This document shows positions 1 through 64,000 of a stretch of DNA of 64,000 bases, piece after piece (the first letter of the stretch is position 1; every line of letters starts with the position of its first letter). The notes beneath the pieces are model-generated. The model had not been told where the DNA came from. It saw nothing but the letters and a program-made list of their open reading frames with translations, and ran no database searches. The position numbers and the translations under genes were made by a program. The stretch is from Agrobacterium salinitolerans (GTDB lineage: Bacteria; Pseudomonadota; Alphaproteobacteria; Rhizobiales; Rhizobiaceae): contig NZ_MRDH01000022.1 in NCBI RefSeq assembly GCF_002008225.1, positions 48,669-112,668 of the forward strand. The letters run 5' to 3'.

Positions 1-1019
<1,019 letters not shown>

Positions 1020-1556
1020 AAAATTGTCCTCCTGCGACACGGGAACATCGGCGACAGAAATCCACTGCCGCCTGGAACACCAAGCAACATTCAAGAAATT
1101 TGATTTTGCGAACGGCTGACCGCTGCAAAGTGCAGAGCCTCAATTCTATCGGCTCTGGTCTCTTGCATAAGGGGTTGTTTTCCTCACGAGACCCCTCTCC
1201 CATCGTTATAATTGCAGAAAAAAGAGATCCCGCAAGAAAAAACAACCGATGAGGGCATCTCAAAAATGAGGGGTAAGAGCCTTGGGGCTCGAGCTAACGC
1301 GCAACCGTCTCTACAGAAACGCGGGGGGACGAAGCCCGCTTGCAACCGCAAAACAGGCTATTCTTTTGCTCGAGCAGTTTTCTCTCCGACTATATGCGGC
1401 ACTGTCCCGGCTCTTTCCCTGGAAGCCAAAAAAAGAGGCTGATACGCGATCGGACGACAATGCGATACACGGCTTTCTACCAGGCGCAATCAAATTTAAA
1501 AAAGATATCAAAATCAATTAGATAAATGCGCTCCCCAGCGACGCAATCCGCCATTC
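1020..1556. other. Intergenic region between tolC-like gene and adhesin gene
   Basis: About 537 bases with no convincing gene. Short frames here have no recognisable motif. It contains the ribosome site of the adhesin gene at about 1026-1032 and an AT-rich ATTATAAC stretch on the minus strand near 1205-1213 that could be a -10 region. A separate promoter for the adhesin is plausible because the gap is long for an operon. Confidence 0.5.
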
Positions 1557-2984
1557 CTAAAGGGATATACCTTGAATTGTCTGGCCTTGAAGCGCGAAGG
1601 CTTCGCGCATCCGTCCGGCATTAAACGTGCAGTCTAGGTTCAATCTGTGCAGGTCATACTGAATGTTGCTGATATCGAACCTTGCAGCATGTAGTTCCTG
1701 GTCGGCGTTGAGCAGGTCGAGAAGGGTTCGCGTACCCAGTTCAACATATTGTGTTCGGTAAAGATCACGTGTCTGCCTCATCGTTGACTGGCGTGTCGAG
1801 AGCGATCGGCGCAGACTTTCCTTGCTCGATATCTGGCTGCTGGCCTCGGTAAGGTTGCGCACAATGTCGACCCGCACACGCGCTTCCGCGGCCTGTGATG
1901 CGCCGAGCGCCTGAACCGCCATATTCCGTCTGGCGCTCGTTGCGCCCCCATTATAGAGGCTGCCCGAAACTTTTAAGCCGATAGTATAATCGGGGTCGAA
2001 AGAGCTCAGTTCTGTGACATCGACACCGATTCCCGCATCAACGGACAGTGTCGGTAGCCCCTCGGCTTTGGCCAGATCGATCTGTGCGGCTGCGGCTTTG
2101 CGATCGGCTTCCGCTTGCATGACCGCCGGAACGCGGGACCAGTCGAGATTTGTGGAACTGCAGGCCTTCGGAAGCCATGCGGGCACCGCATCGATCACAT
2201 CAACCCGTCCGTTAATGCCGCTCAAATTTGACAGGGTCGCTTCCCAGCGGGAAAGTTGCCCTTCGATTTCCAGCCGCGTCGCCTCCGCGGCCTGAACACG
2301 GGCCTCCGCCTGCAGAAGGTCGGAACGCGTGCTCGCACCCTTGTCAGTACGTGCCTTGACCAGTTCCAGAATTGCTTTCACATCCTCGATCTGATCAAGC
2401 GCAACTTTTCGCAGGGCTCGATTGCGCTGGATTTCGATAACCGAGTATGCCGTCTCGCGTGCCAGATCATCGACCGCCATAAAAACCTGCGACTTCCGGC
2501 CCGCAATCCCTGCTGTTGCAATCTTCACCCGGTTGTCGACCTTACCGAAGTCATACAGCATCTGCGAAACGCTGAAGTTGAGGTCCGGGCTGTACCGATC
2601 TGATCTGTCGTTATTGTAGGAGGAATCCAGCCCCCAACTTAGGTTAGGAAGATAACCTGCGCGGGCTTCGTTGACGGATTCGGTCTGCTGATGAAGCCGA
2701 CCGATCGTTTCTGTAATTGCGGGATGCCAGTCGACGGCCTTCCTGACGGCAGCCTCGAGTGAAAGCGGGCCCTTGTGTTCGCTTTTTTCGAGCTTCGGCG
2801 ACCGTAGCTGACCAGTCATGGTATCGGCTACGCCTGGAAGGCTCTCGCTCACCTTTCCCATCTCAGTACTGGAAGAGCCTGTGCCCACCTGCCGGATGCT
2901 GGCACCGGGGCGGTTGGCGCAACCGGTCGTCAACATCCCCACAGTAACGATGCAAGCAAGCGCTGGAAGCCAACGAAACGGCAT
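1557..2984 (-). CDS. TolC-family outer membrane channel of type I secretion (LapE/AggA type)
   Basis: A 475-residue outer membrane efflux protein. The N-terminus carries a lipoprotein-like signal with a lipobox (LTTGC, Cys near residue 22). The body shows the duplicated, Ala- and Gln-rich coiled-coil pattern of TolC trimers, with landmarks such as SVSQMLYDFGKV, TRSDLLQAEARVQAAEATR and YVELGTRTLLDLLNADQEL; the last is typical of the LapE/AggA branch that exports large adhesins. The adhesin gene lies downstream on the same strand, so this is the likely outer-membrane part of its exporter. The ABC protein and membrane-fusion protein of the system are not in the window. Family assignment is firm; the pairing is inferred from position. 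Confidence 0.85.
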   Translation of the reverse strand: MPFRWLPALACIVTVGMLTTGCANRPGASIRQVGTGSSSTEMGKVSESLPGVADTMTGQLRSPKLEKSEHKGPLSLEAAVRKAVDWHPAITETIGRLHQQTESVNEARAGYLPNLSWGLDSSYNNDRSDRYSPDLNFSVSQMLYDFGKVDNRVKIATAGIAGRKSQVFMAVDDLARETAYSVIEIQRNRALRKVALDQIEDVKAILELVKARTDKGASTRSDLLQAEARVQAAEATRLEIEGQLSRWEATLSNLSGINGRVDVIDAVPAWLPKACSSTNLDWSRVPAVMQAEADRKAAAAQIDLAKAEGLPTLSVDAGIGVDVTELSSFDPDYTIGLKVSGSLYNGGATSARRNMAVQALGASQAAEARVRVDIVRNLTEASSQISSKESLRRSLSTRQSTMRQTRDLYRTQYVELGTRTLLDLLNADQELHAARFDISNIQYDLHRLNLDCTFNAGRMREAFALQGQTIQGISL

Positions 2985-3098
2985 TCAATGTTCCACCTTC
3001 TAAAGAGAAGAATGAGCAAGCTGCCAGTACGAGGAACAAGATCGTGGCCATTTGATTTGCCGATATAAATTCGGCGTGGATCAGGACTAGGCACACGC

Positions 3099-3140
3099 GG
3101 TTAACAAAGAATTAACCATGTGGAGTGAATATTAACCATG
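3099..3140. promoter_or_regulatory. Repeat cluster upstream of tolC-like gene, possible operator
   Basis: ATTAACCATG occurs twice, at 3111-3120 and 3131-3140, exactly 20 bases (two helical turns) apart. The first copy also forms an inverted repeat with the GGTTAA at 3099-3104. The cluster lies 115-155 bases before the tolC-like start. Helical phasing suggests a regulator site; the regulator is unknown. Confidence 0.35.
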
Positions 3141-4127
3141 CATCTGAGCGACGTCGGCCGCGGTCCTTCAATTGGGAGACCGCGAGAAACTTCCGGCACG
3201 AAGATAGCCATTTTTGTCGAGCAGTCCTCGTCGCTATGATGCGGACAGCGGGCCGTTAGGAAACAACCTTTCGCCGTGTTGCTTCCGACGTCAAACCGCG
3301 ATCACTTGATCTATAAGGGCTCGCCCGCACGAGAAATCCACCGCGCTCTGACCGGAGAATGGAATTTCCCCGGTTAATGCCGCAACGGTTGCAGGCAGTA
3401 CCGTCAACATCGGAGAGCAGCCGTTCACGACCGTTTCGCATTCCGGCACATGGTGAAGAAGAAGAAAGGGGATCGGCAGCGACAAAGTCGCCACCTGCCC
3501 TCTCATCCCTGGCAGCGAAGACTTTTCCTATTTTCTCGATAAGAAGCCAAGCAGGTTCCTGCGCCTGGGCAATGGCATGAACTCCGCCATGCTACACAGC
3601 CCCAAATATGAATTTGCGGATATCTCTCCCGGGCTAACTGACCGACACGGCATTGTTACCACCGCGACAGGCGGTCGATTTCGCCAACCGCCAGGAAGAG
3701 ATTTCCGCTCTATTCGTTCTAATTATTAGGACGCGAATTTCTTGGGCAACGACGGAACACCTCTCAATAAGAATTTCGTCTTGAATTCAGAATCTTACGA
3801 AATCTTCGATCAATGCTCCATCAGGCAAAAGCGCTTTTTGCCTAAATTTTTTGCAGGCATAAGATTTCATCGAAGCTCTTGCTAAAGTCGGCTTCCTCGT
3901 GAGACAAATGACCTGCGAGTAGAAGCGGTCTGAGCTTGGGTTCTGGACATTGCTCGACGGATAAATCTGTCGGGGAGATGTCTAAATGCCGTGTAAAGTC
4001 AGTAACCTTATTCCAAATTCCGCAGAAATCGATGATGGAGCTTATCATCTTCATGCGCATCGGTGTTTTGCATGCCTGAGCAGCGAGCGTCCTGAAAAAC
4101 GCAATTGCGCCATTGCCAGGTTCCTTG
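3141..4127. other. Gene-poor stretch
   Basis: About 990 bases in which I see no supported gene. The short frames on both strands lack family motifs and good ribosome sites. A 99-codon minus-strand frame at 3842-4141 is the longest and was rejected. The stretch separates the adhesin locus from the next operon and may hold a promoter near its right end. Confidence 0.45.
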
Positions 4128-4144
4128 CGGATGGATTCCATCCG
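4128..4144. promoter_or_regulatory. 17-bp palindrome upstream of ABC/oxygenase operon
   Basis: CGGATGG-ATT-CCATCCG is a perfect inverted repeat ending 62 bases before the start codon at 4207. Its position suits a regulator site, possibly for the LysR protein encoded in the same operon. That link is a guess. Confidence 0.35.
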
Positions 4145-4206
4145 GACCGCATCACCACGCCCTATCCGTCCTTAAAAACCGAACACTAGATGTGAAAGGT
4201 CGCCCT

Positions 4207-5196
4207 ATGTGCCGCACCAAGCTTGCCTCCTATGCACTTGCCGCCACCCTTGCCGCCGGCGCGGCATCCGCCGCTGACAAGGTGATCTTTCAGCTTGACT
4301 GGTTGCCGGGCGGCGACAAGGCGCCGATCTATGTCTGCCTCCAGGAAGGTTTCTGTTCGGAAGCCGGCCTTGAGGTGGAGATCGCTTCCGGTCGCGGCTC
4401 GACCGACGCCATCTCGCGCCTCGCCGCTGCATCCTCCGACATCGGCGTTTCGGATATCGGTGCCCTGATGGCCGCCCGCGCCAATGAGGGCGTGAAGGTG
4501 ACCGCCGTCATGTCGCTGTTCAACAAGGGGCCGCATGCATTCTACGTCACCAAGGGCGGCGCGATTACAAGTGTCGCCGACGTCAAGGGCAAGACGATCG
4601 CGACGTCGCCGTTCACATCGTCGAATGTTTATCTGCCACTGGTGCTTAAGGATGCCGGCATCGACATGGCGGATGTTAAACTCATCAAGGCTGATCCCGG
4701 CGCGCTCGGACCCATGCTGATGACCGGCAATGCCGACGGCATCATCGCCTGGATGACCGACCTCACGCGCTACAGCAATCAGGGCAAGGAAGCCGGGAAG
4801 GAAATCATTGCCCTGCCGTGGTCGGCCGCCGGTCTCGAGCTCTATTCCGCATCTCTCATCGCCAGCGATGATTTCCTCGCCAAGCGCCCGCAGGTCGCCG
4901 CGCGCTTCGTCGCGGCCTACAAGAAGTCAGTCGAGTTCGCCAAGGAAAATCCGGAGAAGGCGGCTTCGGCCGTCACCGCCATCGTGCCGGAGCTCGGCTC
5001 TGAAGATGTTCAAGGTTCGCTCAAGGACACGCTGCCGCTCATTTTCAACGAGGTGACGGACAAGGACGGCCTCGGCGCCTTTGAAACAGCTCGCCTCGCT
5101 GAAACCTGGCGCCGTGTTTCCCAAGCGCAGAACATTGACCCGGACAAGCTCGATCCGGAAACCATGGTCAACCGCACCTTCATGGTAACGGAGTAA
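4207..5196 (+). CDS. NMT1/ThiY-like ABC transporter substrate-binding protein
   Basis: A periplasmic solute-binding protein of 329 residues. The start at 4207 is chosen because it follows an AAAGG site and opens directly into a signal peptide (MCRTKLASYALAATLAAG, cleavage after SAA); an upstream in-frame ATG at 4105 would add 34 residues without homology. The mature start (VIFQLDWLPGGDKAPIYV) is the hallmark of the NMT1/THI5-like family, whose members bind thiamine-pyrimidine precursors, taurine, nitrate or other small ligands. It is the first gene of an operon, 5 bases before the ATPase gene. The linked deaminase and oxygenase favour a pyrimidine-like ligand, but the ligand cannot be read from sequence. 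Confidence 0.85.
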   Translation: MCRTKLASYALAATLAAGAASAADKVIFQLDWLPGGDKAPIYVCLQEGFCSEAGLEVEIASGRGSTDAISRLAAASSDIGVSDIGALMAARANEGVKVTAVMSLFNKGPHAFYVTKGGAITSVADVKGKTIATSPFTSSNVYLPLVLKDAGIDMADVKLIKADPGALGPMLMTGNADGIIAWMTDLTRYSNQGKEAGKEIIALPWSAAGLELYSASLIASDDFLAKRPQVAARFVAAYKKSVEFAKENPEKAASAVTAIVPELGSEDVQGSLKDTLPLIFNEVTDKDGLGAFETARLAETWRRVSQAQNIDPDKLDPETMVNRTFMVTE

Positions 5197-5201
5197 CGCT
5201 C

Positions 5202-5975
5202 ATGGCGATGCCCGCTATTCGCTTCGAGAGGCTGGGACAGGTTTTCGAGACCCGATCCGGACGCACGGAAGCCCTACGCGACGTCAGTTTCGATGTGGCA
5301 CGGCATGAGTTCGTCTCGATCCTCGGTCCTTCAGGGTGCGGGAAATCGACCCTGCTGCGCATGATCGCCGGCCTGCTGAAGCCGACATCCGGCTCGGTGG
5401 AGGTTTTCGGCCTGCCGGTGACGGCCCCGCGTGATGACATCGGCATCGTTTTTCAGAAACCGACTTTGCTTCCCTGGGCCACCGTCGAAGACAATGTCGT
5501 ATTTCCCGCCCGCCACAAGACCGGCCGGGTGACCGCACAGGAGCGCGAGCGCGCGGGTGAACTCCTGAAGATGGTCGGGCTGTCCGGCTTCGAGAAACGC
5601 CTGCCGGACGAGTTGTCTGGCGGCATGCAGCAGCGCGTCGGTATCGCCCGCGCGCTGCTCATGGATCCAGATATCCTGCTCATGGACGAACCCTTCTCGG
5701 CCCTGGATGCGCTGACGCGCGAGGTGATGGGCTTCGACCTTCTGCGTATTTTCTCCGAGCGCCCGAAGACCGTGGTCTTCATTACGCATTCGGTCAGCGA
5801 GGCTGCGCTTCTGTCCGACCGGGTATTGGTGATGACCGGCCGACCGGGTTCGATCCTGACCGAAGTTACCGTACCCGTGGGCCGGCCGCGTGGCCCTGAA
5901 ACTACAAAGGACAAGGCGATCCATGACCTCTCCAACCACCTCCGCGATCTCCTCCTCACCCGCCACGCGGCTTGA
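5202..5975 (+). CDS. ABC transporter ATP-binding protein (NitT/TauT/ThiZ type)
   Basis: A 257-residue cytoplasmic ATPase that powers the importer encoded with it. Walker A is GPSGCGKST (about residue 43), the signature is ELSGGMQQRVGIARAL, and Walker B is ILLMDEPFSALD. The sequence VFQKPTLLPWATVEDNV around the Q-loop is typical of the SsuB/TauB/ThiZ group. The gene begins 5 bases after the binding-protein gene and its 3' end overlaps the permease gene, which points to translational coupling. Confidence 0.9.
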   Translation: MAMPAIRFERLGQVFETRSGRTEALRDVSFDVARHEFVSILGPSGCGKSTLLRMIAGLLKPTSGSVEVFGLPVTAPRDDIGIVFQKPTLLPWATVEDNVVFPARHKTGRVTAQERERAGELLKMVGLSGFEKRLPDELSGGMQQRVGIARALLMDPDILLMDEPFSALDALTREVMGFDLLRIFSERPKTVVFITHSVSEAALLSDRVLVMTGRPGSILTEVTVPVGRPRGPETTKDKAIHDLSNHLRDLLLTRHAA

Positions 5976-6777
5976 GGCCATGCAGACCCGCACGTCACCA
6001 GTTGCTTTCCTCAAGCAGGTGCTCGCATGGCCGGGCATCACGACCGCTGCGGCTCTTATCGGTGCCGTGCTTCTGTGGGAAGCGGCGGCGCGGCTCCTGT
6101 CTCTCCCCACCTATCTGCTTCCACCACCGAGTGCGATCCTCGGCTCGTTCTCTTCTATTGGCTTCGAACGCTGGATGGGCCACATCCTCGCAACGCTGCG
6201 GGTGGCGCTGATCGGCTACGCGATGTCCATCGTCATCGCCATTCCGCTCGCGGTCGTCATGATGCGCTCGCCCTTCCTGTCGCGAACGCTCTATCCGCTG
6301 CTCGTCGTCGTGCAATCGACGCCGGTGGTGGCGATCGCGCCGATCATCATCGTGGTGCTCGGGGCCGGCGATGCACCACGCATCGTCATCACCTGTCTCA
6401 TCACCTTTTTTCCGCTTGTCGTCTCAACCGCAACGGGCCTTGCCGCGACCCCGCCCGAGCTGATTGAACTATCGCGAAGCCTGCGCGCCTCCGGCTTTCG
6501 CGAAATCACCCAGATCCGTCTGCCCTTTGCGGTGCCTTACATCTTCTCGGCCTTGAAAATCTCGATCACGCTCGCCGTCATAGGTGCCGTCGTCGCGGAA
6601 TTCTGCGCCTCGGAAGCAGGCGTCGGTTACTTCATCCAGCTTTCGACCTCGCTGTTCAAGCTGCCGCAGGCCTGGGCCGGTCTGTTGGTGCTGGCCACTA
6701 TGTCGCTGCTGCTGTTTCAGGCCGTGGTGCTGACGCAGAAACTTTTCTTTCCCTGGAGCCTGCCGAAGAGCAGCTGA
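5923..6777 (+). CDS. ABC transporter permease (NitT/TauT/ThiX type)
   Basis: The inner membrane channel subunit of the importer, about 284 residues with six predicted membrane segments. The permease-ATPase coupling loop is seen at ELSRSLRASGFREITQIRLP. Two starts are possible: ATG 5923, preceded by AAAGGA and overlapping the ATPase gene by 53 bases, or ATG 5980 just after the ATPase stop. The first is used here with modest certainty; residues before VAFLKQVLAW carry no family signal. The C-terminal half (VVAEFCASEAGVGYFI) matches BPD_transp_1 permeases of the taurine/nitrate/thiamine-precursor class. Confidence 0.85.
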   Translation: MTSPTTSAISSSPATRLEAMQTRTSPVAFLKQVLAWPGITTAAALIGAVLLWEAAARLLSLPTYLLPPPSAILGSFSSIGFERWMGHILATLRVALIGYAMSIVIAIPLAVVMMRSPFLSRTLYPLLVVVQSTPVVAIAPIIIVVLGAGDAPRIVITCLITFFPLVVSTATGLAATPPELIELSRSLRASGFREITQIRLPFAVPYIFSALKISITLAVIGAVVAEFCASEAGVGYFIQLSTSLFKLPQAWAGLLVLATMSLLLFQAVVLTQKLFFPWSLPKSS

Positions 6778-6863
6778 GCCCATCCGGAGTAGAAGCAGTC
6801 GGGCCTTGCCCGGACATTGCTCCTCAACCGCCGGCGCGCCGGCATCCACCTAAGGAGAATCGT

Positions 6864-7859
6864 ATGAATATCCAGACCGACACGCTTGCAGAACTCGCCA
6901 AGGAAGCAACCATCGGCGGCATGGGCACGACCGTTGACCGGGAAATCCCCGTCATCGACCTTTCCGACTTCGATAACCGCAAGCATGAGATCGCCGATGC
7001 ACTCTGGCAGGCCTCGATCGATATCGGCTTCTTCCAGGTATACAACCACGGCATCGCCCAGGAAGACATCGACGCGGCCTTCGACACGGCATGGACGTTC
7101 TTTGAACTGCCGGCAGAGGTGAAGGCAAAAACCCCGATGCCGAAGGGCATCAATGCCGGCTGGGAATTCAAGGCGCAGGTTCGTCCCTCCACCGGCACGC
7201 CGGACAACAAGGAGAGTTTCCAGCTCACCCGGCCGGACATGATCCGCCTCAATCTCTGGCCGAGCGAAGAGGATCTTCCAGGCTTTCGGGAAAAGATGCT
7301 CCGCTTCGAGCGTCAGAACTGGGAACTCGGCATGCGCATCCTCTCCTGCTTCGCGCTGAAGATGGGCTTTGCCGAGGATTTCTTCACCGTGGCGCATGAC
7401 CCATCTTCGGATCAGTACCAGTCGACGCTGCGGCTCATCCATTACATGTCGATGGAAGGTGCCAAGCCGGAAGACTTTACCTCATGGCGTGCCGGCGCCC
7501 ATTCCGACTTCGATTGCCTGACCATCCTTCATCAAAAGGAAGGCGAAGGCGGGCTTCAGGTATGCCCGGGCAAAGATGCGGCCCTCAAGGAATGGACGGA
7601 TGTTCCGCCGCGCAAGGGTTATATCACCTGCAACATCGGCGACATGCTGATGCGCTGGTCGGACGACCAACTGCAATCGACGTTGCATCGGGTACGCATG
7701 CCGCGCGAGGGCGAATACATGGGGCGGCGCCTGTCGCTGCCTTTCTTCTGCCAGGCAAACCGCGATGCGGTCATGCAGGGTCCGCTCGGTAAATACGAGC
7801 CGATCACCGCCGGCGAGTACCTGACCCGCCGCATCAACGCCAATTTCGCCAAGAAGTGA
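6864..7859 (+). CDS. 2-oxoglutarate/Fe(II)-dependent oxygenase, isopenicillin-N-synthase family
   Basis: A 331-residue soluble enzyme. The N-terminal half holds the DIOX_N region (IPVIDLSDF near residue 28, GFFQVYNHGI near 55). The C-terminal half holds the iron site His213-x-Asp215 and distal His275 (LHRVRMP), and the 2-oxoglutarate-binding Arg289-x-Ser291. A TAAGGAGA site precedes the ATG. Members hydroxylate small molecules; fungal thymine-7-hydroxylase belongs to this fold, which is notable beside a cytosine-deaminase-like gene. Lying 86 bases after the permease gene, it probably acts on the imported compound. The substrate is unknown. Confidence 0.8.
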   Translation: MNIQTDTLAELAKEATIGGMGTTVDREIPVIDLSDFDNRKHEIADALWQASIDIGFFQVYNHGIAQEDIDAAFDTAWTFFELPAEVKAKTPMPKGINAGWEFKAQVRPSTGTPDNKESFQLTRPDMIRLNLWPSEEDLPGFREKMLRFERQNWELGMRILSCFALKMGFAEDFFTVAHDPSSDQYQSTLRLIHYMSMEGAKPEDFTSWRAGAHSDFDCLTILHQKEGEGGLQVCPGKDAALKEWTDVPPRKGYITCNIGDMLMRWSDDQLQSTLHRVRMPREGEYMGRRLSLPFFCQANRDAVMQGPLGKYEPITAGEYLTRRINANFAKK

Positions 7860-8833
7860 CGTTGAAGATGGTCCGTTGCGGTGACATCGTGGAACAGTCA
7901 ATCCGACTCCCGTCAGGCAACGGACCCATCATGCTTCATGGACGCGCGCTGCGCTATATCGACGAGGTTGCCCGACAGGGCTCTATCCGCAAGGCGGCAA
8001 AGACATTGCATGTCGCCGCCTCTGCGGTGAACCGCTACATCCTGGAACTTGAAGAAGAGCTGCAAGCGCCCATTTTCGAGCGTCTGCCCCGCGGACTGAA
8101 ATTGACCAGCTCCGGTGAAATCCTGATCCAGCATATTCGCGAAACCCTGCAGGCTCATCAGCGAATGCGTGCTCAAATCCAGTCGCTCAAGGGATTGAAT
8201 CGCGGTGAGGTGGTGATTGCGACGATGGCAACACTTGCTGCCGGCCGGATCGCCGAGATCGTTGCAGCCTACCGTGAAAAACATCCGCAGGTCAGTCTGC
8301 GGATCATGGTGGGCGATCGGACGACCGTCGCAGAGATGGTGGCACTCGGCCAGGCCGATCTCGCCATCGCCTACAACCTGCCCGACGACACCCGGCTGCA
8401 ACGCGCCGCGGAATTCCGTCACGCGCTGGGCGCGGTCGTCGCTCCCACCCATCCGCTCGCAACCCGCAGCAGCGTGCGCATGTCCGATTGCCTGCTCTAT
8501 CCGCTGGTTCTGGCGGATCGGTCACTGTCGCTGCGCGAGGTCGTTGAGGCGACAGCACCGGCGCGGGCCACCCTCGTTCCCGTTGTAGAGACCAATTCGA
8601 TGGAGCTGATGAAACGCCTTGCCCGGACAGCGCCTCACATCACGTTCCTCAACAGACTCGATGTGGATCGCGAGACTGCGACCGGCGAACTGGTTTTCAT
8701 CCCGCTGACCGGAACCGGCTCGTTGCAACGGCTCAATATCCTCCACCGCGCCCGCGGCTCACTCTCGCCTGCCGGCAGCCATTTCATGCAATTTGCGCAG
8801 GAGCGTTTGCTTGCCTCGTTCGACGAGAGCTGA
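7856..8833 (+). CDS. LysR-family transcriptional regulator
   Basis: A DNA-binding regulator of 325 residues if translated from GTG 7856, which overlaps the previous stop in a GTGA arrangement. ATG 7868 and ATG 7931 are alternatives; the last places the helix-turn-helix at the usual distance from the N-terminus. The HTH is seen at GSIRKAAKTLHVAASAVNRY, followed by a LysR substrate-binding domain (from about residue 115, GEVVIATMATLAAGRIAEIV). It lies inside the operon between the oxygenase and amidohydrolase genes rather than divergent from them. It probably controls this operon in response to the transported compound. Confidence 0.8.
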   Translation: MTLKMVRCGDIVEQSIRLPSGNGPIMLHGRALRYIDEVARQGSIRKAAKTLHVAASAVNRYILELEEELQAPIFERLPRGLKLTSSGEILIQHIRETLQAHQRMRAQIQSLKGLNRGEVVIATMATLAAGRIAEIVAAYREKHPQVSLRIMVGDRTTVAEMVALGQADLAIAYNLPDDTRLQRAAEFRHALGAVVAPTHPLATRSSVRMSDCLLYPLVLADRSLSLREVVEATAPARATLVPVVETNSMELMKRLARTAPHITFLNRLDVDRETATGELVFIPLTGTGSLQRLNILHRARGSLSPAGSHFMQFAQERLLASFDES

Positions 8834-8864
8834 CTGCCCGGCACCCACCCGATAGAGACCCGCC

Positions 8865-10217
8865 ATGAACGATATTTCCCTGTTTCCCAACCTTGCCGCC
8901 CGTTTGGCGAGACCCGAGCGCATTCGTCTGGCAAAGGCGCGCGTGCCGGTCGCCCTGCTTGCCGATGACGCGCCTTATTTTGCCAAGGTGGACCGGGACG
9001 GCTCGGCGCTCGTCGACATTCTGATCGAGAACGGCAGGATTGCGGCCATAATGCCCACCTTTGTCGACAGTGATGAAGATACAGTCGCACTCGACGGCCG
9101 CCATGTCTGGCCGTTGCTGATTGACGCACATGCCCATCTCGACAAGGGCCACACCTTGGGCCGAGCGCCCGATTCCGGAGGAATGCATCCTGGCGCGCGC
9201 GCGGCAACCACGGCGGACCGTCTCGCCCACTGGAACACCGATGACCTTCTGCGGCGGATGGAATTCGGCCTTGCGACGGCTGACGCCCATGGCGTTGCAG
9301 CCATCCGCACCCATCTCGACAGCCACGAGGGACAAGCGGAAATCACCTGGAACGCTTTTGCAGAGGTGCGCGAGCGCTGGAAAGGCCGCATCACCCTGCA
9401 AGCCGCCGGCCTCGTGCCACTTGATGCCTACAGCGACGATTATGGCGCGCGTCTTGCCGATATCGTTGCCGGCCACGGCGGCCTGCTGGGTGGCGTCACC
9501 CGTGCCTCCGGCGGAACGCACGGGGCAAGCCTCGACGATATAGACCTGCTGCTTGATCGGCTGTTCGTGCTGGCGAAGGAGCGGGAACTGAATGTCGATC
9601 TGCATGTCGATGAGGCCGCGCAAGCCGATGCTTTGCCGCATGTTGCGCGTGCCGCCATCCGCCATGGCTACGAGGGGCGCGTAACCTGCGGCCACTGCTG
9701 CTCGCTTGCGCTTCTGGGCGAGCAGGAACTACGCGACACTATCGCGCTGATCGCGGATGCCGGCATTTCGATCATCACGCTGCCAACCGTCAACATGTAT
9801 CTTCAGGACCGCAAAGACGGTCGTACCCCGCGCTGGCGTGGGGTCACGCCGGTAAAGGAACTGCGGGCGGCGGGCATTCGGGTGGCTGCGGCCGGAGATA
9901 ATTGTCGTGATCCCTTCTTTGCCTATGGCGACCATGACATGCTGGATACCTGGCGGCAGGCGGTACGTATCCTTCACCTCGACCACCCTTACGCGGATGC
10001 AGCCGCGCTTGCCGGCCCAGCACCGGCCCGCATCATGGGCATTGACGCCGGCACGATCAGCGTGGGGCGCCCGGCGGACCTGATGATCCTGGAGGCCTGG
10101 AGTCTCGATCAGGTCATCGCCCGCCCACACGCCGATCGTATCATTCTCCGCAAGGGGATCCTATCCAACAGGACATTGCCCTCCTATAGCAAGCTGGCCG
10201 ATTTTCGGACGATGTAG
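8865..10217 (+). CDS. Cytosine-deaminase-like metal-dependent amidohydrolase
   Basis: A 450-residue cytoplasmic hydrolase of the amidohydrolase superfamily. The metal site is complete: His89-x-His91 (DAHAHLDK), the HVDE motif (LHVDEAAQ), the GHC histidine (VTCGHCCSLA) and the catalytic Asp (AAGDNCRDPF). This pattern is that of the cytosine deaminase/AtzC group, which removes amino or alkylamino groups from N-heterocycles. The C-terminus ends with the usual small beta domain (GTISVGRPADLMIL). It starts 31 bases after the regulator gene. The substrate is inferred to be an aminated pyrimidine or triazine-like ring and is not proven. Confidence 0.8.
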   Translation: MNDISLFPNLAARLARPERIRLAKARVPVALLADDAPYFAKVDRDGSALVDILIENGRIAAIMPTFVDSDEDTVALDGRHVWPLLIDAHAHLDKGHTLGRAPDSGGMHPGARAATTADRLAHWNTDDLLRRMEFGLATADAHGVAAIRTHLDSHEGQAEITWNAFAEVRERWKGRITLQAAGLVPLDAYSDDYGARLADIVAGHGGLLGGVTRASGGTHGASLDDIDLLLDRLFVLAKERELNVDLHVDEAAQADALPHVARAAIRHGYEGRVTCGHCCSLALLGEQELRDTIALIADAGISIITLPTVNMYLQDRKDGRTPRWRGVTPVKELRAAGIRVAAAGDNCRDPFFAYGDHDMLDTWRQAVRILHLDHPYADAAALAGPAPARIMGIDAGTISVGRPADLMILEAWSLDQVIARPHADRIILRKGILSNRTLPSYSKLADFRTM

Positions 10218-10333
10218 GTCCGGCGCTGCTCATGCTTGAAACACCAAGGGACACCGGCGTGTTGAGTTTCGGCTGGCTGCCGACAACTCATGGACGCAGC
10301 CGCAGCAGAACATCCATGTCTGGATGAATGCGA

Positions 10334-10364
10334 AAAGGCGCCGGGCGGACCGCCGGGCGCCTTT
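10334..10364. terminator. Bidirectional terminator hairpin
   Basis: AAAGGCGCC (10334-10342) pairs perfectly with GGCGCCTTT (10356-10364), with an extra GC-rich inner stem. It lies between two converging genes, and its A-rich and T-rich flanks would serve both strands. Confidence 0.75.
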
Positions 10365-10390
10365 CAATTATCTGCAAATCTATCGCCTGA

Positions 10391-12220
10391 TCAGTGGGCC
10401 TTCATCTCGCGCACGATCTCATCCGCCTTCATCGAGGACGGATAGTAGGTCGGCCAATTGGTCACCTCGTTCAGAAGCGCGGCGCGGTCATTGCCCCAGT
10501 AGAGATGATAGTGGTCGGCCTTGTTCGGCGCAATCTGGTGATCACTGAACTGGATGAACTGCGGTGCTGCCGCATCGCCCTCGGTCTTCTTGAAGATGAA
10601 GCGGACGCCTCGGTTGCCCTTCTTGTAGGTCAGGACCTCCTTGCCATCATAGGCATAGCGGCCGGCCAGCGGCTTGCCCTTTTCGTAGAAGGTCACCATG
10701 TCGCCTTCGATGGTGATGCGCTCGACATCGGTCTTGTAACCGACCTCGTACTCGGCACGGATGTCATCAACGCTCGCGGTACCCTTTTCAGCCTTATGCT
10801 TCCAAACCGGCTCGAGTGTGCCATCCTTCAGATACGGGTAGATCGACTGCCAATCGCCGGCGTAGTCCGAGAGCGGACGGTCTTTGATCTGGGCGTCTTC
10901 GAAATAGCCGGCGTAAATTTTCGGATCGCCATGGCTGTGCGCGTGCTCACCATCGTGGTTGTGGTCATGACCGGCATGATCATGCCCCTCACCCTCGTGA
11001 ACCTTGCCGCTGCCGCCGGCAACCGCGATGTTGTAGGGCTTGCCCTCAACCTTGATAGTACCGACTTCCTTGAGATCTTCCTTGGAGATCCGACGGACCA
11101 GTCCAGCATTCGGATCACTCATGACGACCTCGTCGCCCGCCATGGCGATGCGGGGGCGCGGATCGTTCCAGTGACCGTCCATGGAATAGGGCTCGGTTAC
11201 TTTGGCGCTCTTGGTAACCTTCCCGTCAAGAACGTCGATCTGATGCAGCGAGCCGTCTTCAGTCAGAACGTATCCGAAGCGCGCGTTTGCCGGATCGAGA
11301 GCGAAGTCGATACGGCGGAACGGCAGTTCGATGTAACGGAAGTTCGGCGCATCGACGGGATCGACAACAACGAGGCCCTTGGCGCCGTAGTTGCCCAGGA
11401 AGACCTGCATGCTTTTGGCGCCAAGCAGCGTGCCTGTGGTCTGGCCTGCCGGCAGATCGGCAGGGTAGGTCAGCATTTTTGTGACTGGGCCATCCTTGCC
11501 CGCAGTTACCGTCAGGATGCCTTCCTTGCAACCTGCTGCTAGATATGCCCCTGAGAACGCCTCGCCGTGGATGCCGGTGCAGGTGGCGACATCACCCGCC
11601 GGTGTTCCATCTTCCTTCACGGCGCGCAGTCCAACGCGCGTCGGAGCGGCATCGCCTTCGACCGGTGCATCGGAAGCGACCGTCGTAACCCAACCGCTAC
11701 CGACGGGAGCAGCAAAGCCATGATGCGCCCGTGCCTGCTTTAACTCCTTCGCCTCGACTTCGCCGTGCGAAAGCTCGTGCGCATCAACGATGGCCGCATA
11801 GCCGCCCTTGTCGAAATTGATTACCACCTTGCCGTCGTGATCGATGACGTGGAACGGCCGAGGTCCAGTCAAAGCCTCCTTAACCGCATTCGGCTCTTTG
11901 ATTTCAATGTCTGAATGATCACCGTGAGAATGCAGCGAGATGCCGCTGTTGATGAAGTTTACGGCATCGTCGTCCGACTGGACTGAGACGATGGCAGCGC
12001 CTTCGTTGACGCTGTAGAGCTTGTTCTGGCCCTTTGTCTCAAACGTCCAGCGGTTCTCCGGCTTGCCAAGATCAAAGGCGGTTACCTTGCCTGCTTCATG
12101 GTCGCCGACGAACACGCGATATAGCGTGACGTTTTCCTCATTCTCTTCAGCAAAGGCAGCAGGCCCGAACAGGCTTACCGCCATGGCAAGGGCGGATACG
12201 CCCGGGATCAGATGTCTCAC
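10391..12220 (-). CDS. aztD: AztD-type zinc metallochaperone fused to a C-terminal ZinT domain
   Basis: A 609-residue periplasmic protein with a cleavable signal (ending near AAFAEE). Residues about 25-405 match AztD, the beta-propeller zinc chaperone that hands zinc to AztC, including a flexible histidine loop (SLHSHGDHSD) and AHHGF. Residues 408-430 are a linker with nine histidines. Residues 439-609 are a complete ZinT/YodA domain (DYAGDWQSIYPYL, FIQFSDHQIAP, HYHLYWGND) ending at the usual ZinT C-terminus. Each half normally exists as a separate protein, so this is a fusion of two periplasmic zinc handlers. It lies 66 bases after aztC on the same strand with a strong AGGAGAG site. Confidence 0.85.
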   Translation of the reverse strand: MRHLIPGVSALAMAVSLFGPAAFAEENEENVTLYRVFVGDHEAGKVTAFDLGKPENRWTFETKGQNKLYSVNEGAAIVSVQSDDDAVNFINSGISLHSHGDHSDIEIKEPNAVKEALTGPRPFHVIDHDGKVVINFDKGGYAAIVDAHELSHGEVEAKELKQARAHHGFAAPVGSGWVTTVASDAPVEGDAAPTRVGLRAVKEDGTPAGDVATCTGIHGEAFSGAYLAAGCKEGILTVTAGKDGPVTKMLTYPADLPAGQTTGTLLGAKSMQVFLGNYGAKGLVVVDPVDAPNFRYIELPFRRIDFALDPANARFGYVLTEDGSLHQIDVLDGKVTKSAKVTEPYSMDGHWNDPRPRIAMAGDEVVMSDPNAGLVRRISKEDLKEVGTIKVEGKPYNIAVAGGSGKVHEGEGHDHAGHDHNHDGEHAHSHGDPKIYAGYFEDAQIKDRPLSDYAGDWQSIYPYLKDGTLEPVWKHKAEKGTASVDDIRAEYEVGYKTDVERITIEGDMVTFYEKGKPLAGRYAYDGKEVLTYKKGNRGVRFIFKKTEGDAAAPQFIQFSDHQIAPNKADHYHLYWGNDRAALLNEVTNWPTYYPSSMKADEIVREMKAH

Positions 12221-12286
12221 GTTTCTCTCCTTCTATATGACATATCGTAACGTTGCTGGGTGGGATTCGAGACTGCTTCAGTGAGG

Positions 12287-13225
12287 TCAGCCGCGATTGA
12301 TGGCCTGCGAGAGCGTCTTGACGTTGTATCGCATCATCTCGATGTAGCTTGGCGCCGGGCCATCCGGTGGAGAGAGGGCATCGGAATACAGGACGCCGCC
12401 AAGCTCAAGCCCGGCCTCAGACGCGATCTGCTCGATGAGCCGCGCATCGGAAATGTTCTCCGAGAACACGGCAGCAGCCTTCTTCTCTCGAATCTCACGG
12501 ATGAGGGAAGCGACGTCTGCGGCAGAAGCCTCGGATTCAGTCGAAACACCCTGCGGGGACAGAAAGGATATGCCATAATCCCGCTCGAAATAACGGAAGG
12601 CGTTGTGCGCGACGACCGCCACACGGTGGTCCTGTGGAATCTTGCCGATCTGCGCCCTGATGTCGGCGTCGAGCGCCGCCAATTTTTCAGTGTAGGTAGC
12701 AGCGTTCGCCTTGTAGGCTTCGCATCCGCCAGCGTCGGCTGCACAAAACGCCTTTTCGATGTTCTGGACGTAGGTTTTGACATTCCCAACCGATTGCCAG
12801 ACATGCGGATCATTCGGTGTGGAATGAAAAATCGCCTTGCCGTCGACGAAATGGTAATGGCCACCGGTCGGGTCATTGAGGATGTCGGCGCCGTCGGTGA
12901 TGGCGGTGACCGGCGCATCGGTCTGGCTTGCCTCGATCAGGCGCTCCATGAACCCTTCAAGAAGCAGGCCGTTGACAAGAATGACGTCGGCGCGGGCCAA
13001 GGCCATGGCATCGGCGGGGCGCGGTTCATAGACATGCGCGTCGCCATCCGGACCGACAAGCGTTCTAAGCTCGATGTGATCACCGCCGACCTGCTTTGCC
13101 AGGTCTCCAATGATGGAAAAGCTCGCCACGACCGACAGTTTTTTGTCCTGCGCATAGGCAGGCGCACCCAATGTGCCGAGCGAGGCGACAAGGAGACCGG
13201 TAAAAAGGAACGTTCGTTTCTTCAT
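12287..13225 (-). CDS. aztC: Zinc ABC transporter substrate-binding protein AztC
   Basis: A 312-residue cluster A-I metal-binding protein with a Sec signal (cleavage near AYAQD). The four expected zinc ligands are present: His64 (DAHVYE), His141 (DPHVWQ), His207 (AHNAF) and Asp282 (YSDAL). A short histidine loop (GGHYHFVDGK, residues 121-130) replaces the long loop of ZnuA, which is the AztC feature associated with AztD-dependent loading. The gene is intact although the ATPase and permease genes upstream are reduced to a remnant, so it must act as a zinc buffer or pair with another importer if it is functional. Confidence 0.88.
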   Translation of the reverse strand: MKKRTFLFTGLLVASLGTLGAPAYAQDKKLSVVASFSIIGDLAKQVGGDHIELRTLVGPDGDAHVYEPRPADAMALARADVILVNGLLLEGFMERLIEASQTDAPVTAITDGADILNDPTGGHYHFVDGKAIFHSTPNDPHVWQSVGNVKTYVQNIEKAFCAADAGGCEAYKANAATYTEKLAALDADIRAQIGKIPQDHRVAVVAHNAFRYFERDYGISFLSPQGVSTESEASAADVASLIREIREKKAAAVFSENISDARLIEQIASEAGLELGGVLYSDALSPPDGPAPSYIEMMRYNVKTLSQAINRG

Positions 13226-13239
13226 TGGTGTTTCCAGAT

Positions 13240-13533
13240 TTAGCTTGAGATCAGGCAGTCAGATGAAGGGACCGCGGCAGAAGCATGCCGCGAGGGCTTG
13301 CGACGACGGACAGGAAATAGACGGCGCGGCGCGCCGGCGGCCACCAGGCAGGCGCTGCTCATCGGTCGCAACAGTCCAACAATGCCCCTCACCAAGGTCG
13401 ACTTTCCCGATCCATTGCCGCCAACGTCGGTGACGAGGCTGCCCTTGTGCACCGCTTCGGTCAGGTGGTGTACCGCGGGATTCCTCTTGTACCCGAGCGT
13501 CAATTCGCTGAATGTCAGGCAGACGTCCTGCAT
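13240..13533 (-). pseudogene. aztA'-'aztB deletion remnant (zinc ABC ATPase start joined to permease end)
   Basis: The frame opens at ATG 13533 as an ABC ATPase (MQDVCLTFSELTLGYKRNPA) and has an intact Walker A (GGNGSGKST). It loses homology after GIVGLLRPM and has no signature motif or Walker B. In another minus-strand frame ending at TGA 13251-13253 the text RAVYFLSVVASPRGMLLPRS reads like a metal-ABC permease C-terminus. The simplest reading is an internal deletion of more than 1 kb that fused the start of aztA to the end of aztB near position 13370. The product cannot transport. The identity of the permease end is less sure than the ATPase start. Confidence 0.7.
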
Positions 13534-13590
13534 CTTTTTCCCTTCGGTCGACCTCCATCGCGGTCGCTCGGAATTAACCGGGACTGCTTA

Positions 13591-13634
13591 TGTAATGTTA
13601 TTACATTCGTCAACCGATAATGTGACGTTATAAC
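13591..13634 (-). promoter_or_regulatory. Zur-box-like palindromes upstream of azt operon
   Basis: TGTAATGTTATTACA (13591-13605) is a perfect inverted repeat, and a second site around GTTATAAC (13627-13634) is also palindromic. Both resemble the AT-rich boxes bound by the zinc repressor Zur. They lie 58-101 bases before the aztA remnant start, so zinc-repressed expression of the remaining aztC and aztD is likely. Confidence 0.6.
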
Positions 13635-13848
13635 AGATCAAGCATCGGATCAGGATGCTGGCAGGGGCTGATGCAGTTGTGAAGCCTTCGATTTCTTTTG
13701 CGGCTGGCTTGCCCATCCCTCGCGGGCGGCATCGGTCATCCCATCCGGCATTCATCTGGCGCTCGCGATCACGCGGGAGATGCGCGCAGCAACGGGCGGC
13801 GTTCTCGCTCTTGGCCGAAGTTATCGCGTGTTCTTCGGATTACCCTGA

Positions 13849-14049
13849 GCAGCAATCCAGGGATTTGGAATCACATATGTGCCAAAGGCTTTGGTGGAGA
13901 AACAAATCGCGGACGGGCAATTACGGGCTGTGCTTGACGACTGGAGTTTGCCTTTCACCGGCTACCATCTCTACTATCCCGGCAGAGGCCAGATATCTCA
14001 AGCGATGATGGTGGTCGTTGATGCTCCTAGACAGCGCGCGAAAGCGTAA
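13849..14049 (+). pseudogene. C-terminal remnant of a LysR-family regulator
   Basis: An in-frame stretch ending at TAA 14047-14049 reads as the last 65 or so residues of a LysR effector domain: AAIQGFGITYVPKALVEKQI, then LDDWSLPFTGYHLYYPGRGQ. The upstream codon is a stop, and no N-terminal HTH is found in 13640-13848. It is a decayed or truncated copy. The rest of 13640-14223 shows nothing I recognise. Confidence 0.65.
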
Positions 14050-14223
14050 CGTCGCTTGAGTTTTTGGGTCTTACCGAGCCCCACTTGGACCAGGGAGTGA
14101 TCACGTTCAGCCCAGCAGCCTCGAAAGGACTTGTGTCACGAGTTGATATCGCAAGGCCATTTGCTGCCGCTGTGGCTGCAATGCAATGTAGCCATCGGCC
14201 GCGCCTCAAACCGTCCATAAATC

Positions 14224-14249
14224 GCCGCCCGCAGCGAACCGCGGGCGGC
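14224..14249 (-). terminator. Hairpin after the TIM-barrel gene
   Basis: GCCGCCCGC (14224-14232) pairs with GCGGGCGGC (14241-14249) around an 8-base loop, just past the stop of the minus-strand operon ending at 14257. The following T content is weak (GATTTATGG), so termination may be partial. Confidence 0.6.
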
Positions 14250-14256
14250 AAGGCGT

Positions 14257-15042
14257 TCAGAGCGCCTGGCAGATATGGTCGATGCTGTCCTTCACGGCAG
14301 CGCCAGGATCCTTCAACTCGTGCACCTCGGTTGCGAAGGGTTCGAAACTGTAAGGTCCCTTGTAACCGGCCGCCTCCAGCCTCCTGATCTGGGCAATATT
14401 TTCCAGCCTGTCGCCTCCATCCACCAGAATGCGGTGGGCGTCCAGCATGTCGGCGACGGAGACGCCGGGGTCGATCACGCCGGAAATATGCACGAGGCCG
14501 GTACGTTCGGGGAAGAACTCCGTCTCGCCTGCGAGATGGTGGTGGAAGGTGTCGTGCACCAGCCTGTAGACATCGCCGCCGCCTGCCGCATCGATGGCCC
14601 TGATGGCTTCGGCCTTGGTGCGCATCGAAGAGATCGGGAAACCGAGCGGCTCGACGAAACCAATCAGGTCACGTTCCTCGAGGATCGGTTTCATGGCCTT
14701 CAACGCCGCCACGAGATCGTCGAAGGAAACCACTGTACCGTCGTTAAGCGGGCACATGACCAGCGCTTTCGCGCCGCTTGCCGCCGCATAATCGGCCATG
14801 GCGACGGCCCGCGCAGGCAGGTCGCCCGACCAGACGTTGAAGGGATAAAGCGCATTGATCGAGATGATCGTCACGCCGGCCTTTTCGGCCGCCGCCTTCA
14901 CGGCCGCCGGCTCCACCGTGCCGACGATATCAGGCAGGTCGTTGCGGATTTCGACTTCAGTTAGGCCGAGTTCGCGGGCTGTCGCGAAGAACGTCTCAAG
15001 GGAAAGCTTCGGCGCGGTGATGTGGTTGATGGCAAAACGCAT
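14257..15042 (-). CDS. Sugar phosphate isomerase/epimerase-type TIM barrel (IolI/MocC-like)
   Basis: A 261-residue xylose-isomerase-like TIM barrel. The start at ATG 15042 is preferred because a GAGG site precedes it by 6 bases; a GTG at 15054 is possible. Landmarks are LGLTEVEIRNDLPDIVG near the N-terminus, FVEPLGFP, LVHDTFHHHL and VHISGV, which carry the Glu, Asp and His metal ligands of the family. The closest functional idea is IolI, which isomerises keto-inositols. It is the last gene of an operon with an inositol-dehydrogenase-like gene, whose stop lies next to it. The exact substrate is not determined. Confidence 0.78.
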   Translation of the reverse strand: MRFAINHITAPKLSLETFFATARELGLTEVEIRNDLPDIVGTVEPAAVKAAAEKAGVTIISINALYPFNVWSGDLPARAVAMADYAAASGAKALVMCPLNDGTVVSFDDLVAALKAMKPILEERDLIGFVEPLGFPISSMRTKAEAIRAIDAAGGGDVYRLVHDTFHHHLAGETEFFPERTGLVHISGVIDPGVSVADMLDAHRILVDGGDRLENIAQIRRLEAAGYKGPYSFEPFATEVHELKDPGAAVKDSIDHICQAL

Positions 15043-15050
15043 GAAAGACC

Positions 15051-16061
15051 TCACTGATAAAGGGCGGGACGGGTGGGAAGCTCAATTGCGACGGCCGCCC
15101 CTTGCGTTTCCTGCGCGGCCACACAGGCGTCGGAGGTAATGGCGGCCACGTAGCCGTCCCAGGAATTGGGACCCGAGGCCGTGCCTTTCGCTGCCGCGCG
15201 AATGAAATCCTGCAATTCGACGTCGTAGCTGGCGATGAAGCGGTCTTTCCAGTCGGTGAGGATGTCGTTCTGCAGCTTGGCGCTAAGGCGGGTCTGCACC
15301 GACATCGGCTCCGGCAGGCTGGCAATGCCGTCTTCCCCCACCACCTGGCACTGGATATCATAACCATAATGGCAATTGACGAAGATTTCGACGTCGATGA
15401 TCGTGCCCTTCGCCGTCTCCAGAATGACGATCTGCGGGTCCTTCAGCCGCGCATGGCTTCTGGCCGCCGAACGGGGGAAGAGAACACGCGCCGAAACATA
15501 GTCATCGTCGAGCAGCCAGCGCAGCACGTCGATCTCATGGATCATCGTGTCATGGATCGCCATCGGGGTGGCATATTGCTCTGGAACCGCCGGGTTGCGG
15601 TGGGCGGCGTGCACCATGATCGGCGCGCCGATCCTGCTATTGACGGCCTGTTTCAGCGCCACGTATCCGGCGTCATACCGGCGCATGAAACCCACCTGAA
15701 CCAGCCGCCTGCCATGCGCTACCTCGGCGTCGACGATGCGTCGTGCCCCTTCCGCCGTTGTCGACAGCGGTTTTTCGCAAAAGCATGGCTTGCCGGCTTC
15801 AATTGCCGCCAGCACATATTGCTCATGCGTGGCACCCCAGGAGGTGACGAGCACGGCATCCACATCCGTCGATGCTATCAGCTCTTCACCAGTGGAGAAA
15901 ACGACAGCATCCGGGGCAATGTCGTTTTTGACCGCCTCGGCGGAGACACGGTTGACGTCGCTCAGCGCAACGATCTTCGCACCGCCCAGAACCTTGTTGA
16001 TACGGCGGGCATGATCACGCCCGATTGCGCCAGTGCCTACGACACCAATTCTGACAGTCAT
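15051..16061 (-). CDS. Gfo/Idh/MocA-family dehydrogenase, inositol 2-dehydrogenase-like
   Basis: A 336-residue NAD(P)-dependent oxidoreductase. The start at ATG 16061 follows a GAGG site and opens directly into the Rossmann motif [16 protein letters not shown]. The family catalytic lysine lies in CFCEKPLS, and the substrate-site histidine region is [18 protein letters not shown]. The best match by eye is myo-inositol 2-dehydrogenase (IolG/MocA), which oxidises inositol or an amino-inositol to the keto form. It lies between two TIM-barrel genes in a minus-strand operon, consistent with an inositol, scyllo-inositol or rhizopine pathway. Confidence 0.82.
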
Positions 16062-16071
16062 CTGAAAAACC

Positions 16072-16968
16072 TCATTTCCAGTATTTGGCGACGTATCGCC
16101 GGGTTTCGCTGAGCATGAACCGCGCGCTTTCATCGACGCGGTCTTCCCAGGCAAACACGCAGTTCGAGAGCACGCCGTCGAATTTCATGTCGGCAAGCGT
16201 TGCAAAGAAGATTTCCCAGTCGATCTCGCCCTGGCCGAAATCGGTGTGCTGATGCACCCTCACCTTCGAGCCGGGGGGATTGACGATGTAGCGTAGCTGC
16301 GACGACTTGTTGTGGTCATAGGTATCGGCAAGGCGCACATGCACCAGATGGCCCTCGGTCGCGCGCAGGTTCGCCACCATGTCCGGCCCATAGAAGAACG
16401 TGTGCGGCGCGATGAAGGAGGCCTTTACCGCCTTGGAATTGATGGTCTTGACAATGTCGATTGCCGGCGCGATCTCCTCGATCCAGTCTTCTGGATGTGC
16501 CTCCAGCGACAGCACCAGACCCTCCCGCTCAAGGATCGGCACGAGAATATCCATGGCGCGGAAGAACTGCGCTTCGCAGGTTTCCGGACGATGCAGGCCG
16601 GAACGGTCGTTGAGGCTGCGATCCGGCGAGCCGCCACGGCCGAATTCCGAAACGAACATCGGGCATTCCATTTCGACCGCAATCTCGATGGCGCGTTTCC
16701 AGTTGTCGATCGCCACCTCCCATTCGTCCGGATAGGGGCTTGCCCAGCGGTACATGGGTTGCAGCGTCGCAAGGCCGACACCATGGTCCTTCAACGCCTT
16801 TTTGAATTCGGCGACGCGTTCGGGATAGACCTTCGGCCGGGTCCACCAGGAAAGGAAATCCGGACGGGGTGAAAGTTCGACGTAATCATAGCCGAGTTCG
16901 GCAACCTTGCGGCAGGTCTCGGCCAGCGAAAGGTGCCGGAACATGTGGGGGTCGAGTGTATGTTTCAT
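16072..16968 (-). CDS. Sugar phosphate isomerase/epimerase-type TIM barrel (IolH-like)
   Basis: A 298-residue TIM barrel of the xylose-isomerase-like family. Metal-site regions are [11 protein letters not shown] (Glu), [13 protein letters not shown] and [12 protein letters not shown]. It is distantly related to its neighbour at 14257 but not a recent duplicate: it is longer and has the [14 protein letters not shown] segment. It starts 45 bases after the second binding-protein gene and ends 10 bases before the dehydrogenase start. Its role is probably an epimerase or dehydratase step on a cyclitol. Function beyond family level is inference. Confidence 0.75.
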
Positions 16969-17013
16969 GGCTGTTTCCAGTGGAGTGATAAATGGACCGG
17001 GCCAAAGCCCCGC

Positions 17014-17937
17014 TTATTTGGCGTAGGCGGACATGTTTTCCGGGGTCACGAGTTCAAAGGGCACCCAAAGCGTCTTCTCAGTGCTTTGCCCGGCAGCGGC
17101 CTTCACCGCCGTCTGAACCGAAACCTCGCCCTGCTTCGTCGCATTCTGGTAGACGGTAATGTCGAGATCGCCGGCCTGCATGGCGGCAAGGCCGTCTGGC
17201 GTGGCGTCGATGCCGGCGATGACCACATCCTTCATGGAATCGCCCGCCGCCTTCAGAGCCTGCGCGGCACCGATCGCCATTTCATCATTATTGGCGATGA
17301 CCGCATCGAACTGGATCCCCGCCGTCAGCCAGGAGGAAACGAGGTCCTGCGCCTGCGTGCGGCTCCAGTTCGCCGTCTGCTTTTCGAGGATTTCGATCTT
17401 GCAGTCCGGCCGGGCAAACACCGTTTCCACATCCATGGTGCGCACCAGCGCCGCATGGTTTTCCAAAGGTCCCATCAGGATCACGGCCTTGCCCTTGCCG
17501 CCCATCAGCTTACAGGCGGCTTCGGCCTCCATCGTGCCGGAATCGAGTTCGTTGGAACCGACGAAGGCTGTGCCATCAGGCAGGCCGGTTTCCAGTTCTG
17601 CCGGCGGGTGATTGACATAGACGAGCGGGATTTTTGCGGCTGATGCGGCCTTGGTGATCGCCGAGGTGGCATCGCCATCCACGGCATTGACGATGATCGC
17701 ATCGACACCGTTGGCGATGAAATTCTGCACCTGATTGAGCTGTTTCGAAGGATCGAGCTGGGCGTCCTCCACCAGAAGCTCGATGTTCTTGTCACGCCCC
17801 GCCTCAGCCCTGATGCCGTTCAGCAAAATCGTCAGGAACGGGTTGTCGAACGATGTCATGGAGACCGCAACACGGGTCTCGGCAAGGGTAGGCGTTGCGA
17901 AAATGTAGAGCGCAGTCGCCATCAACAGGTTTTTCAA
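17014..17937 (-). CDS. Periplasmic sugar/cyclitol-binding protein, copy 2
   Basis: A class I (RbsB-like) binding protein of 307 residues. The start is taken as TTG 17937, 7 bases after GGAGG, because it opens the signal peptide (KNLLMATALYIFATPTLAET); ATG 17922 is an alternative and a longer upstream frame has no homology. The mature protein (VSMTSFDNPFLTILLNGI, GVDAIIVNAVDGDAT, AVIANNDEMAIGAAQAL) resembles inositol/rhizopine-binding proteins. It is roughly half identical by eye to the gene just upstream at 18060. No cognate ATPase or permease is nearby. Confidence 0.85.
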   Translation of the reverse strand: MKNLLMATALYIFATPTLAETRVAVSMTSFDNPFLTILLNGIRAEAGRDKNIELLVEDAQLDPSKQLNQVQNFIANGVDAIIVNAVDGDATSAITKAASAAKIPLVYVNHPPAELETGLPDGTAFVGSNELDSGTMEAEAACKLMGGKGKAVILMGPLENHAALVRTMDVETVFARPDCKIEILEKQTANWSRTQAQDLVSSWLTAGIQFDAVIANNDEMAIGAAQALKAAGDSMKDVVIAGIDATPDGLAAMQAGDLDITVYQNATKQGEVSVQTAVKAAAGQSTEKTLWVPFELVTPENMSAYAK

Positions 17938-18059
17938 AATCTTTCCTCCCGCGGAAAACCTCCGCTGGTTCAATCGCACTGATATCGCTGAAGCCGGAAT
18001 ATCCTCCCCCCGCCTCCAGCGTCTTCGGTCTGTCACGTCGTTGTCAGGCCCGAACGATC

Positions 18060-19001
18060 TCAGTTCTTGGCCTGATAGTCCTTGAGGTTTGCGGGTGTGA
18101 CCAGTTCGAAGGGTACGAAGACCTTCTTGTCGACCGCATCCCCCTTTGCCAGTTTCAGCGCCGCATCAACCGCGCCCTTGCCCTGGCCGGCGGCGTTCTG
18201 GAAAACGCTGACATCGAGCTCACCCGCCGCCATGGCGGCAAGCGCGTCCTGCGTGGCGTCGATGCCGGCGATGATGACGCTATCCATCGACCGACCTGCC
18301 GCCTTCAGCGACTGGATGGCGCCGATGGCCATTTCGTCATTGTTGGAAATGACCGCATCGAACTCCACGCCGGCCGAAAGCCAGTTGGTCATCAGGTCCG
18401 AGCCTTGAGTGCGCGACCAGTTGGCGGATTGTTCCTCGACAAGCTTCATGAAGCTACAATCGGGCGCCGCCACCACATCCTTGATATCCTGCGTGCGCAT
18501 GCGCGCCGCCTGGTTGGAAAGCTCGCCCATCATCACCACCGCCTTCGCTTCCGTCTTGCCGGCCGCCTTCAGCAGGCGGCAGACTTCCTGTGTCTGCAGG
18601 GTGCCGGACTGCTTTTCATCGGAGGCAACGAAGGCCTGTTTTTCCGGCAGGCTGTCGAGGTTGACCGGCTGGCGGTTGACATAAACGAGCGGAATGCCGG
18701 CGGCAGCGGCCGCCTGGGAAAGCGCCACGGTCGCATCGGTATCCACCGGGTTGACGATGATGGCGTCGACGCCGGCGGCGACGAAGTTCTGCACCTGGCT
18801 CAACTGCTTGCCGACATCGTTCTGCGCATCCTCGATCTGCAGCGAAACGCCGCTCATGCCCTTGGAATAATCGATCATGCCGTTGCGCAGCACGGTCAGG
18901 AAATTATCGTCGAACAGGGCCATCGAAACGCCGATGGTTTCCGCCGAGGCGGTTGTCGCCAGCATGGTGGCGAGCGCTGCAATCGCGAAATGTCTTTTCA
19001 T
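18060..19001 (-). CDS. Periplasmic sugar/cyclitol-binding protein, copy 1
   Basis: A 313-residue RbsB-like binding protein. ATG 19001 follows GGAGGAG and begins a standard signal (MKRHFAIAALATMLATTASA). Ligand-site regions VSMALFDDNFLTVLRNGM, IIVNPVDTDATV, YVNRQP and ISNNDEMAIGA correspond position by position to the paralogue downstream, so the two arose by tandem duplication. It is the first gene of the operon behind the LacI gene. Known relatives bind inositols or rhizopines; the ligand is inferred from the linked inositol-type enzymes. Confidence 0.85.
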   Translation of the reverse strand: MKRHFAIAALATMLATTASAETIGVSMALFDDNFLTVLRNGMIDYSKGMSGVSLQIEDAQNDVGKQLSQVQNFVAAGVDAIIVNPVDTDATVALSQAAAAAGIPLVYVNRQPVNLDSLPEKQAFVASDEKQSGTLQTQEVCRLLKAAGKTEAKAVVMMGELSNQAARMRTQDIKDVVAAPDCSFMKLVEEQSANWSRTQGSDLMTNWLSAGVEFDAVISNNDEMAIGAIQSLKAAGRSMDSVIIAGIDATQDALAAMAAGELDVSVFQNAAGQGKGAVDAALKLAKGDAVDKKVFVPFELVTPANLKDYQAKN

Positions 19002-19259
19002 GTCGTTCTCCTCCAAAACCCTTGAAAAGAACCGGCTGCACGGTTCAGCGCCCATCGCGCCGCTACCGTTTTCCGGCAAAAAATACCCGTCGCCGCGAAG
19101 AGAAGTCCGCAGCCTGAAGCAATCCGAAACATCGTTATTATCGTGGATCAGCCTCCTGCCCGCTCCACACGCAGGCAAGATTTCCCAGTCCCGGCCCGGC
19201 GTCAACGGGTTAGCGGTAACCGAAACCATCAACGCTGATAGAAACAGACGAGGAATTTA

Positions 19260-19274
19260 TGATAGAATCTATCA
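19260..19274. promoter_or_regulatory. 15-bp palindrome, candidate LacI operator
   Basis: TGATAGAATCTATCA is a perfect palindrome with a single central base. It lies in the 278-base gap between the LacI gene and the binding-protein gene, the main regulatory gap of this operon, and its symmetry and length suit a LacI-family site. Confidence 0.5.
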
Positions 19275-19279
19275 AACCC

Positions 19280-20308
19280 TCAAAGGCTTTCAGGAACCCA
19301 CAGATGGGCGGGTACAAACCGCTGTCCCGGCGTTTCCGCCATGCCATGTTCGATGCTGTGGACCATGGTGGCGATGAGATCTGTGCATAATTCGCGAAGC
19401 GGCGTCTGGAATATGCCGCTGATACGCTTTTCCAGCAACGCCTGACGGGATTCGGGCGTCAGTTCATTCACAAGACAGACGATGGCCTCCTGCCGGTTTT
19501 CCTGCTGCAGGGCCTCGATGACGCCTTCCATGCCGCCGCCGATGCAATAGATGCCGACCAGATCCTTATGCTTGGCGATGGTGTCCATCACCAGCTCATA
19601 GGTCAGCCGCCGCGTTTCCAGCGTAATCAGTGCATCCATCACCTGGAATTCCGGCGAATATTCCCGCATATAGCTGCGAAAGCCGGTCTCGCGCAGCGAA
19701 TGACCGTGAAAACGGTGGCCGCCGAGCAGCAAAAGCACCTTGCCCCTGCTGCGCGCCAGCCGCGAGATCATCCAGGCCGCCGTGCGTCCCACTTTCATAT
19801 TGTTGGCGCCGAGATAAGCTTCCCGCACCCCCTGCGCGAAATCCGAAAGCAGCGAAAATGTCGGAATGCCCTTCGCCTTCAGTCCCTCGACGGCGGCGGT
19901 GACATCGTGATGGTCCGGCCCCGTGGCCGCTACGGCCTGCACGCGGCCCTTCATGCCCGTCAGAAGGGCCGCAAGCTCGCTCGGCTCGCCCGACTGGGCA
20001 AATTCAATGCGCAGATTGAGATGGCGATCCCGGACGTTGCGCACCGCAAGCTCCAGCTCATCGGCAAAGGTCTGGTAGAAGGCGTGCCGTTCCTTGCGCA
20101 GGATGATGCCGAGACTATAAGACGGCAGATCGGCCAGCATGCGCCGGCGAATGATGTTGGCTGCGTGAAAACCGATCTTCTCCGCCGCCTCGAACACCCG
20201 CCGCGCGGTTTCCTCCCGCACCGGCAGCCGGCCGTTCAGCACCCGGTCGACTGTGGCGACGCTGACGCCGGCGGCTGTCGCAACATTTGTGATGGTCGGA
20301 CGTTTCAT
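19280..20308 (-). CDS. LacI-family transcriptional regulator
   Basis: A 342-residue regulator. ATG 20308 is used because the LacI headpiece begins at once (KRPTITNVATAAGVSVATVD, then RVLNGRLPV). The effector domain is RbsB-like (LGIILRKERHAFYQTFADEL to GIYCIGGGMEGVIEAL), of the branch that senses cyclitols or pentoses. It lies upstream of, and in line with, the binding-protein and catabolic genes it presumably represses. An imperfect palindrome TCACG-GAT-CGTGA at 20357-20369 upstream may be an autoregulatory site. Confidence 0.85.
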   Translation of the reverse strand: MKRPTITNVATAAGVSVATVDRVLNGRLPVREETARRVFEAAEKIGFHAANIIRRRMLADLPSYSLGIILRKERHAFYQTFADELELAVRNVRDRHLNLRIEFAQSGEPSELAALLTGMKGRVQAVAATGPDHHDVTAAVEGLKAKGIPTFSLLSDFAQGVREAYLGANNMKVGRTAAWMISRLARSRGKVLLLLGGHRFHGHSLRETGFRSYMREYSPEFQVMDALITLETRRLTYELVMDTIAKHKDLVGIYCIGGGMEGVIEALQQENRQEAIVCLVNELTPESRQALLEKRISGIFQTPLRELCTDLIATMVHSIEHGMAETPGQRFVPAHLWVPESL

Positions 20309-20472
20309 GCTGGCACCCGCATACGGAAAGATTCCTGTCATATCTCGCAAAACATGTCACGGATCGTGAAGTAATCCAACATGGGTGAAGGGATATGGCA
20401 TCGAGTGCTTCATCGTAATCAGGCCAGAGCTACACCGCAGGGCCGACTTGCCTGGTCCAGTGCGCTCCTCCC

Positions 20473-20587
20473 CTCATCTCTGTGCTTGTCACAGAGATCC
20501 AGCCAGCCCAAGTCCTTGGGCTGAGAAGAGTCCTTTCGCCGCGCAGACGCGCGTCGGCCGGATTCCTGTGACAAGCACAGGACTGAG
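20473..20587. repeat. MITE-like palindromic intergenic element
   Basis: About 115 bases bounded by 31-base imperfect terminal inverted repeats (20473-20503 and 20557-20587, 25 of 31 positions matching by eye). Internal hairpins are CAGCCCAAG/CTTGGGCTG (20504-20523) and ATCTCTGTG/CACAGAGAT (20476-20498). It carries no gene and fills most of the gap between the LacI gene and pcaF. A related half-copy occurs at 58643-58675. Confidence 0.7.
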
Positions 20588-20716
20588 AAGGCCGGGATAT
20601 GTCAGAGCGAGATAATCACCCAGCCGCCGAGTAGCCTGAATGACCACTGTCACACGTAAAGAAACTGCGGCAGCGGCATTCGCACCCTTTTCACGATGCA
20701 GAATGCCGCCAAACAA

Positions 20717-21922
20717 TCAGACCCGCTCCAGTGCCACGGCAATACCCTGCCCGACGCCGATGCACATGGTGGCGAGCGCAAGACGTTTGCCGGTCAGCGA
20801 AAGTTCGAGCGCCGCCGTGCCGGCGATGCGGGCGCCGGACATGCCAAGCGGATGGCCAAGCGCGATCGCACCGCCATTGGCATTCACCCGCGCATCGTCA
20901 TGCGCAATGCCGAGCTGGCGTAGCGTCGCGAGACCCTGGCTGGCGAAAGCCTCGTTCAGCTCGATCACGTCCAGCTGTTCCTGCTTCAGCCCGAGCCGGG
21001 CCAGCAGCTTTGCGGAGGCCGGCGCCGGGCCGATCCCCATGATCCGCGGCGGAACGCCGGCGGCGGCGCCGCCGAGAATGCGGGCAATCGGCGTCAGCCC
21101 GTATTTTCTCGCAGCTTTCGCCGATGCGACGATGAGTGCGGCAGCACCGTCATTGACGCCAGACGCATTGCCTGCCGTCACGGTCGCACCATCGCGTTTG
21201 TTAACCGGCTTCAGCTTCGCCAGCGCTTCAAGGCTTGTGGCCCGAGGATGCTCATCCTTCGATACCACCAGAGGATCGCCCTTGCGCTGCGGGATGGAGA
21301 CGGACACGATTTCTCTGTCAAGACGACCATTGGCCTGCGCGTCAGCCGCCTTCTGCTGGCTGCGAACGGCGAAGGCGTCCTGATCCTCTCGGGAGACCTG
21401 ATAGTCAATGGCGACGTTATCGCCAGTCTCCGGCATGGAATCGACGCCATATTGCGCCTTCATCAACGGGTTGATGAAACGCCAGCCAATGGTGGTGTCG
21501 TAGATTTCGGCATTGCGCGAAAAGGCGCTCTCCGCCTTGGGCAGCACGAACGGCGCGCGGCTCATGCTTTCCACGCCGCCGGCGATCATCAATTCCGCCT
21601 CGCCTGATTTCACGGCGCGGGCGGCTGTGATGAGGGCATCCATGCCCGAGCCGCACAGGCGGTTCATGGTCGTGCCGGTGATCGAGACCGGCAGGCCGGC
21701 CAGAAGCAGCGACATGCGTGCGACGTTGCGGTTATCCTCTCCCGCCTGGTTGGCGCAGCCGAAGATCACATCTTCGACCGCTTCCCAGTCGACGGACGGG
21801 TTGCGCTCGACGAGCGCCTTCAAGGGGATCGCACCGAGATCGTCGGCTCGCACCGAAGAAAGCGCGCCGCCGAAGCGGCCGATGGGCGTGCGGATATAGT
21901 CGCAGATGAATGCGTCGGTCAT
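20717..21922 (-). CDS. pcaF: 3-oxoadipyl-CoA thiolase
   Basis: A 401-residue thiolase that splits beta-ketoadipyl-CoA into succinyl-CoA and acetyl-CoA, the last step of the beta-ketoadipate pathway. ATG 21922 is chosen (MTDAFICDYIRTPIGRFGGA). The acyl-accepting Cys90 lies in MNRLCGSGMDA; NEAFA, the GGAIALGHPLG histidine and the second cysteine in CIGVGQG complete the active site. It is third in the pcaIJF operon, 10 bases after pcaJ, and the order and context separate it from general acetyl-CoA acetyltransferases. Confidence 0.93.
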   Translation of the reverse strand: MTDAFICDYIRTPIGRFGGALSSVRADDLGAIPLKALVERNPSVDWEAVEDVIFGCANQAGEDNRNVARMSLLLAGLPVSITGTTMNRLCGSGMDALITAARAVKSGEAELMIAGGVESMSRAPFVLPKAESAFSRNAEIYDTTIGWRFINPLMKAQYGVDSMPETGDNVAIDYQVSREDQDAFAVRSQQKAADAQANGRLDREIVSVSIPQRKGDPLVVSKDEHPRATSLEALAKLKPVNKRDGATVTAGNASGVNDGAAALIVASAKAARKYGLTPIARILGGAAAGVPPRIMGIGPAPASAKLLARLGLKQEQLDVIELNEAFASQGLATLRQLGIAHDDARVNANGGAIALGHPLGMSGARIAGTAALELSLTGKRLALATMCIGVGQGIAVALERV

Positions 21923-21932
21923 CGGTTTTTCC

Positions 21933-22628
21933 TCAAAGTTCCGGGGCGACGAGATCGGCAACCTCGCCATCGACCGCCAAAGGCGCGCCGGTCATGGCCT
22001 GAAGCGCTTCGAAGGTGATGCCCGGCAGCTTTTCGCGCAGCACGAAGCGGCCTTCAACGATGTCGATCACGGCGTGGCTGGTGTAGACACGGGTGATGCA
22101 GCCGACGCCGGTCAGCGGGAAGGAGCAGGCTTCCACCAGCTTCGGCTTGCCGTCCTTGGTCACATGTTCGGTGATGACGAAGACCTGCTTGGCGCCATGC
22201 ACCAGATCCATCGCGCCGCCGACGGCCGGCACGCCCTTGGAGCCGACGCGCCAATTGGCGAGATCACCATTCTGCGCCACCTGATAGGCCCCGAGGATAG
22301 CCACATCCAGATGCCCGCCGCGCACCATGGCGAAGCTGTCGGCATGGTGGAAGAATGCCGCGCCCGGCTTCAGCGTCACGGCTTTCTTGCCGGCATTGAT
22401 GAGGTTCCAGTCTTCTTCGCCTTCCGGCGGCGCCTCGCCGAAATTCAGGATGCCGTTTTCGGTATGGAAAATCGCCTGACGGCCGGGCGGCTGGTAACGC
22501 GCCACCATTTCGGGAAAGCCAATACCGAGATTGACATAAGCGCCGTCCTCGATGTCCTGCGCCGCGCGCCAGGCGATCTGGGCGTTGGAAAGCTTGATGT
22601 CTTCGCGGGTGTCGATGGTCGTGGTCAT
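21933..22628 (-). CDS. pcaJ: 3-oxoadipate CoA-transferase subunit B
   Basis: A 231-residue beta subunit of the transferase that moves CoA from succinyl-CoA to 3-oxoadipate. The catalytic glutamate is Glu57 in FHTENGILNFG, and VNLGIGFPEMVARY is the typical N-terminal motif. ATG 22628 overlaps the pcaI stop by 4 bases (ATGA), so the subunits are translationally coupled. Confidence 0.93.
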   Translation of the reverse strand: MTTTIDTREDIKLSNAQIAWRAAQDIEDGAYVNLGIGFPEMVARYQPPGRQAIFHTENGILNFGEAPPEGEEDWNLINAGKKAVTLKPGAAFFHHADSFAMVRGGHLDVAILGAYQVAQNGDLANWRVGSKGVPAVGGAMDLVHGAKQVFVITEHVTKDGKPKLVEACSFPLTGVGCITRVYTSHAVIDIVEGRFVLREKLPGITFEALQAMTGAPLAVDGEVADLVAPEL

Positions 22629-23332
22629 GCGTAGGCTACTCCGGCGCGAATGAGGACTTCTTCCTGTTGCGGATCGGGGATTTCGACGATGCCGTTCACG
22701 AAAATGCCTGGTGTGACGACATGCTCCGGATCGATCTCGCCGGCTTTGACGATCTTCGAGACCTGCGCGATGGTGGTCTTTGCCGCCATGCACATTAGCG
22801 GGTTAAAATTGCGGCCCGCCTTATTGTAGGTGAGGTTGCCATAGGTATCGCCAAGCTCCGCCTTAACGATAGCGAAATCCGCCTTCAGCCATCGCTCCTG
22901 CACGTATGAGCGACCGTCGAACTCCGCGATGACCTTGCCTTGCGCCAGTTCCGTGCCAAAGCCGGTCGGGGTGTAGAACGCCGGAATGCCAGCGCCGCCA
23001 GCGCGAATGCGCTCGGCAAGCGTGCCCTGCGGCACCAGTTCCAGCTCGATTTCGCCAGCCAGATACCGGTCGGTGAAAGCGCGCGGATCGGACGAGCGCG
23101 GGAAGGAGCAGATCATCTTTTTGACCATGCCGGCATCGATCATTGCGGCGATGCCGATGCGGCCATTGCCGGCATTGTTGTTGATGACCGTCAGGTTCTT
23201 TGGGCCCTTGTCGATCAGTGCGTGGATCAATTCGATAGGCGCGCCGGAGCCGCCGAAACCGCCGATCATGATCGTCGCACCATCGCCGATGCCGGCAAGC
23301 GCCTCTTTAGCGCTCTTAATTGTCTTGTCCAT
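22625..23332 (-). CDS. pcaI: 3-oxoadipate CoA-transferase subunit A
   Basis: A 235-residue alpha subunit partnering PcaJ. ATG 23332 (MDKTIKSAKEALAGIGDGAT) fits the family; the longer frame upstream is not conserved. The glycine-rich CoA-site loop is MIGGFGGSGAP, and NNAGNGRIG follows. It is first in pcaIJF and divergent from pcaR across 139 bases that hold PcaR-type sites. Confidence 0.93.
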   Translation of the reverse strand: MDKTIKSAKEALAGIGDGATIMIGGFGGSGAPIELIHALIDKGPKNLTVINNNAGNGRIGIAAMIDAGMVKKMICSFPRSSDPRAFTDRYLAGEIELELVPQGTLAERIRAGGAGIPAFYTPTGFGTELAQGKVIAEFDGRSYVQERWLKADFAIVKAELGDTYGNLTYNKAGRNFNPLMCMAAKTTIAQVSKIVKAGEIDPEHVVTPGIFVNGIVEIPDPQQEEVLIRAGVAYA

Positions 23333-23423
23333 TCTCAAAACCTCCATCCAGCCGAGCGGATGGAACCCGCAAGGCTGCCTGACCGTGAGGTAAATCCGAA
23401 ACCACCTCGACGGCAAGGATTTT

Positions 23424-23456
23424 GTGCGTTATATGATTTTTGTTCGTATATCGCAC
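23424..23456. promoter_or_regulatory. PcaR-type operator between pcaI and pcaR
   Basis: GTTCGTATATCGCAC at 23442-23456 differs at two positions from the 15-base site I recall for Pseudomonas putida PcaR (GTTCGATAATCGCAC). A second copy in opposite orientation begins GTGCGTTATAT at 23424. The pair lies just before the pcaR start and within the divergent pcaI promoter region, so it could control both genes. Confidence 0.65.
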
Positions 23457-23471
23457 ACACGGAGCTAGGAC

Positions 23472-24233
23472 ATGGCCGTCAGCGAAAGAGACATGATGGG
23501 TGGTCTTGCCAAGGGATTGCGGGTGATCGAGGCCTTCAGCGCCGAACGGCCGCGCCTGTCGATCTCTGACGCCGCCGAGATCGCCGGGCTGGACCGAGCC
23601 ACGACGCGGCGTTGTTTGCTGACTCTTTCGGAGCTTGGCTATGCGGCCTATGACGGCAAGTTCTTCACCGTGACGCCGAAAGTCCTGCGGCTCGGCACCG
23701 GCTGTTTGGCCACCATGCCGCTTCCGAAGATCGTCCAGCCGCTGCTCGACCGATTGTCGGAGGAGATCGGCCAGAGCACCTCCGTTTCCATCCTGGACGA
23801 GACCGAAATCGTTTATGTGGCGCGTGCCGCTCAGCAGCGGGTGATGTCGATCGCGCTGATGCCGGGGTCGCGCCTGCCGGCCTATTGCACCTCCATGGGC
23901 CGGGTTCTGCTTTCGGCGCAGATGGCCGAGCGGCAGCGCGCCATTCTCGAGGCCTCCAGGCGGGTGGCACGCACGGAAAAGACGATCACCAGGTTGGACG
24001 CACTGCTCGCGGAAATCGAGGTCACCGGCCATCGCGGCTATGCGCTGATCGATCAGGAGGTCGAGATCGGCCTTCGCTCCATCGCCGTTCCGCTGAAAAG
24101 CGTGCGCGGCCAGACGGTTGCCGCCCTTAATGTCGGGCTTGCCGCCTCGGTCGCCTCGATGGAGGATCTGGTGGAGCGATATCTACCCGCCCTACTTGCC
24201 GTTCAGCGCGAACTGGCAAGAATGCTGGTCTGA
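23472..24233 (+). CDS. pcaR: IclR-family regulator of the beta-ketoadipate pathway
   Basis: A 253-residue regulator with an N-terminal winged HTH (LSISDAAEIAGLDRATTRRC) and an IclR effector domain (IGQSTSVSILDETEIVYVAR, PAYCTSMGRVLLS). PcaR activates pcaIJ in response to beta-ketoadipate in known systems. Here it is divergent from pcaIJF with operator-like sites between. Its 3' end overlaps the convergent pobR gene by 31 bases. Confidence 0.9.
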   Translation: MAVSERDMMGGLAKGLRVIEAFSAERPRLSISDAAEIAGLDRATTRRCLLTLSELGYAAYDGKFFTVTPKVLRLGTGCLATMPLPKIVQPLLDRLSEEIGQSTSVSILDETEIVYVARAAQQRVMSIALMPGSRLPAYCTSMGRVLLSAQMAERQRAILEASRRVARTEKTITRLDALLAEIEVTGHRGYALIDQEVEIGLRSIAVPLKSVRGQTVAALNVGLAASVASMEDLVERYLPALLAVQRELARMLV

Positions 24234-25126
24234 AGCGGCACCTGCCGCGCGCCGGAATCCCCCATTTTCCGCTGCTCCGCCAGCCGCCAGGCACGCGGGG
24301 TCATGCCGGTCTCGCGCTTGAAGAACCGGTTGAAATAGGCCGGATCGGCAAAACCCAGCCCCTCGGCGATCATCTGCACGCTCGAAACGGTAAAGATCAG
24401 TTCCTGCTGGGCGATCTCGATCTGGCGTTTGGCGATCAGCCGCTGCAGGCTGAGGCCGGAAACGGAACGGACCAGACGATTAAGGTGGGTTTCGGAAACA
24501 CCGAGCTTCCCGGCATAAAACCCGGCTTTCTGCGGCTCGCGGATATGACGGGCGATCAGCGACAGCAGCCGTTCAAAACGCTGCTCGGCCAAGCCTTCGC
24601 CGCTGGTTTCCAGAAGCGGCCGCGCCGCCCGTACAAGAAGCGTGACGACGGTGGCGAGCTGCCCTTCGATCATCGCGTCGCGACCGGTCTCGCGGGCCTC
24701 ATATTCCGCGGATATCCGTTCAAACCCGCTGCGCAGGCAGTCTTTCTCGGCAAAATTCAGCAGGGGCACAAGCACCGGCTGCTGGAAATTCCGCAGCAAC
24801 AGCGCCTGCACCGATGCAGGCAGCGCCCCGGGCAGCATGGTGACGATGACTCCGCCGATATCTCGGGAAAAACGGAAGCCATGTTCGAACCCCGGCGGCA
24901 CGATGATGGCGACCGGCGGGCGGATCGGCTCGACACGACCGTCGAGCAACGCATCGCCCTCGCCACCGAAAATGTACAAGATTTGCAGAAAGGCGGAATG
25001 CCGGTGCAGACCGATTTCAAAGCGATGCAGGCTGCTTCGCGAAAAAAGCGTCTCGCAATGGAAGCGAAAATCGGTGCCTTGTATGGCTTCTTCGCCATAA
25101 AGCCCTTCACTGGCAGTCAACCGCAT
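24203..25126 (-). CDS. pobR: AraC-family regulator of pobA
   Basis: A 307-residue regulator. A cupin-like sensor region occupies the N-terminal half (HRHSAFLQILYIFGGEGDAL, VPPGFEHGF), and two AraC helix-turn-helices the C-terminal part (AGKLGVSETHLNRLVRSVSG; MIAEGLGFADPAYFNRFFKR). It is divergent from pobA over 116 bases, the classic arrangement for the 4-hydroxybenzoate-responsive AraC-type PobR of rhizobia. The other end overlaps pcaR tail to tail. Confidence 0.88.
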   Translation of the reverse strand: MRLTASEGLYGEEAIQGTDFRFHCETLFSRSSLHRFEIGLHRHSAFLQILYIFGGEGDALLDGRVEPIRPPVAIIVPPGFEHGFRFSRDIGGVIVTMLPGALPASVQALLLRNFQQPVLVPLLNFAEKDCLRSGFERISAEYEARETGRDAMIEGQLATVVTLLVRAARPLLETSGEGLAEQRFERLLSLIARHIREPQKAGFYAGKLGVSETHLNRLVRSVSGLSLQRLIAKRQIEIAQQELIFTVSSVQMIAEGLGFADPAYFNRFFKRETGMTPRAWRLAEQRKMGDSGARQVPLQTSILASSR

Positions 25127-25188
25127 CTCACCACATTCCTTCGCATGATGGTCGGATTGTGCAATTTACCGGCCGGAAAGTCCATTGA

Positions 25189-27353
<2,165 letters not shown>

Positions 27354-27360
27354 CGCTCAT

Positions 27361-27376
27361 ATAATCCAGTGGTTAT
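27361..27376. promoter_or_regulatory. PcaQ box before pcaD
   Basis: ATAATC-CAGT-GGTTAT is an inverted repeat close to the rhizobial PcaQ consensus as I recall it (ATAACC-N4-GGTTAA). It lies between the divergent pcaQ and pcaD starts. Confidence 0.75.
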
Positions 27377-27447
27377 GATTTTCATCGATAATGTCATTTT
27401 ACTTAACCGGAACCCGCTTGCAATATCCCCGGCAGGAGGAGCACATC

Positions 27448-28245
27448 ATGCATTTTCTGCGCTGCGGCGAGACGGTGATCCATTATCACGTCAAGGGATT
27501 GGACACAGGCAAGCCGGTCGTCGCCTTCATCAATTCGCTCGGCACGGATTTCCGCATATGGGATGCGGTGATTGAAGCGCTTGGCGATGATTATGCCTAT
27601 GTGCTGCACGACAAGCGCGGCCATGGGCTTTCCGATGTCGGGCAGCCGCCCTATTCCATCGACGATCACGCCGGCGATCTGATCGCACTCCTCGATCATC
27701 TTGGCGTGAAGAGCGCGATCATCTGGGGCCTGTCGGTCGGCGGCCTGATTGCGCAGGGGATTTATGCCCGCCGTCCCGATCTGGTGCGCGCGCTCATACT
27801 CAGCAACACCGCACACAGGATCGGCACGGCCGAGATGTGGAACGCCCGCATCGACAAGATCGCCGCAGACGGCCTCGTCTCGCTGGTCGATCCCGTCATG
27901 GAGCGTTGGTTTACACCCGCCTTCCGTCAGCCTGACAACGCCGTCTATGCAGGCGCGCGCAATATGCTTTCGCAACAGCCGGAGGCCGGTTACAGCGGCA
28001 CGTGTGCGGCCATCCGCGATGCGGATTTTACCGAAGAGGCCGGGCGCATCGCCGTGCCGACGCTTTGTGTCGCGGGCGATCAGGATGGCTCTACCCCGCC
28101 GGAACTGGTGCAATCGCTGGCCGGTCTCATTCCCCCAAGCCGCTTCGTCACCATTGCCGGCTGCGGCCATATTCCCTGCCTCGAACAGCCGCTCGTTTAC
28201 GCACAGGCGGCAGGCATTTTTCTCAATACCTTGCCGGAGCATTGA
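27448..28245 (+). CDS. pcaD: 3-oxoadipate enol-lactone hydrolase
   Basis: A 265-residue alpha/beta hydrolase that opens beta-ketoadipate enol-lactone. ATG 27448 follows GGAGGAGC. The nucleophile is Ser96 in WGLSVGGL; the acid lies in AGDQDGSTPP and the catalytic His in GCGHIPCLEQP. First gene of pcaDCHGB; a 3-base gap separates it from pcaC. Confidence 0.94.
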   Translation: MHFLRCGETVIHYHVKGLDTGKPVVAFINSLGTDFRIWDAVIEALGDDYAYVLHDKRGHGLSDVGQPPYSIDDHAGDLIALLDHLGVKSAIIWGLSVGGLIAQGIYARRPDLVRALILSNTAHRIGTAEMWNARIDKIAADGLVSLVDPVMERWFTPAFRQPDNAVYAGARNMLSQQPEAGYSGTCAAIRDADFTEEAGRIAVPTLCVAGDQDGSTPPELVQSLAGLIPPSRFVTIAGCGHIPCLEQPLVYAQAAGIFLNTLPEH

Positions 28246-28248
28246 CCG

Positions 28249-28683
28249 ATGGCGGACCATATCGACAAGAACGCAAGATTTGAACAGGGCATGAAGACCC
28301 GCCGCTCCGTACTCGGCGACGCCCATGTGGACCGGGCGCAGACCATGACGTCCGGTTTCGACCAGCCTTTCCAGCAGCTCATCACCGAAGCCGCCTGGGG
28401 AACGGTCTGGTCCGGCAACCACTGGACGAAGCGGGAGCGCTCGATGGTGACCATCGCCCTGCTCGCCGCCCTCGGGCAGGACGAGGAGCTGGCCATGCAT
28501 GTGCGCGCCACCGCCAATACCGGCGCCACCGAAGCGGATATTCGCGAGGCACTGCTGCATGTGGCGATCTATGCCGGCGTGCCCGCCGCCAACCACGCCT
28601 TCAAGATCGCCAAGCTTGCCCTGGCCGGTATGAAGGCCGATAGTTCCGCTGATAATTCTGGCGATGGGGAGGAGACGAAATGA
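28249..28683 (+). CDS. pcaC: 4-carboxymuconolactone decarboxylase
   Basis: A 144-residue AhpD-like decarboxylase converting gamma-carboxymuconolactone to the enol-lactone used by PcaD. Family regions are [40 protein letters not shown] and [19 protein letters not shown]. It stands alone here rather than fused to PcaD as in some actinobacteria. Its stop overlaps the pcaH start by 4 bases. Confidence 0.94.
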
Positions 28684-29420
28684 GCAACCAACCGCCCGAA
28701 ACCGGGCCCTTCTTCGCGCGCAACCGCGATATTCATCCGCTCGCCTATGCGCCCGGCTACAAGACCTCGATCCTGCGCTCGCCGCAGCGCGCCCTGATTT
28801 CGCTTGAGGGCACCAAAAGCGAGATCACCGGCCCCGTTTTCGGCCATGGCATGCTCAACCCGCTGGATAACGACCTCATCCTCAACTATGCCCGCCCCGG
28901 CGAAATGCCTGTTGGCCCGCGCATTCTGGTCCACGGCCGGGTGCTGGACGAACGCGGCCGCGGCGTGGACGGCGCACTGGTGGAATTCTGGCAGGCCAAT
29001 GCCGGCGGCCGTTACCGCCACAAAAAGGAAAGTTACCTCGCCGCCATCGATCCGAATTTTGGCGGCGTCGGCCGCACGATCACGGATGAAAACGGCTATT
29101 ACTGGTTCAAGACCATCCAGCCCGGGGCTTATCCCTGGCCGAACGGCGTCAATGACTGGCGGCCGGCCCATATTCACTTCTCAGTCTTCGGCCACGGCTT
29201 TGCCCAGCGGCTGATTACCCAGATGTATTTCGAAGGCGATCCGCTGATCTGGAAATGTCCGATCGTGAAGACCATCCCCGATGAGGACGCGATCAAACGC
29301 CTGATCGCCCCGCTGGACATGAATGCGACGCTGCCGATGGACATGCTCGCCTACAAGTTCGATATCGTCCTGCGCGGCCGCCGCTCGACCCTTTTCGAAA
29401 ACCGCATGGAGGGAAACTGA
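28680..29420 (+). CDS. pcaH: Protocatechuate 3,4-dioxygenase beta subunit
   Basis: A 246-residue iron-bearing subunit of the enzyme that cleaves protocatechuate between its hydroxyls to 3-carboxymuconate. The non-haem iron ligands are visible: a Tyr in [11 protein letters not shown], a Tyr in [11 protein letters not shown] and the two His in [12 protein letters not shown] overlaps the pcaC stop. It forms the heteromer with PcaG. Confidence 0.95.
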
Positions 29421-29422
29421 CC

Positions 29423-30043
29423 ATGGTTCAGCCGCTCAGCTATCTCAAGGAAACCGCCTCGCAGACGGCAGGCCCTTACGTGCATATCGGCTGCACGCCG
29501 AATTTCGTCGGCATTGAGGGCGTGTTCGAGCGGGATCTCGGTTCAGGTCCGCTTTATAACGACAAGGCCCGCGGCGAACGCATCAGCGTGCGCGGCACTG
29601 TCTATGACGGTGCGGGAATGGCGCTGAAGGACGCGCTGATCGAAATCTGGCAGGCCGATTGCGACGGTTATTACAACAGCCCCAGCGAAACGCGGGGCAA
29701 GGCCGATCCGAATTTCATCGGCTGGGGCCGTTCGCCCGGCGACATGGATACGGGCGAATTCGTCTTCGAGACGATCAAGCCTGGTACAGTGCCCTTCCGC
29801 GATGGCCGGCCGATGGCGCCGCACATCACCTTCTGGATCGTCGCCCGCGGCATCAATATAGGCCTGCAGACCCGCATGTATTTCCCGGAAGAACAGGAGG
29901 CCAATGCCGCCGACCCGGTTCTTGCCCGCATCGAGCAAAAAAGCCGCATCGCCACGCTTGTCGCCAAAAAGGAAGAAGGCAACGTTTATCGCTTCGATAT
30001 CCGTCTTCAGGGCGAAGGCGAAACCGTGTTTTTCGATATCTGA
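29423..30043 (+). CDS. pcaG: Protocatechuate 3,4-dioxygenase alpha subunit
   Basis: A 206-residue subunit homologous to PcaH but lacking the iron-site histidine pair; the matching position reads MAPHITFWIVARG. The N-terminal QTAGPYVHIG is a family marker. It begins 2 bases after pcaH. Confidence 0.94.
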   Translation: MVQPLSYLKETASQTAGPYVHIGCTPNFVGIEGVFERDLGSGPLYNDKARGERISVRGTVYDGAGMALKDALIEIWQADCDGYYNSPSETRGKADPNFIGWGRSPGDMDTGEFVFETIKPGTVPFRDGRPMAPHITFWIVARGINIGLQTRMYFPEEQEANAADPVLARIEQKSRIATLVAKKEEGNVYRFDIRLQGEGETVFFDI

Positions 30044-30111
30044 CGCATATCGCGCTAAGGTGTGCAGCGGTTTTGCGACGACGATATGCGCAAAAGAAAG
30101 CGAGACGGAAG

Positions 30112-31173
30112 ATGAGCCTTTCCCCCTTCGAGCATCCGTTTCTGTCAGGCCTCTTCGGCGACAGTGAAATCGTCGAGCTGTTTTCGGCAAGAGCGGATAT
30201 CGACGCCATGGTCCGTTTCGAGGCGGGGCTGGCGCAGGCGGAAGCACAGGCCGGCATTATCCCCGAGGAGGCGGCAGAAGAAATCGTTTCGCGGCTTTCG
30301 GACTTTGCCGCCGATATGACCGCGCTTCGCCATGGCGTCGCGAAGGACGGCGTCGTGGTTCCCGAACTCATCCGGCAGATGCGCGCGTCAGTCGGCGGCA
30401 AGGCGGCCGACAGGGTGCATTTCGGCGCCACCAGCCAGGATGTCATCGACACCAGCCTGATGCTGCGGCTGAAGGCTGCGGCGGAAATCATCACGGCCCG
30501 CCTCGGCCACCTCATCGATGCGCTGGGAGACCTTGCCTCCCGCGACGGCCGCAACCCGCTGACGGGCTATACCCGTATGCAGGCCGCCATCGGCATCACC
30601 GTCGCCGCCCGGGCGGCGAGCTGGACTGCGCCGCTTGAACGCCATCTGCTGCGGCTCGAAACATTCGCACAGAGCGGCTTCGTCCTGCAATTCGGCGGGG
30701 CTGCCGGCACGCTGGAAAAGCTTGGCGACAATGCCGCAGCGGTGCGTGCCGATCTCGCAAAACGGCTCGGCCTTGCCGACAGGCCGCAATGGCAGAGCCA
30801 GCGCGACGGCATCGTCGAATTCGCCAATCTGCTCTCGCTGATCACCGGCGCGCTCGGCAAGTTCGGGCAGGATATCGCGCTGATGGCCGAGCTCGGTGCG
30901 GAGATCCGCCTTTCCGGCGGCGGCGGCTCCTCGGCCATGCCGCACAAACAGAACCCGGTCAATGCCGAAACGCTGGTGGCACTGGCCCGCTTCAATGCCG
31001 TGCAAATCTCGGCGTTGCACCAGTCGCTTGTCCATGAACAGGAAAGGTCGGGCGCGGGCTGGATGCTGGAATGGATGACACTGCCACAAATGGTGACGGC
31101 AACAGGGACGTCCCTGCTGATCGCCGAACGCCTCGCAGGACAGATAGACAGGCTGGGCGCGAAAGACGGCTAA
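30112..31173 (+). CDS. pcaB: 3-carboxy-cis,cis-muconate cycloisomerase
   Basis: A 353-residue member of the fumarase/aspartase superfamily that lactonises 3-carboxymuconate. The start ATG 30112 is chosen because homology begins at SLSPFEHPFLSGLFGD; an open frame extends upstream across pcaG without homology. Signature regions are HFGATSQDVIDTSL and the mobile loop GGSSAMPHKQNPVNAE. It is slightly shorter than some relatives (about 350-450 residues). Last gene of pcaDCHGB, 68 bases after pcaG. Confidence 0.92.
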   Translation: MSLSPFEHPFLSGLFGDSEIVELFSARADIDAMVRFEAGLAQAEAQAGIIPEEAAEEIVSRLSDFAADMTALRHGVAKDGVVVPELIRQMRASVGGKAADRVHFGATSQDVIDTSLMLRLKAAAEIITARLGHLIDALGDLASRDGRNPLTGYTRMQAAIGITVAARAASWTAPLERHLLRLETFAQSGFVLQFGGAAGTLEKLGDNAAAVRADLAKRLGLADRPQWQSQRDGIVEFANLLSLITGALGKFGQDIALMAELGAEIRLSGGGGSSAMPHKQNPVNAETLVALARFNAVQISALHQSLVHEQERSGAGWMLEWMTLPQMVTATGTSLLIAERLAGQIDRLGAKDG

Positions 31174-31329
31174 CCGGAAGACCGTCGAGTTCTTGATTAA
31201 ATCAGCTTTCCCGGCACCTCCCGCCACCTCATTGGCGGCAGGATTTTCGCGCGTTGAAACCGCTTGGGTCTTTGCACATTAGCCATTGATAACAAAAGAT
31301 TTTCTTAAAAATATCGAATGTAGAAAAAA

Positions 31330-31349
31330 CAGCTTTTTAGCTGCTTTTT
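31330..31349 (+). terminator. Probable terminator after pcaB
   Basis: CAGCT-TTTT-AGCTG followed by CTTTTT, about 155 bases after the pcaB stop. The stem is only 5 bp, so strength is uncertain. The surrounding 31174-31540 holds no gene. Confidence 0.45.
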
Positions 31350-31365
31350 GACCGGGTGTAGCGCT

Positions 31366-31394
31366 TGACATAAAAATGAACTAACTGGTACAAA
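31366..31394 (+). promoter_or_regulatory. Promoter of the ABC-aroE-aroQ operon with a GTAC motif
   Basis: TTGACA at 31366-31371 is a perfect -35. The -10 would fall on TACAAA, inside AACTAACTGGTACAAA. The same GTAC-centred motif recurs before quiC (AACCAATCAGTACATA), so this may also be a regulator site for the TetR protein encoded nearby. Confidence 0.5.
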
Positions 31395-31540
31395 CAATCA
31401 TGTTGAAGTCATGCCGCAGGTGAGGAAAAGAACCTTCTGGACATGGTCAGACGAATGGAGGGCTTTGGCGCCGTAAGGTTCCCAAAGCGATAAGGACACG
31501 GCGAAACGCCTGTCCGGACCCGAACGGGTTGGGAGGAAGA

Positions 31541-32209
31541 ATGTCTTACAGTCTCGATTTTTCGGCGGTCATAGACCGCCTGCCCGAGCTGCTTTTAGCC
31601 TGTCTGGCGACGATCGGCCTTGCGATTGCCGGCATGTCGCTCGCCACCGTCATCGGCGTTCTGGGCGTCGTCGCCCGCCGCTCGCGCTTCAAGCTGCTGC
31701 GCGGCCTCGTCATCGGCTTTGTGGAAGCCATTCGCAACACACCGTTTCTGGTGCAGATATTCTTCATCTTCTTCGCCCTGCCGCAGATTGGTATCAAGCT
31801 CAACCCGACGGTGACGGCCATCATCGCGCTGGCTCTCAACGGCGGCGCCTATGCGATAGAAATCATTCGTGGCGGCGTGGATTCCATTCCCAAGGGGCAG
31901 GTGGAGGCGGGGCTTGCGCTCGGCCTTCACCGCGCGCAGATCTTCCGGCACATCATCCTGAAGCCGGCGCTGCGGGCGGTCTATCCCTCGCTTACCAGCC
32001 AGTTCATCATGTTGACGCTGACCACCTCGGTCTGCACCTCGATCGCCGCTTACGAGCTGACCTCGGTGGCGCAGAAGATCGAGGCCGATACCTTCCGGTC
32101 CTTCGAGGTCTATTTCTCGATCACGCTGCTTTATCTCATCATTTCCTCGCTGATGATGGGCATTTTCTCGCTCATCTCCCGCACATCCTTCAGCTATCCG
32201 GTCAAGTGA
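31541..32209 (+). CDS. Polar-amino-acid-type ABC transporter permease 1
   Basis: A 222-residue inner membrane permease of the HisQ/GltJ class. ATG 31541 follows GGGAGGAAGA. The family loop is EIIRGGVDSIPKGQVEAGLA, between predicted membrane segments 3 and 4. It is the first gene of a run of six co-directional genes (two permeases, binding protein, ATPase, aroE-like, aroQ). Because catabolic enzymes follow directly, the ligand may be quinate or shikimate rather than an amino acid; this is inference. Confidence 0.87.
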   Translation: MSYSLDFSAVIDRLPELLLACLATIGLAIAGMSLATVIGVLGVVARRSRFKLLRGLVIGFVEAIRNTPFLVQIFFIFFALPQIGIKLNPTVTAIIALALNGGAYAIEIIRGGVDSIPKGQVEAGLALGLHRAQIFRHIILKPALRAVYPSLTSQFIMLTLTTSVCTSIAAYELTSVAQKIEADTFRSFEVYFSITLLYLIISSLMMGIFSLISRTSFSYPVK

Positions 32210-32219
32210 GGAGAAGACA

Positions 32220-32870
32220 ATGGCATCCATCGGTCCCAACGAATTCTTCTTCCTGCTGCAAGGCCTGAAATGGACGCTTGCGCTGACCATCATCGGTTTT
32301 ATCGGCGGCGGCGTCTTCGGCCTTTGTGTGGCGCTTGCCCGCGTCGCGGACAGCCCGGCGATCCAGAGGGCGAGCACGGCATTCATCGCCGTTTTCCAGG
32401 GCACGCCGCTCCTGATGCAGCTTTTTGTGGTCTATTACGGCGTGGCGCTTGCGGGCCTCAATGTCGATGCCTGGGTCGCGGTCGCCATTGCTTTTACGCT
32501 GCATGCCAGCGCCTTCCTTGGCGAAATATGGCGCGGCGGCATCCAGGCGGTGCCGAAAGGCCAGACGGAGGCCGCCAATGCGCTCGGCCTGCACTATATC
32601 TCGCGCATGAAGGACGTAGTTCTGCCGCAGGCCTTCAAGATTTCGCTGCCCGCCACCATCGGTTTCCTCGTGCAGCTCATCAAGGGCACTTCGCTTGCGG
32701 CCATTGTTGGCTTCGTCGAGCTATCGCGCGCCGGCCAGATCGTCTCCAACCAGACGTTCCGCCCGCTCACCGTCTTCGCCATCGTCGGCATCATGTATTT
32801 CCTGATCTGCTGGCCGCTTTCCCTGTGGGGCGCCAGCGTTGAAAAGCGGCTGCAGACCGCAACCCGCTAA
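32220..32870 (+). CDS. Polar-amino-acid-type ABC transporter permease 2
   Basis: A 216-residue partner permease of the HisM/GltK class, 10 bases after the first. The coupling loop reads EIWRGGIQAVPKGQTEAANA, and the C-terminal VGFVELSRAGQIVSNQTF is typical. The two permeases form the heterodimeric channel. Confidence 0.87.
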   Translation: MASIGPNEFFFLLQGLKWTLALTIIGFIGGGVFGLCVALARVADSPAIQRASTAFIAVFQGTPLLMQLFVVYYGVALAGLNVDAWVAVAIAFTLHASAFLGEIWRGGIQAVPKGQTEAANALGLHYISRMKDVVLPQAFKISLPATIGFLVQLIKGTSLAAIVGFVELSRAGQIVSNQTFRPLTVFAIVGIMYFLICWPLSLWGASVEKRLQTATR

Positions 32871-32909
32871 GTCTCGAAAACTCATCAGCTTTGTAAGGAG
32901 GAGCAAAAG

Positions 32910-33749
32910 ATGAAAACCACCAGCATGAAATTCTCTCGTCGCGCCCTGCTCGCGCTTGCCGCGGCAACGGTTGCCCTGCCCTTCATCGCACCGGTCGATG
33001 CTTTCGCCGGTACGGTGGAAGAGGCCAAGGCCAAGGGCAAGGTCGTCATCGGCATTCAGGGCGACAACTCACCGTGGGGCTTCGTTAATTCAAGCGGCGT
33101 GCAGGACGGCCTCGATGCCGATATCGGCAAGGCCTTTGCCGATTATCTCGGGGTCAAGGTTGAGTTCGTACCGCTCGCCGTGGCAAACCGCATTCCGGCC
33201 CTTCTGACCGGCAAGGTCGACCTGCTATTCGCAACCATGGGCATGACGGCCGAACGCGCCAAGACCATTCAATATTCTAAGCCCTATGCCGGCAACGTGC
33301 TCTCGGTCTATGGCCCGAAGGACAAGAAGATCACCGGCTATGACGATCTGACGGGCATCGCCGTCGGCGTGCCGAAGTCGAGCGCCATGGACACCTCGAT
33401 CACCGCAGGCGCCGGCTCCAAGGCCAATATCCTGCGCTTCGACGATGACGCCGCCAATATTCAGGCGCTGATTTCCGGCCAGGTCGAGGCCGTCGGCGGC
33501 AACCAGTTCTACGGCGACCGCCTGAACAAGGCTGCCGAAGGCAAATACGAACCGAAATTCGACCTGACGACGCTCTACAACGGCGCCGGCACCCGGCCCG
33601 GCGAAAAGGACTGGAACGAAACCGTCAACGCCTTCCTCGACAAGATCAAGTCCGACGGCCAGCTCGCCAATATCTATGACAAGTGGATGAAGCGCGAAGT
33701 CCCGGCCTTCCCGGACAGCCTGCCCGACATCCCCTTCACCGTGAAGTAA
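32910..33749 (+). CDS. ABC transporter substrate-binding protein, polar-amino-acid family
   Basis: A 279-residue periplasmic binding protein (SBP_bac_3). The signal has a twin-arginine pattern ([19 protein letters not shown]), so export may be through Tat. The ligand-binding fold is recognised at [40 protein letters not shown] and [18 protein letters not shown]. The usual amino-acid carboxylate arginine is in [15 protein letters not shown]. Context with aroE and aroQ suggests a hydroaromatic acid ligand, untested. Confidence 0.86.
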
Positions 33750-33762
33750 GCAGGAGATTTCC

Positions 33763-34524
33763 ATGCCGCAATCCGCCGCCGCACAGGTTCCGCTGATAGC
33801 CCTCGAAGGGGTTGGAAAGTGGTATGGAGCCTTTCATGCGCTTAAAGACGTCAACATGACGGTTCGCAAGGGCGAAAAAATCGTTCTTTGCGGGCCGTCC
33901 GGTTCGGGCAAATCCACGCTCATCCGTTGCATCAACCATCTGGAAGAAATCCAGGAGGGCAAGATCACGGTCGAGGGAACGATGCTGTCCGATTCCAGCC
34001 GGGCCATCGATGCGGTTCGCCGCGAAGTGGGCATGGTGTTTCAGAGCTTCAATCTCTTCCCGCACAAGACCATCATGGAAAACTGCACGCTCGCGCCCAT
34101 GCGGGTGAAGGGCCTGTCGAAAGCCGATGCGGAGGCGACGGCGCGCAAATATCTGGAGCGCGTGCGCATTCTCAACCAGGCAGACAAGTACCCGGCCCAG
34201 CTTTCCGGCGGCCAGCAACAGCGCGCGGCGATTGCCCGGGCGCTGTGCATGGAGCCGAAGGCGATGCTGTTCGATGAGCCGACTTCGGCTCTCGACCCTG
34301 AAATGGTGAAGGAAGTCCTCGACACCATGATCGGCCTTGCCCGTGACGGCATGACGATGATCTGCGTCACCCATGAAATGGGTTTCGCACGGCAGGTGGC
34401 CGACCGGGTGATCTTCATGTCGGAAGGCGAGATCATCGAGGAAGGCCCGCCGGAGGAATTCTTCCGCGATCCCAAGCAACAGCGCACGCGCACGTTCCTC
34501 GGTGAAATTCTCGCCCATCACTGA
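33763..34524 (+). CDS. ABC transporter ATP-binding protein, polar-amino-acid family
   Basis: A 253-residue ATPase of the HisP/GlnQ class. Walker [19 protein letters not shown], signature [20 protein letters not shown], Walker [14 protein letters not shown], and the H-loop in [15 protein letters not shown]. It begins 13 bases after the binding-protein gene and completes the importer. Confidence 0.9.
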
Positions 34525-34596
34525 GGTTCGCGCGCTCTTAAGGCGGGCGGGGATAATCCCGCCTCTCCCACACCGTCCGATGAGCGACACCCGATC

Positions 34597-35466
34597 ATGA
34601 CAGAACAAACATCCTTCAAAGTCGGCCTGATAGGCGCCGACATACAGCTTTCCAAATCGCCCGCGCTGCACATCCGCGAAGGGGCGGCTCACGGCCTCGA
34701 TTATTCCTACGAGCTGGTGGACGTTACCGCCCGCAAGCTGCCACCGAGCGCCCTTCCCAACCTGCTGGACGAGCTGGAAGCGCGCGGTTTTTCCGGCACC
34801 AACATCACCCATCCCTTCAAGCAGGCCGTTATTCCGCATCTGCACGAACTGTCTGACGATGCCCGCATGCTGGGCGCGGTCAATACGGTCGTCTTCCGGG
34901 ACGGACGCCGCATCGGCCACAACACCGACTGGTACGGCTTTTACGAAAGCTTCGTGCGCGGCCTGCCGGATTCGCGGCGTGACCGGGCGCTTCTGGTCGG
35001 CGCGGGTGGCGCGGGCGTTGCGGTGGCCCATGCCGCATTGAAGCTCGACTTCGCCCGTCTCGACATTTTCGACCGGGATTTCCCAAGGGCGGAGCAACTG
35101 GCCCGCGAACTCAATGCCCGCTTCGGCGAAGGCCGCGCGCTTGCCGTCAAAGACCCCGCCGCCTCCCTGCCCTTTGCCGATGGCCTGATCCATGCAACGC
35201 CGATGGGCATGCCGGCCCATCCCGGCATGCCGGTTCCGGCCGATCTCATCGAACGGCGGCACTGGGTGGCCGATATCGTCTACATGCCGCTTGTCACAGA
35301 ATTACTGGCGACGGCAGCGAAAAAGGGCTGTCGAACCCTGCCCGGCGGCGGCATGACGGTGTTTCAGGCCGTCGGCGCATTCCGCCTCTTCTGCGGCCGC
35401 GAGCCGGATGCCGGGCGCATGACGGCGCATTTTACCGAGCTTTGCATGGCGGAGGGCATCGCATGA
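34597..35466 (+). CDS. aroE: Shikimate/quinate dehydrogenase (AroE-like, probably catabolic)
   Basis: A 289-residue oxidoreductase interconverting shikimate and 3-dehydroshikimate, perhaps also quinate and 3-dehydroquinate. Substrate-site motifs are QLSKSPALH, the lysine in [10 protein letters not shown], and NTDWYGF. The nucleotide motif is [12 protein letters not shown]. After the second beta strand it reads [10 protein letters not shown], where biosynthetic AroE has NR(T/S) for NADP; an Asp there favours NAD and an oxidative role. It lies 72 bases after the importer and overlaps aroQ by 4 bases. A quinate dehydrogenase name would fit equally well. Confidence 0.85.
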
Positions 35467-35906
35467 GCCTTTTCACGGTTCTGAACGGTCCCAACCTCAA
35501 CCTGCTCGGCCAGCGCCAGCCGGAAATCTATGGTTATGAAACGCTCGCCGATATCGAAGCCAATTGCCGTGCTATCGCTGATGCCGCTGGCCACGAGCTG
35601 TTTTTTGCCCAGAGCAACCGGGAATATGAGCTGATCGACTGGATTCACGAAGCCCGCGGCAAGTCTTCGGGAATTGTCATCAATCCCGGCGCCTTTACCC
35701 ACACCTCGGTGGCAATCCTCGATGCGCTCAATGCCTTCGAGGCGCCTGTGATCGAGGTTCACATTTCCAACATCCACAAACGCGAGGTTTTCCGGCACCA
35801 TTCTTACGTCTCGACCCGCGCCGAAGGCATGATCGCCGGTCTCGGCATCGAAGGTTATGAAGTGGCGCTGCGCCACCTCATCAACCGTCTTTCGCGCCCG
35901 TCGTGA
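35463..35906 (+). CDS. aroQ: Type II 3-dehydroquinate dehydratase
   Basis: A 147-residue dodecameric-type dehydroquinase making 3-dehydroshikimate from 3-dehydroquinate. ATG 35463 overlaps the previous stop. Active-site regions are [17 protein letters not shown] (Arg and Tyr), [24 protein letters not shown] and [10 protein letters not shown]. In this operon it most likely serves quinate breakdown. The 3' end overlaps the convergent TetR gene by 26 bases. Confidence 0.92.
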
Positions 35907-36573
35907 TATGGGCGGGCGTCAGCACATAACGCAGCACCATGTCGCTGACATGCCGCGACAATGTCTCCTGGCCCTTGTCCGTATAAAGGCTGTCGCCGAA
36001 GATGAACGAGAAGGTTGCAACATTCGAGACATTGAAAAAGGACAGCGCGCTGATCTGCCAGTGCAGTTCCAGTGCATCGATGCCCTCGCGAAAGACGCCG
36101 CTTTTCTGGCCGCGCAGCAGCACGCTTTCGAGCGCGTCGATCGCCGGGCGGTTGAGCTGACGGATCGTTTCGGACGACTGCATATGCCGGCCATGGTGGA
36201 TGTTCTCAATCATCACCATGCGGATGAAAGCCGGATTGCGCCTGTGGTGATCGAAGGTGAACCGACAGAGCTTCTCGAGCGCCGCCGCCGGCTCCAGATC
36301 GTCCAGCTCCAGATCGCTTTCGCCGCCGCGCACCTTGGCATAGGCCTCTTCAAGCACACGCTGATAAAGGCTCTGCTTGTCGATGAAATAATAATAAATC
36401 ATGCGCTTGGAAGTTCGCGTGCGCGCCGCGATCTCATCGATACGCGCGCCGGAAAGTCCGTTTTGCGAAAACTCCTCCATCGCGACCGAAAGAATGTCGC
36501 GGCGCACCCCTTCCGGGTCGCGTTTCGCCTGCCGGGTATCGCGGGCGCCGCTCAAGGTCGTGCTTTTGCTCAT
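35881..36573 (-). CDS. TetR-family transcriptional regulator (probable regulator of quiC/quinate genes)
   Basis: A 230-residue repressor-type protein. The N-terminal HTH is [20 protein letters not shown], followed by [20 protein letters not shown], typical of TetR proteins. It is divergent from quiC over 83 bases and convergent with aroQ. Its position between the two quinate/shikimate gene groups makes it their likely regulator, responding to a hydroaromatic compound or protocatechuate; that is inference. Confidence 0.85.
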
Positions 36574-36620
36574 GCTTCATTCCCTGGACGGGGCTGCCAT
36601 CCGGCGGCGGCCCCTTTATT

Positions 36621-36637
36621 AACCAATCAGTACATAA
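36621..36637. promoter_or_regulatory. Candidate TetR operator before quiC
   Basis: AACCAATCAGTACATAA lies between the divergent TetR and quiC genes. The core CAGTACATAA is repeated exactly at 39095-39104 before the peptide transporter, and a variant (AACTAACTGGTACAAA) occurs in the promoter at 31379-31394. Confidence 0.4.
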
Positions 36638-36656
36638 TGCTGAAAAGGAAGGCAAT

Positions 36657-38594
36657 ATGGCGAGCTATGACACAATAAGACACGGCATGCCAATGCGCAC
36701 ATCCATTGCAACCGTATCGATCAGCGGCGAATTCCCCGAAAAGCTGGCGGCCATCGCCAAGGCGGGCTTTTCCGGCGTTGAGATTTTCGAAAACGATTTC
36801 CTGACTTACGACGCCTCGCCGCGCGAGGTGAAGGCCTTGGCCGCCGATCACGGGCTGGATATCACCCTTTTCCAGCCATTCCGCGATTTCGAGGGCATGC
36901 CGGAACCGCACCGCGCACGGGCCTTCGAGAGGGCTGAGCGCAAATTCGACATCATGGGCGAACTCGGCACCGATCTGATGCTGATCTGCTCGAATGTCTC
37001 GCCGGTCTCGCTCGGTGGCATCGACCGCGCCGCCGCCGATTTCCATCAGCTCGGTGAATTGGCAGCAAAACATGGCGTGCGCGTCGGTTACGAGGCCCTG
37101 GCCTGGGGCCGCCATATCAGCGATCACCGCGATGCCTGGGAGGTGGTGCGCCGCGCCGATCACGCCAATGTCGGCATCATTCTCGATAGTTTCCACACGC
37201 TGTCGCGCAAGATCGACCCCAATTCGATCCGCTCCATTCCCGGCGACAAGATTTTCATCGTGCAGCTTGCCGATGCGCCGCTGATCGACATGGACCTGCT
37301 CTACTGGAGCCGCCACTTCCGCAACATGCCGGGCGAAGGCGATCTGCCGGTGGTGGATTTCATGCGCGCCGTCGCCGCAACCGGTTATAGCGGCCCGCTG
37401 TCGCTCGAAATCTTCAACGACCAGTTCCGCGGCGGCTCGGCCCGGCTGCTTGCCGAAGACGGCCACCGCTCGCTCATCAATCTCATGGACCAGGTCCGGC
37501 GTCTCGAACCCGACATCCGCATCGATGTGCCATCAATGCCGGAACGAGTGGAGACGGACGGCGTGGAATTCGTCGAATTCACCACGGCACCGGAAGAAAA
37601 ACCCAATCTGGAAGCCCTTCTCGCCACGCTCGGCTTTGAAAACACCGCCCGGCACCGCAATCGCGATGTCGATCTTTATACGCAGGGCGATATTCGCATT
37701 GTCATCAATACCAGCGATGGCGGCGACAGTTTCGCGGGCGCGTCCTATTCCATCCACGGCACCAATGCCTATGCCTTCGGGCTGAAGGTGGATGATGCCG
37801 CAGCAGCCCTTGCCCGGGCAGAAGCGCTCGGCGCGCCCACCTTCGCCGAGCCGCGCAAGTCAGGCGAAGTCGCCGTTCCCGCCATTCAGGGCGTGGGCAA
37901 CGGCGTCATCTATTTCCTCGACGGCTCACCAGAGCTTTCCTCCATCTGGGACAAGGAATTTGCGCCCACCGACAACCAAGAACCGGCGGGCGACGCAGGA
38001 CTGAAGCGGATCGATCACCTCGCGCAAACAACGCATTACGATGAAATGCTGACCTGGCTTCTGTTTTACACCTCGCTGTTTTCCACCCGGCGCACGCCGA
38101 TGGTCGATGTGGTGGATCCCGGCGGACTGGTGCGCAGCCAGGCGATTGAAAGCGTGCCCTCGCCGCATTTCCGCCTGACCATGAACGGTGCCGACAATCG
38201 CAAGACCTTCGCCGGCAAATTTCTGGCCGAGGGCTTCGGCACCAGCATCCAGCACATCGCATTTGCCACCGACGATATCTTCGCCACAGCAAAAGCACTG
38301 CAGGCGCGCGGGTTCCACGCCCTGCCGATCTCGCGCAATTATTACGACGATCTGGAAGCCCGCTTCGGGCTGGAACCGGAATTTTCCGATGCGCTCAGGG
38401 CGGCAAGCATTCTTTATGACCGCGACGACAATGGCGAATATTTCCAGATATACAGCCGCACCTTCGGGGAAGGTTTCTTCTTCGAAATCATCGAACGGCG
38501 CGGAGCCTATGGCGGTTATGGCGCGATGAACGCCCCCTTCCGCATCGCCGCGCAAAGACGGCTTGCGCCACCGGTCGGTATGCCGAAGGAATAA
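36657..38594 (+). CDS. quiC: 3-dehydroshikimate dehydratase fused to an HPPD-like domain (QuiC1 type)
   Basis: A 645-residue enzyme that dehydrates 3-dehydroshikimate to protocatechuate. Residues about 10-290 form the TIM-barrel dehydratase with metal ligands in YEALAWGRH (Glu), GIILDSFHTL (Asp), FIVQLADAP (Gln) and LSLEIFNDQ (Glu). Residues about 300-630 form a 4-hydroxyphenylpyruvate-dioxygenase-like vicinal-oxygen-chelate domain with metal-site candidates in RIDHLAQTTHY, IQHIAFATDD and FFEIIERRG. The same fusion is known in Pseudomonas QuiC1, where the second domain's role is unclear. It links the quinate/shikimate branch to pcaHG. Confidence 0.9.
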   Translation: MASYDTIRHGMPMRTSIATVSISGEFPEKLAAIAKAGFSGVEIFENDFLTYDASPREVKALAADHGLDITLFQPFRDFEGMPEPHRARAFERAERKFDIMGELGTDLMLICSNVSPVSLGGIDRAAADFHQLGELAAKHGVRVGYEALAWGRHISDHRDAWEVVRRADHANVGIILDSFHTLSRKIDPNSIRSIPGDKIFIVQLADAPLIDMDLLYWSRHFRNMPGEGDLPVVDFMRAVAATGYSGPLSLEIFNDQFRGGSARLLAEDGHRSLINLMDQVRRLEPDIRIDVPSMPERVETDGVEFVEFTTAPEEKPNLEALLATLGFENTARHRNRDVDLYTQGDIRIVINTSDGGDSFAGASYSIHGTNAYAFGLKVDDAAAALARAEALGAPTFAEPRKSGEVAVPAIQGVGNGVIYFLDGSPELSSIWDKEFAPTDNQEPAGDAGLKRIDHLAQTTHYDEMLTWLLFYTSLFSTRRTPMVDVVDPGGLVRSQAIESVPSPHFRLTMNGADNRKTFAGKFLAEGFGTSIQHIAFATDDIFATAKALQARGFHALPISRNYYDDLEARFGLEPEFSDALRAASILYDRDDNGEYFQIYSRTFGEGFFFEIIERRGAYGGYGAMNAPFRIAAQRRLAPPVGMPKE

Positions 38595-38671
38595 ATCCCG
38601 GCACCGAAATACGATCGGGGAAATCCGGACAGGTCGCGGACAGCAGGAATGCCGCTGCGGCCTGTTTTCAT

Positions 38672-38965
38672 TCACGCCAATGTCGTTATCTCATAGTCGC
38701 GCGGAATAGCGGAGGTCGCCCTGAACCACTCGGACGCCCGCGTCCGCTCCTGATGAAAATCGAAGGCAGCACGGTCGGCAAAAAGCTCCTCCACCTGCCA
38801 GATCAGGGGATCGTCCGTCTCGGACACTTCGAAGGAAAGACAGCCGGGTTCCTCTCTGGTCAGGCGAAGATGTTCGGGAAGGCGGCGCCGGACCAGTTCG
38901 ACATCGTCCTTCGACAAGCACCGTAAAAATCCGCTCAGCCTGACTGCGCCCGCCTGGTCGTTCAT
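38672..38965 (-). CDS. Small antibiotic-biosynthesis-monooxygenase-like (ABM) protein
   Basis: A protein of about 97 residues from ATG 38965 (MNDQAGAVRLSGFLRCLSKD), with GGAGT upstream; ATG 38986 is an alternative. The dimeric ferredoxin-like fold of ABM/quinol monooxygenases is suggested by LTREEPGCLSFEVSETDD, VEELFADRAAFDFHQ and ASEWF. Such proteins oxidise quinols or act as small dimeric binders. It lies tail to tail with quiC. The specific function is unknown. Confidence 0.65.
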   Translation of the reverse strand: MNDQAGAVRLSGFLRCLSKDDVELVRRRLPEHLRLTREEPGCLSFEVSETDDPLIWQVEELFADRAAFDFHQERTRASEWFRATSAIPRDYEITTLA

Positions 38966-39094
38966 GGCCGGGACTCCATTCCTCATCATTCGTCTCAAAG
39001 GTTCTATCGACGATCATTTCGAAATACACGCATCATTGCGAAGCATTCTTCCAGAACCCGCGCTCAAAATCGGTGCAGCTGCGTATTTGTAGAG

Positions 39095-39104
39095 CAGTAC
39101 ATAA
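39095..39104. promoter_or_regulatory. Second exact copy of CAGTACATAA
   Basis: The ten-base core seen before quiC recurs here, about 350 bases before the peptide-transporter ATPase gene, in an AT-rich stretch that could be a promoter. The gap 38966-39455 has no supported gene. Confidence 0.3.
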
Positions 39105-39272
39105 AAATTGTTCAACACTCTGGACATGATTGTTCGGTTTTGTTAGCTTTTTCGGCAAAACAAGGGTGGGGAATTAGAGTTACATGCGCATCGTCGAATC
39201 TGCGTCCTACGCAAATCGTCCGGCCAGCGCCGCTGAGGTTGCCTGCGGCGCTTTGGGGGCATCGAATGTGCC

Positions 39273-39324
39273 GTTTCAGCGGGCGGCGGCCAACCGGCAT
39301 TTTGCCGGCAAAGCGGCCTGAAAC
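39273..39324. repeat. Long interrupted hairpin before the peptide-transporter operon
   Basis: Outer arms GTTTCAG (39273-39279) and CTGAAAC (39318-39324), with an inner stem CCGGCA (39294-39299)/TGCCGG (39303-39308). It lies 132 bases before the ATPase start and could be an attenuator or transcript-stabilising structure in a leader. Confidence 0.5.
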
Positions 39325-39455
39325 ATGCGACTTTTCGTTGCCTTCTCTCCCTTCAGTGCGGTGTCGCCCAGCAGGCGTGCCCGAGACATTTCCCCTTGCT
39401 CATTTTCATATGGCCGCGCCAGCCTTGCCGCGTGCGCCACGCCGGAGACGCTGAC

Positions 39456-41276
<1,821 letters not shown>

Positions 41277-41317
41277 ATAACAACCAGAACCGCAACCATC
41301 TGAAGAGGAACAGGTAG

Positions 41318-42853
41318 ATGACAATAATCAAGAAGGGGATGACGACAACGTTCGTCGCGCTTGCCATGGCCGCATCGGCCTTGACCGCCGCACCGGCTCT
41401 TGCCGCCGGCAAGATGACCATTTCCAGCCCGCAGGACCCGGGCAGCTGGGATCCGATCGACACTTTCCTCGTGCAATGGGCTGCCGTCGCCACCAACATC
41501 TTCGACGGCCTGACCTATCGCGGCCCGGACCTGAAACTCGTGCCCGGCCTTGCCGAATCCTGGGAAGAGCTGGATGAGGGCAAGCGCATCCGCTTCAAGC
41601 TGCGCCAGAACGTCAAGTTCCACAATGGCGAGCCCTTCAACGCCGCCGCCGTCAAGTTCACCTTCGAGCGCCTTCTCGGCGAACAGGGTGCCAAGGGCCC
41701 GCAGCGCTCCAACTATGTCGCCATCGAAAGCGTCGATGTCATCGATGACTACACGGTGGACATGAAGCTGAAGGCGCCGGATCCGGTGCTGCTGACCAAG
41801 CTTGCCGGTTATGGCGGCATGATCGTTCCGCCGAAGTACATTCAGGAAAAGGGCGAGGACAACTTCAACCTCAACCCGGTTGGCACCGGCGCGTTCAAAT
41901 TCGTTTCCTACGCACCGAAGACCAACATCAAGCTGGAGGCCAACGCCGACTACTGGGGCGGTGCGCCAAAACTTTCCGAACTCGAATATCGCTTCATTTC
42001 CGAGCCGGCGACCGCCGTTGCCGAATTGCAGGCCGGCCGCGTCGATCTCGTCATTCCGCCCACCATCCCGATCGGCATGATCCCGGTTATCCAAGGCGAT
42101 TCCAAGCTGGAGATTGTCAGCGTGCCCGGCCCGACGGTCGATGCGCTGCGTTTCAACACCCGTGATGGCATCACCGCCGATCCGAAGGTGCGCAAAGCCA
42201 TCATCATGGCCGTCGACCGTGGCACCATCGTCAAGTCGATCCTCGCCGGTCAGGCCTCCGAGATTGCAAGCTTCCAGAGCGCGCTGTCCTTCGGTTACGA
42301 TCCGGAGCTGAAGCCGCTGCCCTACGATCCGGAAGGTGCAAAGAAGCTTCTTGCGGAAGCCGGCGTCAAGCCCGGTGCGGCGCTCCAGATCGATATCCGT
42401 GGCAATGACGCGACGATGAACGAGGTGGCGCAGGTCATTTCCAGCTATCTGTCCATGGTCGGCATCACCGCCACCATCAAGCCCTATGAGACCAACGTTC
42501 TCCTGAACGACATCATCCCGCAGGGCAAGACCGGCGCGATGTTCCAGCAGAAATGGGGCGGCTGGACCTTCGATTACGACAACACGGCCTATTCCATGTA
42601 TCACTCCGGTGAAAAGTGGAACCCTTACGACAAGGACGAGAAGCTGGACAAAATGCTGGAATCCCAGCGTCCGCTGACCGACCGTGCCGAGCGCGAAAAA
42701 ATCCTCAAGGAAATCGGCAGCTACACCGCCGAACGCGCGCTCGAAATCCCGCTTTACAACACCAATGCCATTTACGGCATCAACAAGCGGGTCAAGGGTT
42801 TTGTGGCACCGCCGGATAACCGCCTGAAGCTGACCGACGTCACCGTCGAATAA
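41318..42853 (+). CDS. Peptide ABC transporter substrate-binding protein (DppA/OppA family)
   Basis: A 511-residue SBP_bac_5 protein with a Sec signal (cleavage near APALAAGK). Family regions are TNIFDGLTYRGPDLKLVPGL, FKLRQNVKFHNGEPFNAAAV and NPVGTGAFKF. It is the second gene of the operon, 41 bases after the ATPase. Members bind di- or oligopeptides, glutathione or opine-like compounds; the neighbouring peptidase favours a peptide or peptide conjugate. Confidence 0.9.
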   Translation: MTIIKKGMTTTFVALAMAASALTAAPALAAGKMTISSPQDPGSWDPIDTFLVQWAAVATNIFDGLTYRGPDLKLVPGLAESWEELDEGKRIRFKLRQNVKFHNGEPFNAAAVKFTFERLLGEQGAKGPQRSNYVAIESVDVIDDYTVDMKLKAPDPVLLTKLAGYGGMIVPPKYIQEKGEDNFNLNPVGTGAFKFVSYAPKTNIKLEANADYWGGAPKLSELEYRFISEPATAVAELQAGRVDLVIPPTIPIGMIPVIQGDSKLEIVSVPGPTVDALRFNTRDGITADPKVRKAIIMAVDRGTIVKSILAGQASEIASFQSALSFGYDPELKPLPYDPEGAKKLLAEAGVKPGAALQIDIRGNDATMNEVAQVISSYLSMVGITATIKPYETNVLLNDIIPQGKTGAMFQQKWGGWTFDYDNTAYSMYHSGEKWNPYDKDEKLDKMLESQRPLTDRAEREKILKEIGSYTAERALEIPLYNTNAIYGINKRVKGFVAPPDNRLKLTDVTVE

Positions 42854-42931
42854 TCAGGCTGGTTTTTCTGATCAACACACCTTGCCCGCCGCAATGCGGG
42901 CAAGGTCGGGTCTCTCTTCAAGGTAAAAAAC

Positions 42932-43855
42932 GTGGCCGGTTTCCTCATCAAGCGATTGCTGCAGGCGATTTTTGTCGTCATCGCCATCACCCTTCTCGTT
43001 TCCTTCGCCATCCGCCTCACCGGTGACCCCGCCGTCACCATGTTCCAGGGCGGTGGCAGCATGACGGAAGACGATCTGGCGCGCATCCGCGCAGCGCTCG
43101 GCACCGACCGGCCATTCTTCGTGCAATATTTCAGCTTCCTGAAGGGTCTCGTGACGCTCGATTTCGGCCGCAGCTTCACCGGCAGCACGCCCGTCTCGCG
43201 CCTGATCGCGGATGCCCTACCCGCAACGCTTCTCCTCGCCTTCATCTCCATGGCGGTCTCGATTGCGCTGTCGATCCCGCTCGGCATCAAGGCCGCTACC
43301 TCGCGCGGCAAGACGGCCGATCAGGTGATCCGCATCTTCTCACTCGTCGGCCTGTCATTCCCGAATTTTTGGCTGGCCACCATGCTGGTGCTCTTATTCT
43401 CCATCACGCTCGGCTGGCTGCCGCCAAGCGGTATGGGCGGTTTTGCCAGCTACATCATGCCCGCCGTCACCATGGGCGTCATCCTGACGGCTACCAATGT
43501 GCGGCTGGTGCGCACGGCCATGCTGGATACGCTGCGCTCGCAATATGTCATGGTGGCGCGCGCAAAGGGGCTGAGCGAAAATAAGGTTCTCTACAAGCAC
43601 GCGCTGCGCAATTGCGCCATTCCGCTCATCACCTATTTTGGCCTGCAATTCGGCGGGCTGCTCGGCGGCATCGTCGTCATTGAGCGCGTCTTCAACTGGC
43701 CGGGCCTCGGCACGCTGGCCTTCGACGCCGTCGGCGCGCGTGATTATCCCGTGCTTCAGGCCGTCATCACCGTGCTGTCGCTGATGATCGTCGGCATTAA
43801 CCTTCTGGTCGATATCGCCTATGGCCTTGTCGATCCGCGCATCCGCACGGAGTAA
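42932..43855 (+). CDS. Peptide ABC transporter permease (DppB type)
   Basis: A 307-residue permease with six predicted membrane segments. It opens with GTG 42932 or a nearby codon (MAGFLIKRLLQAIFVVIAIT), the typical DppB N-terminus. RAKGLSENKVLYKHALRNC is the coupling loop. The gap of 78 bases after the binding-protein gene holds a short inverted repeat around CTTGCCCGC/GCGGGCAAG that may attenuate expression. Confidence 0.88.
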   Translation: MAGFLIKRLLQAIFVVIAITLLVSFAIRLTGDPAVTMFQGGGSMTEDDLARIRAALGTDRPFFVQYFSFLKGLVTLDFGRSFTGSTPVSRLIADALPATLLLAFISMAVSIALSIPLGIKAATSRGKTADQVIRIFSLVGLSFPNFWLATMLVLLFSITLGWLPPSGMGGFASYIMPAVTMGVILTATNVRLVRTAMLDTLRSQYVMVARAKGLSENKVLYKHALRNCAIPLITYFGLQFGGLLGGIVVIERVFNWPGLGTLAFDAVGARDYPVLQAVITVLSLMIVGINLLVDIAYGLVDPRIRTE

Positions 43856-43861
43856 GTGACG

Positions 43862-44710
43862 ATGGCTGCCAAAACCTCGCGTCTTTCGCGCTTCACCAAT
43901 CTCGAATTCGTCCTCGGCGCGTCGCTGACGACAATCATCTGCCTTGCCGTCATCTTTTCCGACGTGCTGTTTCCGGGCGGGGCCGACAAGATCGACCTCA
44001 TGGCGCGCCTTGCCAAGCCGTTTGCCAATGCCGCCCATCCGCTCGGCACCGATCCGCTGGGGCGTGACGTGCTCGCGCGCGTCGTCGCCGGCGGCAAGAT
44101 CTCGCTGCTGGTCGGCTTCACCTCCGTCATCGGCGCTGTCATCTTCGGTGTCGCGGTCGGACTGGTGGCCGGTTATTATCGCGGCTTCTGGGACATGCTG
44201 GTCATGCGCTTTGCCGATATCCAGCTCGCCATGCCCTTCATCCTGCTCGCCATCACCTTCATCGCCATTGTCGGCGGCAGCCTCACCAACACCATCATCC
44301 TCCTGATCGTCTCGCAATGGGTGCAATATGCCCGCCTCGTGCGCGGCTCGGTGCTGACGCTTCGGGAGCGGGAATTTATCCTTTCCGCCCGCGCTATCGG
44401 CGTGAAGGACTGGCGCATCATTCTCCAGCACCTGCTGCCGAACCTCATCGGCCCTGTCATCGTGCTGATGACGCTCAATGTCGCCAACAACATCCTGCTC
44501 GAAAGCAGCCTCACCTTCCTCGGTCTCGGCGTCGATCCGACCATTCCGAGCTGGGGCGGCATGCTGGCGGATGGACGGACCTATCTGCAAACCGCATGGT
44601 GGGTCAGCGTCTTCCCGGGTCTTGCTATCCTTCTGACGGTGCTTGGCCTCAACCTTCTCGGTGACTGGCTGCGCGACAGTCTCGACCCCACCGGCAGAAC
44701 CTCGAGGTAA
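43862..44710 (+). CDS. Peptide ABC transporter permease (DppC type)
   Basis: A 282-residue permease forming the channel with the DppB-like protein. The N-terminal periplasmic motif is HPLGTDPLGRDVLARVVAG and the coupling loop is LSARAIGVKDWRIILQHLLP. The closing LNLLGDWLRDSLDP is the family C-terminus. It starts 6 bases after the previous gene. Confidence 0.9.
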   Translation: MAAKTSRLSRFTNLEFVLGASLTTIICLAVIFSDVLFPGGADKIDLMARLAKPFANAAHPLGTDPLGRDVLARVVAGGKISLLVGFTSVIGAVIFGVAVGLVAGYYRGFWDMLVMRFADIQLAMPFILLAITFIAIVGGSLTNTIILLIVSQWVQYARLVRGSVLTLREREFILSARAIGVKDWRIILQHLLPNLIGPVIVLMTLNVANNILLESSLTFLGLGVDPTIPSWGGMLADGRTYLQTAWWVSVFPGLAILLTVLGLNLLGDWLRDSLDPTGRTSR

Positions 44711-44715
44711 CAGCG

Positions 44716-46449
44716 ATGAGCCAGATTTTCGACCAGACTTTCGAACGCACGCTGGATACGCTTCTTGCCAATGCCGAACCCGGCCAGTCCTTCGAGGCAT
44801 GGAGCTTCGATGACGCCAAAAGCCGTCGCGAAGCCGAAAACCGGCTGAAGAAAAAAGGGGTCAGCGCCCGCATCCGCAGCGCCTACAAGCCGCTTCTCTT
44901 CACCTTTCTGGAAGAGATCAGCCTCGATGGCGTCGACACCATCGAGGTGCGTTACCCGGTGCACGCCAGCGCGCCGGCCAACCGTTTCCGGTTGGAGGCC
45001 TATCCCCTGGCGGCGCTGGTGGGCGATACGAAGATCGACTTCATCGCCCGAAAAGACGACGAGTTCCATTATGATGTTACCCTGAGCCGCAACGGCAAGA
45101 CGGAAACCCTGAAGGTTCTGGCGCCGAACCGGGTTCACACCGATATCGTCGGCGAAACCAACGTCTCTCCCACCGGCTGGTTCCGGCCTGCCGGCAACGC
45201 TTCAGGTGAGCGGCTGGAGACGGATTTCGAACGGCTTTTCGAAGCGGCGATCCAAGCCGTCGCCGACCATGGCTGGGGTGACAACGAGCCCTATTTCGAA
45301 GAACTGAACATTCGCGTCACGCATCCAGCCGAAGATCTGCCGCTGGCGGTTGGCGACGAAGTCGTCAGCCTGCGCGAAGCCCTGCATGAAGATTTCTATT
45401 TCTCGCTCTTGGAGTTCTTCCAGAAAAAATCCGGCCGCCCGCTTGGCGACCGGGGACTGAAGCCCGGCCAGATCGTACCGGAAATCGTCAAAAGCGAGGG
45501 CGAAGTCTCCGTCCGCATCGAGGCTCGCAGGCTCACCACCGTCTTTCTCGATGGTCGCGAACAGGAGATCGATACAGCCAGCGAACCGGTTGCGGCAGGC
45601 CAGCTCACGAAGCTGCTTGAAGAAATCGGCGGCGAGGGATTCGAGGCGCGCTCTCGTTCCGGCCGTATTCTTGCCGCCCGGTATGTCACCGGCAGCGATG
45701 CCGCCGTGATGATCAGCGGCGGTCAGCACCCTAACGAGACCACAGGCATCGTCGGCGCCATCCGGGCCGCCCGCAGGCTCGCCGGACGCAAGGGCGCGCA
45801 TTTCACCATTTCGCCGCTGGAAAATCCGGATGGTTACGCCCTGCATCAACGGCTGAGAGCCGACAATCCGCGCCACATGCATCACGCAGCGCGTTACACG
45901 GCGCTCGGCGACGATCTCGAATACCGCACGCTGGAAAATTCAGGCAGCCATATCAACGAGAAGGAAATCCGCTTCAAGGCGCAGGACATCAGCGGTGCCA
46001 GCCTGCATGTGAACCTGCACGGTTATCCATCTCACGAATGGACCCGACCGCTTTCCGGTTATGTACCGCGCAATTTCGCCATGTGGACGCTACCGAAGGG
46101 TTTCTTCCTCATCATCCGCCACCATGCGGACTGGGAAAGGCAGGCCGAGGCCCTGCTCGACCGGGTGACCCGCCATCTTGGCGCCATTCCCGGCCTGCTC
46201 GACTACAACAACCGACAGATCGCACTTTATGAAATCCACGCCGGTGAAACCGGTTTTCGCATCATCAACGGCTTCCCGTGCCTGTCGTCCGTCGATGACC
46301 GCCACACCGTACCGATGACGCTGATCACCGAATATCCAGACGAGACAATCTACGGCAATGATTTCATCACCGGCCATACCGCGCAAATGGAAACGGTTCT
46401 CTCGGCCTATGACGCCTGGCAGGAAATCCTGTCACCACAGGTCGCCTGA
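44716..46449 (+). CDS. M14-family zinc peptidase linked to the peptide importer
   Basis: A 577-residue protein without a signal peptide, so probably cytoplasmic. The C-terminal half carries a carboxypeptidase-like zinc site: His338-x-x-Glu341 (GGQHPNETTG) and His435 (HVNLHGYPSHEW), with SPLENPDGYALHQRL between, the usual Asn-Pro-Asp-Gly segment of M14 enzymes. The N-terminal 320 residues are not a known domain to me. It starts 5 bases after the last permease gene, so it probably trims or deconjugates the imported compound. The substrate is unknown. Confidence 0.75.
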   Translation: MSQIFDQTFERTLDTLLANAEPGQSFEAWSFDDAKSRREAENRLKKKGVSARIRSAYKPLLFTFLEEISLDGVDTIEVRYPVHASAPANRFRLEAYPLAALVGDTKIDFIARKDDEFHYDVTLSRNGKTETLKVLAPNRVHTDIVGETNVSPTGWFRPAGNASGERLETDFERLFEAAIQAVADHGWGDNEPYFEELNIRVTHPAEDLPLAVGDEVVSLREALHEDFYFSLLEFFQKKSGRPLGDRGLKPGQIVPEIVKSEGEVSVRIEARRLTTVFLDGREQEIDTASEPVAAGQLTKLLEEIGGEGFEARSRSGRILAARYVTGSDAAVMISGGQHPNETTGIVGAIRAARRLAGRKGAHFTISPLENPDGYALHQRLRADNPRHMHHAARYTALGDDLEYRTLENSGSHINEKEIRFKAQDISGASLHVNLHGYPSHEWTRPLSGYVPRNFAMWTLPKGFFLIIRHHADWERQAEALLDRVTRHLGAIPGLLDYNNRQIALYEIHAGETGFRIINGFPCLSSVDDRHTVPMTLITEYPDETIYGNDFITGHTAQMETVLSAYDAWQEILSPQVA

Positions 46450-46569
46450 TAGAGCCAGTCGGAGGCGGCGGGAGCAAAAGCGGCGGGAAAAGACGATAAC
46501 AAGTCAAACCCGATCAAGCAGGAAGCGGAGCGGTTTTGCATGGTAAGGGCGTGAACCACAGGAGACCCC

Positions 46570-47394
46570 ATGCCCGCTCTCGACAAGCTCATCTGGCAGA
46601 TCGAAACCGATCTGCACAAGGACCTGACATTGACGGTCCTGTCCGATCGCTGCGCAATCAGTACACATCACATGTGCCGGTTGTTCCAGCTTTCCACCGG
46701 CCTGTCGATCATGTCCTACGTCCGGGCACGCCGCCTTTCCAGGGCGGCGGAAACCATCGCGCTGTGCGATGGCGACATCCTCACCGCAGCACTTGATGCG
46801 GGATACGGGTCCCATGAGGCGTTCACGCGAGCCTTTGCGAATTATTTCAATGCATTACCGAGCACTGTTCGCAAGGCCCGATCAACCTCGTCCCTTGATC
46901 TCATGGAGCCATTAAAAATGAAAACCGACATGTTCGTCGAAGTCCAGCCGCCGGAAATACGCCGTGCCGACGCCTTTATGGTTGTGGGTCTCAGTACCCC
47001 GTGCTCACTGGAGAATAACAGCACCATTCCCGCCCTCTGGCAGCGCTTCAATCTGCGCGAAAGCGAGGTCGAGGAGGTGGTATCCGGGGCCGCCTACGGA
47101 GTGTGCAGTGCCGCCGATGAAGCCGGCAACTGCACCTATCTCGCCGGCGTCCAGGCGCTGAAAACAACACCGGGCATGGATCATATCGAGTTGCCCGCAC
47201 AATCCTACGCGGTCTTCACCCATAACGGACACATCTCGGATCTTCCACGAACGGTCTACACGATCTGGAACAAGGCGCTGCCCGATGCCGGACTGAAAAC
47301 CGCCGACTCTCCCGATTTCGAACGTTATGACCGGCGCTTCAATCCTGAGACCGGGCGGGGAAGCGTGGAAATCTGGATACCCGTCATCGCCTGA
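46570..47394 (+). CDS. AraC-family regulator with GyrI-like effector-binding domain
   Basis: A 274-residue regulator. An AraC double HTH is at the N-terminus (LTVLSDRCAISTHHMCRLFQ; ALDAGYGSHEAFTRAFANYF), and residues about 118-274 form a GyrI/Rob-like ligand-binding domain (VEVQPPEIRRADAFMVVGLS to RGSVEIWIPV). The layout with HTH first is the Rob/SoxS-plus-sensor type. It follows the peptidase gene by 120 bases on the same strand and may regulate the importer or an unrelated stress response. Confidence 0.82.
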   Translation: MPALDKLIWQIETDLHKDLTLTVLSDRCAISTHHMCRLFQLSTGLSIMSYVRARRLSRAAETIALCDGDILTAALDAGYGSHEAFTRAFANYFNALPSTVRKARSTSSLDLMEPLKMKTDMFVEVQPPEIRRADAFMVVGLSTPCSLENNSTIPALWQRFNLRESEVEEVVSGAAYGVCSAADEAGNCTYLAGVQALKTTPGMDHIELPAQSYAVFTHNGHISDLPRTVYTIWNKALPDAGLKTADSPDFERYDRRFNPETGRGSVEIWIPVIA

Positions 47395-47478
47395 AACAAT
47401 GGCCTGTAAAGACCATATGCTCCAGCCAGCGTTGGGGCATATGGCGCATGGGCCGCCGCTCAACCGGAGACGGTCCGC

Positions 47479-47853
47479 CTATTTTGCCGACGCGGCGGTG
47501 GCGAGCTTCTGGTCCCGCTGCTTCTGCAGCAGCTTCTTGCCCTTGCTGAGAATATGCAAGTTGGCAGCATCCAGCTTGTTATAGGCAGCCTGGATGATAT
47601 CGAGATCGGAGACATGCCCGACCGCTGCGAGCTTGTACATGACGTCTCCGACGGCGACGTCGATGGTCGGCGCAGGCGTGGTGGCGACGTCCCGCGCGGC
47701 GGCCTGAACACCCTCCGCCGTTCCGCCCATGCCGAGATAGAGCGTGAGCGCCTTGCGAAGAAACGCCTCGCGGCGTTCGATCTTGTTGTTGAGTATACTT
47801 TCGCCGACGCGATTACGCATCAGCTCAACGGCTCTGTTTTGATATTCGCTCAT
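47479..47853 (-). CDS. Conserved hypothetical protein
   Basis: A 124-residue protein from ATG 47853 (MSEYQNRAVELMRNRVGESI). It is rich in charged and alpha-helical residues (KIERREAFLRKALTLYLGMG; ILSKGKKLLQKQRDQKLATA) with no signal or membrane segment. I do not recognise the family. It stands alone on the minus strand between two transport operons. The 343-base gap to its right contains an inverted repeat CCTTAA-N6-TTAAGG at 47905-47922 that may belong to its promoter. Confidence 0.6.
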   Translation of the reverse strand: MSEYQNRAVELMRNRVGESILNNKIERREAFLRKALTLYLGMGGTAEGVQAAARDVATTPAPTIDVAVGDVMYKLAAVGHVSDLDIIQAAYNKLDAANLHILSKGKKLLQKQRDQKLATAASAK

Positions 47854-48081
47854 CAGACACCAAATAAAGTTCAGAAATATTCTTCGCGAGGCTACGAACA
47901 ATCCCCTTAAAACTGGTTAAGGCGTGGCGTTCGCCTTCGCGTGAACACCATTGCGCACCGAGTTTACCCGAAGCTGTTTTCCCGCGTCTGAAACGACCGG
48001 CGACGGAACCGGTTTGAAAATCGTTCAGGCGGCGTTATTGTCCTTTCCGGTTTGGGGCGGGGCGCAACAAAGCCGTTATTG

Positions 48082-48097
48082 ATAACCGTCAGGTTAT
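48082..48097 (+). promoter_or_regulatory. PcaQ-type box before branched-chain-type importer
   Basis: ATAACC-GTCA-GGTTAT is a perfect inverted repeat with the spacing of the PcaQ consensus, and resembles the box before pcaD. It lies 100 bases before the binding-protein start. Otherwise 47923-48081 holds nothing I recognise. Confidence 0.65.
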
Positions 48098-48196
48098 TTA
48101 TACCCCCCCTTATTTCATTTTACTTTGGCCGCCGCACTCATCAATCTGACAGCCTGGATCGGTGGACGGGAGCCACGGATCAATTGGGAGGAAGTC

Positions 48197-49369
48197 ATGA
48201 AAATGCGGATCACCGCCGCCATCGCGGCCATTTGTTTTAGTTCCGTTGCCTATGCCGATACGATCAAGGTGGGTGTAGTCGGTCCGTTCTCCGGCCCCTT
48301 CGCGTTGCAGGGCAAGAACTTCAAGGCCGGCATCGACGCCTGGTTCGCCCTTAACGGCAACAAGGTCGGCGACGATACGGTTGAAATCGTCTATCGCGAT
48401 GTTCCGCAGGCCGATCCGGCGCAGTCCAAGGCGCTGGCGCAGGAGCTGGTGGTCAAGGAAGGCGTGCAATATCTCGCCGGCTTTTATTTCACGCCCGACG
48501 CCATGGCGGTTACACCGCTTCTGAAGCAGGGCAATGTGCCGATGGTCATCATGAATGCCGCCACTTCGGCCATCGTGACCAAGAGCCCCTATGTGGTGCG
48601 CACCTCGTTCACCACCTGGCAGACCTCCACACCCATCGCCAAGGTGGCCTTTGACGGCGGCGTGAAGAAGGTCATTTCGCTGGTCAGCGATTACGGCCCG
48701 GGCGTCGACGCCGAAAACGCCTTCAAGGCAGCCTTCACCGCCGCCGGCGGCGAAGTGGTGGAAACCATCCGCATGCCGCTTTCCACCAATGATTTCAGCC
48801 CGATCATGCAGCGCGTGAAGGATTCCGGCGCTCAAGGCGTCTTCGCCTTCCTGCCGTCGGGCCCGACCACGCTCGGCTTCGTCAAGGCCTTCAACGATAA
48901 CGGCCTGAAATCTTCAGGCGTCAAACTTTTCGCACCGGGTGATCTGACACAGGAATCCGATCTGCCGGCGCTCGGCGAGGCAGCACTCGGCATGCAGACG
49001 ACCTTCCATTACGCTGTCTCGCATGATTCCGCTGAGAACAAGACCTTCGTGGAAGCCGCCACCAAGGCGATCGGCAATCCGAAGGAACTGTCCTTCCCTT
49101 CCGTTGGCGCCTTTGACGGCATGTACGTCATCAGCAAGATGATCGAGGCCACCGGCGGCAAGCAGGATGCGGAAAAGGCGGTGGACGCGGTAAAGGGTCT
49201 TTCCTGGACAAGCCCGCGTGGCCCGGTCAGCATCGATCCGGAAAGCCGCCACATCACGCAGAACATCTATCTGCGCGAAGTGGCCAAGGGCGATGACGGC
49301 AATTATTACAACAAGGAAGTCCAGACCTTCGAAAAACAGGGTGATCCGGGCCTCGCCGCCGCGAAGTAA
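48197..49369 (+). CDS. Branched-chain-amino-acid-type ABC substrate-binding protein (candidate protocatechuate binder)
   Basis: A 390-residue LivK-family periplasmic protein. ATG 48197 follows GGGAGGAAG and begins the signal (MKMRITAAIAAICFSSVAYA). Core regions are VVGPFSGPFALQGKNFKAGI, VKEGVQYLAGFYFTPDAMAV and SDYGPGVDAENAFKAAFTAA. Relatives bind aliphatic amino acids, amides or aromatic acids. In Sinorhizobium meliloti a PcaQ-regulated importer of this class takes up protocatechuate; the PcaQ-type box here supports the same role. Confidence 0.85.
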   Translation: MKMRITAAIAAICFSSVAYADTIKVGVVGPFSGPFALQGKNFKAGIDAWFALNGNKVGDDTVEIVYRDVPQADPAQSKALAQELVVKEGVQYLAGFYFTPDAMAVTPLLKQGNVPMVIMNAATSAIVTKSPYVVRTSFTTWQTSTPIAKVAFDGGVKKVISLVSDYGPGVDAENAFKAAFTAAGGEVVETIRMPLSTNDFSPIMQRVKDSGAQGVFAFLPSGPTTLGFVKAFNDNGLKSSGVKLFAPGDLTQESDLPALGEAALGMQTTFHYAVSHDSAENKTFVEAATKAIGNPKELSFPSVGAFDGMYVISKMIEATGGKQDAEKAVDAVKGLSWTSPRGPVSIDPESRHITQNIYLREVAKGDDGNYYNKEVQTFEKQGDPGLAAAK

Positions 49370-49458
49370 AGAACAGTTTTGACGACGTTGTCGGGTCGCC
49401 AATAGCGGCCCGTCTCCGGCCCGGATGGGCATTGCAGCACCGGGAGGAGCTTTTCAGC

Positions 49459-50322
49459 ATGCAGACGGTCTTCAGCATCCTTGTCGATGCGCTTGCCTAT
49501 GGCATGGTCCTGTTCATCATCTCCATCGGCCTTTCGGTCACGATGGGGCTGATGCGGGTGGTCAATCTGGCGCATGGCGCTTTCGCCATGATCGGCGGTT
49601 ACCTCGCCTCCTATGCCGCCCACGGCCTCGGTCTCGGTTACGCCGTGGCGATCCTCGTCGCCATCGTCGGCACCATCGTCATCGCCATTCCGCTCGAACG
49701 TTTCCTCTATCGCCGCATCTATGGCGCGCCGGAGCTGACGCAGGTGCTAATGACCATCGGCATCACGTTTTGCATCATCGGCATCGCCAATTTCGTCTTT
49801 GGCCCAACGCTGAAGACCATTCCCTTGCCGCAGCAACTAGCCGGCCCCACCGATCTCGGCTTCCGCACCATCGCCACGCACCGCATCTTCGCCATTGCCT
49901 GTGGGCTGGCCGTGGCCGGAGCATTGTGGTTCACCTTCGAAAAGACGGCCTTCGGCATCAAGCTGCGCGCAGCCGTCGATAATGCCGCCATGGCGGCCGC
50001 ACTCGGCGTGCGCACCGAAATCATCTACGCCGTCAGCTTTGCCATCGCCGTCGGCCTTGCCGCCATGGGCGGCGTCATCGGCGCGGAACTTTTGCCGGTC
50101 GAACCCTATTATGCGCTGCGCTACATGGTGACCTTCCTAGTGGTGGTCTCGGTTGGTGGCGCAGGCTCCATTCCCGGCGCGCTGATCGCCTGTCTTCTGC
50201 TCGGCGCGATCGACACGACCGGGCGGTATCTTGCTCCTGAATATGGCGAATTCTTCTTTTACCTGGCGGTCATCGTGATCATCACGCTGTTCCCGCGCGG
50301 CCTTCTTGGAAGGGCGAAATGA
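49459..50322 (+). CDS. Branched-chain-type ABC permease (LivH family)
   Basis: A 287-residue permease. ATG 49459 follows GGAGGAGC. The N-terminal SIGLSVTMGLMRVVNLAHGA is the LivH signature, and GVIGAELLPVEPYYALRYMV lies in the later membrane region. It starts 89 bases after the binding-protein gene in a five-gene operon. Confidence 0.9.
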   Translation: MQTVFSILVDALAYGMVLFIISIGLSVTMGLMRVVNLAHGAFAMIGGYLASYAAHGLGLGYAVAILVAIVGTIVIAIPLERFLYRRIYGAPELTQVLMTIGITFCIIGIANFVFGPTLKTIPLPQQLAGPTDLGFRTIATHRIFAIACGLAVAGALWFTFEKTAFGIKLRAAVDNAAMAAALGVRTEIIYAVSFAIAVGLAAMGGVIGAELLPVEPYYALRYMVTFLVVVSVGGAGSIPGALIACLLLGAIDTTGRYLAPEYGEFFFYLAVIVIITLFPRGLLGRAK

Positions 50323-50323
50323 G

Positions 50324-51331
50324 ATGGCGGTGCTCATGAACGACGTGACTGAAACGGCAGAGATCCCGAAGGCGCGCTCACCGCTGCGCACGCTTGCGGG
50401 ACCGCTCCTCATCATTATGGCCGCGATTGCCGGTTATTATCTGTTTCCGGATAACCTGGCGCTTCTGACCCGCATCATCGCCATCGCGCTGCTGGTGCTG
50501 TCGATTGATCTTGTTACCGGCTATTGCGGCGTCGCGACACTTGGCCATGCCGCGCTCTTCGGCGCGGGCGCCTATGCCGCCGGCATTGCCGCGGCCCATT
50601 TAGAGATCACCGATCCGCTACTGATGACCTTGATCGGCGCAGGCGCGGGCGGCGTGGCTGGGTTGGTCTCCGGCACCGTTCTCTTGCGCGCCCACGGCCT
50701 GCCGCAGCTCGTTCTTTCCATCGCCGTCATTCACCTGTTCCACGAGGCCGCCAACAAAGCCTCCGGCTGGACCGGCGGCAGCGACGGGCTATCGGGCGTC
50801 TCTCCCGACGCCCTGTTCGGTACTTTCGAATTCGATCTTTTCGGCCGCACCGCCTATATCTATGGCGTCTGTCTGCTGCTCCTCGTGTTCCTCGCCCTCA
50901 AGGTTGTGGTCAATTCGCCCTTCGGCATGTTGTGCCGCGGCGTCAAGCAGGACAGCATCCGCATCCAGGCCATGGGCGGTTCGGTCAATGGCACTATTTT
51001 GAAGATGTTCGTCATATCGGGCATCGTCGCCGGCATTGGCGGCGCGCTGAACGCCATCTCCACCCAGGTCGTCGGTCTCGACAGCCTCAGCTTCACGCTT
51101 TCAGCCGAAGGGCTGGTCATGCTGGTGCTCGGTGGCGCAGGTTCGCTTTACGGGGCGCTGATCGGCACCGTCACATTCATGTGGTTCGAGGATGTGGTTT
51201 CCGCCGCCAACCCGTTCCACTGGCTCACCATTGTCGGCCTGCTGCTGATTGCCGTCGTGCTGTTTGCGCCGCGCGGGCTTTATGGCGCGGGTGAAGACAT
51301 CATTGCGCGCATTCGTGGAGGTCGCAAATGA
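50324..51331 (+). CDS. Branched-chain-type ABC permease (LivM family)
   Basis: A 335-residue permease with about nine membrane segments. The LivM motif GYCGVATLGHAALFGAGAYA is present, and GLVMLVLGGAGSLYGALIGT is the C-terminal family region. It starts one base after livH-like and overlaps the ATPase gene by 4 bases. Confidence 0.9.
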   Translation: MAVLMNDVTETAEIPKARSPLRTLAGPLLIIMAAIAGYYLFPDNLALLTRIIAIALLVLSIDLVTGYCGVATLGHAALFGAGAYAAGIAAAHLEITDPLLMTLIGAGAGGVAGLVSGTVLLRAHGLPQLVLSIAVIHLFHEAANKASGWTGGSDGLSGVSPDALFGTFEFDLFGRTAYIYGVCLLLLVFLALKVVVNSPFGMLCRGVKQDSIRIQAMGGSVNGTILKMFVISGIVAGIGGALNAISTQVVGLDSLSFTLSAEGLVMLVLGGAGSLYGALIGTVTFMWFEDVVSAANPFHWLTIVGLLLIAVVLFAPRGLYGAGEDIIARIRGGRK

Positions 51332-52092
51332 GCGCCATTTTCGAAGTCTCCGGCCTCAAGAAAAATTTCGGCGGCCTCGTCGTTACCAATAATGTGTCGA
51401 TGTCGCTTTCGCCGGGAGACCGCACGGTGCTGATCGGCCCCAATGGCGCCGGCAAGACCACCTTCGTCAATCTTGTCACCGGCAATATCAAGCCCTCGGC
51501 CGGAACGGTGCGCATCGCCGGCGAGGATGTGACCGGCCTCAGCGCCAGCCAGCGGGTGAAGCGCGGCCTCGTCCGTTCGTTCCAGGTCACAAGGTTGTTT
51601 CAGGACATGACGCCGGAGGAACATGTGGCGCTTGCCATTCTCCAGCGCGAAGGCAAGACGGGCCGGATTTTCGGCCGATACCGCGCCATGCCCTCGGTCA
51701 TGAGCGAAGCCCGCGACATTCTCGGCACGCTCGGCCTTCTGGCGCTTGCCGAAACTCGGGTGCGCGAAATCGCCTATGGCCAGCAGCGTCTGATCGAGAT
51801 CGCGCTGGCCATGGCGCTTCGCCCGAAAATCCTGCTGCTCGACGAACCCGCCGCCGGCGTGCCTTCCACGGAAACGGCGCGCATCGAACAGGCGCTCGAC
51901 CGGCTGCCGGCTGATCTCGCCATATTGATGATCGAACACGACATGGATCTGGTTTTCCGGTTTGCCAAACGTGTGGTGGTGCTCGCCGCAGGCGCCGTCA
52001 TCTTCGACGGCTCGCCGGAAGACGTCACCAGCAATGCGGAAGTCCGCCAAGCCTATCTGGGAAGTTACGCCGATGCCCGCAGCGCCGCTTGA
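51328..52092 (+). CDS. Branched-chain-type ABC ATP-binding protein (LivG family)
   Basis: A 254-residue ATPase with Walker A GPNGAGKTTFVNLVTG, the LivG-type RSFQVTRLFQDMTPEEHV segment and Walker B ILLLDEPAAGVPSTE. The signature reads AYGQQRLIEIALAMA, in which LSGGQ is replaced by AYGQQ, a common variation in LivG proteins. ATG overlaps the previous stop; its own 3' end overlaps the next gene by 20 bases. Confidence 0.9.
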   Translation: MSAIFEVSGLKKNFGGLVVTNNVSMSLSPGDRTVLIGPNGAGKTTFVNLVTGNIKPSAGTVRIAGEDVTGLSASQRVKRGLVRSFQVTRLFQDMTPEEHVALAILQREGKTGRIFGRYRAMPSVMSEARDILGTLGLLALAETRVREIAYGQQRLIEIALAMALRPKILLLDEPAAGVPSTETARIEQALDRLPADLAILMIEHDMDLVFRFAKRVVVLAAGAVIFDGSPEDVTSNAEVRQAYLGSYADARSAA

Positions 52093-52789
52093 AATCACCA
52101 ACCTCACCGCCGGTTACGGCCCGACAAGGGTCATCGAGGGCCTGTCGCTTTCCGTGCCGTCGGGCTCGCGTTTTGCCGTGCTCGGCCGCAATGGCGTCGG
52201 CAAGACCAGCCTCTTCGCCACACTGGCCGGCCAGACGAAACGCTTCGCCGGCGATATCCGCATCGGCGGGCAGGACATCGCCGCTTTGCCGAGTGCCGCC
52301 CGCGCCAAAGCCGGCCTCGGTTACGTGCCGCAGACGCGGGATGTATTCCCGACGCTTACCGTCGAGGAGAACCTGTTTGTCGGCCTCAAGGCTCGGCCAA
52401 AATCGGCCATCGAGGAAGCCTACACGCTGTTTCCGCGCCTCAAAGAGCGCCGCCGCAATCTCGGCTCGCAGCTCTCCGGCGGCGAACAGCAGATGCTTTC
52501 CACGGCCCGCAGCATTCTTGGCCAGCCGCGCGTGCTGCTGCTCGACGAACCGCTCGAAGGTCTCGCTCCCGTCATCTGCGAGGAGCTGATGGCAGCCTTC
52601 TCCAAGCTCGCCCAATCCGGCGAAATGACCATCCTCCTCGTCGAACAGCGCATCCAGATGGCCATCGACTTCGCCGACCACGCCATCATCATGGAACGCG
52701 GCCGCATCGTCTGGGAAGGGCCATCCAGCGATCTTGCGGAAAACCCGGATATTATCGATACGCATCTCGGAGTTGGCGGGCTGCACTAA
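52073..52789 (+). CDS. Branched-chain-type ABC ATP-binding protein (LivF family)
   Basis: A 238-residue ATPase. ATG 52073 (MPAAPLEITNLTAGYGPTRV) is the family start. Walker A GRNGVGKTSLFATL, signature QLSGGEQQMLSTARSIL, Walker B VLLLDEPLEGLAP. It is the last gene of the importer operon. Confidence 0.9.
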   Translation: MPAAPLEITNLTAGYGPTRVIEGLSLSVPSGSRFAVLGRNGVGKTSLFATLAGQTKRFAGDIRIGGQDIAALPSAARAKAGLGYVPQTRDVFPTLTVEENLFVGLKARPKSAIEEAYTLFPRLKERRRNLGSQLSGGEQQMLSTARSILGQPRVLLLDEPLEGLAPVICEELMAAFSKLAQSGEMTILLVEQRIQMAIDFADHAIIMERGRIVWEGPSSDLAENPDIIDTHLGVGGLH

Positions 52790-52813
52790 TTTGAAACGCA
52801 ATTCACCCTCAGC

Positions 52814-52844
52814 CCGTCATTCCGGCTTTGCGTCGGAATGACGG
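52814..52844. repeat. Palindromic hairpin after the importer operon
   Basis: CCGTCATTCC (52814-52823) pairs perfectly with GGAATGACGG (52835-52844). No T-run follows, so it may be a dispersed repeat or transcript-protecting hairpin rather than an intrinsic terminator. Confidence 0.65.
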
Positions 52845-52901
52845 AAGCAATGCTACGCGAGCACCACCCGGCCTCATTTACCGTTTCCTAAAAAACCCAA
52901 T

Positions 52902-52915
52902 GGAATAAAAATTCC
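52902..52915. promoter_or_regulatory. IolR box (GGAA-N6-TTCC)
   Basis: GGAATAAAAATTCC, inside the 16-base perfect palindrome TGGAATAAAAATTCCA, fits the GGAA-N6-TTCC motif described for rhizobial IolR. It lies 47 bases before the RpiR gene, suggesting autoregulation. Confidence 0.7.
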
Positions 52916-52962
52916 ACTGCAGTTAAAGTGCACAGGATTTCAGTCCGCACGAAGGAACGACA

Positions 52963-53778
52963 ATGACGGCAATCGAGGCGCCAGAATCCGTAAAGGCTTT
53001 TGAGGAGCGGCTGCTCCAGGTCGCGGAGGGTTTGCCGAAACGATTGCGGCAATGCGCCGATTATGTCGCCTCCAATCAGGATCGCATCGCCGTTTCCACC
53101 GTCGCCGAAATGGCGGAAGGGGCGGGCGTACAGCCTTCTGCCTTCATGCGTTTTTGCCAGATCATGGGCTTTTCCGGCTTTTCTGAGATGCAACGGCTGT
53201 TCCGTGATTCCTATGTCGGCGGTTGGCCGGATTACGCCACGCGGCTCGACCATCTGCGTGAAAAGGGCGATGAAAGCGCATCCGGCCTGCTTGCGGAATT
53301 CGTGGAGGCCGGCCGTTCCTCGCTGGAAATGCTGCTCAAATCGGTCGACACGAAGCAGCTTGATGAGGCGGTTTCAGCGCTCTCCCAGGCGCGCACCGTG
53401 CATATCATCGGTTTGCGCCGCTCCTTCCCCATCGCCAGCTATCTGGCCTATGCGTTCGAGAAGATGAAGGTGCCGGCGGTTCTGCACAGTGCGGTTGGCG
53501 GGCTCGGCAACATCAGCGCCATTTCCCGCGACGACGCGCTGATCGCCATCACCTTCTCGCCCTATTCCACTGAGACGCTGGAGCTTGCGGAAAACGCCCG
53601 CGCCAACGGTATTCCGGTCGTGGCGCTTTCCGATTCCGCGGTCAATCCGCTCCGGAAATCCGGTGCAACACTTCTGACGGTGACGGAAATCGATTTCGGC
53701 GCATTCCGATCGCTTTCGGCCACGCTCTGTCTCGCCATCACGCTGGCGGTTGCTGTGGGAACACGCAGGACCGCCTGA
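52963..53778 (+). CDS. iolR: RpiR-family regulator of inositol catabolism
   Basis: A 271-residue regulator. The N-terminal RpiR HTH is VSTVAEMAEGAGVQPSAFMR, then FCQIMGFSGFSEMQRLFRDS. The C-terminal SIS phosphosugar-binding domain covers about residues 120-260 (TVHIIGLRRSFPIASYLAYA, ALIAITFSPYSTETLELAEN). It directly precedes iolC, and known rhizobial IolR proteins of this family repress iol genes until an inositol intermediate appears. Confidence 0.9.
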   Translation: MTAIEAPESVKAFEERLLQVAEGLPKRLRQCADYVASNQDRIAVSTVAEMAEGAGVQPSAFMRFCQIMGFSGFSEMQRLFRDSYVGGWPDYATRLDHLREKGDESASGLLAEFVEAGRSSLEMLLKSVDTKQLDEAVSALSQARTVHIIGLRRSFPIASYLAYAFEKMKVPAVLHSAVGGLGNISAISRDDALIAITFSPYSTETLELAENARANGIPVVALSDSAVNPLRKSGATLLTVTEIDFGAFRSLSATLCLAITLAVAVGTRRTA

Positions 53779-53982
53779 ATATTTTTATTGAAAATGGAAA
53801 AAATAGAATTTATGATCCAAATCCATGAAACGGGCATTCCACGACTGTCCGTCTCGTGACGGGACAAGTGAGCGGAGGAGGCTCACCCGAGCGGGATGGC
53901 GACAACTGGCGGCATGGTTGCCTGATCCGCTCGACACATATGAGGCAGACCGCGCCAGCGTGCGGTGCTAAGGAGGAACCTT

Positions 53983-55899
53983 TTGAAAAAACTTGATCTT
54001 ATCACGATCGGGCGCTCGTCTGTCGACCTTTACGGTTCGCAGGTCGGCGGCCGTCTGGAGGACATGGCCTCCTTTGCCAAATATATCGGCGGCTCTCCCA
54101 CCAACATTGCAGCCGGTGCTGCACGCCTTGGATTGAACAGCGCGGTCATTACGCGTGTGGGTGACGAACATATGGGCCGTTTCATCCGCGAACAGCTGGT
54201 GCGCGAAGGCGTCGATGTGCGCGGCGTGAAGACGGACCCGGAGCGGCTGACGGCGCTCGTGCTGCTCGGCATTCGCGACCAGAACCAGTTTCCGCTGATT
54301 TTCTATCGTGAGAACTGTGCCGACATGGCGCTTAGCGAAGACGACATCGATCCCGCCTTCATTGCCGAGGCTGGCTGCATCTGCGCCACCGGCACGCATC
54401 TGTCGCATCCGAAGACGGAAACAGCCGTGCTGAAGGCGCTGAAACTTGCCCGCGAAAACGGTGCGAAAACAGCGCTCGACATCGATTACCGACCCAACCT
54501 CTGGGGTGTTGCCGGCCATGGCGATGGCGAAAGCCGCTTTGTGGAATCGCAGAAGGTCACCGCCAAGCTGCAATCCACCCTGCATCTCTTCGACCTGATT
54601 GTCGGCACCGAGGAAGAATTCCACATTGCCGGCGGCTCCACCGATACGCTGACCGCACTGAACGCCGTGCGCAAGGTGTCCAACGCGACGCTGGTATGCA
54701 AGCGCGGTCCGATGGGGGCTTCAGTCTTCACCGGCGATATTCCCGCAAGTCTGGACGATGGCGAGACGGGCGAAGGTTTTCCGATCGAGGTCTTTAACGT
54801 TCTCGGCGCGGGCGATGGTTTCATGGCCGGGCTGTTCCGCGGCTGGCTGCGCGGCGAGGATTGGCCGACGACGCTGAAATACGCCAATGCCTGTGGCGCC
54901 TTTGCCGTTTCCCGCCACGGCTGCACGCCCGCCTATCCGAGCTGGGAAGAGCTGCAATATTTCTTCAAGGCCGGCATTCGCAACAAGGCGCTGCGCAAGG
55001 ACGAGGCGCTGGAGCAGGTGCACTGGTCGACCAACCGCAAGGGCGACTGGGACACGATGCGCGTCTTCGCCTTCGATCACCGCATGCAACTGGAAGCCAT
55101 CGCCGACGAGCTTGGCGTGAAGCACGAGCAGATCGGCGCTTTCAAGAAGCTATGCCTTCAGTCCGCGCAGCAGGTTGCCGGCGACAGGCCGGGTTACGGC
55201 ATCCTCTGCGATGGCCGCCTCGGGCGCGATGCACTCTTTGCCGCCAGCGGCTCCGGCCTGTGGATCGGTCGCCCGGTGGAATGGCCAGGTTCGCGCCCGC
55301 TGACGCTGGAACCCGAACTCGGCAAGGATTTCGGCGGTCTTTCCGAATGGCCGCTGGAAAATGTCGTCAAGGTTCTGTGCTTCTATCACCCCGATGATAC
55401 CGACGAGATGCGTGCCGCGCAGGAGGAGACGGTAATGCGTCTGTTCCAGGCGACCCGCCGCAACCGGTTGGAAATGCTGCTCGAGGTCATTCCCTCCAAG
55501 GTCGGCCCGACAGATGATCTGACCGCCGCGCGCATCATCGAACGCTTTTACGAAATCGGCGTCTACCCCGACTGGTGGAAGCTGGAGCCGATGAAGACCC
55601 GCGCGGCATGGAAAAATGCCTGCGACGCCGTGCACAGCAACGATCCTTACGTGCGGGGCATCGTCGTTCTCGGCCTTGACGCACCGCAAAGCGAGTTGGA
55701 GGAGAGCTTCCGCCTTGCCGCAGGTTTCGATCTGGTCAAGGGTTTCGCGGTTGGCCGCACGATTTTCGCCGACGCCGCGCGGGGTTGGCTCGGTGGCAAG
55801 ATCACCGATGAGGAAGCGGTGAAGGACATGGCGCAGCGCTATACCAGCCTGTGCCGTATATGGGATGAGGCGCGCGCCAAAAAGGGAGAGGCAGCGTGA
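53983..55899 (+). CDS. iolC: 5-dehydro-2-deoxygluconokinase with C-terminal DUF2090 domain
   Basis: A 638-residue bifunctional-looking protein. The start is TTG 53983, six bases after AGGAGGA. Residues about 1-325 are a PfkB sugar kinase (IGGSPTNIAAGAARLGLNSA; catalytic Asp in NVLGAGDGFMAGLF) that phosphorylates 2-deoxy-5-keto-gluconate. Residues about 345-630 form a DUF2090 domain of aldolase-like appearance (VFAFDHRMQLEAIADELG, DGRLGRDALF, KVLCFYHPDD, KGFAVGRTIF). The fusion is common in proteobacteria and may supply the IolJ aldolase step. It overlaps iolD by 4 bases. Confidence 0.9.
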   Translation: MKKLDLITIGRSSVDLYGSQVGGRLEDMASFAKYIGGSPTNIAAGAARLGLNSAVITRVGDEHMGRFIREQLVREGVDVRGVKTDPERLTALVLLGIRDQNQFPLIFYRENCADMALSEDDIDPAFIAEAGCICATGTHLSHPKTETAVLKALKLARENGAKTALDIDYRPNLWGVAGHGDGESRFVESQKVTAKLQSTLHLFDLIVGTEEEFHIAGGSTDTLTALNAVRKVSNATLVCKRGPMGASVFTGDIPASLDDGETGEGFPIEVFNVLGAGDGFMAGLFRGWLRGEDWPTTLKYANACGAFAVSRHGCTPAYPSWEELQYFFKAGIRNKALRKDEALEQVHWSTNRKGDWDTMRVFAFDHRMQLEAIADELGVKHEQIGAFKKLCLQSAQQVAGDRPGYGILCDGRLGRDALFAASGSGLWIGRPVEWPGSRPLTLEPELGKDFGGLSEWPLENVVKVLCFYHPDDTDEMRAAQEETVMRLFQATRRNRLEMLLEVIPSKVGPTDDLTAARIIERFYEIGVYPDWWKLEPMKTRAAWKNACDAVHSNDPYVRGIVVLGLDAPQSELEESFRLAAGFDLVKGFAVGRTIFADAARGWLGGKITDEEAVKDMAQRYTSLCRIWDEARAKKGEAA

Positions 55900-57722
55900 A
55901 GACAATCAGATTGACGGCTGCGCAGGCTATGGTTCGTTACCTCGCCGCGCAGATGAATGAATATGGCGAGACCTATATTGCCGGTGTCTGGGCCATCTTC
56001 GGCCATGGCAATGTCGCAGGCATCGGCGAGGCACTTTATGGCATTCGCGAGGAACTGCCGACTTATCGCGGCCAGAACGAGCAATCGATGGCCCATGCGG
56101 CCATCGCCTATTCCAAGCAGCTGCGCCGCCGGCGCGCCATGGCGGTCACCTCCTCCATCGGCCCCGGTGCTGCCAACATGGTAACGGCGGCAGCGCTTGC
56201 GCATGTCAACCGCCTGCCGGTTCTGCTGATCCCCGGCGATGTTTTCGCCAATCGCGGTCCCGATCCGGTCTTGCAGCAGCTCGAAGATTTCGGCGACGGC
56301 ACGATGACGGTGAATGACTGCTTCCGCCCGGTCAGCCGGTATTTCGACCGCATCATGCGCCCGGAACAGTTGCTGACGGCGCTTCCCCGCGCCATGCGCA
56401 CCATGACGGACCCGGCCGATTGCGGCCCCGTCACGCTCGCGTTCTGCCAAGATGTGCAGGCGGAAGCCTATGATTACCCTGTCAGCTTCTTCGAAAAGCG
56501 AGTCTGGCGTCAGCGCCGCCCCGAGCCGGATATGGTGGAATTCGAAGAGGCCGTCGCCGCACTGAGGGCCGCGAAGAACCCGATCATCGTTGCCGGCGGC
56601 GGCGTGCATTTTGCCGGCGCAACCGACACGTTGAAGCGCTTTGCCGAAACCCACTCCATTCCTGTCGTCGAAACGCAGGCCGGTAAATCGGCATTGGCGT
56701 GGGATCACGATCTCAATTTCGGTCCCGTCGGCGTGACCGGTGCGGAAAGCGCTAATATAATCAGCGAAAAAGCCGATCTGGTCTTTGGCGTCGGAACGCG
56801 TTTTCAGGATTTCACGACCGGCTCCTGGGCGCTGTTCAAAAACCCGAGCCGCAAGATCCTGGCACTCAACGTTCAGCCCTATGACAGCGCCAAGCACGAT
56901 GCGATCAGCCTGACGGCCGATGCCAAAATCGGGCTTGAAAAACTCTCCGCAGCGCTCGGTAGCCATCGTTTTGCGGCGCCCGATGCGGGCCTCAAGGCAG
57001 CATGGTTCGAAAAGGCCGATGCCGATACGGCGGCACCGGGTGAGGACCATGCCAACAGCCTGCCCACCGACATGCAGGTGATCGGCGCTGTCCAGCGCCA
57101 GTCGCGTGACAATACCGTCGTCATGTGCGCGGCCGGCACCATGCCGGGCGAGCTGCACCAACTGTGGAAATCCAAGCTGCCGCTCTCCTATCACATGGAA
57201 TACGGCTTCTCCTGCATGGGTTACGAGGTGGCCGGCGGCCTCGGCATCAAGATGGCGGAACCGGACCGCGACGTGATCGTCATGGTCGGCGACGGTTCCT
57301 ACATGATGATGAATTCCGAGCTTGCGACATCGGTTGCGATGGGCGTGAAGATCACGCTCGTCATCACCGACAACAGGGGCTACGGCTGCATCAACCGGCT
57401 GCAGATGGAAACCGGCGGCGCGGAGTTCAACAACCTCTACGCCCACACCAACGTCAATCCCATCGCCATCGATTTTGCCGCCCATGCCGGCTCGATGGGA
57501 GCGGATGCGCGCAAGGTTTCCACCATCGCGGAGCTGGAAGACGCGCTCGCAGCCGCGCGCGCCTCCACCCGCACGACTGTCATCGTCATCGATACCGACC
57601 CTTATCCGACCCCGCAGGCCGGCGGTCACTGGTGGGATGTCGCGGTGCCCGAAGTCTCCGACCGCGCCGAAATCGGCCCGGCCCGCGTCCGTTATGAAAA
57701 CCATGTCAAGGAAAGACAGTAA
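55896..57722 (+). CDS. iolD: 3D-(3,5/4)-trihydroxycyclohexane-1,2-dione hydrolase
   Basis: A 608-residue thiamine-diphosphate enzyme that opens the inositol ring. The start is GTG 55896 overlapping the iolC stop (GTGA). The TPP-activating glutamate lies in [16 protein letters not shown], and the Mg-TPP motif is [20 protein letters not shown]. Length and order fit IolD. One base separates its stop from iolE. Confidence 0.94.
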
Positions 57723-57723
57723 G

Positions 57724-58632
57724 ATGATCCGTTACGGAACCAACCCGATTGCCTGGTCCAATGACGACGACCGGACGCTGGGTGCGCATATCAGCCTGGA
57801 ACAATGCCTCGATGAAACCGCCAAGATCGGTTTCGACGGTATCGAGAAGGGGCACAAATTCCCGACCGACCCGGAAGGCCTGAAGGGCGTGCTTTCGCCG
57901 CGCGGCCTCTCCTTCGTCTCCGGCTGGCATTCGCTGAACCTCCTGACCGACGACATCGAATCCGAAAAGAAGGCCATGCAGCCGGCGCTCGATCTCCTGA
58001 AGGCCATGGGCTCGAAGGTCATCATCGTCTGCGAAACCTCCAACGCCATCCACGGCGCCGATGACACGCCGCTGGTCGACCGTCCGCGCCTTGCGGCCGA
58101 GGACTGGGCCAAGTTCGGCGCAGGTGTCGAGGCGCTTGCCGCCTTTGCCGCCGAACAGGGCATTACCCTCGTTTATCATCACCACATGGGAACGGTGGTC
58201 GAAAGCGAAGACGAGATCGACCTCCTGATGAAGCATACCGGGCCGAAGACCCATCTGCTGCTCGATACCGGCCATTGCCTGTTCGGCGGCGGCGACCCCG
58301 TCCGCGTCGCGCAGAAATATATGGGCCGCGTCGGCCATATCCACGCCAAGAACGTGCGCCCAGTCATTGCCGAGCAGGTTCGGAACGAGCGGCTTTCCTT
58401 CCTCGAAGGCGTTCGCCGCGGCGTATTCACCGTACCAGGTGACAGCGAGGGCGGCGTGAACTTCTCAGCCGTGCTGAAAATTGCCGCCGAGCACAATTAC
58501 AGCGGCTGGCTGGTGATCGAGGCCGAACAGGACCCTGATGTGCGCAACCCGTTTGAATATCAGAGCCTTGGGCTGAAATCGCTGAAGGCTTTTGCGCGCG
58601 AAGCGGGGCTGGACAAGGCTGAGGCTGCTTGA
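57724..58632 (+). CDS. iolE: myo-inosose-2 dehydratase
   Basis: A 302-residue TIM-barrel dehydratase converting 2-keto-myo-inositol to the trihydroxycyclohexanedione used by IolD. ATG 57724 opens the family sequence [20 protein letters not shown]. Metal ligands are in [38 protein letters not shown] and [10 protein letters not shown]. It is third in iolCDEB. Confidence 0.94.
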
Positions 58633-58642
58633 AGCCTTTTCT

Positions 58643-58675
58643 CCCTCGTTCCTGTGCTCGTCACCGGGATGAGGG
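58643..58675. repeat. Solo arm of the palindromic element family
   Basis: A 33-base imperfect hairpin with CCCTC/GAGGG ends between iolE and iolB. It resembles the 31-base terminal arm of the element at 20473 (both share CCTGTGCTYGTCAC-like text). It probably arose from the same family and sits inside the operon. Confidence 0.55.
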
Positions 58676-58733
58676 AAACGCGGGAATAGCCGCCCGATGA
58701 ATTGAACGACTGACCAAAAAAGGGAACACCACC

Positions 58734-59546
58734 ATGACCTCACTTCTGCGCAAGCCGGTCGCGACCAGCGGCAAGGTGCACGATATCACGCCCCAAAGCG
58801 CGGATTGGGGTTATGTCGGTTTCGGCCTTTACCGCCTGAAGCCGGGCGAAACGGCGGCGGAAAACACCGGCGATACGGAAGTCATCCTCGTGCTGGTCGA
58901 AGGCAAGGCGACGATTTCCGCAGGCGGTAAGGACTTCGGTGAACTCGGCGACCGCATGAATGTATTCGAGCGCAAGCCGCCGCACTGCGTTTATGTTCCC
59001 GCCGGCTCCGAATGGTCGCTGACCGCCACGACGGACTGCACAATCGGTGTCTGCACCGCGCCCGGCGAAAAAGGCAACCGCGAGGCGCAGCAGATTGGCC
59101 CCAATGGCGTGCAGCTGACCGAGCGCGGCAAGGGCGCCAACACGCGTTACATTTTCCCCATCGCCATGGAAGAGCGCGATGTGGCCGACAGCCTGCTGGT
59201 GACGGAAGTTTTCACCCCGTCGGGCAACTGGTCGTCCTATCCGCCGCACCGGCACGATGAGGATAACTACCCCGACATGACCTATCTGGAAGAGACCTAT
59301 TATCATCGCCTCAATCCGGCCCAGGGTTTCGGCTTCCAGCGCGTCTTCACCGAAGACGGCTCGCTGGACGAGACCATGGCGGTATCGGACGGGGATGTCG
59401 TGCTGGTGCCGAAGGGTCACCACCCCTGCGGCGCGCCCTATGGGTACGAGATGTATTATCTGAACGTGATGGCCGGGCCGATGCGCAAATGGCGGTTCAA
59501 GAACCATCCCGATCATGACTGGATTTTCAAGCGCGATAATCCCTGA
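58734..59546 (+). CDS. iolB: 5-deoxy-glucuronate isomerase
   Basis: A 270-residue bicupin isomerase producing 2-deoxy-5-keto-gluconate, the IolC substrate. Metal-site histidines are in SYPPHRHDEDNYPDMTYLEE and VPKGHHPCGAPYGYEMYYLN. An AAAGGGAA site precedes the ATG. It follows iolE by 101 bases that include a palindromic repeat. Confidence 0.93.
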   Translation: MTSLLRKPVATSGKVHDITPQSADWGYVGFGLYRLKPGETAAENTGDTEVILVLVEGKATISAGGKDFGELGDRMNVFERKPPHCVYVPAGSEWSLTATTDCTIGVCTAPGEKGNREAQQIGPNGVQLTERGKGANTRYIFPIAMEERDVADSLLVTEVFTPSGNWSSYPPHRHDEDNYPDMTYLEETYYHRLNPAQGFGFQRVFTEDGSLDETMAVSDGDVVLVPKGHHPCGAPYGYEMYYLNVMAGPMRKWRFKNHPDHDWIFKRDNP

Positions 59547-59582
59547 CCGCTATTTTCACTTTAAATTTTGGGAGGAATGACC

Positions 59583-60710
59583 ATGGCCGCTCTTGGCGTG
59601 GGCCTTATCGGCACCGGTTACATGGGCAAGTGCCACGCGCTTGCGTGGAACAACGTCACCAGCGTCTTCGGCGATGTGGAACGCCCCCGCCTCGTGACGC
59701 TCGCGGAAGTCAACCCGGAGCTTGCTGCCAAAAAAGCGGCGGAGTTCGGTTTCGTCCGTTCCACGGGCAACTGGCGCGATCTGCTGGCAGACCCGGAGAT
59801 CGACGTCATCTCCGTCACCACACCGAACGCCTTCCACCCGGAAATGGCGATTGCCGCACTTGAGGCCGGCAAACATGTCTGGTGCGAAAAGCCGATGGCG
59901 CCTGCCTTTACTGACGCGGTGAAGATGCGCGATGCCGCTCGCCGATCCGGCAAGGCAGCGGCGATGGGTTACAACTACATCCAGAACCCCGTCATCCGCC
60001 ATATCCGCCGCCTGATCGACGAAGGCGCCATCGGCAAGGTCTATCACGTCCGGGCCGAAATGGACGAGGACTTCATGGCCGATGCCACCCAGCCCTTCTA
60101 CTGGAAGAGCGAGGCATCCTCCGGTTACGGCGCACTGGATGATTTCGCCGTGCATCCGTTGTCACTGCTCTTCGCCCTGTTCGGCCATGCGCAAAGCGCC
60201 ATCACCGACATGGTCAAACCTTACGAAACCCGCCCGCTTGCCGGCGGTGGCGAACGTGCGGTCGAGACGCATGATCTTGCCAGCGTTATCCTGAAGCTGG
60301 AAGGCGGCATTTCCGCCGTGCTCATCGCCAATCGTTCCGCCTGGGGCCGCAAGGGCCGCATCGCCATCCAGATATATGGCTCCACCGGCTCCATCCTGTT
60401 CGATCAGGAGCGAATGAACGAGTTCCAGCTCTACACCACGGACGGACGCCCGGAAGAGCAGGGTTTCAGAACCATCCTGACCGCCCCCCATCACAAGCCC
60501 TATGACCGCTTCATCCCAGCCCCCGGCCACGGCCTCGGCTTCAACGATCTGAAAGTGATCGAATGCCGGGAACTGATAGCGTCCATAGAAGGCAAGAAGG
60601 CCCATATCATCGATTTCGACGAAGGGCTGAAGATCGAGCGCAGCATTCACGCCATGGCCCGGTCATTTGCAGAAGGGCGCTGGGTGGCGACGGAGGAAAT
60701 TGCGGAATAG
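59583..60710 (+). CDS. Gfo/Idh/MocA-family dehydrogenase at the end of the iol operon
   Basis: A 375-residue NAD(P)-dependent oxidoreductase. ATG 59583 follows GGGAGGAATG. The Rossmann motif is GVGLIGTGYMGKCHALAW and the catalytic lysine lies in VWCEKPMAPAF. The C-terminal fold region includes SGYGALDDFAVHPLSLLFAL, differing from classic IolG. It probably oxidises another inositol isomer, such as scyllo-inositol, or a keto-inositol. It is 36 bases after iolB. Confidence 0.85.
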   Translation: MAALGVGLIGTGYMGKCHALAWNNVTSVFGDVERPRLVTLAEVNPELAAKKAAEFGFVRSTGNWRDLLADPEIDVISVTTPNAFHPEMAIAALEAGKHVWCEKPMAPAFTDAVKMRDAARRSGKAAAMGYNYIQNPVIRHIRRLIDEGAIGKVYHVRAEMDEDFMADATQPFYWKSEASSGYGALDDFAVHPLSLLFALFGHAQSAITDMVKPYETRPLAGGGERAVETHDLASVILKLEGGISAVLIANRSAWGRKGRIAIQIYGSTGSILFDQERMNEFQLYTTDGRPEEQGFRTILTAPHHKPYDRFIPAPGHGLGFNDLKVIECRELIASIEGKKAHIIDFDEGLKIERSIHAMARSFAEGRWVATEEIAE

Positions 60711-60750
60711 GGACAGATAGGGGGTGAGCGCCACGCTCACCTCCTTTGTC

Positions 60751-60829
60751 ATGCTCAAGCCTGTCCCGAGCATCTGCAACATCTTGATTTTATTCGACGT
60801 GATTAGATCCTCGGCACAAGGCCGAGGAT
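60751..60829. repeat. RIME-like two-hairpin intergenic repeat, copy A
   Basis: Two hairpins, ATGCTC/GAGCAT (60751-60773) and ATCCTCGG/CCGAGGAT (60807-60829), flank an AT-richer middle. The same architecture and right-hand stem recur at 62085-62161. It lies between the convergent dehydrogenase genes and may act as a terminator for both. Confidence 0.65.
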
Positions 60830-60844
60830 GGCACTGGAAAAGGA

Positions 60845-61807
60845 TTACGCCTTGACCGGCGTCTCCGGCACCGGCGTCAGCACCTTGCGGTCCCTGAACC
60901 AGCCGAGAATATTGTCGGCCACCAGATCGGCCATGGCGTTGCGGGTGGGAACCGAGGCGGAGGCGACATGCGGCAGCAGGGAGACATTCGGCAGCGACAG
61001 GAAAGCTTCCGGCACCTTCGGCTCGGCATAGAACACGTCGAGACCGGCAGCCCCCAAAGCGCCACTTTTAAGCGCCTCAAGCAGTGCGTCCTCATCGACG
61101 CTGGAGCCGCGGCCTACATTGATGAACACGCCCTCAGGCCCGAGCGCGGTCAGCACGTCGGCATTGATCGCCTTGTGTGTCTCTGGTGTGCCCGGCACGA
61201 TACAGATCAGCGTATCGACGGTCTCTGCCATTTCCTTCAGCGAGCCATAATAGGTGTAGGAGAGTTCGTCGCGCTTGCTGCGGGTGTGATAGCCGATCTC
61301 CACCTTGAAGGGTTCAAGCCGCTTGGCGATTTCCTGGCCGATGCGGCCCATGCCGAACAGGCCGACCTTGCGGCCGCGCAGCGAAAACGGCGACAGTGCG
61401 AACGGGCCTTCGCCAACCCATTTGCCATCCCGCAGCCAGGTCTCGGCCTGATAAAGACGGCGCACGGTGTTAATCAACAGCGCAATCGTCGTATCGGCCA
61501 CTTCGTCATTCAGCACATCAGGCGTATTCGTCACCACGACGCCACGGGTGGCGGCGTGTTTGGCGTCGACACCATCATAACCCACGCCGAAATTGGCGAT
61601 GATCTCGAGCTTCGGCAGCGCATCGATCCATTTGGCGTTGACGGCGCCAGAAACAGCAATCGCATTGACGCGTCCGGCCGCGCCCTCCGGCAAAACCGGC
61701 TCGGCACCGGCAGGCACTGCCACAATCTCGACCTTGCCTTCGAGGCGTTCGAGAACGCGCGGGTTTATCTTGCCGGGAACGAGAACGACGGCCTTTTTGT
61801 CAGACAT
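60845..61807 (-). CDS. D-isomer-specific 2-hydroxyacid dehydrogenase (glyoxylate/hydroxypyruvate reductase-like)
   Basis: A 320-residue NAD(P)-dependent reductase. The substrate-side motif is NFGVGYDGVDAKHAATRGV, the dinucleotide motif is GLFGMGRIGQEIAKRLEPF, and the catalytic Arg, Glu and His regions are INVGRGSSVDEDAL, YAEPKVPEAF and LLPHVASASV. After the second Rossmann strand it reads GYHTRSKRDE, where Arg-Ser favours NADPH. It follows the LacI gene in the same direction, with a 407-base gap that contains a repeat. Confidence 0.88.
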   Translation of the reverse strand: MSDKKAVVLVPGKINPRVLERLEGKVEIVAVPAGAEPVLPEGAAGRVNAIAVSGAVNAKWIDALPKLEIIANFGVGYDGVDAKHAATRGVVVTNTPDVLNDEVADTTIALLINTVRRLYQAETWLRDGKWVGEGPFALSPFSLRGRKVGLFGMGRIGQEIAKRLEPFKVEIGYHTRSKRDELSYTYYGSLKEMAETVDTLICIVPGTPETHKAINADVLTALGPEGVFINVGRGSSVDEDALLEALKSGALGAAGLDVFYAEPKVPEAFLSLPNVSLLPHVASASVPTRNAMADLVADNILGWFRDRKVLTPVPETPVKA

Positions 61808-62084
61808 GAGCGGATATTCCTCCAGATAACATTCCGATATCAGGAGTGGTCGTCAAGCGAACCGCTTGCCATCCCACTCCTCATGGCGGCGATCTTTTCA
61901 AACAACGACCGCCGTGAAAAGGCCAATAAGGGGATGTTGTGGAGGCAGACGGAGGTTTCATGCCGATTTTTTGGCGGCGCCTCGCACCGTCGTGCCGGGC
62001 TGTTTCATCGCTGCAGGGTGTGACCTTCTAAAAGGAGCACACATCACGGCATTGAGCGCGATGGATACAGCTTTTCGCAACGTC

Positions 62085-62161
62085 ACCCTTGGGCTTGTCC
62101 AAGGGTCTAACCATGCCAACAAAATCAATACGTTGCGGATCCTCGGGACAGGCCCGAGGAT
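62085..62161. repeat. RIME-like two-hairpin intergenic repeat, copy B
   Basis: Hairpins ACCCTTGG/CCAAGGGT (62085-62106) and ATCCTCGGG/CCCGAGGAT (62139-62161) with the same overall plan as copy A. The rest of 61808-62214 shows no gene; short frames crossing the element are artefacts of its palindromes. Confidence 0.7.
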
Positions 62162-62214
62162 TGACCTCGGCGCGGCTGGCGTCGCCAAGACCACTTCCTG
62201 CCGTTGGGCCAAGC

Positions 62215-63237
62215 TCACACCCGCGGCCGCACCGGCCCAGTCGATTGCCGGATGCGCATTTCCGGTTTGATGAGGTGAATACCATCAGGTTCATGGCTGC
62301 CCGCCAGCCTGTCCAGCAGCGCGCGGGCCGCCAAGCGCCCCACCTCGGCCTGGCCGTTGGAAACGGTGGTCAGCGCCGGGGTGGCGATGGCAGCTTCCTC
62401 CAGATCGTCGTAGCCCGTTACTGAAATATCGACACCCGGCACCAGACCGGCGCGGGAAATGCCGTTCATGAGACCGATGGCGACGAGATCGTTCCAACAC
62501 ACGGCGGCGGTCGGCTTCTGCGGCAGCGAGAGGAAATGCACCGCCGCCTCGAAGCCGCCCTGTTTGGAGCGCGGGCCGGGAATGCGCAGGTTCGGATCGA
62601 CCTCGATGCCCGCCTTGCGCAGCGCATTGACATAACCCTGATAACGGTCACGCCCCGTCGAGGTCTGGTCGGTACCGCCAACCATGGCGATGGTGCGGTG
62701 GCCGAGGCTGATGAGGTGGTTGGTGGCGAGCGAAATGCCGTAGCTGTCATCGCCGCGATAGGTTGGCATGTCGACGCCGTCCATGGAGCGGGCCACCAGA
62801 ATGGCGGGCATGCCGTTTTCTTCGGCGAGCGTCATATCCTCGATCGGCGTGCCGATCGCCGGAGACATGATGATACCGTCAGAGCCGAGCTGCAGCAGCG
62901 TTTCAATGAAGGTGCGCTGTTTTTCCACCGAATCGTAATGGTTGGACAGGATGAACGTCTGTCGGCTGCGGTCCAGCTCGCTTTCAATGGCTTTCAGGAT
63001 TTCGCCATAGAAGGGGTTCATCACATCGTGGAACACCACGCCGACAATACCGGAGCGGGAGGTGCGCAGGCTGGCGGCGCGGCGGTTATAGATATAACCC
63101 AGCGCCCGCGCCTGTTCCTTGATCTTTTCCCGCGTATCGGCGGCGACCAGCGGGCTATCGCGCAATGCAAGAGAAATGGTGGCGGTCGAAAGTCCGAGGC
63201 TTTCGGCAATCGTGGACAATTTGACCTTTTGGGCCAC
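62215..63237 (-). CDS. LacI-family transcriptional regulator
   Basis: A 340-residue regulator. The start is taken as GTG 63237, which follows GGGGAGA and leads straight into the headpiece AQKVKLSTIAESLGLSTATI. The effector domain has GVVFHDVMNPFYGEILKAIE and VAIGLMNGISRAGLVPGVDI. It may control the D-2-hydroxyacid dehydrogenase downstream and itself. A 28-base palindrome lies 41 bases upstream. Confidence 0.87.
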   Translation of the reverse strand: MAQKVKLSTIAESLGLSTATISLALRDSPLVAADTREKIKEQARALGYIYNRRAASLRTSRSGIVGVVFHDVMNPFYGEILKAIESELDRSRQTFILSNHYDSVEKQRTFIETLLQLGSDGIIMSPAIGTPIEDMTLAEENGMPAILVARSMDGVDMPTYRGDDSYGISLATNHLISLGHRTIAMVGGTDQTSTGRDRYQGYVNALRKAGIEVDPNLRIPGPRSKQGGFEAAVHFLSLPQKPTAAVCWNDLVAIGLMNGISRAGLVPGVDISVTGYDDLEEAAIATPALTTVSNGQAEVGRLAARALLDRLAGSHEPDGIHLIKPEMRIRQSTGPVRPRV

Positions 63238-63277
63238 GGCATTTCTCCCCAAACGCACGTCGATGACGGATAGCTCC

Positions 63278-63305
63278 GTTTAAATTGCAATTAAACAATT
63301 TAAAC
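63278..63305. promoter_or_regulatory. 28-bp palindromic operator candidate of the LacI gene
   Basis: Arms GTTTAAATTG (63278-63287) and CAATTTAAAC (63296-63305) are perfect inverted repeats around CAATTAAA. Overlapping shorter palindromes share the GTTTAA core, and a further GTTTAA occurs at 63320-63325, suggesting tandem binding sites. Confidence 0.6.
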
Positions 63306-63371
63306 AAAATCCGCAACCCGTTTAAGGAATACCCACAAAACAGATGGCTCTTTTAAAAATTTCAGCAAAAA

Positions 63372-63881
63372 TTATTGAAGATTGGCGTCTATCGCCTTCA
63401 AGAGTTTAACGATGTTACGCACATCCTTGGCCGAAAGCCCCTCGACGGCTCTTGCGCCGCAATTGGCGATGGAAACATTGATGTGTTCGACGCTTTTCAG
63501 ACCCGCTTCCGTCAGCTTCACCAGCGTCACACGGCCATCCTCGTCGTCACCGCTGCGCTCCACGAAGCCCTGGGCTTCCATGCGGCCGATCGTGCGCGTC
63601 ATGGTGGGCGCCTTGACGCCGAGTTTCTGGGCGATCTGCCCGGGTGTCAGGCTGCCTTCCTGCGCCAGCGCCAGGATAACGCCGTCCTGTCCGGCATAAA
63701 GGCCGCTTTCGGCAAGACTGTGGCTCAGCGCCGTGCGCATGGAGCGGGCGGCCTGAGTGATGGATTGCGCCAGTTCCTCGGGGTTGAAATTCTCATCCCT
63801 TTTTTTGGCGTCCTTGGCCTTCTTGCCGCCCTTTTCCTTCTTGGCGCTTTTGTCCTTGTTCCCGGATTTGTCCTTGCTCAT
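63372..63881 (-). CDS. MarR-family regulator with a lysine-rich N-terminal tail
   Basis: A 169-residue regulator from ATG 63881. The first 28 residues are an unusual basic tail (12 Lys and one Arg; KDKSGNKDKSAKKEKGGKKA) absent from most MarR proteins. The winged helix follows: LTPGQIAQKLGVKAPTMTRT, then GRMEAQGFVERSGDDEDGRV. It stands alone here; no target gene is evident. 63882-64000 contains no recognisable feature. Confidence 0.8.
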   Translation of the reverse strand: MSKDKSGNKDKSAKKEKGGKKAKDAKKRDENFNPEELAQSITQAARSMRTALSHSLAESGLYAGQDGVILALAQEGSLTPGQIAQKLGVKAPTMTRTIGRMEAQGFVERSGDDEDGRVTLVKLTEAGLKSVEHINVSIANCGARAVEGLSAKDVRNIVKLLKAIDANLQ

Positions 63882-64000
63882 ATGCGAGTGCCTTTTACCC
63901 TGTGGCGGAACCGATATATGTTGCTGGAAATCCTTACCGAATGCACGCGCGGACTGCCAGATGCCAAACTCATACACGCATTATCACGACGAAAACGTAA

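Follow-up and report, generated by a model that had tools for sequence, protein, structure and literature searches.

Sequence evidence for a PcaQ-controlled pcaMNVWX importer, predicted to take up protocatechuate, in Agrobacterium salinitolerans

Known importers and the locus in Agrobacterium

Importers of the pcaMNVWX kind under the control of PcaQ are already known from S. meliloti and R. leguminosarum. In S. meliloti, pcaMNVWX corresponds to smb20568 and smb20787-20784 and is described as a PcaQ-regulated ABC transporter (excerpts of PMC4495286, PMC5002191, and PMC13406360). Dependence of importer expression on PcaQ and protocatechuate is documented for the orthologues of S. meliloti (PMC5002191) and R. 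leguminosarum (PMC4495286). Like the locus studied here, R. leguminosarum RL3906-RL3910 holds a pcaM orthologue with a predicted PcaQ site, the growth defect on protocatechuate being a finding on R. leguminosarum; a predicted pobA lies upstream of its importer, and its other pca genes are located on plasmid pRL11 (PMC4495286, in excerpt). Rhodopseudomonas palustris RPA0985 (structure 4evs) and RPB_2270 (4f06) enter the comparison at the level of their binding proteins. MacLean et al. 2011 reportedly described S. meliloti pcaMNVWX as a PcaQ-regulated ABC transporter and are said to have found PcaQ-like sites before ABC systems in other alphaproteobacteria, so the operon discussed here may already be listed there. 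Our literature search found no naming of the importer in Agrobacterium in the source excerpts covered. The region atu4538-atu4549 is mapped in a 2025 study on the pob genes, whose main text as excerpted uses neither the word transporter nor the word ABC (PMC12285266).

The window, meaning the whole stretch of 64,000 nt analysed here, carries five genes for a binding protein, two permeases, and two ATPases in pcaMNVWX order (Table 1). Pfam thus bears out the five-gene HAAT-type importer of the first-pass annotation, and its proposed kinship with the S. meliloti importer was borne out by alignment, at 73-86% identity across the five proteins. The gene order is kept in all 81 loci compared, and the closest other PcaM homologue in the genome reaches 50% identity to PcaM. 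In S. meliloti, as here, a PcaQ-type box precedes the genes with equal spacing to a second element (TTTCATTTT). On the other hand, the box-to-ATG distance is 125 nt there and 99 nt here, and only here is the box an exact palindrome and the importer 21 kb away from the pca operon. Since sequence, structure, promoter, and neighbourhood agree, they support 48197-52789 as the Agrobacterium orthologue of S. meliloti pcaMNVWX, predicted to be under PcaQ. Taken as a whole, we read the locus as a PcaQ-activated importer for protocatechuate, and probably 4-hydroxybenzoate, with a probability of roughly 88%.

Table 1. Features of the importer locus and of the pca/pob cluster in the window; the start at 27448 is taken for that of pcaD.
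Feature	Position	Strand	Evidence
AraC-type regulator divergent from pobA (pobR position)	24203..25126	-	gene order as in Fig. 1 legend of PMC12285266 (excerpt)
pobA, 4-hydroxybenzoate 3-monooxygenase	25243..26415	+	TIGR02360, 687.8 bits (cut-off 538.7)
pcaQ, LysR-type activator	26409..27353	-	TIGR02424 TF_pcaQ, 457.5 bits (cut-off 303.8)
PcaQ box ATAATCCAGTGGTTAT before pcaD	27361..27376	+	1 mismatch; 71 nt to start at 27448
Second operator element TGTCATTTTAC before pcaD	27392..27402	+	two-part pattern match
pcaDCHGB, protocatechuate branch of beta-ketoadipate pathway	27448..31173	+	NCBIfam equivalogs above cut-off, all five
PcaQ box ATAACCGTCAGGTTAT, ATAACC-N4-GGTTAT type	48082..48097	+	0 mismatches; 99 nt to ATG at 48197
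Second operator element TTTCATTTTAC	48113..48123	+	begins 15 nt past PcaQ box
pcaM orthologue, periplasmic binding protein, 390 aa	48197..49369	+	86% identity to S. meliloti; Peripla_BP_6; structure neighbours 4f06, 4evs
pcaN orthologue, permease	49459..50322	+	85% identity to S. meliloti; BPD_transp_2
pcaV orthologue, permease	50324..51331	+	73% identity to S. meliloti across 306 aa; BPD_transp_2
pcaW orthologue, ATPase	51328..52092	+	74% identity to S. meliloti; ABC_tran, BCA_ABC_TP_C
pcaX orthologue, ATPase	52073..52789	+	73% identity to S. meliloti; ABC_tran

Substrate of the binding protein

PcaM is related to the RPA0985 group over its full length in both sequence and fold, with 63% identity to RPA0985 itself (4evs, with 4-hydroxybenzoate) versus 12-22% to proteins described as leucine- or branched-chain-binding. 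These values, as well as the occurrence of the two-part operator described below before pcaD and pcaM only, make it extremely improbable that the genes encode a branched-chain amino acid importer with a coincidental box. Such an importer would account for the superfamily, family-level domains, and subunit composition shared with LIV transporters, and the only NCBIfam matches of PcaM are indeed two urea-binding models and a branched-chain amino acid binding-protein model. Their scores, however, stay far under the cut-offs (e.g., 82.2 of 492.75 bits, and 64.2 of 477 bits for the branched-chain model). The first-pass proposal of aromatic acid uptake over leucine/isoleucine transport is thus favoured by sequence comparison.

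The listings give 4-hydroxybenzoate or vanillate as the ligand of those closest solved homologues for which one is named. No structure match listed is a protocatechuate complex by its title; 4eyk, listed without title, is presumably such a complex. Because 4-hydroxybenzoate is the ligand in the closest solved binding protein for which one is named, the specificity predicted for PcaM is protocatechuate with probable overlap to 4-hydroxybenzoate.

A rather unlikely alternative, overlapping with our preferred reading (which allows both substrates), is that the importer mainly serves 4-hydroxybenzoate and takes up protocatechuate only secondarily. PcaQ control would then be a feed-forward for both substrates, since pobA turns 4-hydroxybenzoate into protocatechuate. 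Apart from the 4evs complex, this is consistent with the strong stabilisation of RPA0985 by 4-hydroxybenzoic acid (stated in a source excerpt) and with the induction of the R. leguminosarum importer operon by 4-hydroxybenzoate (PMC4495286, in excerpt). Gene neighbourhood also points this way, as pobA lies at most 402 nt upstream of pcaM on the same strand in 32 of the 80 loci; its spacing was examined in these 32 of the 40 pobA-bearing loci, pobA being more distant in the other 8. Moreover, the pca cluster of A. fabrum is reported, in the excerpted part of a 2025 study, to be without pcaK, and the best pcaK-like gene, Atu2525, was not induced (PMC12288460). However, the R. leguminosarum pcaM mutant grew more poorly on protocatechuate, with growth on 4-hydroxybenzoate no different (PMC4495286, in excerpt), which argues against 4-hydroxybenzoate as the own substrate of that importer, and the promoter here carries the PcaQ operator common to pcaD.

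The box as half of a longer operator

As the first-pass annotation had claimed, a perfect ATAACC-N4-GGTTAT repeat lies about 100 bases before the importer and a near-identical box precedes pcaD at 27361. The former is the sole perfect match in the genome of 4,986,140 bp (4.99 Mb), where base composition predicts about 0.10. When two mismatches are allowed, the genome holds 84 sites versus 61 for the reversed pattern, and the box alone was therefore rejected as a genome-wide marker; at up to three mismatches, the 64,000-nt window holds 15 sites (shuffled mean 7.16, largest 13). Three more 1-mismatch boxes occur elsewhere in the genome (L002, L003, and L004), none of which matches the two-part pattern in a genome-wide search. 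L002 and L004 each lie within a listed ORF, and L003 lies 58 nt before an ORF that is oxidoreductase-like by eye and also within an opposite-strand ORF.

The box is one half of a longer operator, ATA-N10-TAT followed after 15 nt by TNTCATTTTAC. Among the 66 pcaM promoters with a box, the second element matches best at offset 15 in 61 and is without mismatch in 44. Within its own genome the two-part operator has two matches, before pcaD and before pcaM, and its reversed pattern has none. For the sequence-based prediction of PcaQ control, the operator shared with pcaD is strong evidence, more so than the box, which is a weak marker without its second element. The earlier idea that a PcaQ box marks the importer thus holds for the two-part operator and is weak for the box by itself. 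Relative to the literature covered, it is new that the box is half of a longer operator and weak when alone.

The genome has 19 matches to Peripla_BP_6, 13 of them above the family cut-off. Only the pcaM locus carries the two-part operator; it is absent from the stretches around the other Peripla_BP_6 genes, the best of which has five mismatches in the second element. One such stretch (L102) has a 1-mismatch box downstream of its binding-protein gene, within another ORF.

We propose that PcaQ, encoded beside pcaDCHGB (the pcaQ gene scores above the TIGR02424 cut-off) 21 kb off, would bind at the importer promoter and activate both operons through the common operator. The second element, 15 nt downstream of the palindromic box and near the presumed -35 region of a predicted start site, may serve as the activation half-site of this LysR-type regulator. 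In the periplasm, PcaM would bind protocatechuate and probably 4-hydroxybenzoate as well; the channel would consist of PcaN and PcaV, and PcaW and PcaX would hydrolyse ATP. PcaHG would then cleave the imported protocatechuate, and importer and pathway would be switched on together because the ring-opened intermediates turn PcaQ into an activator; pcaHG would presumably be needed for induction.

Operator and importers across the order

The operator was surveyed in 199 genomes of the family and 297 of the order, two overlapping sets of genomes related to one another, so that a Fisher test on such loci overstates independence. Of the 69 distinct places listed, 38 precede pcaD, 18 precede pcaM, 10 precede TRAP importer genes, one precedes an MFS aromatic-acid carrier gene, one precedes another HAAT binding-protein gene, and one is unclassified; the reversed pattern gave no match in the same genomes. 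Judging from this tally, the switch appears conserved and the importer type variable. We lean slightly towards regarding the PcaQ operator as a fixed-spacing module, constant across the order, behind which the importer has been exchanged (TRAP, an MFS carrier for aromatic acids, and two HAAT types, one of them the ABC importer pcaMNVWX).

Two of the matches front TRAP genes beside genes for an AsnC-type regulator and a 4-hydroxyphenylpyruvate dioxygenase-like protein, with no pca gene seen within the 3 kb stretch. This would fit an operator that belongs to a LysR-type regulator other than PcaQ whose site is similar, as would the agreement of ATA-N10-TAT with the general LysR pattern (PMC5002191, in excerpt). 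We nonetheless consider this highly improbable: the spaced element also occurs here between pcaQ and pcaD, all 20 of the pcaD-holding loci (20 of 20) have it before pcaD, and the genome has exactly two operator matches.

PcaQ control of pcaM is not universal, since in 14 of the 80 loci pcaM lies 64-129 nt behind pobA with no recognisable box. These include L076, where a 3-mismatch match falls inside pobA. Counted by the box itself, 14 loci have at least four mismatches, and 13 of them have pobA directly upstream; in L058, the box stands where it usually does but is degenerate, and the flanks contain no pobA. In the 14 box-less loci, the 300 nt ahead of pobA hold no box with fewer than four mismatches. 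In L064 and L078, whose matches have 3 mismatches, the second element is missing at the usual offset, and these matches are likely due to chance.

Under our preferred reading of PcaQ-activated uptake, Agrobacterium gains a concrete candidate for the import of protocatechuate and likely also 4-hydroxybenzoate, and a likely annotation as leucine transport is corrected. The operator pattern is specific enough to single out importer genes of several families; if the importer has indeed been exchanged behind a constant switch, the operator would predict aromatic-acid importers of any family.

The importer and its regulator

The first-pass annotation read the importer as a PcaQ-type protocatechuate transporter, and by sequence this reading is supported because the genes are orthologous to a known system and share an operator with pcaD; the box alone is not the basis. 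That the importer belongs to the known PcaQ/pcaMNVWX kind is thus well supported. As had been proposed, its five genes are of the HAAT type, and both the perfect ATAACC-N4-GGTTAT box about 100 bases ahead of them and the near-identical one ahead of pcaD were recovered (see the table). The genes encode one binding protein and two each of permeases and ATPases. The perfect box is a single copy in the whole genome (4,986,140 bp), where about 0.10 would be expected by chance from base composition. PcaM itself is 94–98% identical in the nine nearest named loci (six Agrobacterium and three Rhizobium).

Alignment with the S. meliloti importer had been put forward as a check. The 1021 pSymB locus (L016) has the same five-gene order, with identities of 86, 85, 73, 74, and 73%. 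The name pcaMNVWX for these genes comes from papers, as the record itself carries no such labels; an excerpt of PMC4495286 identifies Smb20568 as PcaM of this operon. The S. meliloti PcaQ site given in the consulted portion of PMC5002191, ATAaccgggggatTAT, is the box found in L016. According to the same portion, A-to-G changes in the ATA/TAT ends of the site lower pcaMNVWX activation (PMC5002191), and these ends are intact in both window boxes.

The regulator and pathway genes are also in place. PcaQ, PobA, and each of PcaD, C, H, G, and B exceed their own NCBIfam equivalog cut-offs, and the order pobR-pobA-pcaQ-pcaDCHGB is the same as in A. tumefaciens C58 (atu4545-atu4538), where PcaQ is a validated activator of pcaBGHCD (both from an excerpt of PMC12285266). 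If ring-opened intermediates are the effectors of PcaQ, PcaHG should be necessary for protocatechuate-driven induction. The genes between the pca operon and pcaMNVWX look like a quinate/shikimate branch feeding protocatechuate (31529-38591, plus strand), of which the polar-amino-acid-type importer may carry quinate or shikimate. Downstream of pcaMNVWX lies a myo-inositol catabolic run, in which an iolC fusion, iolD, iolE, and iolB score above cut-off and a Gfo/Idh-type dehydrogenase below all cut-offs.

Coordinates of features in the window (plain numbers) and in other fetched sequences
Feature	Location	Strand	Remarks
Xanthine (NMT1) riboswitch aptamers (two)	3912-3960; 6782-6827	+	bit scores 41.1 and 42.2 against a gathering score of 36
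PcaQ	26409-27353		457.5 bits; cut-off 303.8
Box ahead of pcaD	27361-27376		1 mismatch
Polar-amino-acid-type ABC importer	31529-34521	+	between pca operon and pcaMNVWX
Shikimate dehydrogenase-family gene	34597-35463	+	between pca operon and pcaMNVWX
QuiC-like 3-dehydroshikimate dehydratase	36657-38591	+	between pca operon and pcaMNVWX; below own cut-off
Box ahead of pcaM	48082-48097		0 mismatches; 99 nt to ATG at 48197
RpiR-type regulator and myo-inositol run	52963-60707	+	downstream of pcaMNVWX
S. meliloti box	L016:7845		125 nt ahead of ATG
Second RPA0985-group binding protein	L116:6950-8119		contig C29, own genome; 50% identical to PcaM; best PDB match 4evs
ORFs past this binding protein	L116:8186-11478		permease/ATPase sizes, judged by size only
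Two-part operator ahead of MFS gene	L127:1501-1542		G092, another genus of the family; clean match
Fourth non-pca family place	G085:C2:258114-258155		in operator total, outside gene-class tally

A second operator element

When 25 promoters were aligned on the box, a second element, TTTCATTTTAC, appeared 15 nt past it, with conservation at least equal to that of the box. Among the pcaM loci (best 80 of 298 relatives), the 300 nt ahead of pcaM plus its first 60 nt hold a box with at most three mismatches in 66/80, compared with 155/2690 control stretches of equal length from the same loci. In these 66 box-bearing promoters, the element matches best at offset 15 in 61 cases and at offset 16 in another 2; it is free of mismatches in 44, and shuffled downstream sequence yielded no full match. 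All 21 pcaD promoters (20 loci plus the window) carry it with one or two mismatches to TTTCATTTTAC, at offset 15 in 20 and 16 in one. Within the organism's own genome, the pattern ATA-N10-TAT-N14..16-TNTCATTTT matches twice, ahead of pcaD and of pcaM, and its reversed form gives zero matches.

The abstract of a 2011 PcaQ study reportedly placed the S. meliloti site at −73 to −58. We take the site-center figure in the excerpted text of PMC5002191 as a distance from the start site because the S. meliloti box lies 125 nt ahead of the ATG, a reading that agrees with this span. Given the S. meliloti spacing, the second element would sit at about −42 to −32. LysR-type regulators often bind around that region when inducer is present, and the element may be an inducer-dependent contact region of this type.

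Distribution of pcaM and limits of the operator

In the best 80 of 298 relatives plus S. meliloti, the MNVWX order is intact in 81/81 loci; the fetched flanks hold pcaQ and pcaD in 20 and pobA in 40 (matches of at least 48% identity over 55% of query length, weaker ones being left out). With at most nine first-look candidates scored per genome, pcaM orthologues at ≥70% identity occur in 32/199 family genomes. Of these, 31 carry pcaH, compared with 105 of the 167 others (Fisher p 4.3e-5, a statistic that ignores relatedness), and both genes lie within 25 kb on one contig in 20 of the 31.

The strict two-part pattern is missing from 157/199 family genomes, whereas pcaH is present in 136/199; many pca operons therefore lack a pattern match. 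Moreover, pcaM follows pobA by 64–129 nt without a real box in 14/80 loci (best 80 of 298), and PcaQ thus does not control pcaM everywhere. In these 14 loci, pobA and the importer genes probably share a transcript, which would fit 4-hydroxybenzoate transport.

The organism's second RPA0985-group binding protein, whose best PDB match is RPA0985 with 4-hydroxybenzoate, shares its stretch with folate C1 genes, a catechol-dioxygenase-like gene, and a vanillate/syringate O-demethylase relative (below the cut-offs). The two-part operator is absent from this stretch, and the paralogue may serve methoxylated aromatic acids as part of an importer of its own.

The operator ahead of other importers

Matches listed for the 199 family genomes comprise 49 places in 42 genomes: 28 ahead of the pcaD operon, 17 ahead of pcaM, and 4 elsewhere (by distance to pcaH/pcaM). 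The 297 order genomes (13 of the same family, searched with a slightly stricter box pattern) list 25 places in 19 genomes, ahead of 14 pcaD genes (13 by blastp, and L164 by pcaH distance and by eye), 2 pcaM genes, 8 TRAP subunits (6 confirmed by Pfam, and L149 and L168 by near-identical sequence only), and 1 HAAT-type binding protein (L156), beside which lies a divergent gene judged LysR-like by eye. A DctQ-type gene starts 32–78 nt past the operator in 7/8 TRAP places; in the eighth (L162), a DctP-type gene follows after 367 nt. Without 5 duplicates, the 69 pooled places listed are 38 pcaD, 18 pcaM, 10 TRAP, 1 MFS, 1 other HAAT, and 1 unclassed, and the reversed pattern gives 0 among the matches listed for both sets.

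For the MFS gene, the nearest family is aromatic acid/H+ symport (285.7, below the cut-off of 418.55). Two family operators with poorer boxes (L139 in G085 and L140 in G164) lie 147 and 223 nt ahead of TRAP binding-protein genes. Both adjoin genes for an AsnC-type regulator and a 4-hydroxyphenylpyruvate dioxygenase-like protein, assigned in L139 by Pfam and NCBIfam, respectively, and in L140 by eye; the true regulator of these two operators may be different. In G203, G415, G483, and G349, a TRAP operator and the pcaD operator are 6.2–6.3 kb apart. An excerpt of PMC12442348 describes a Roseobacter in which 4-hydroxybenzoate upregulates the TRAP genes found 159 bp upstream of the pca cluster. 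Because of this case and the pcaM, TRAP, MFS, and HAAT places, the putative PcaQ operator seems to be the constant part and the importer behind it the exchangeable one; the two-part operator and its reuse ahead of several importer families are possibly new.
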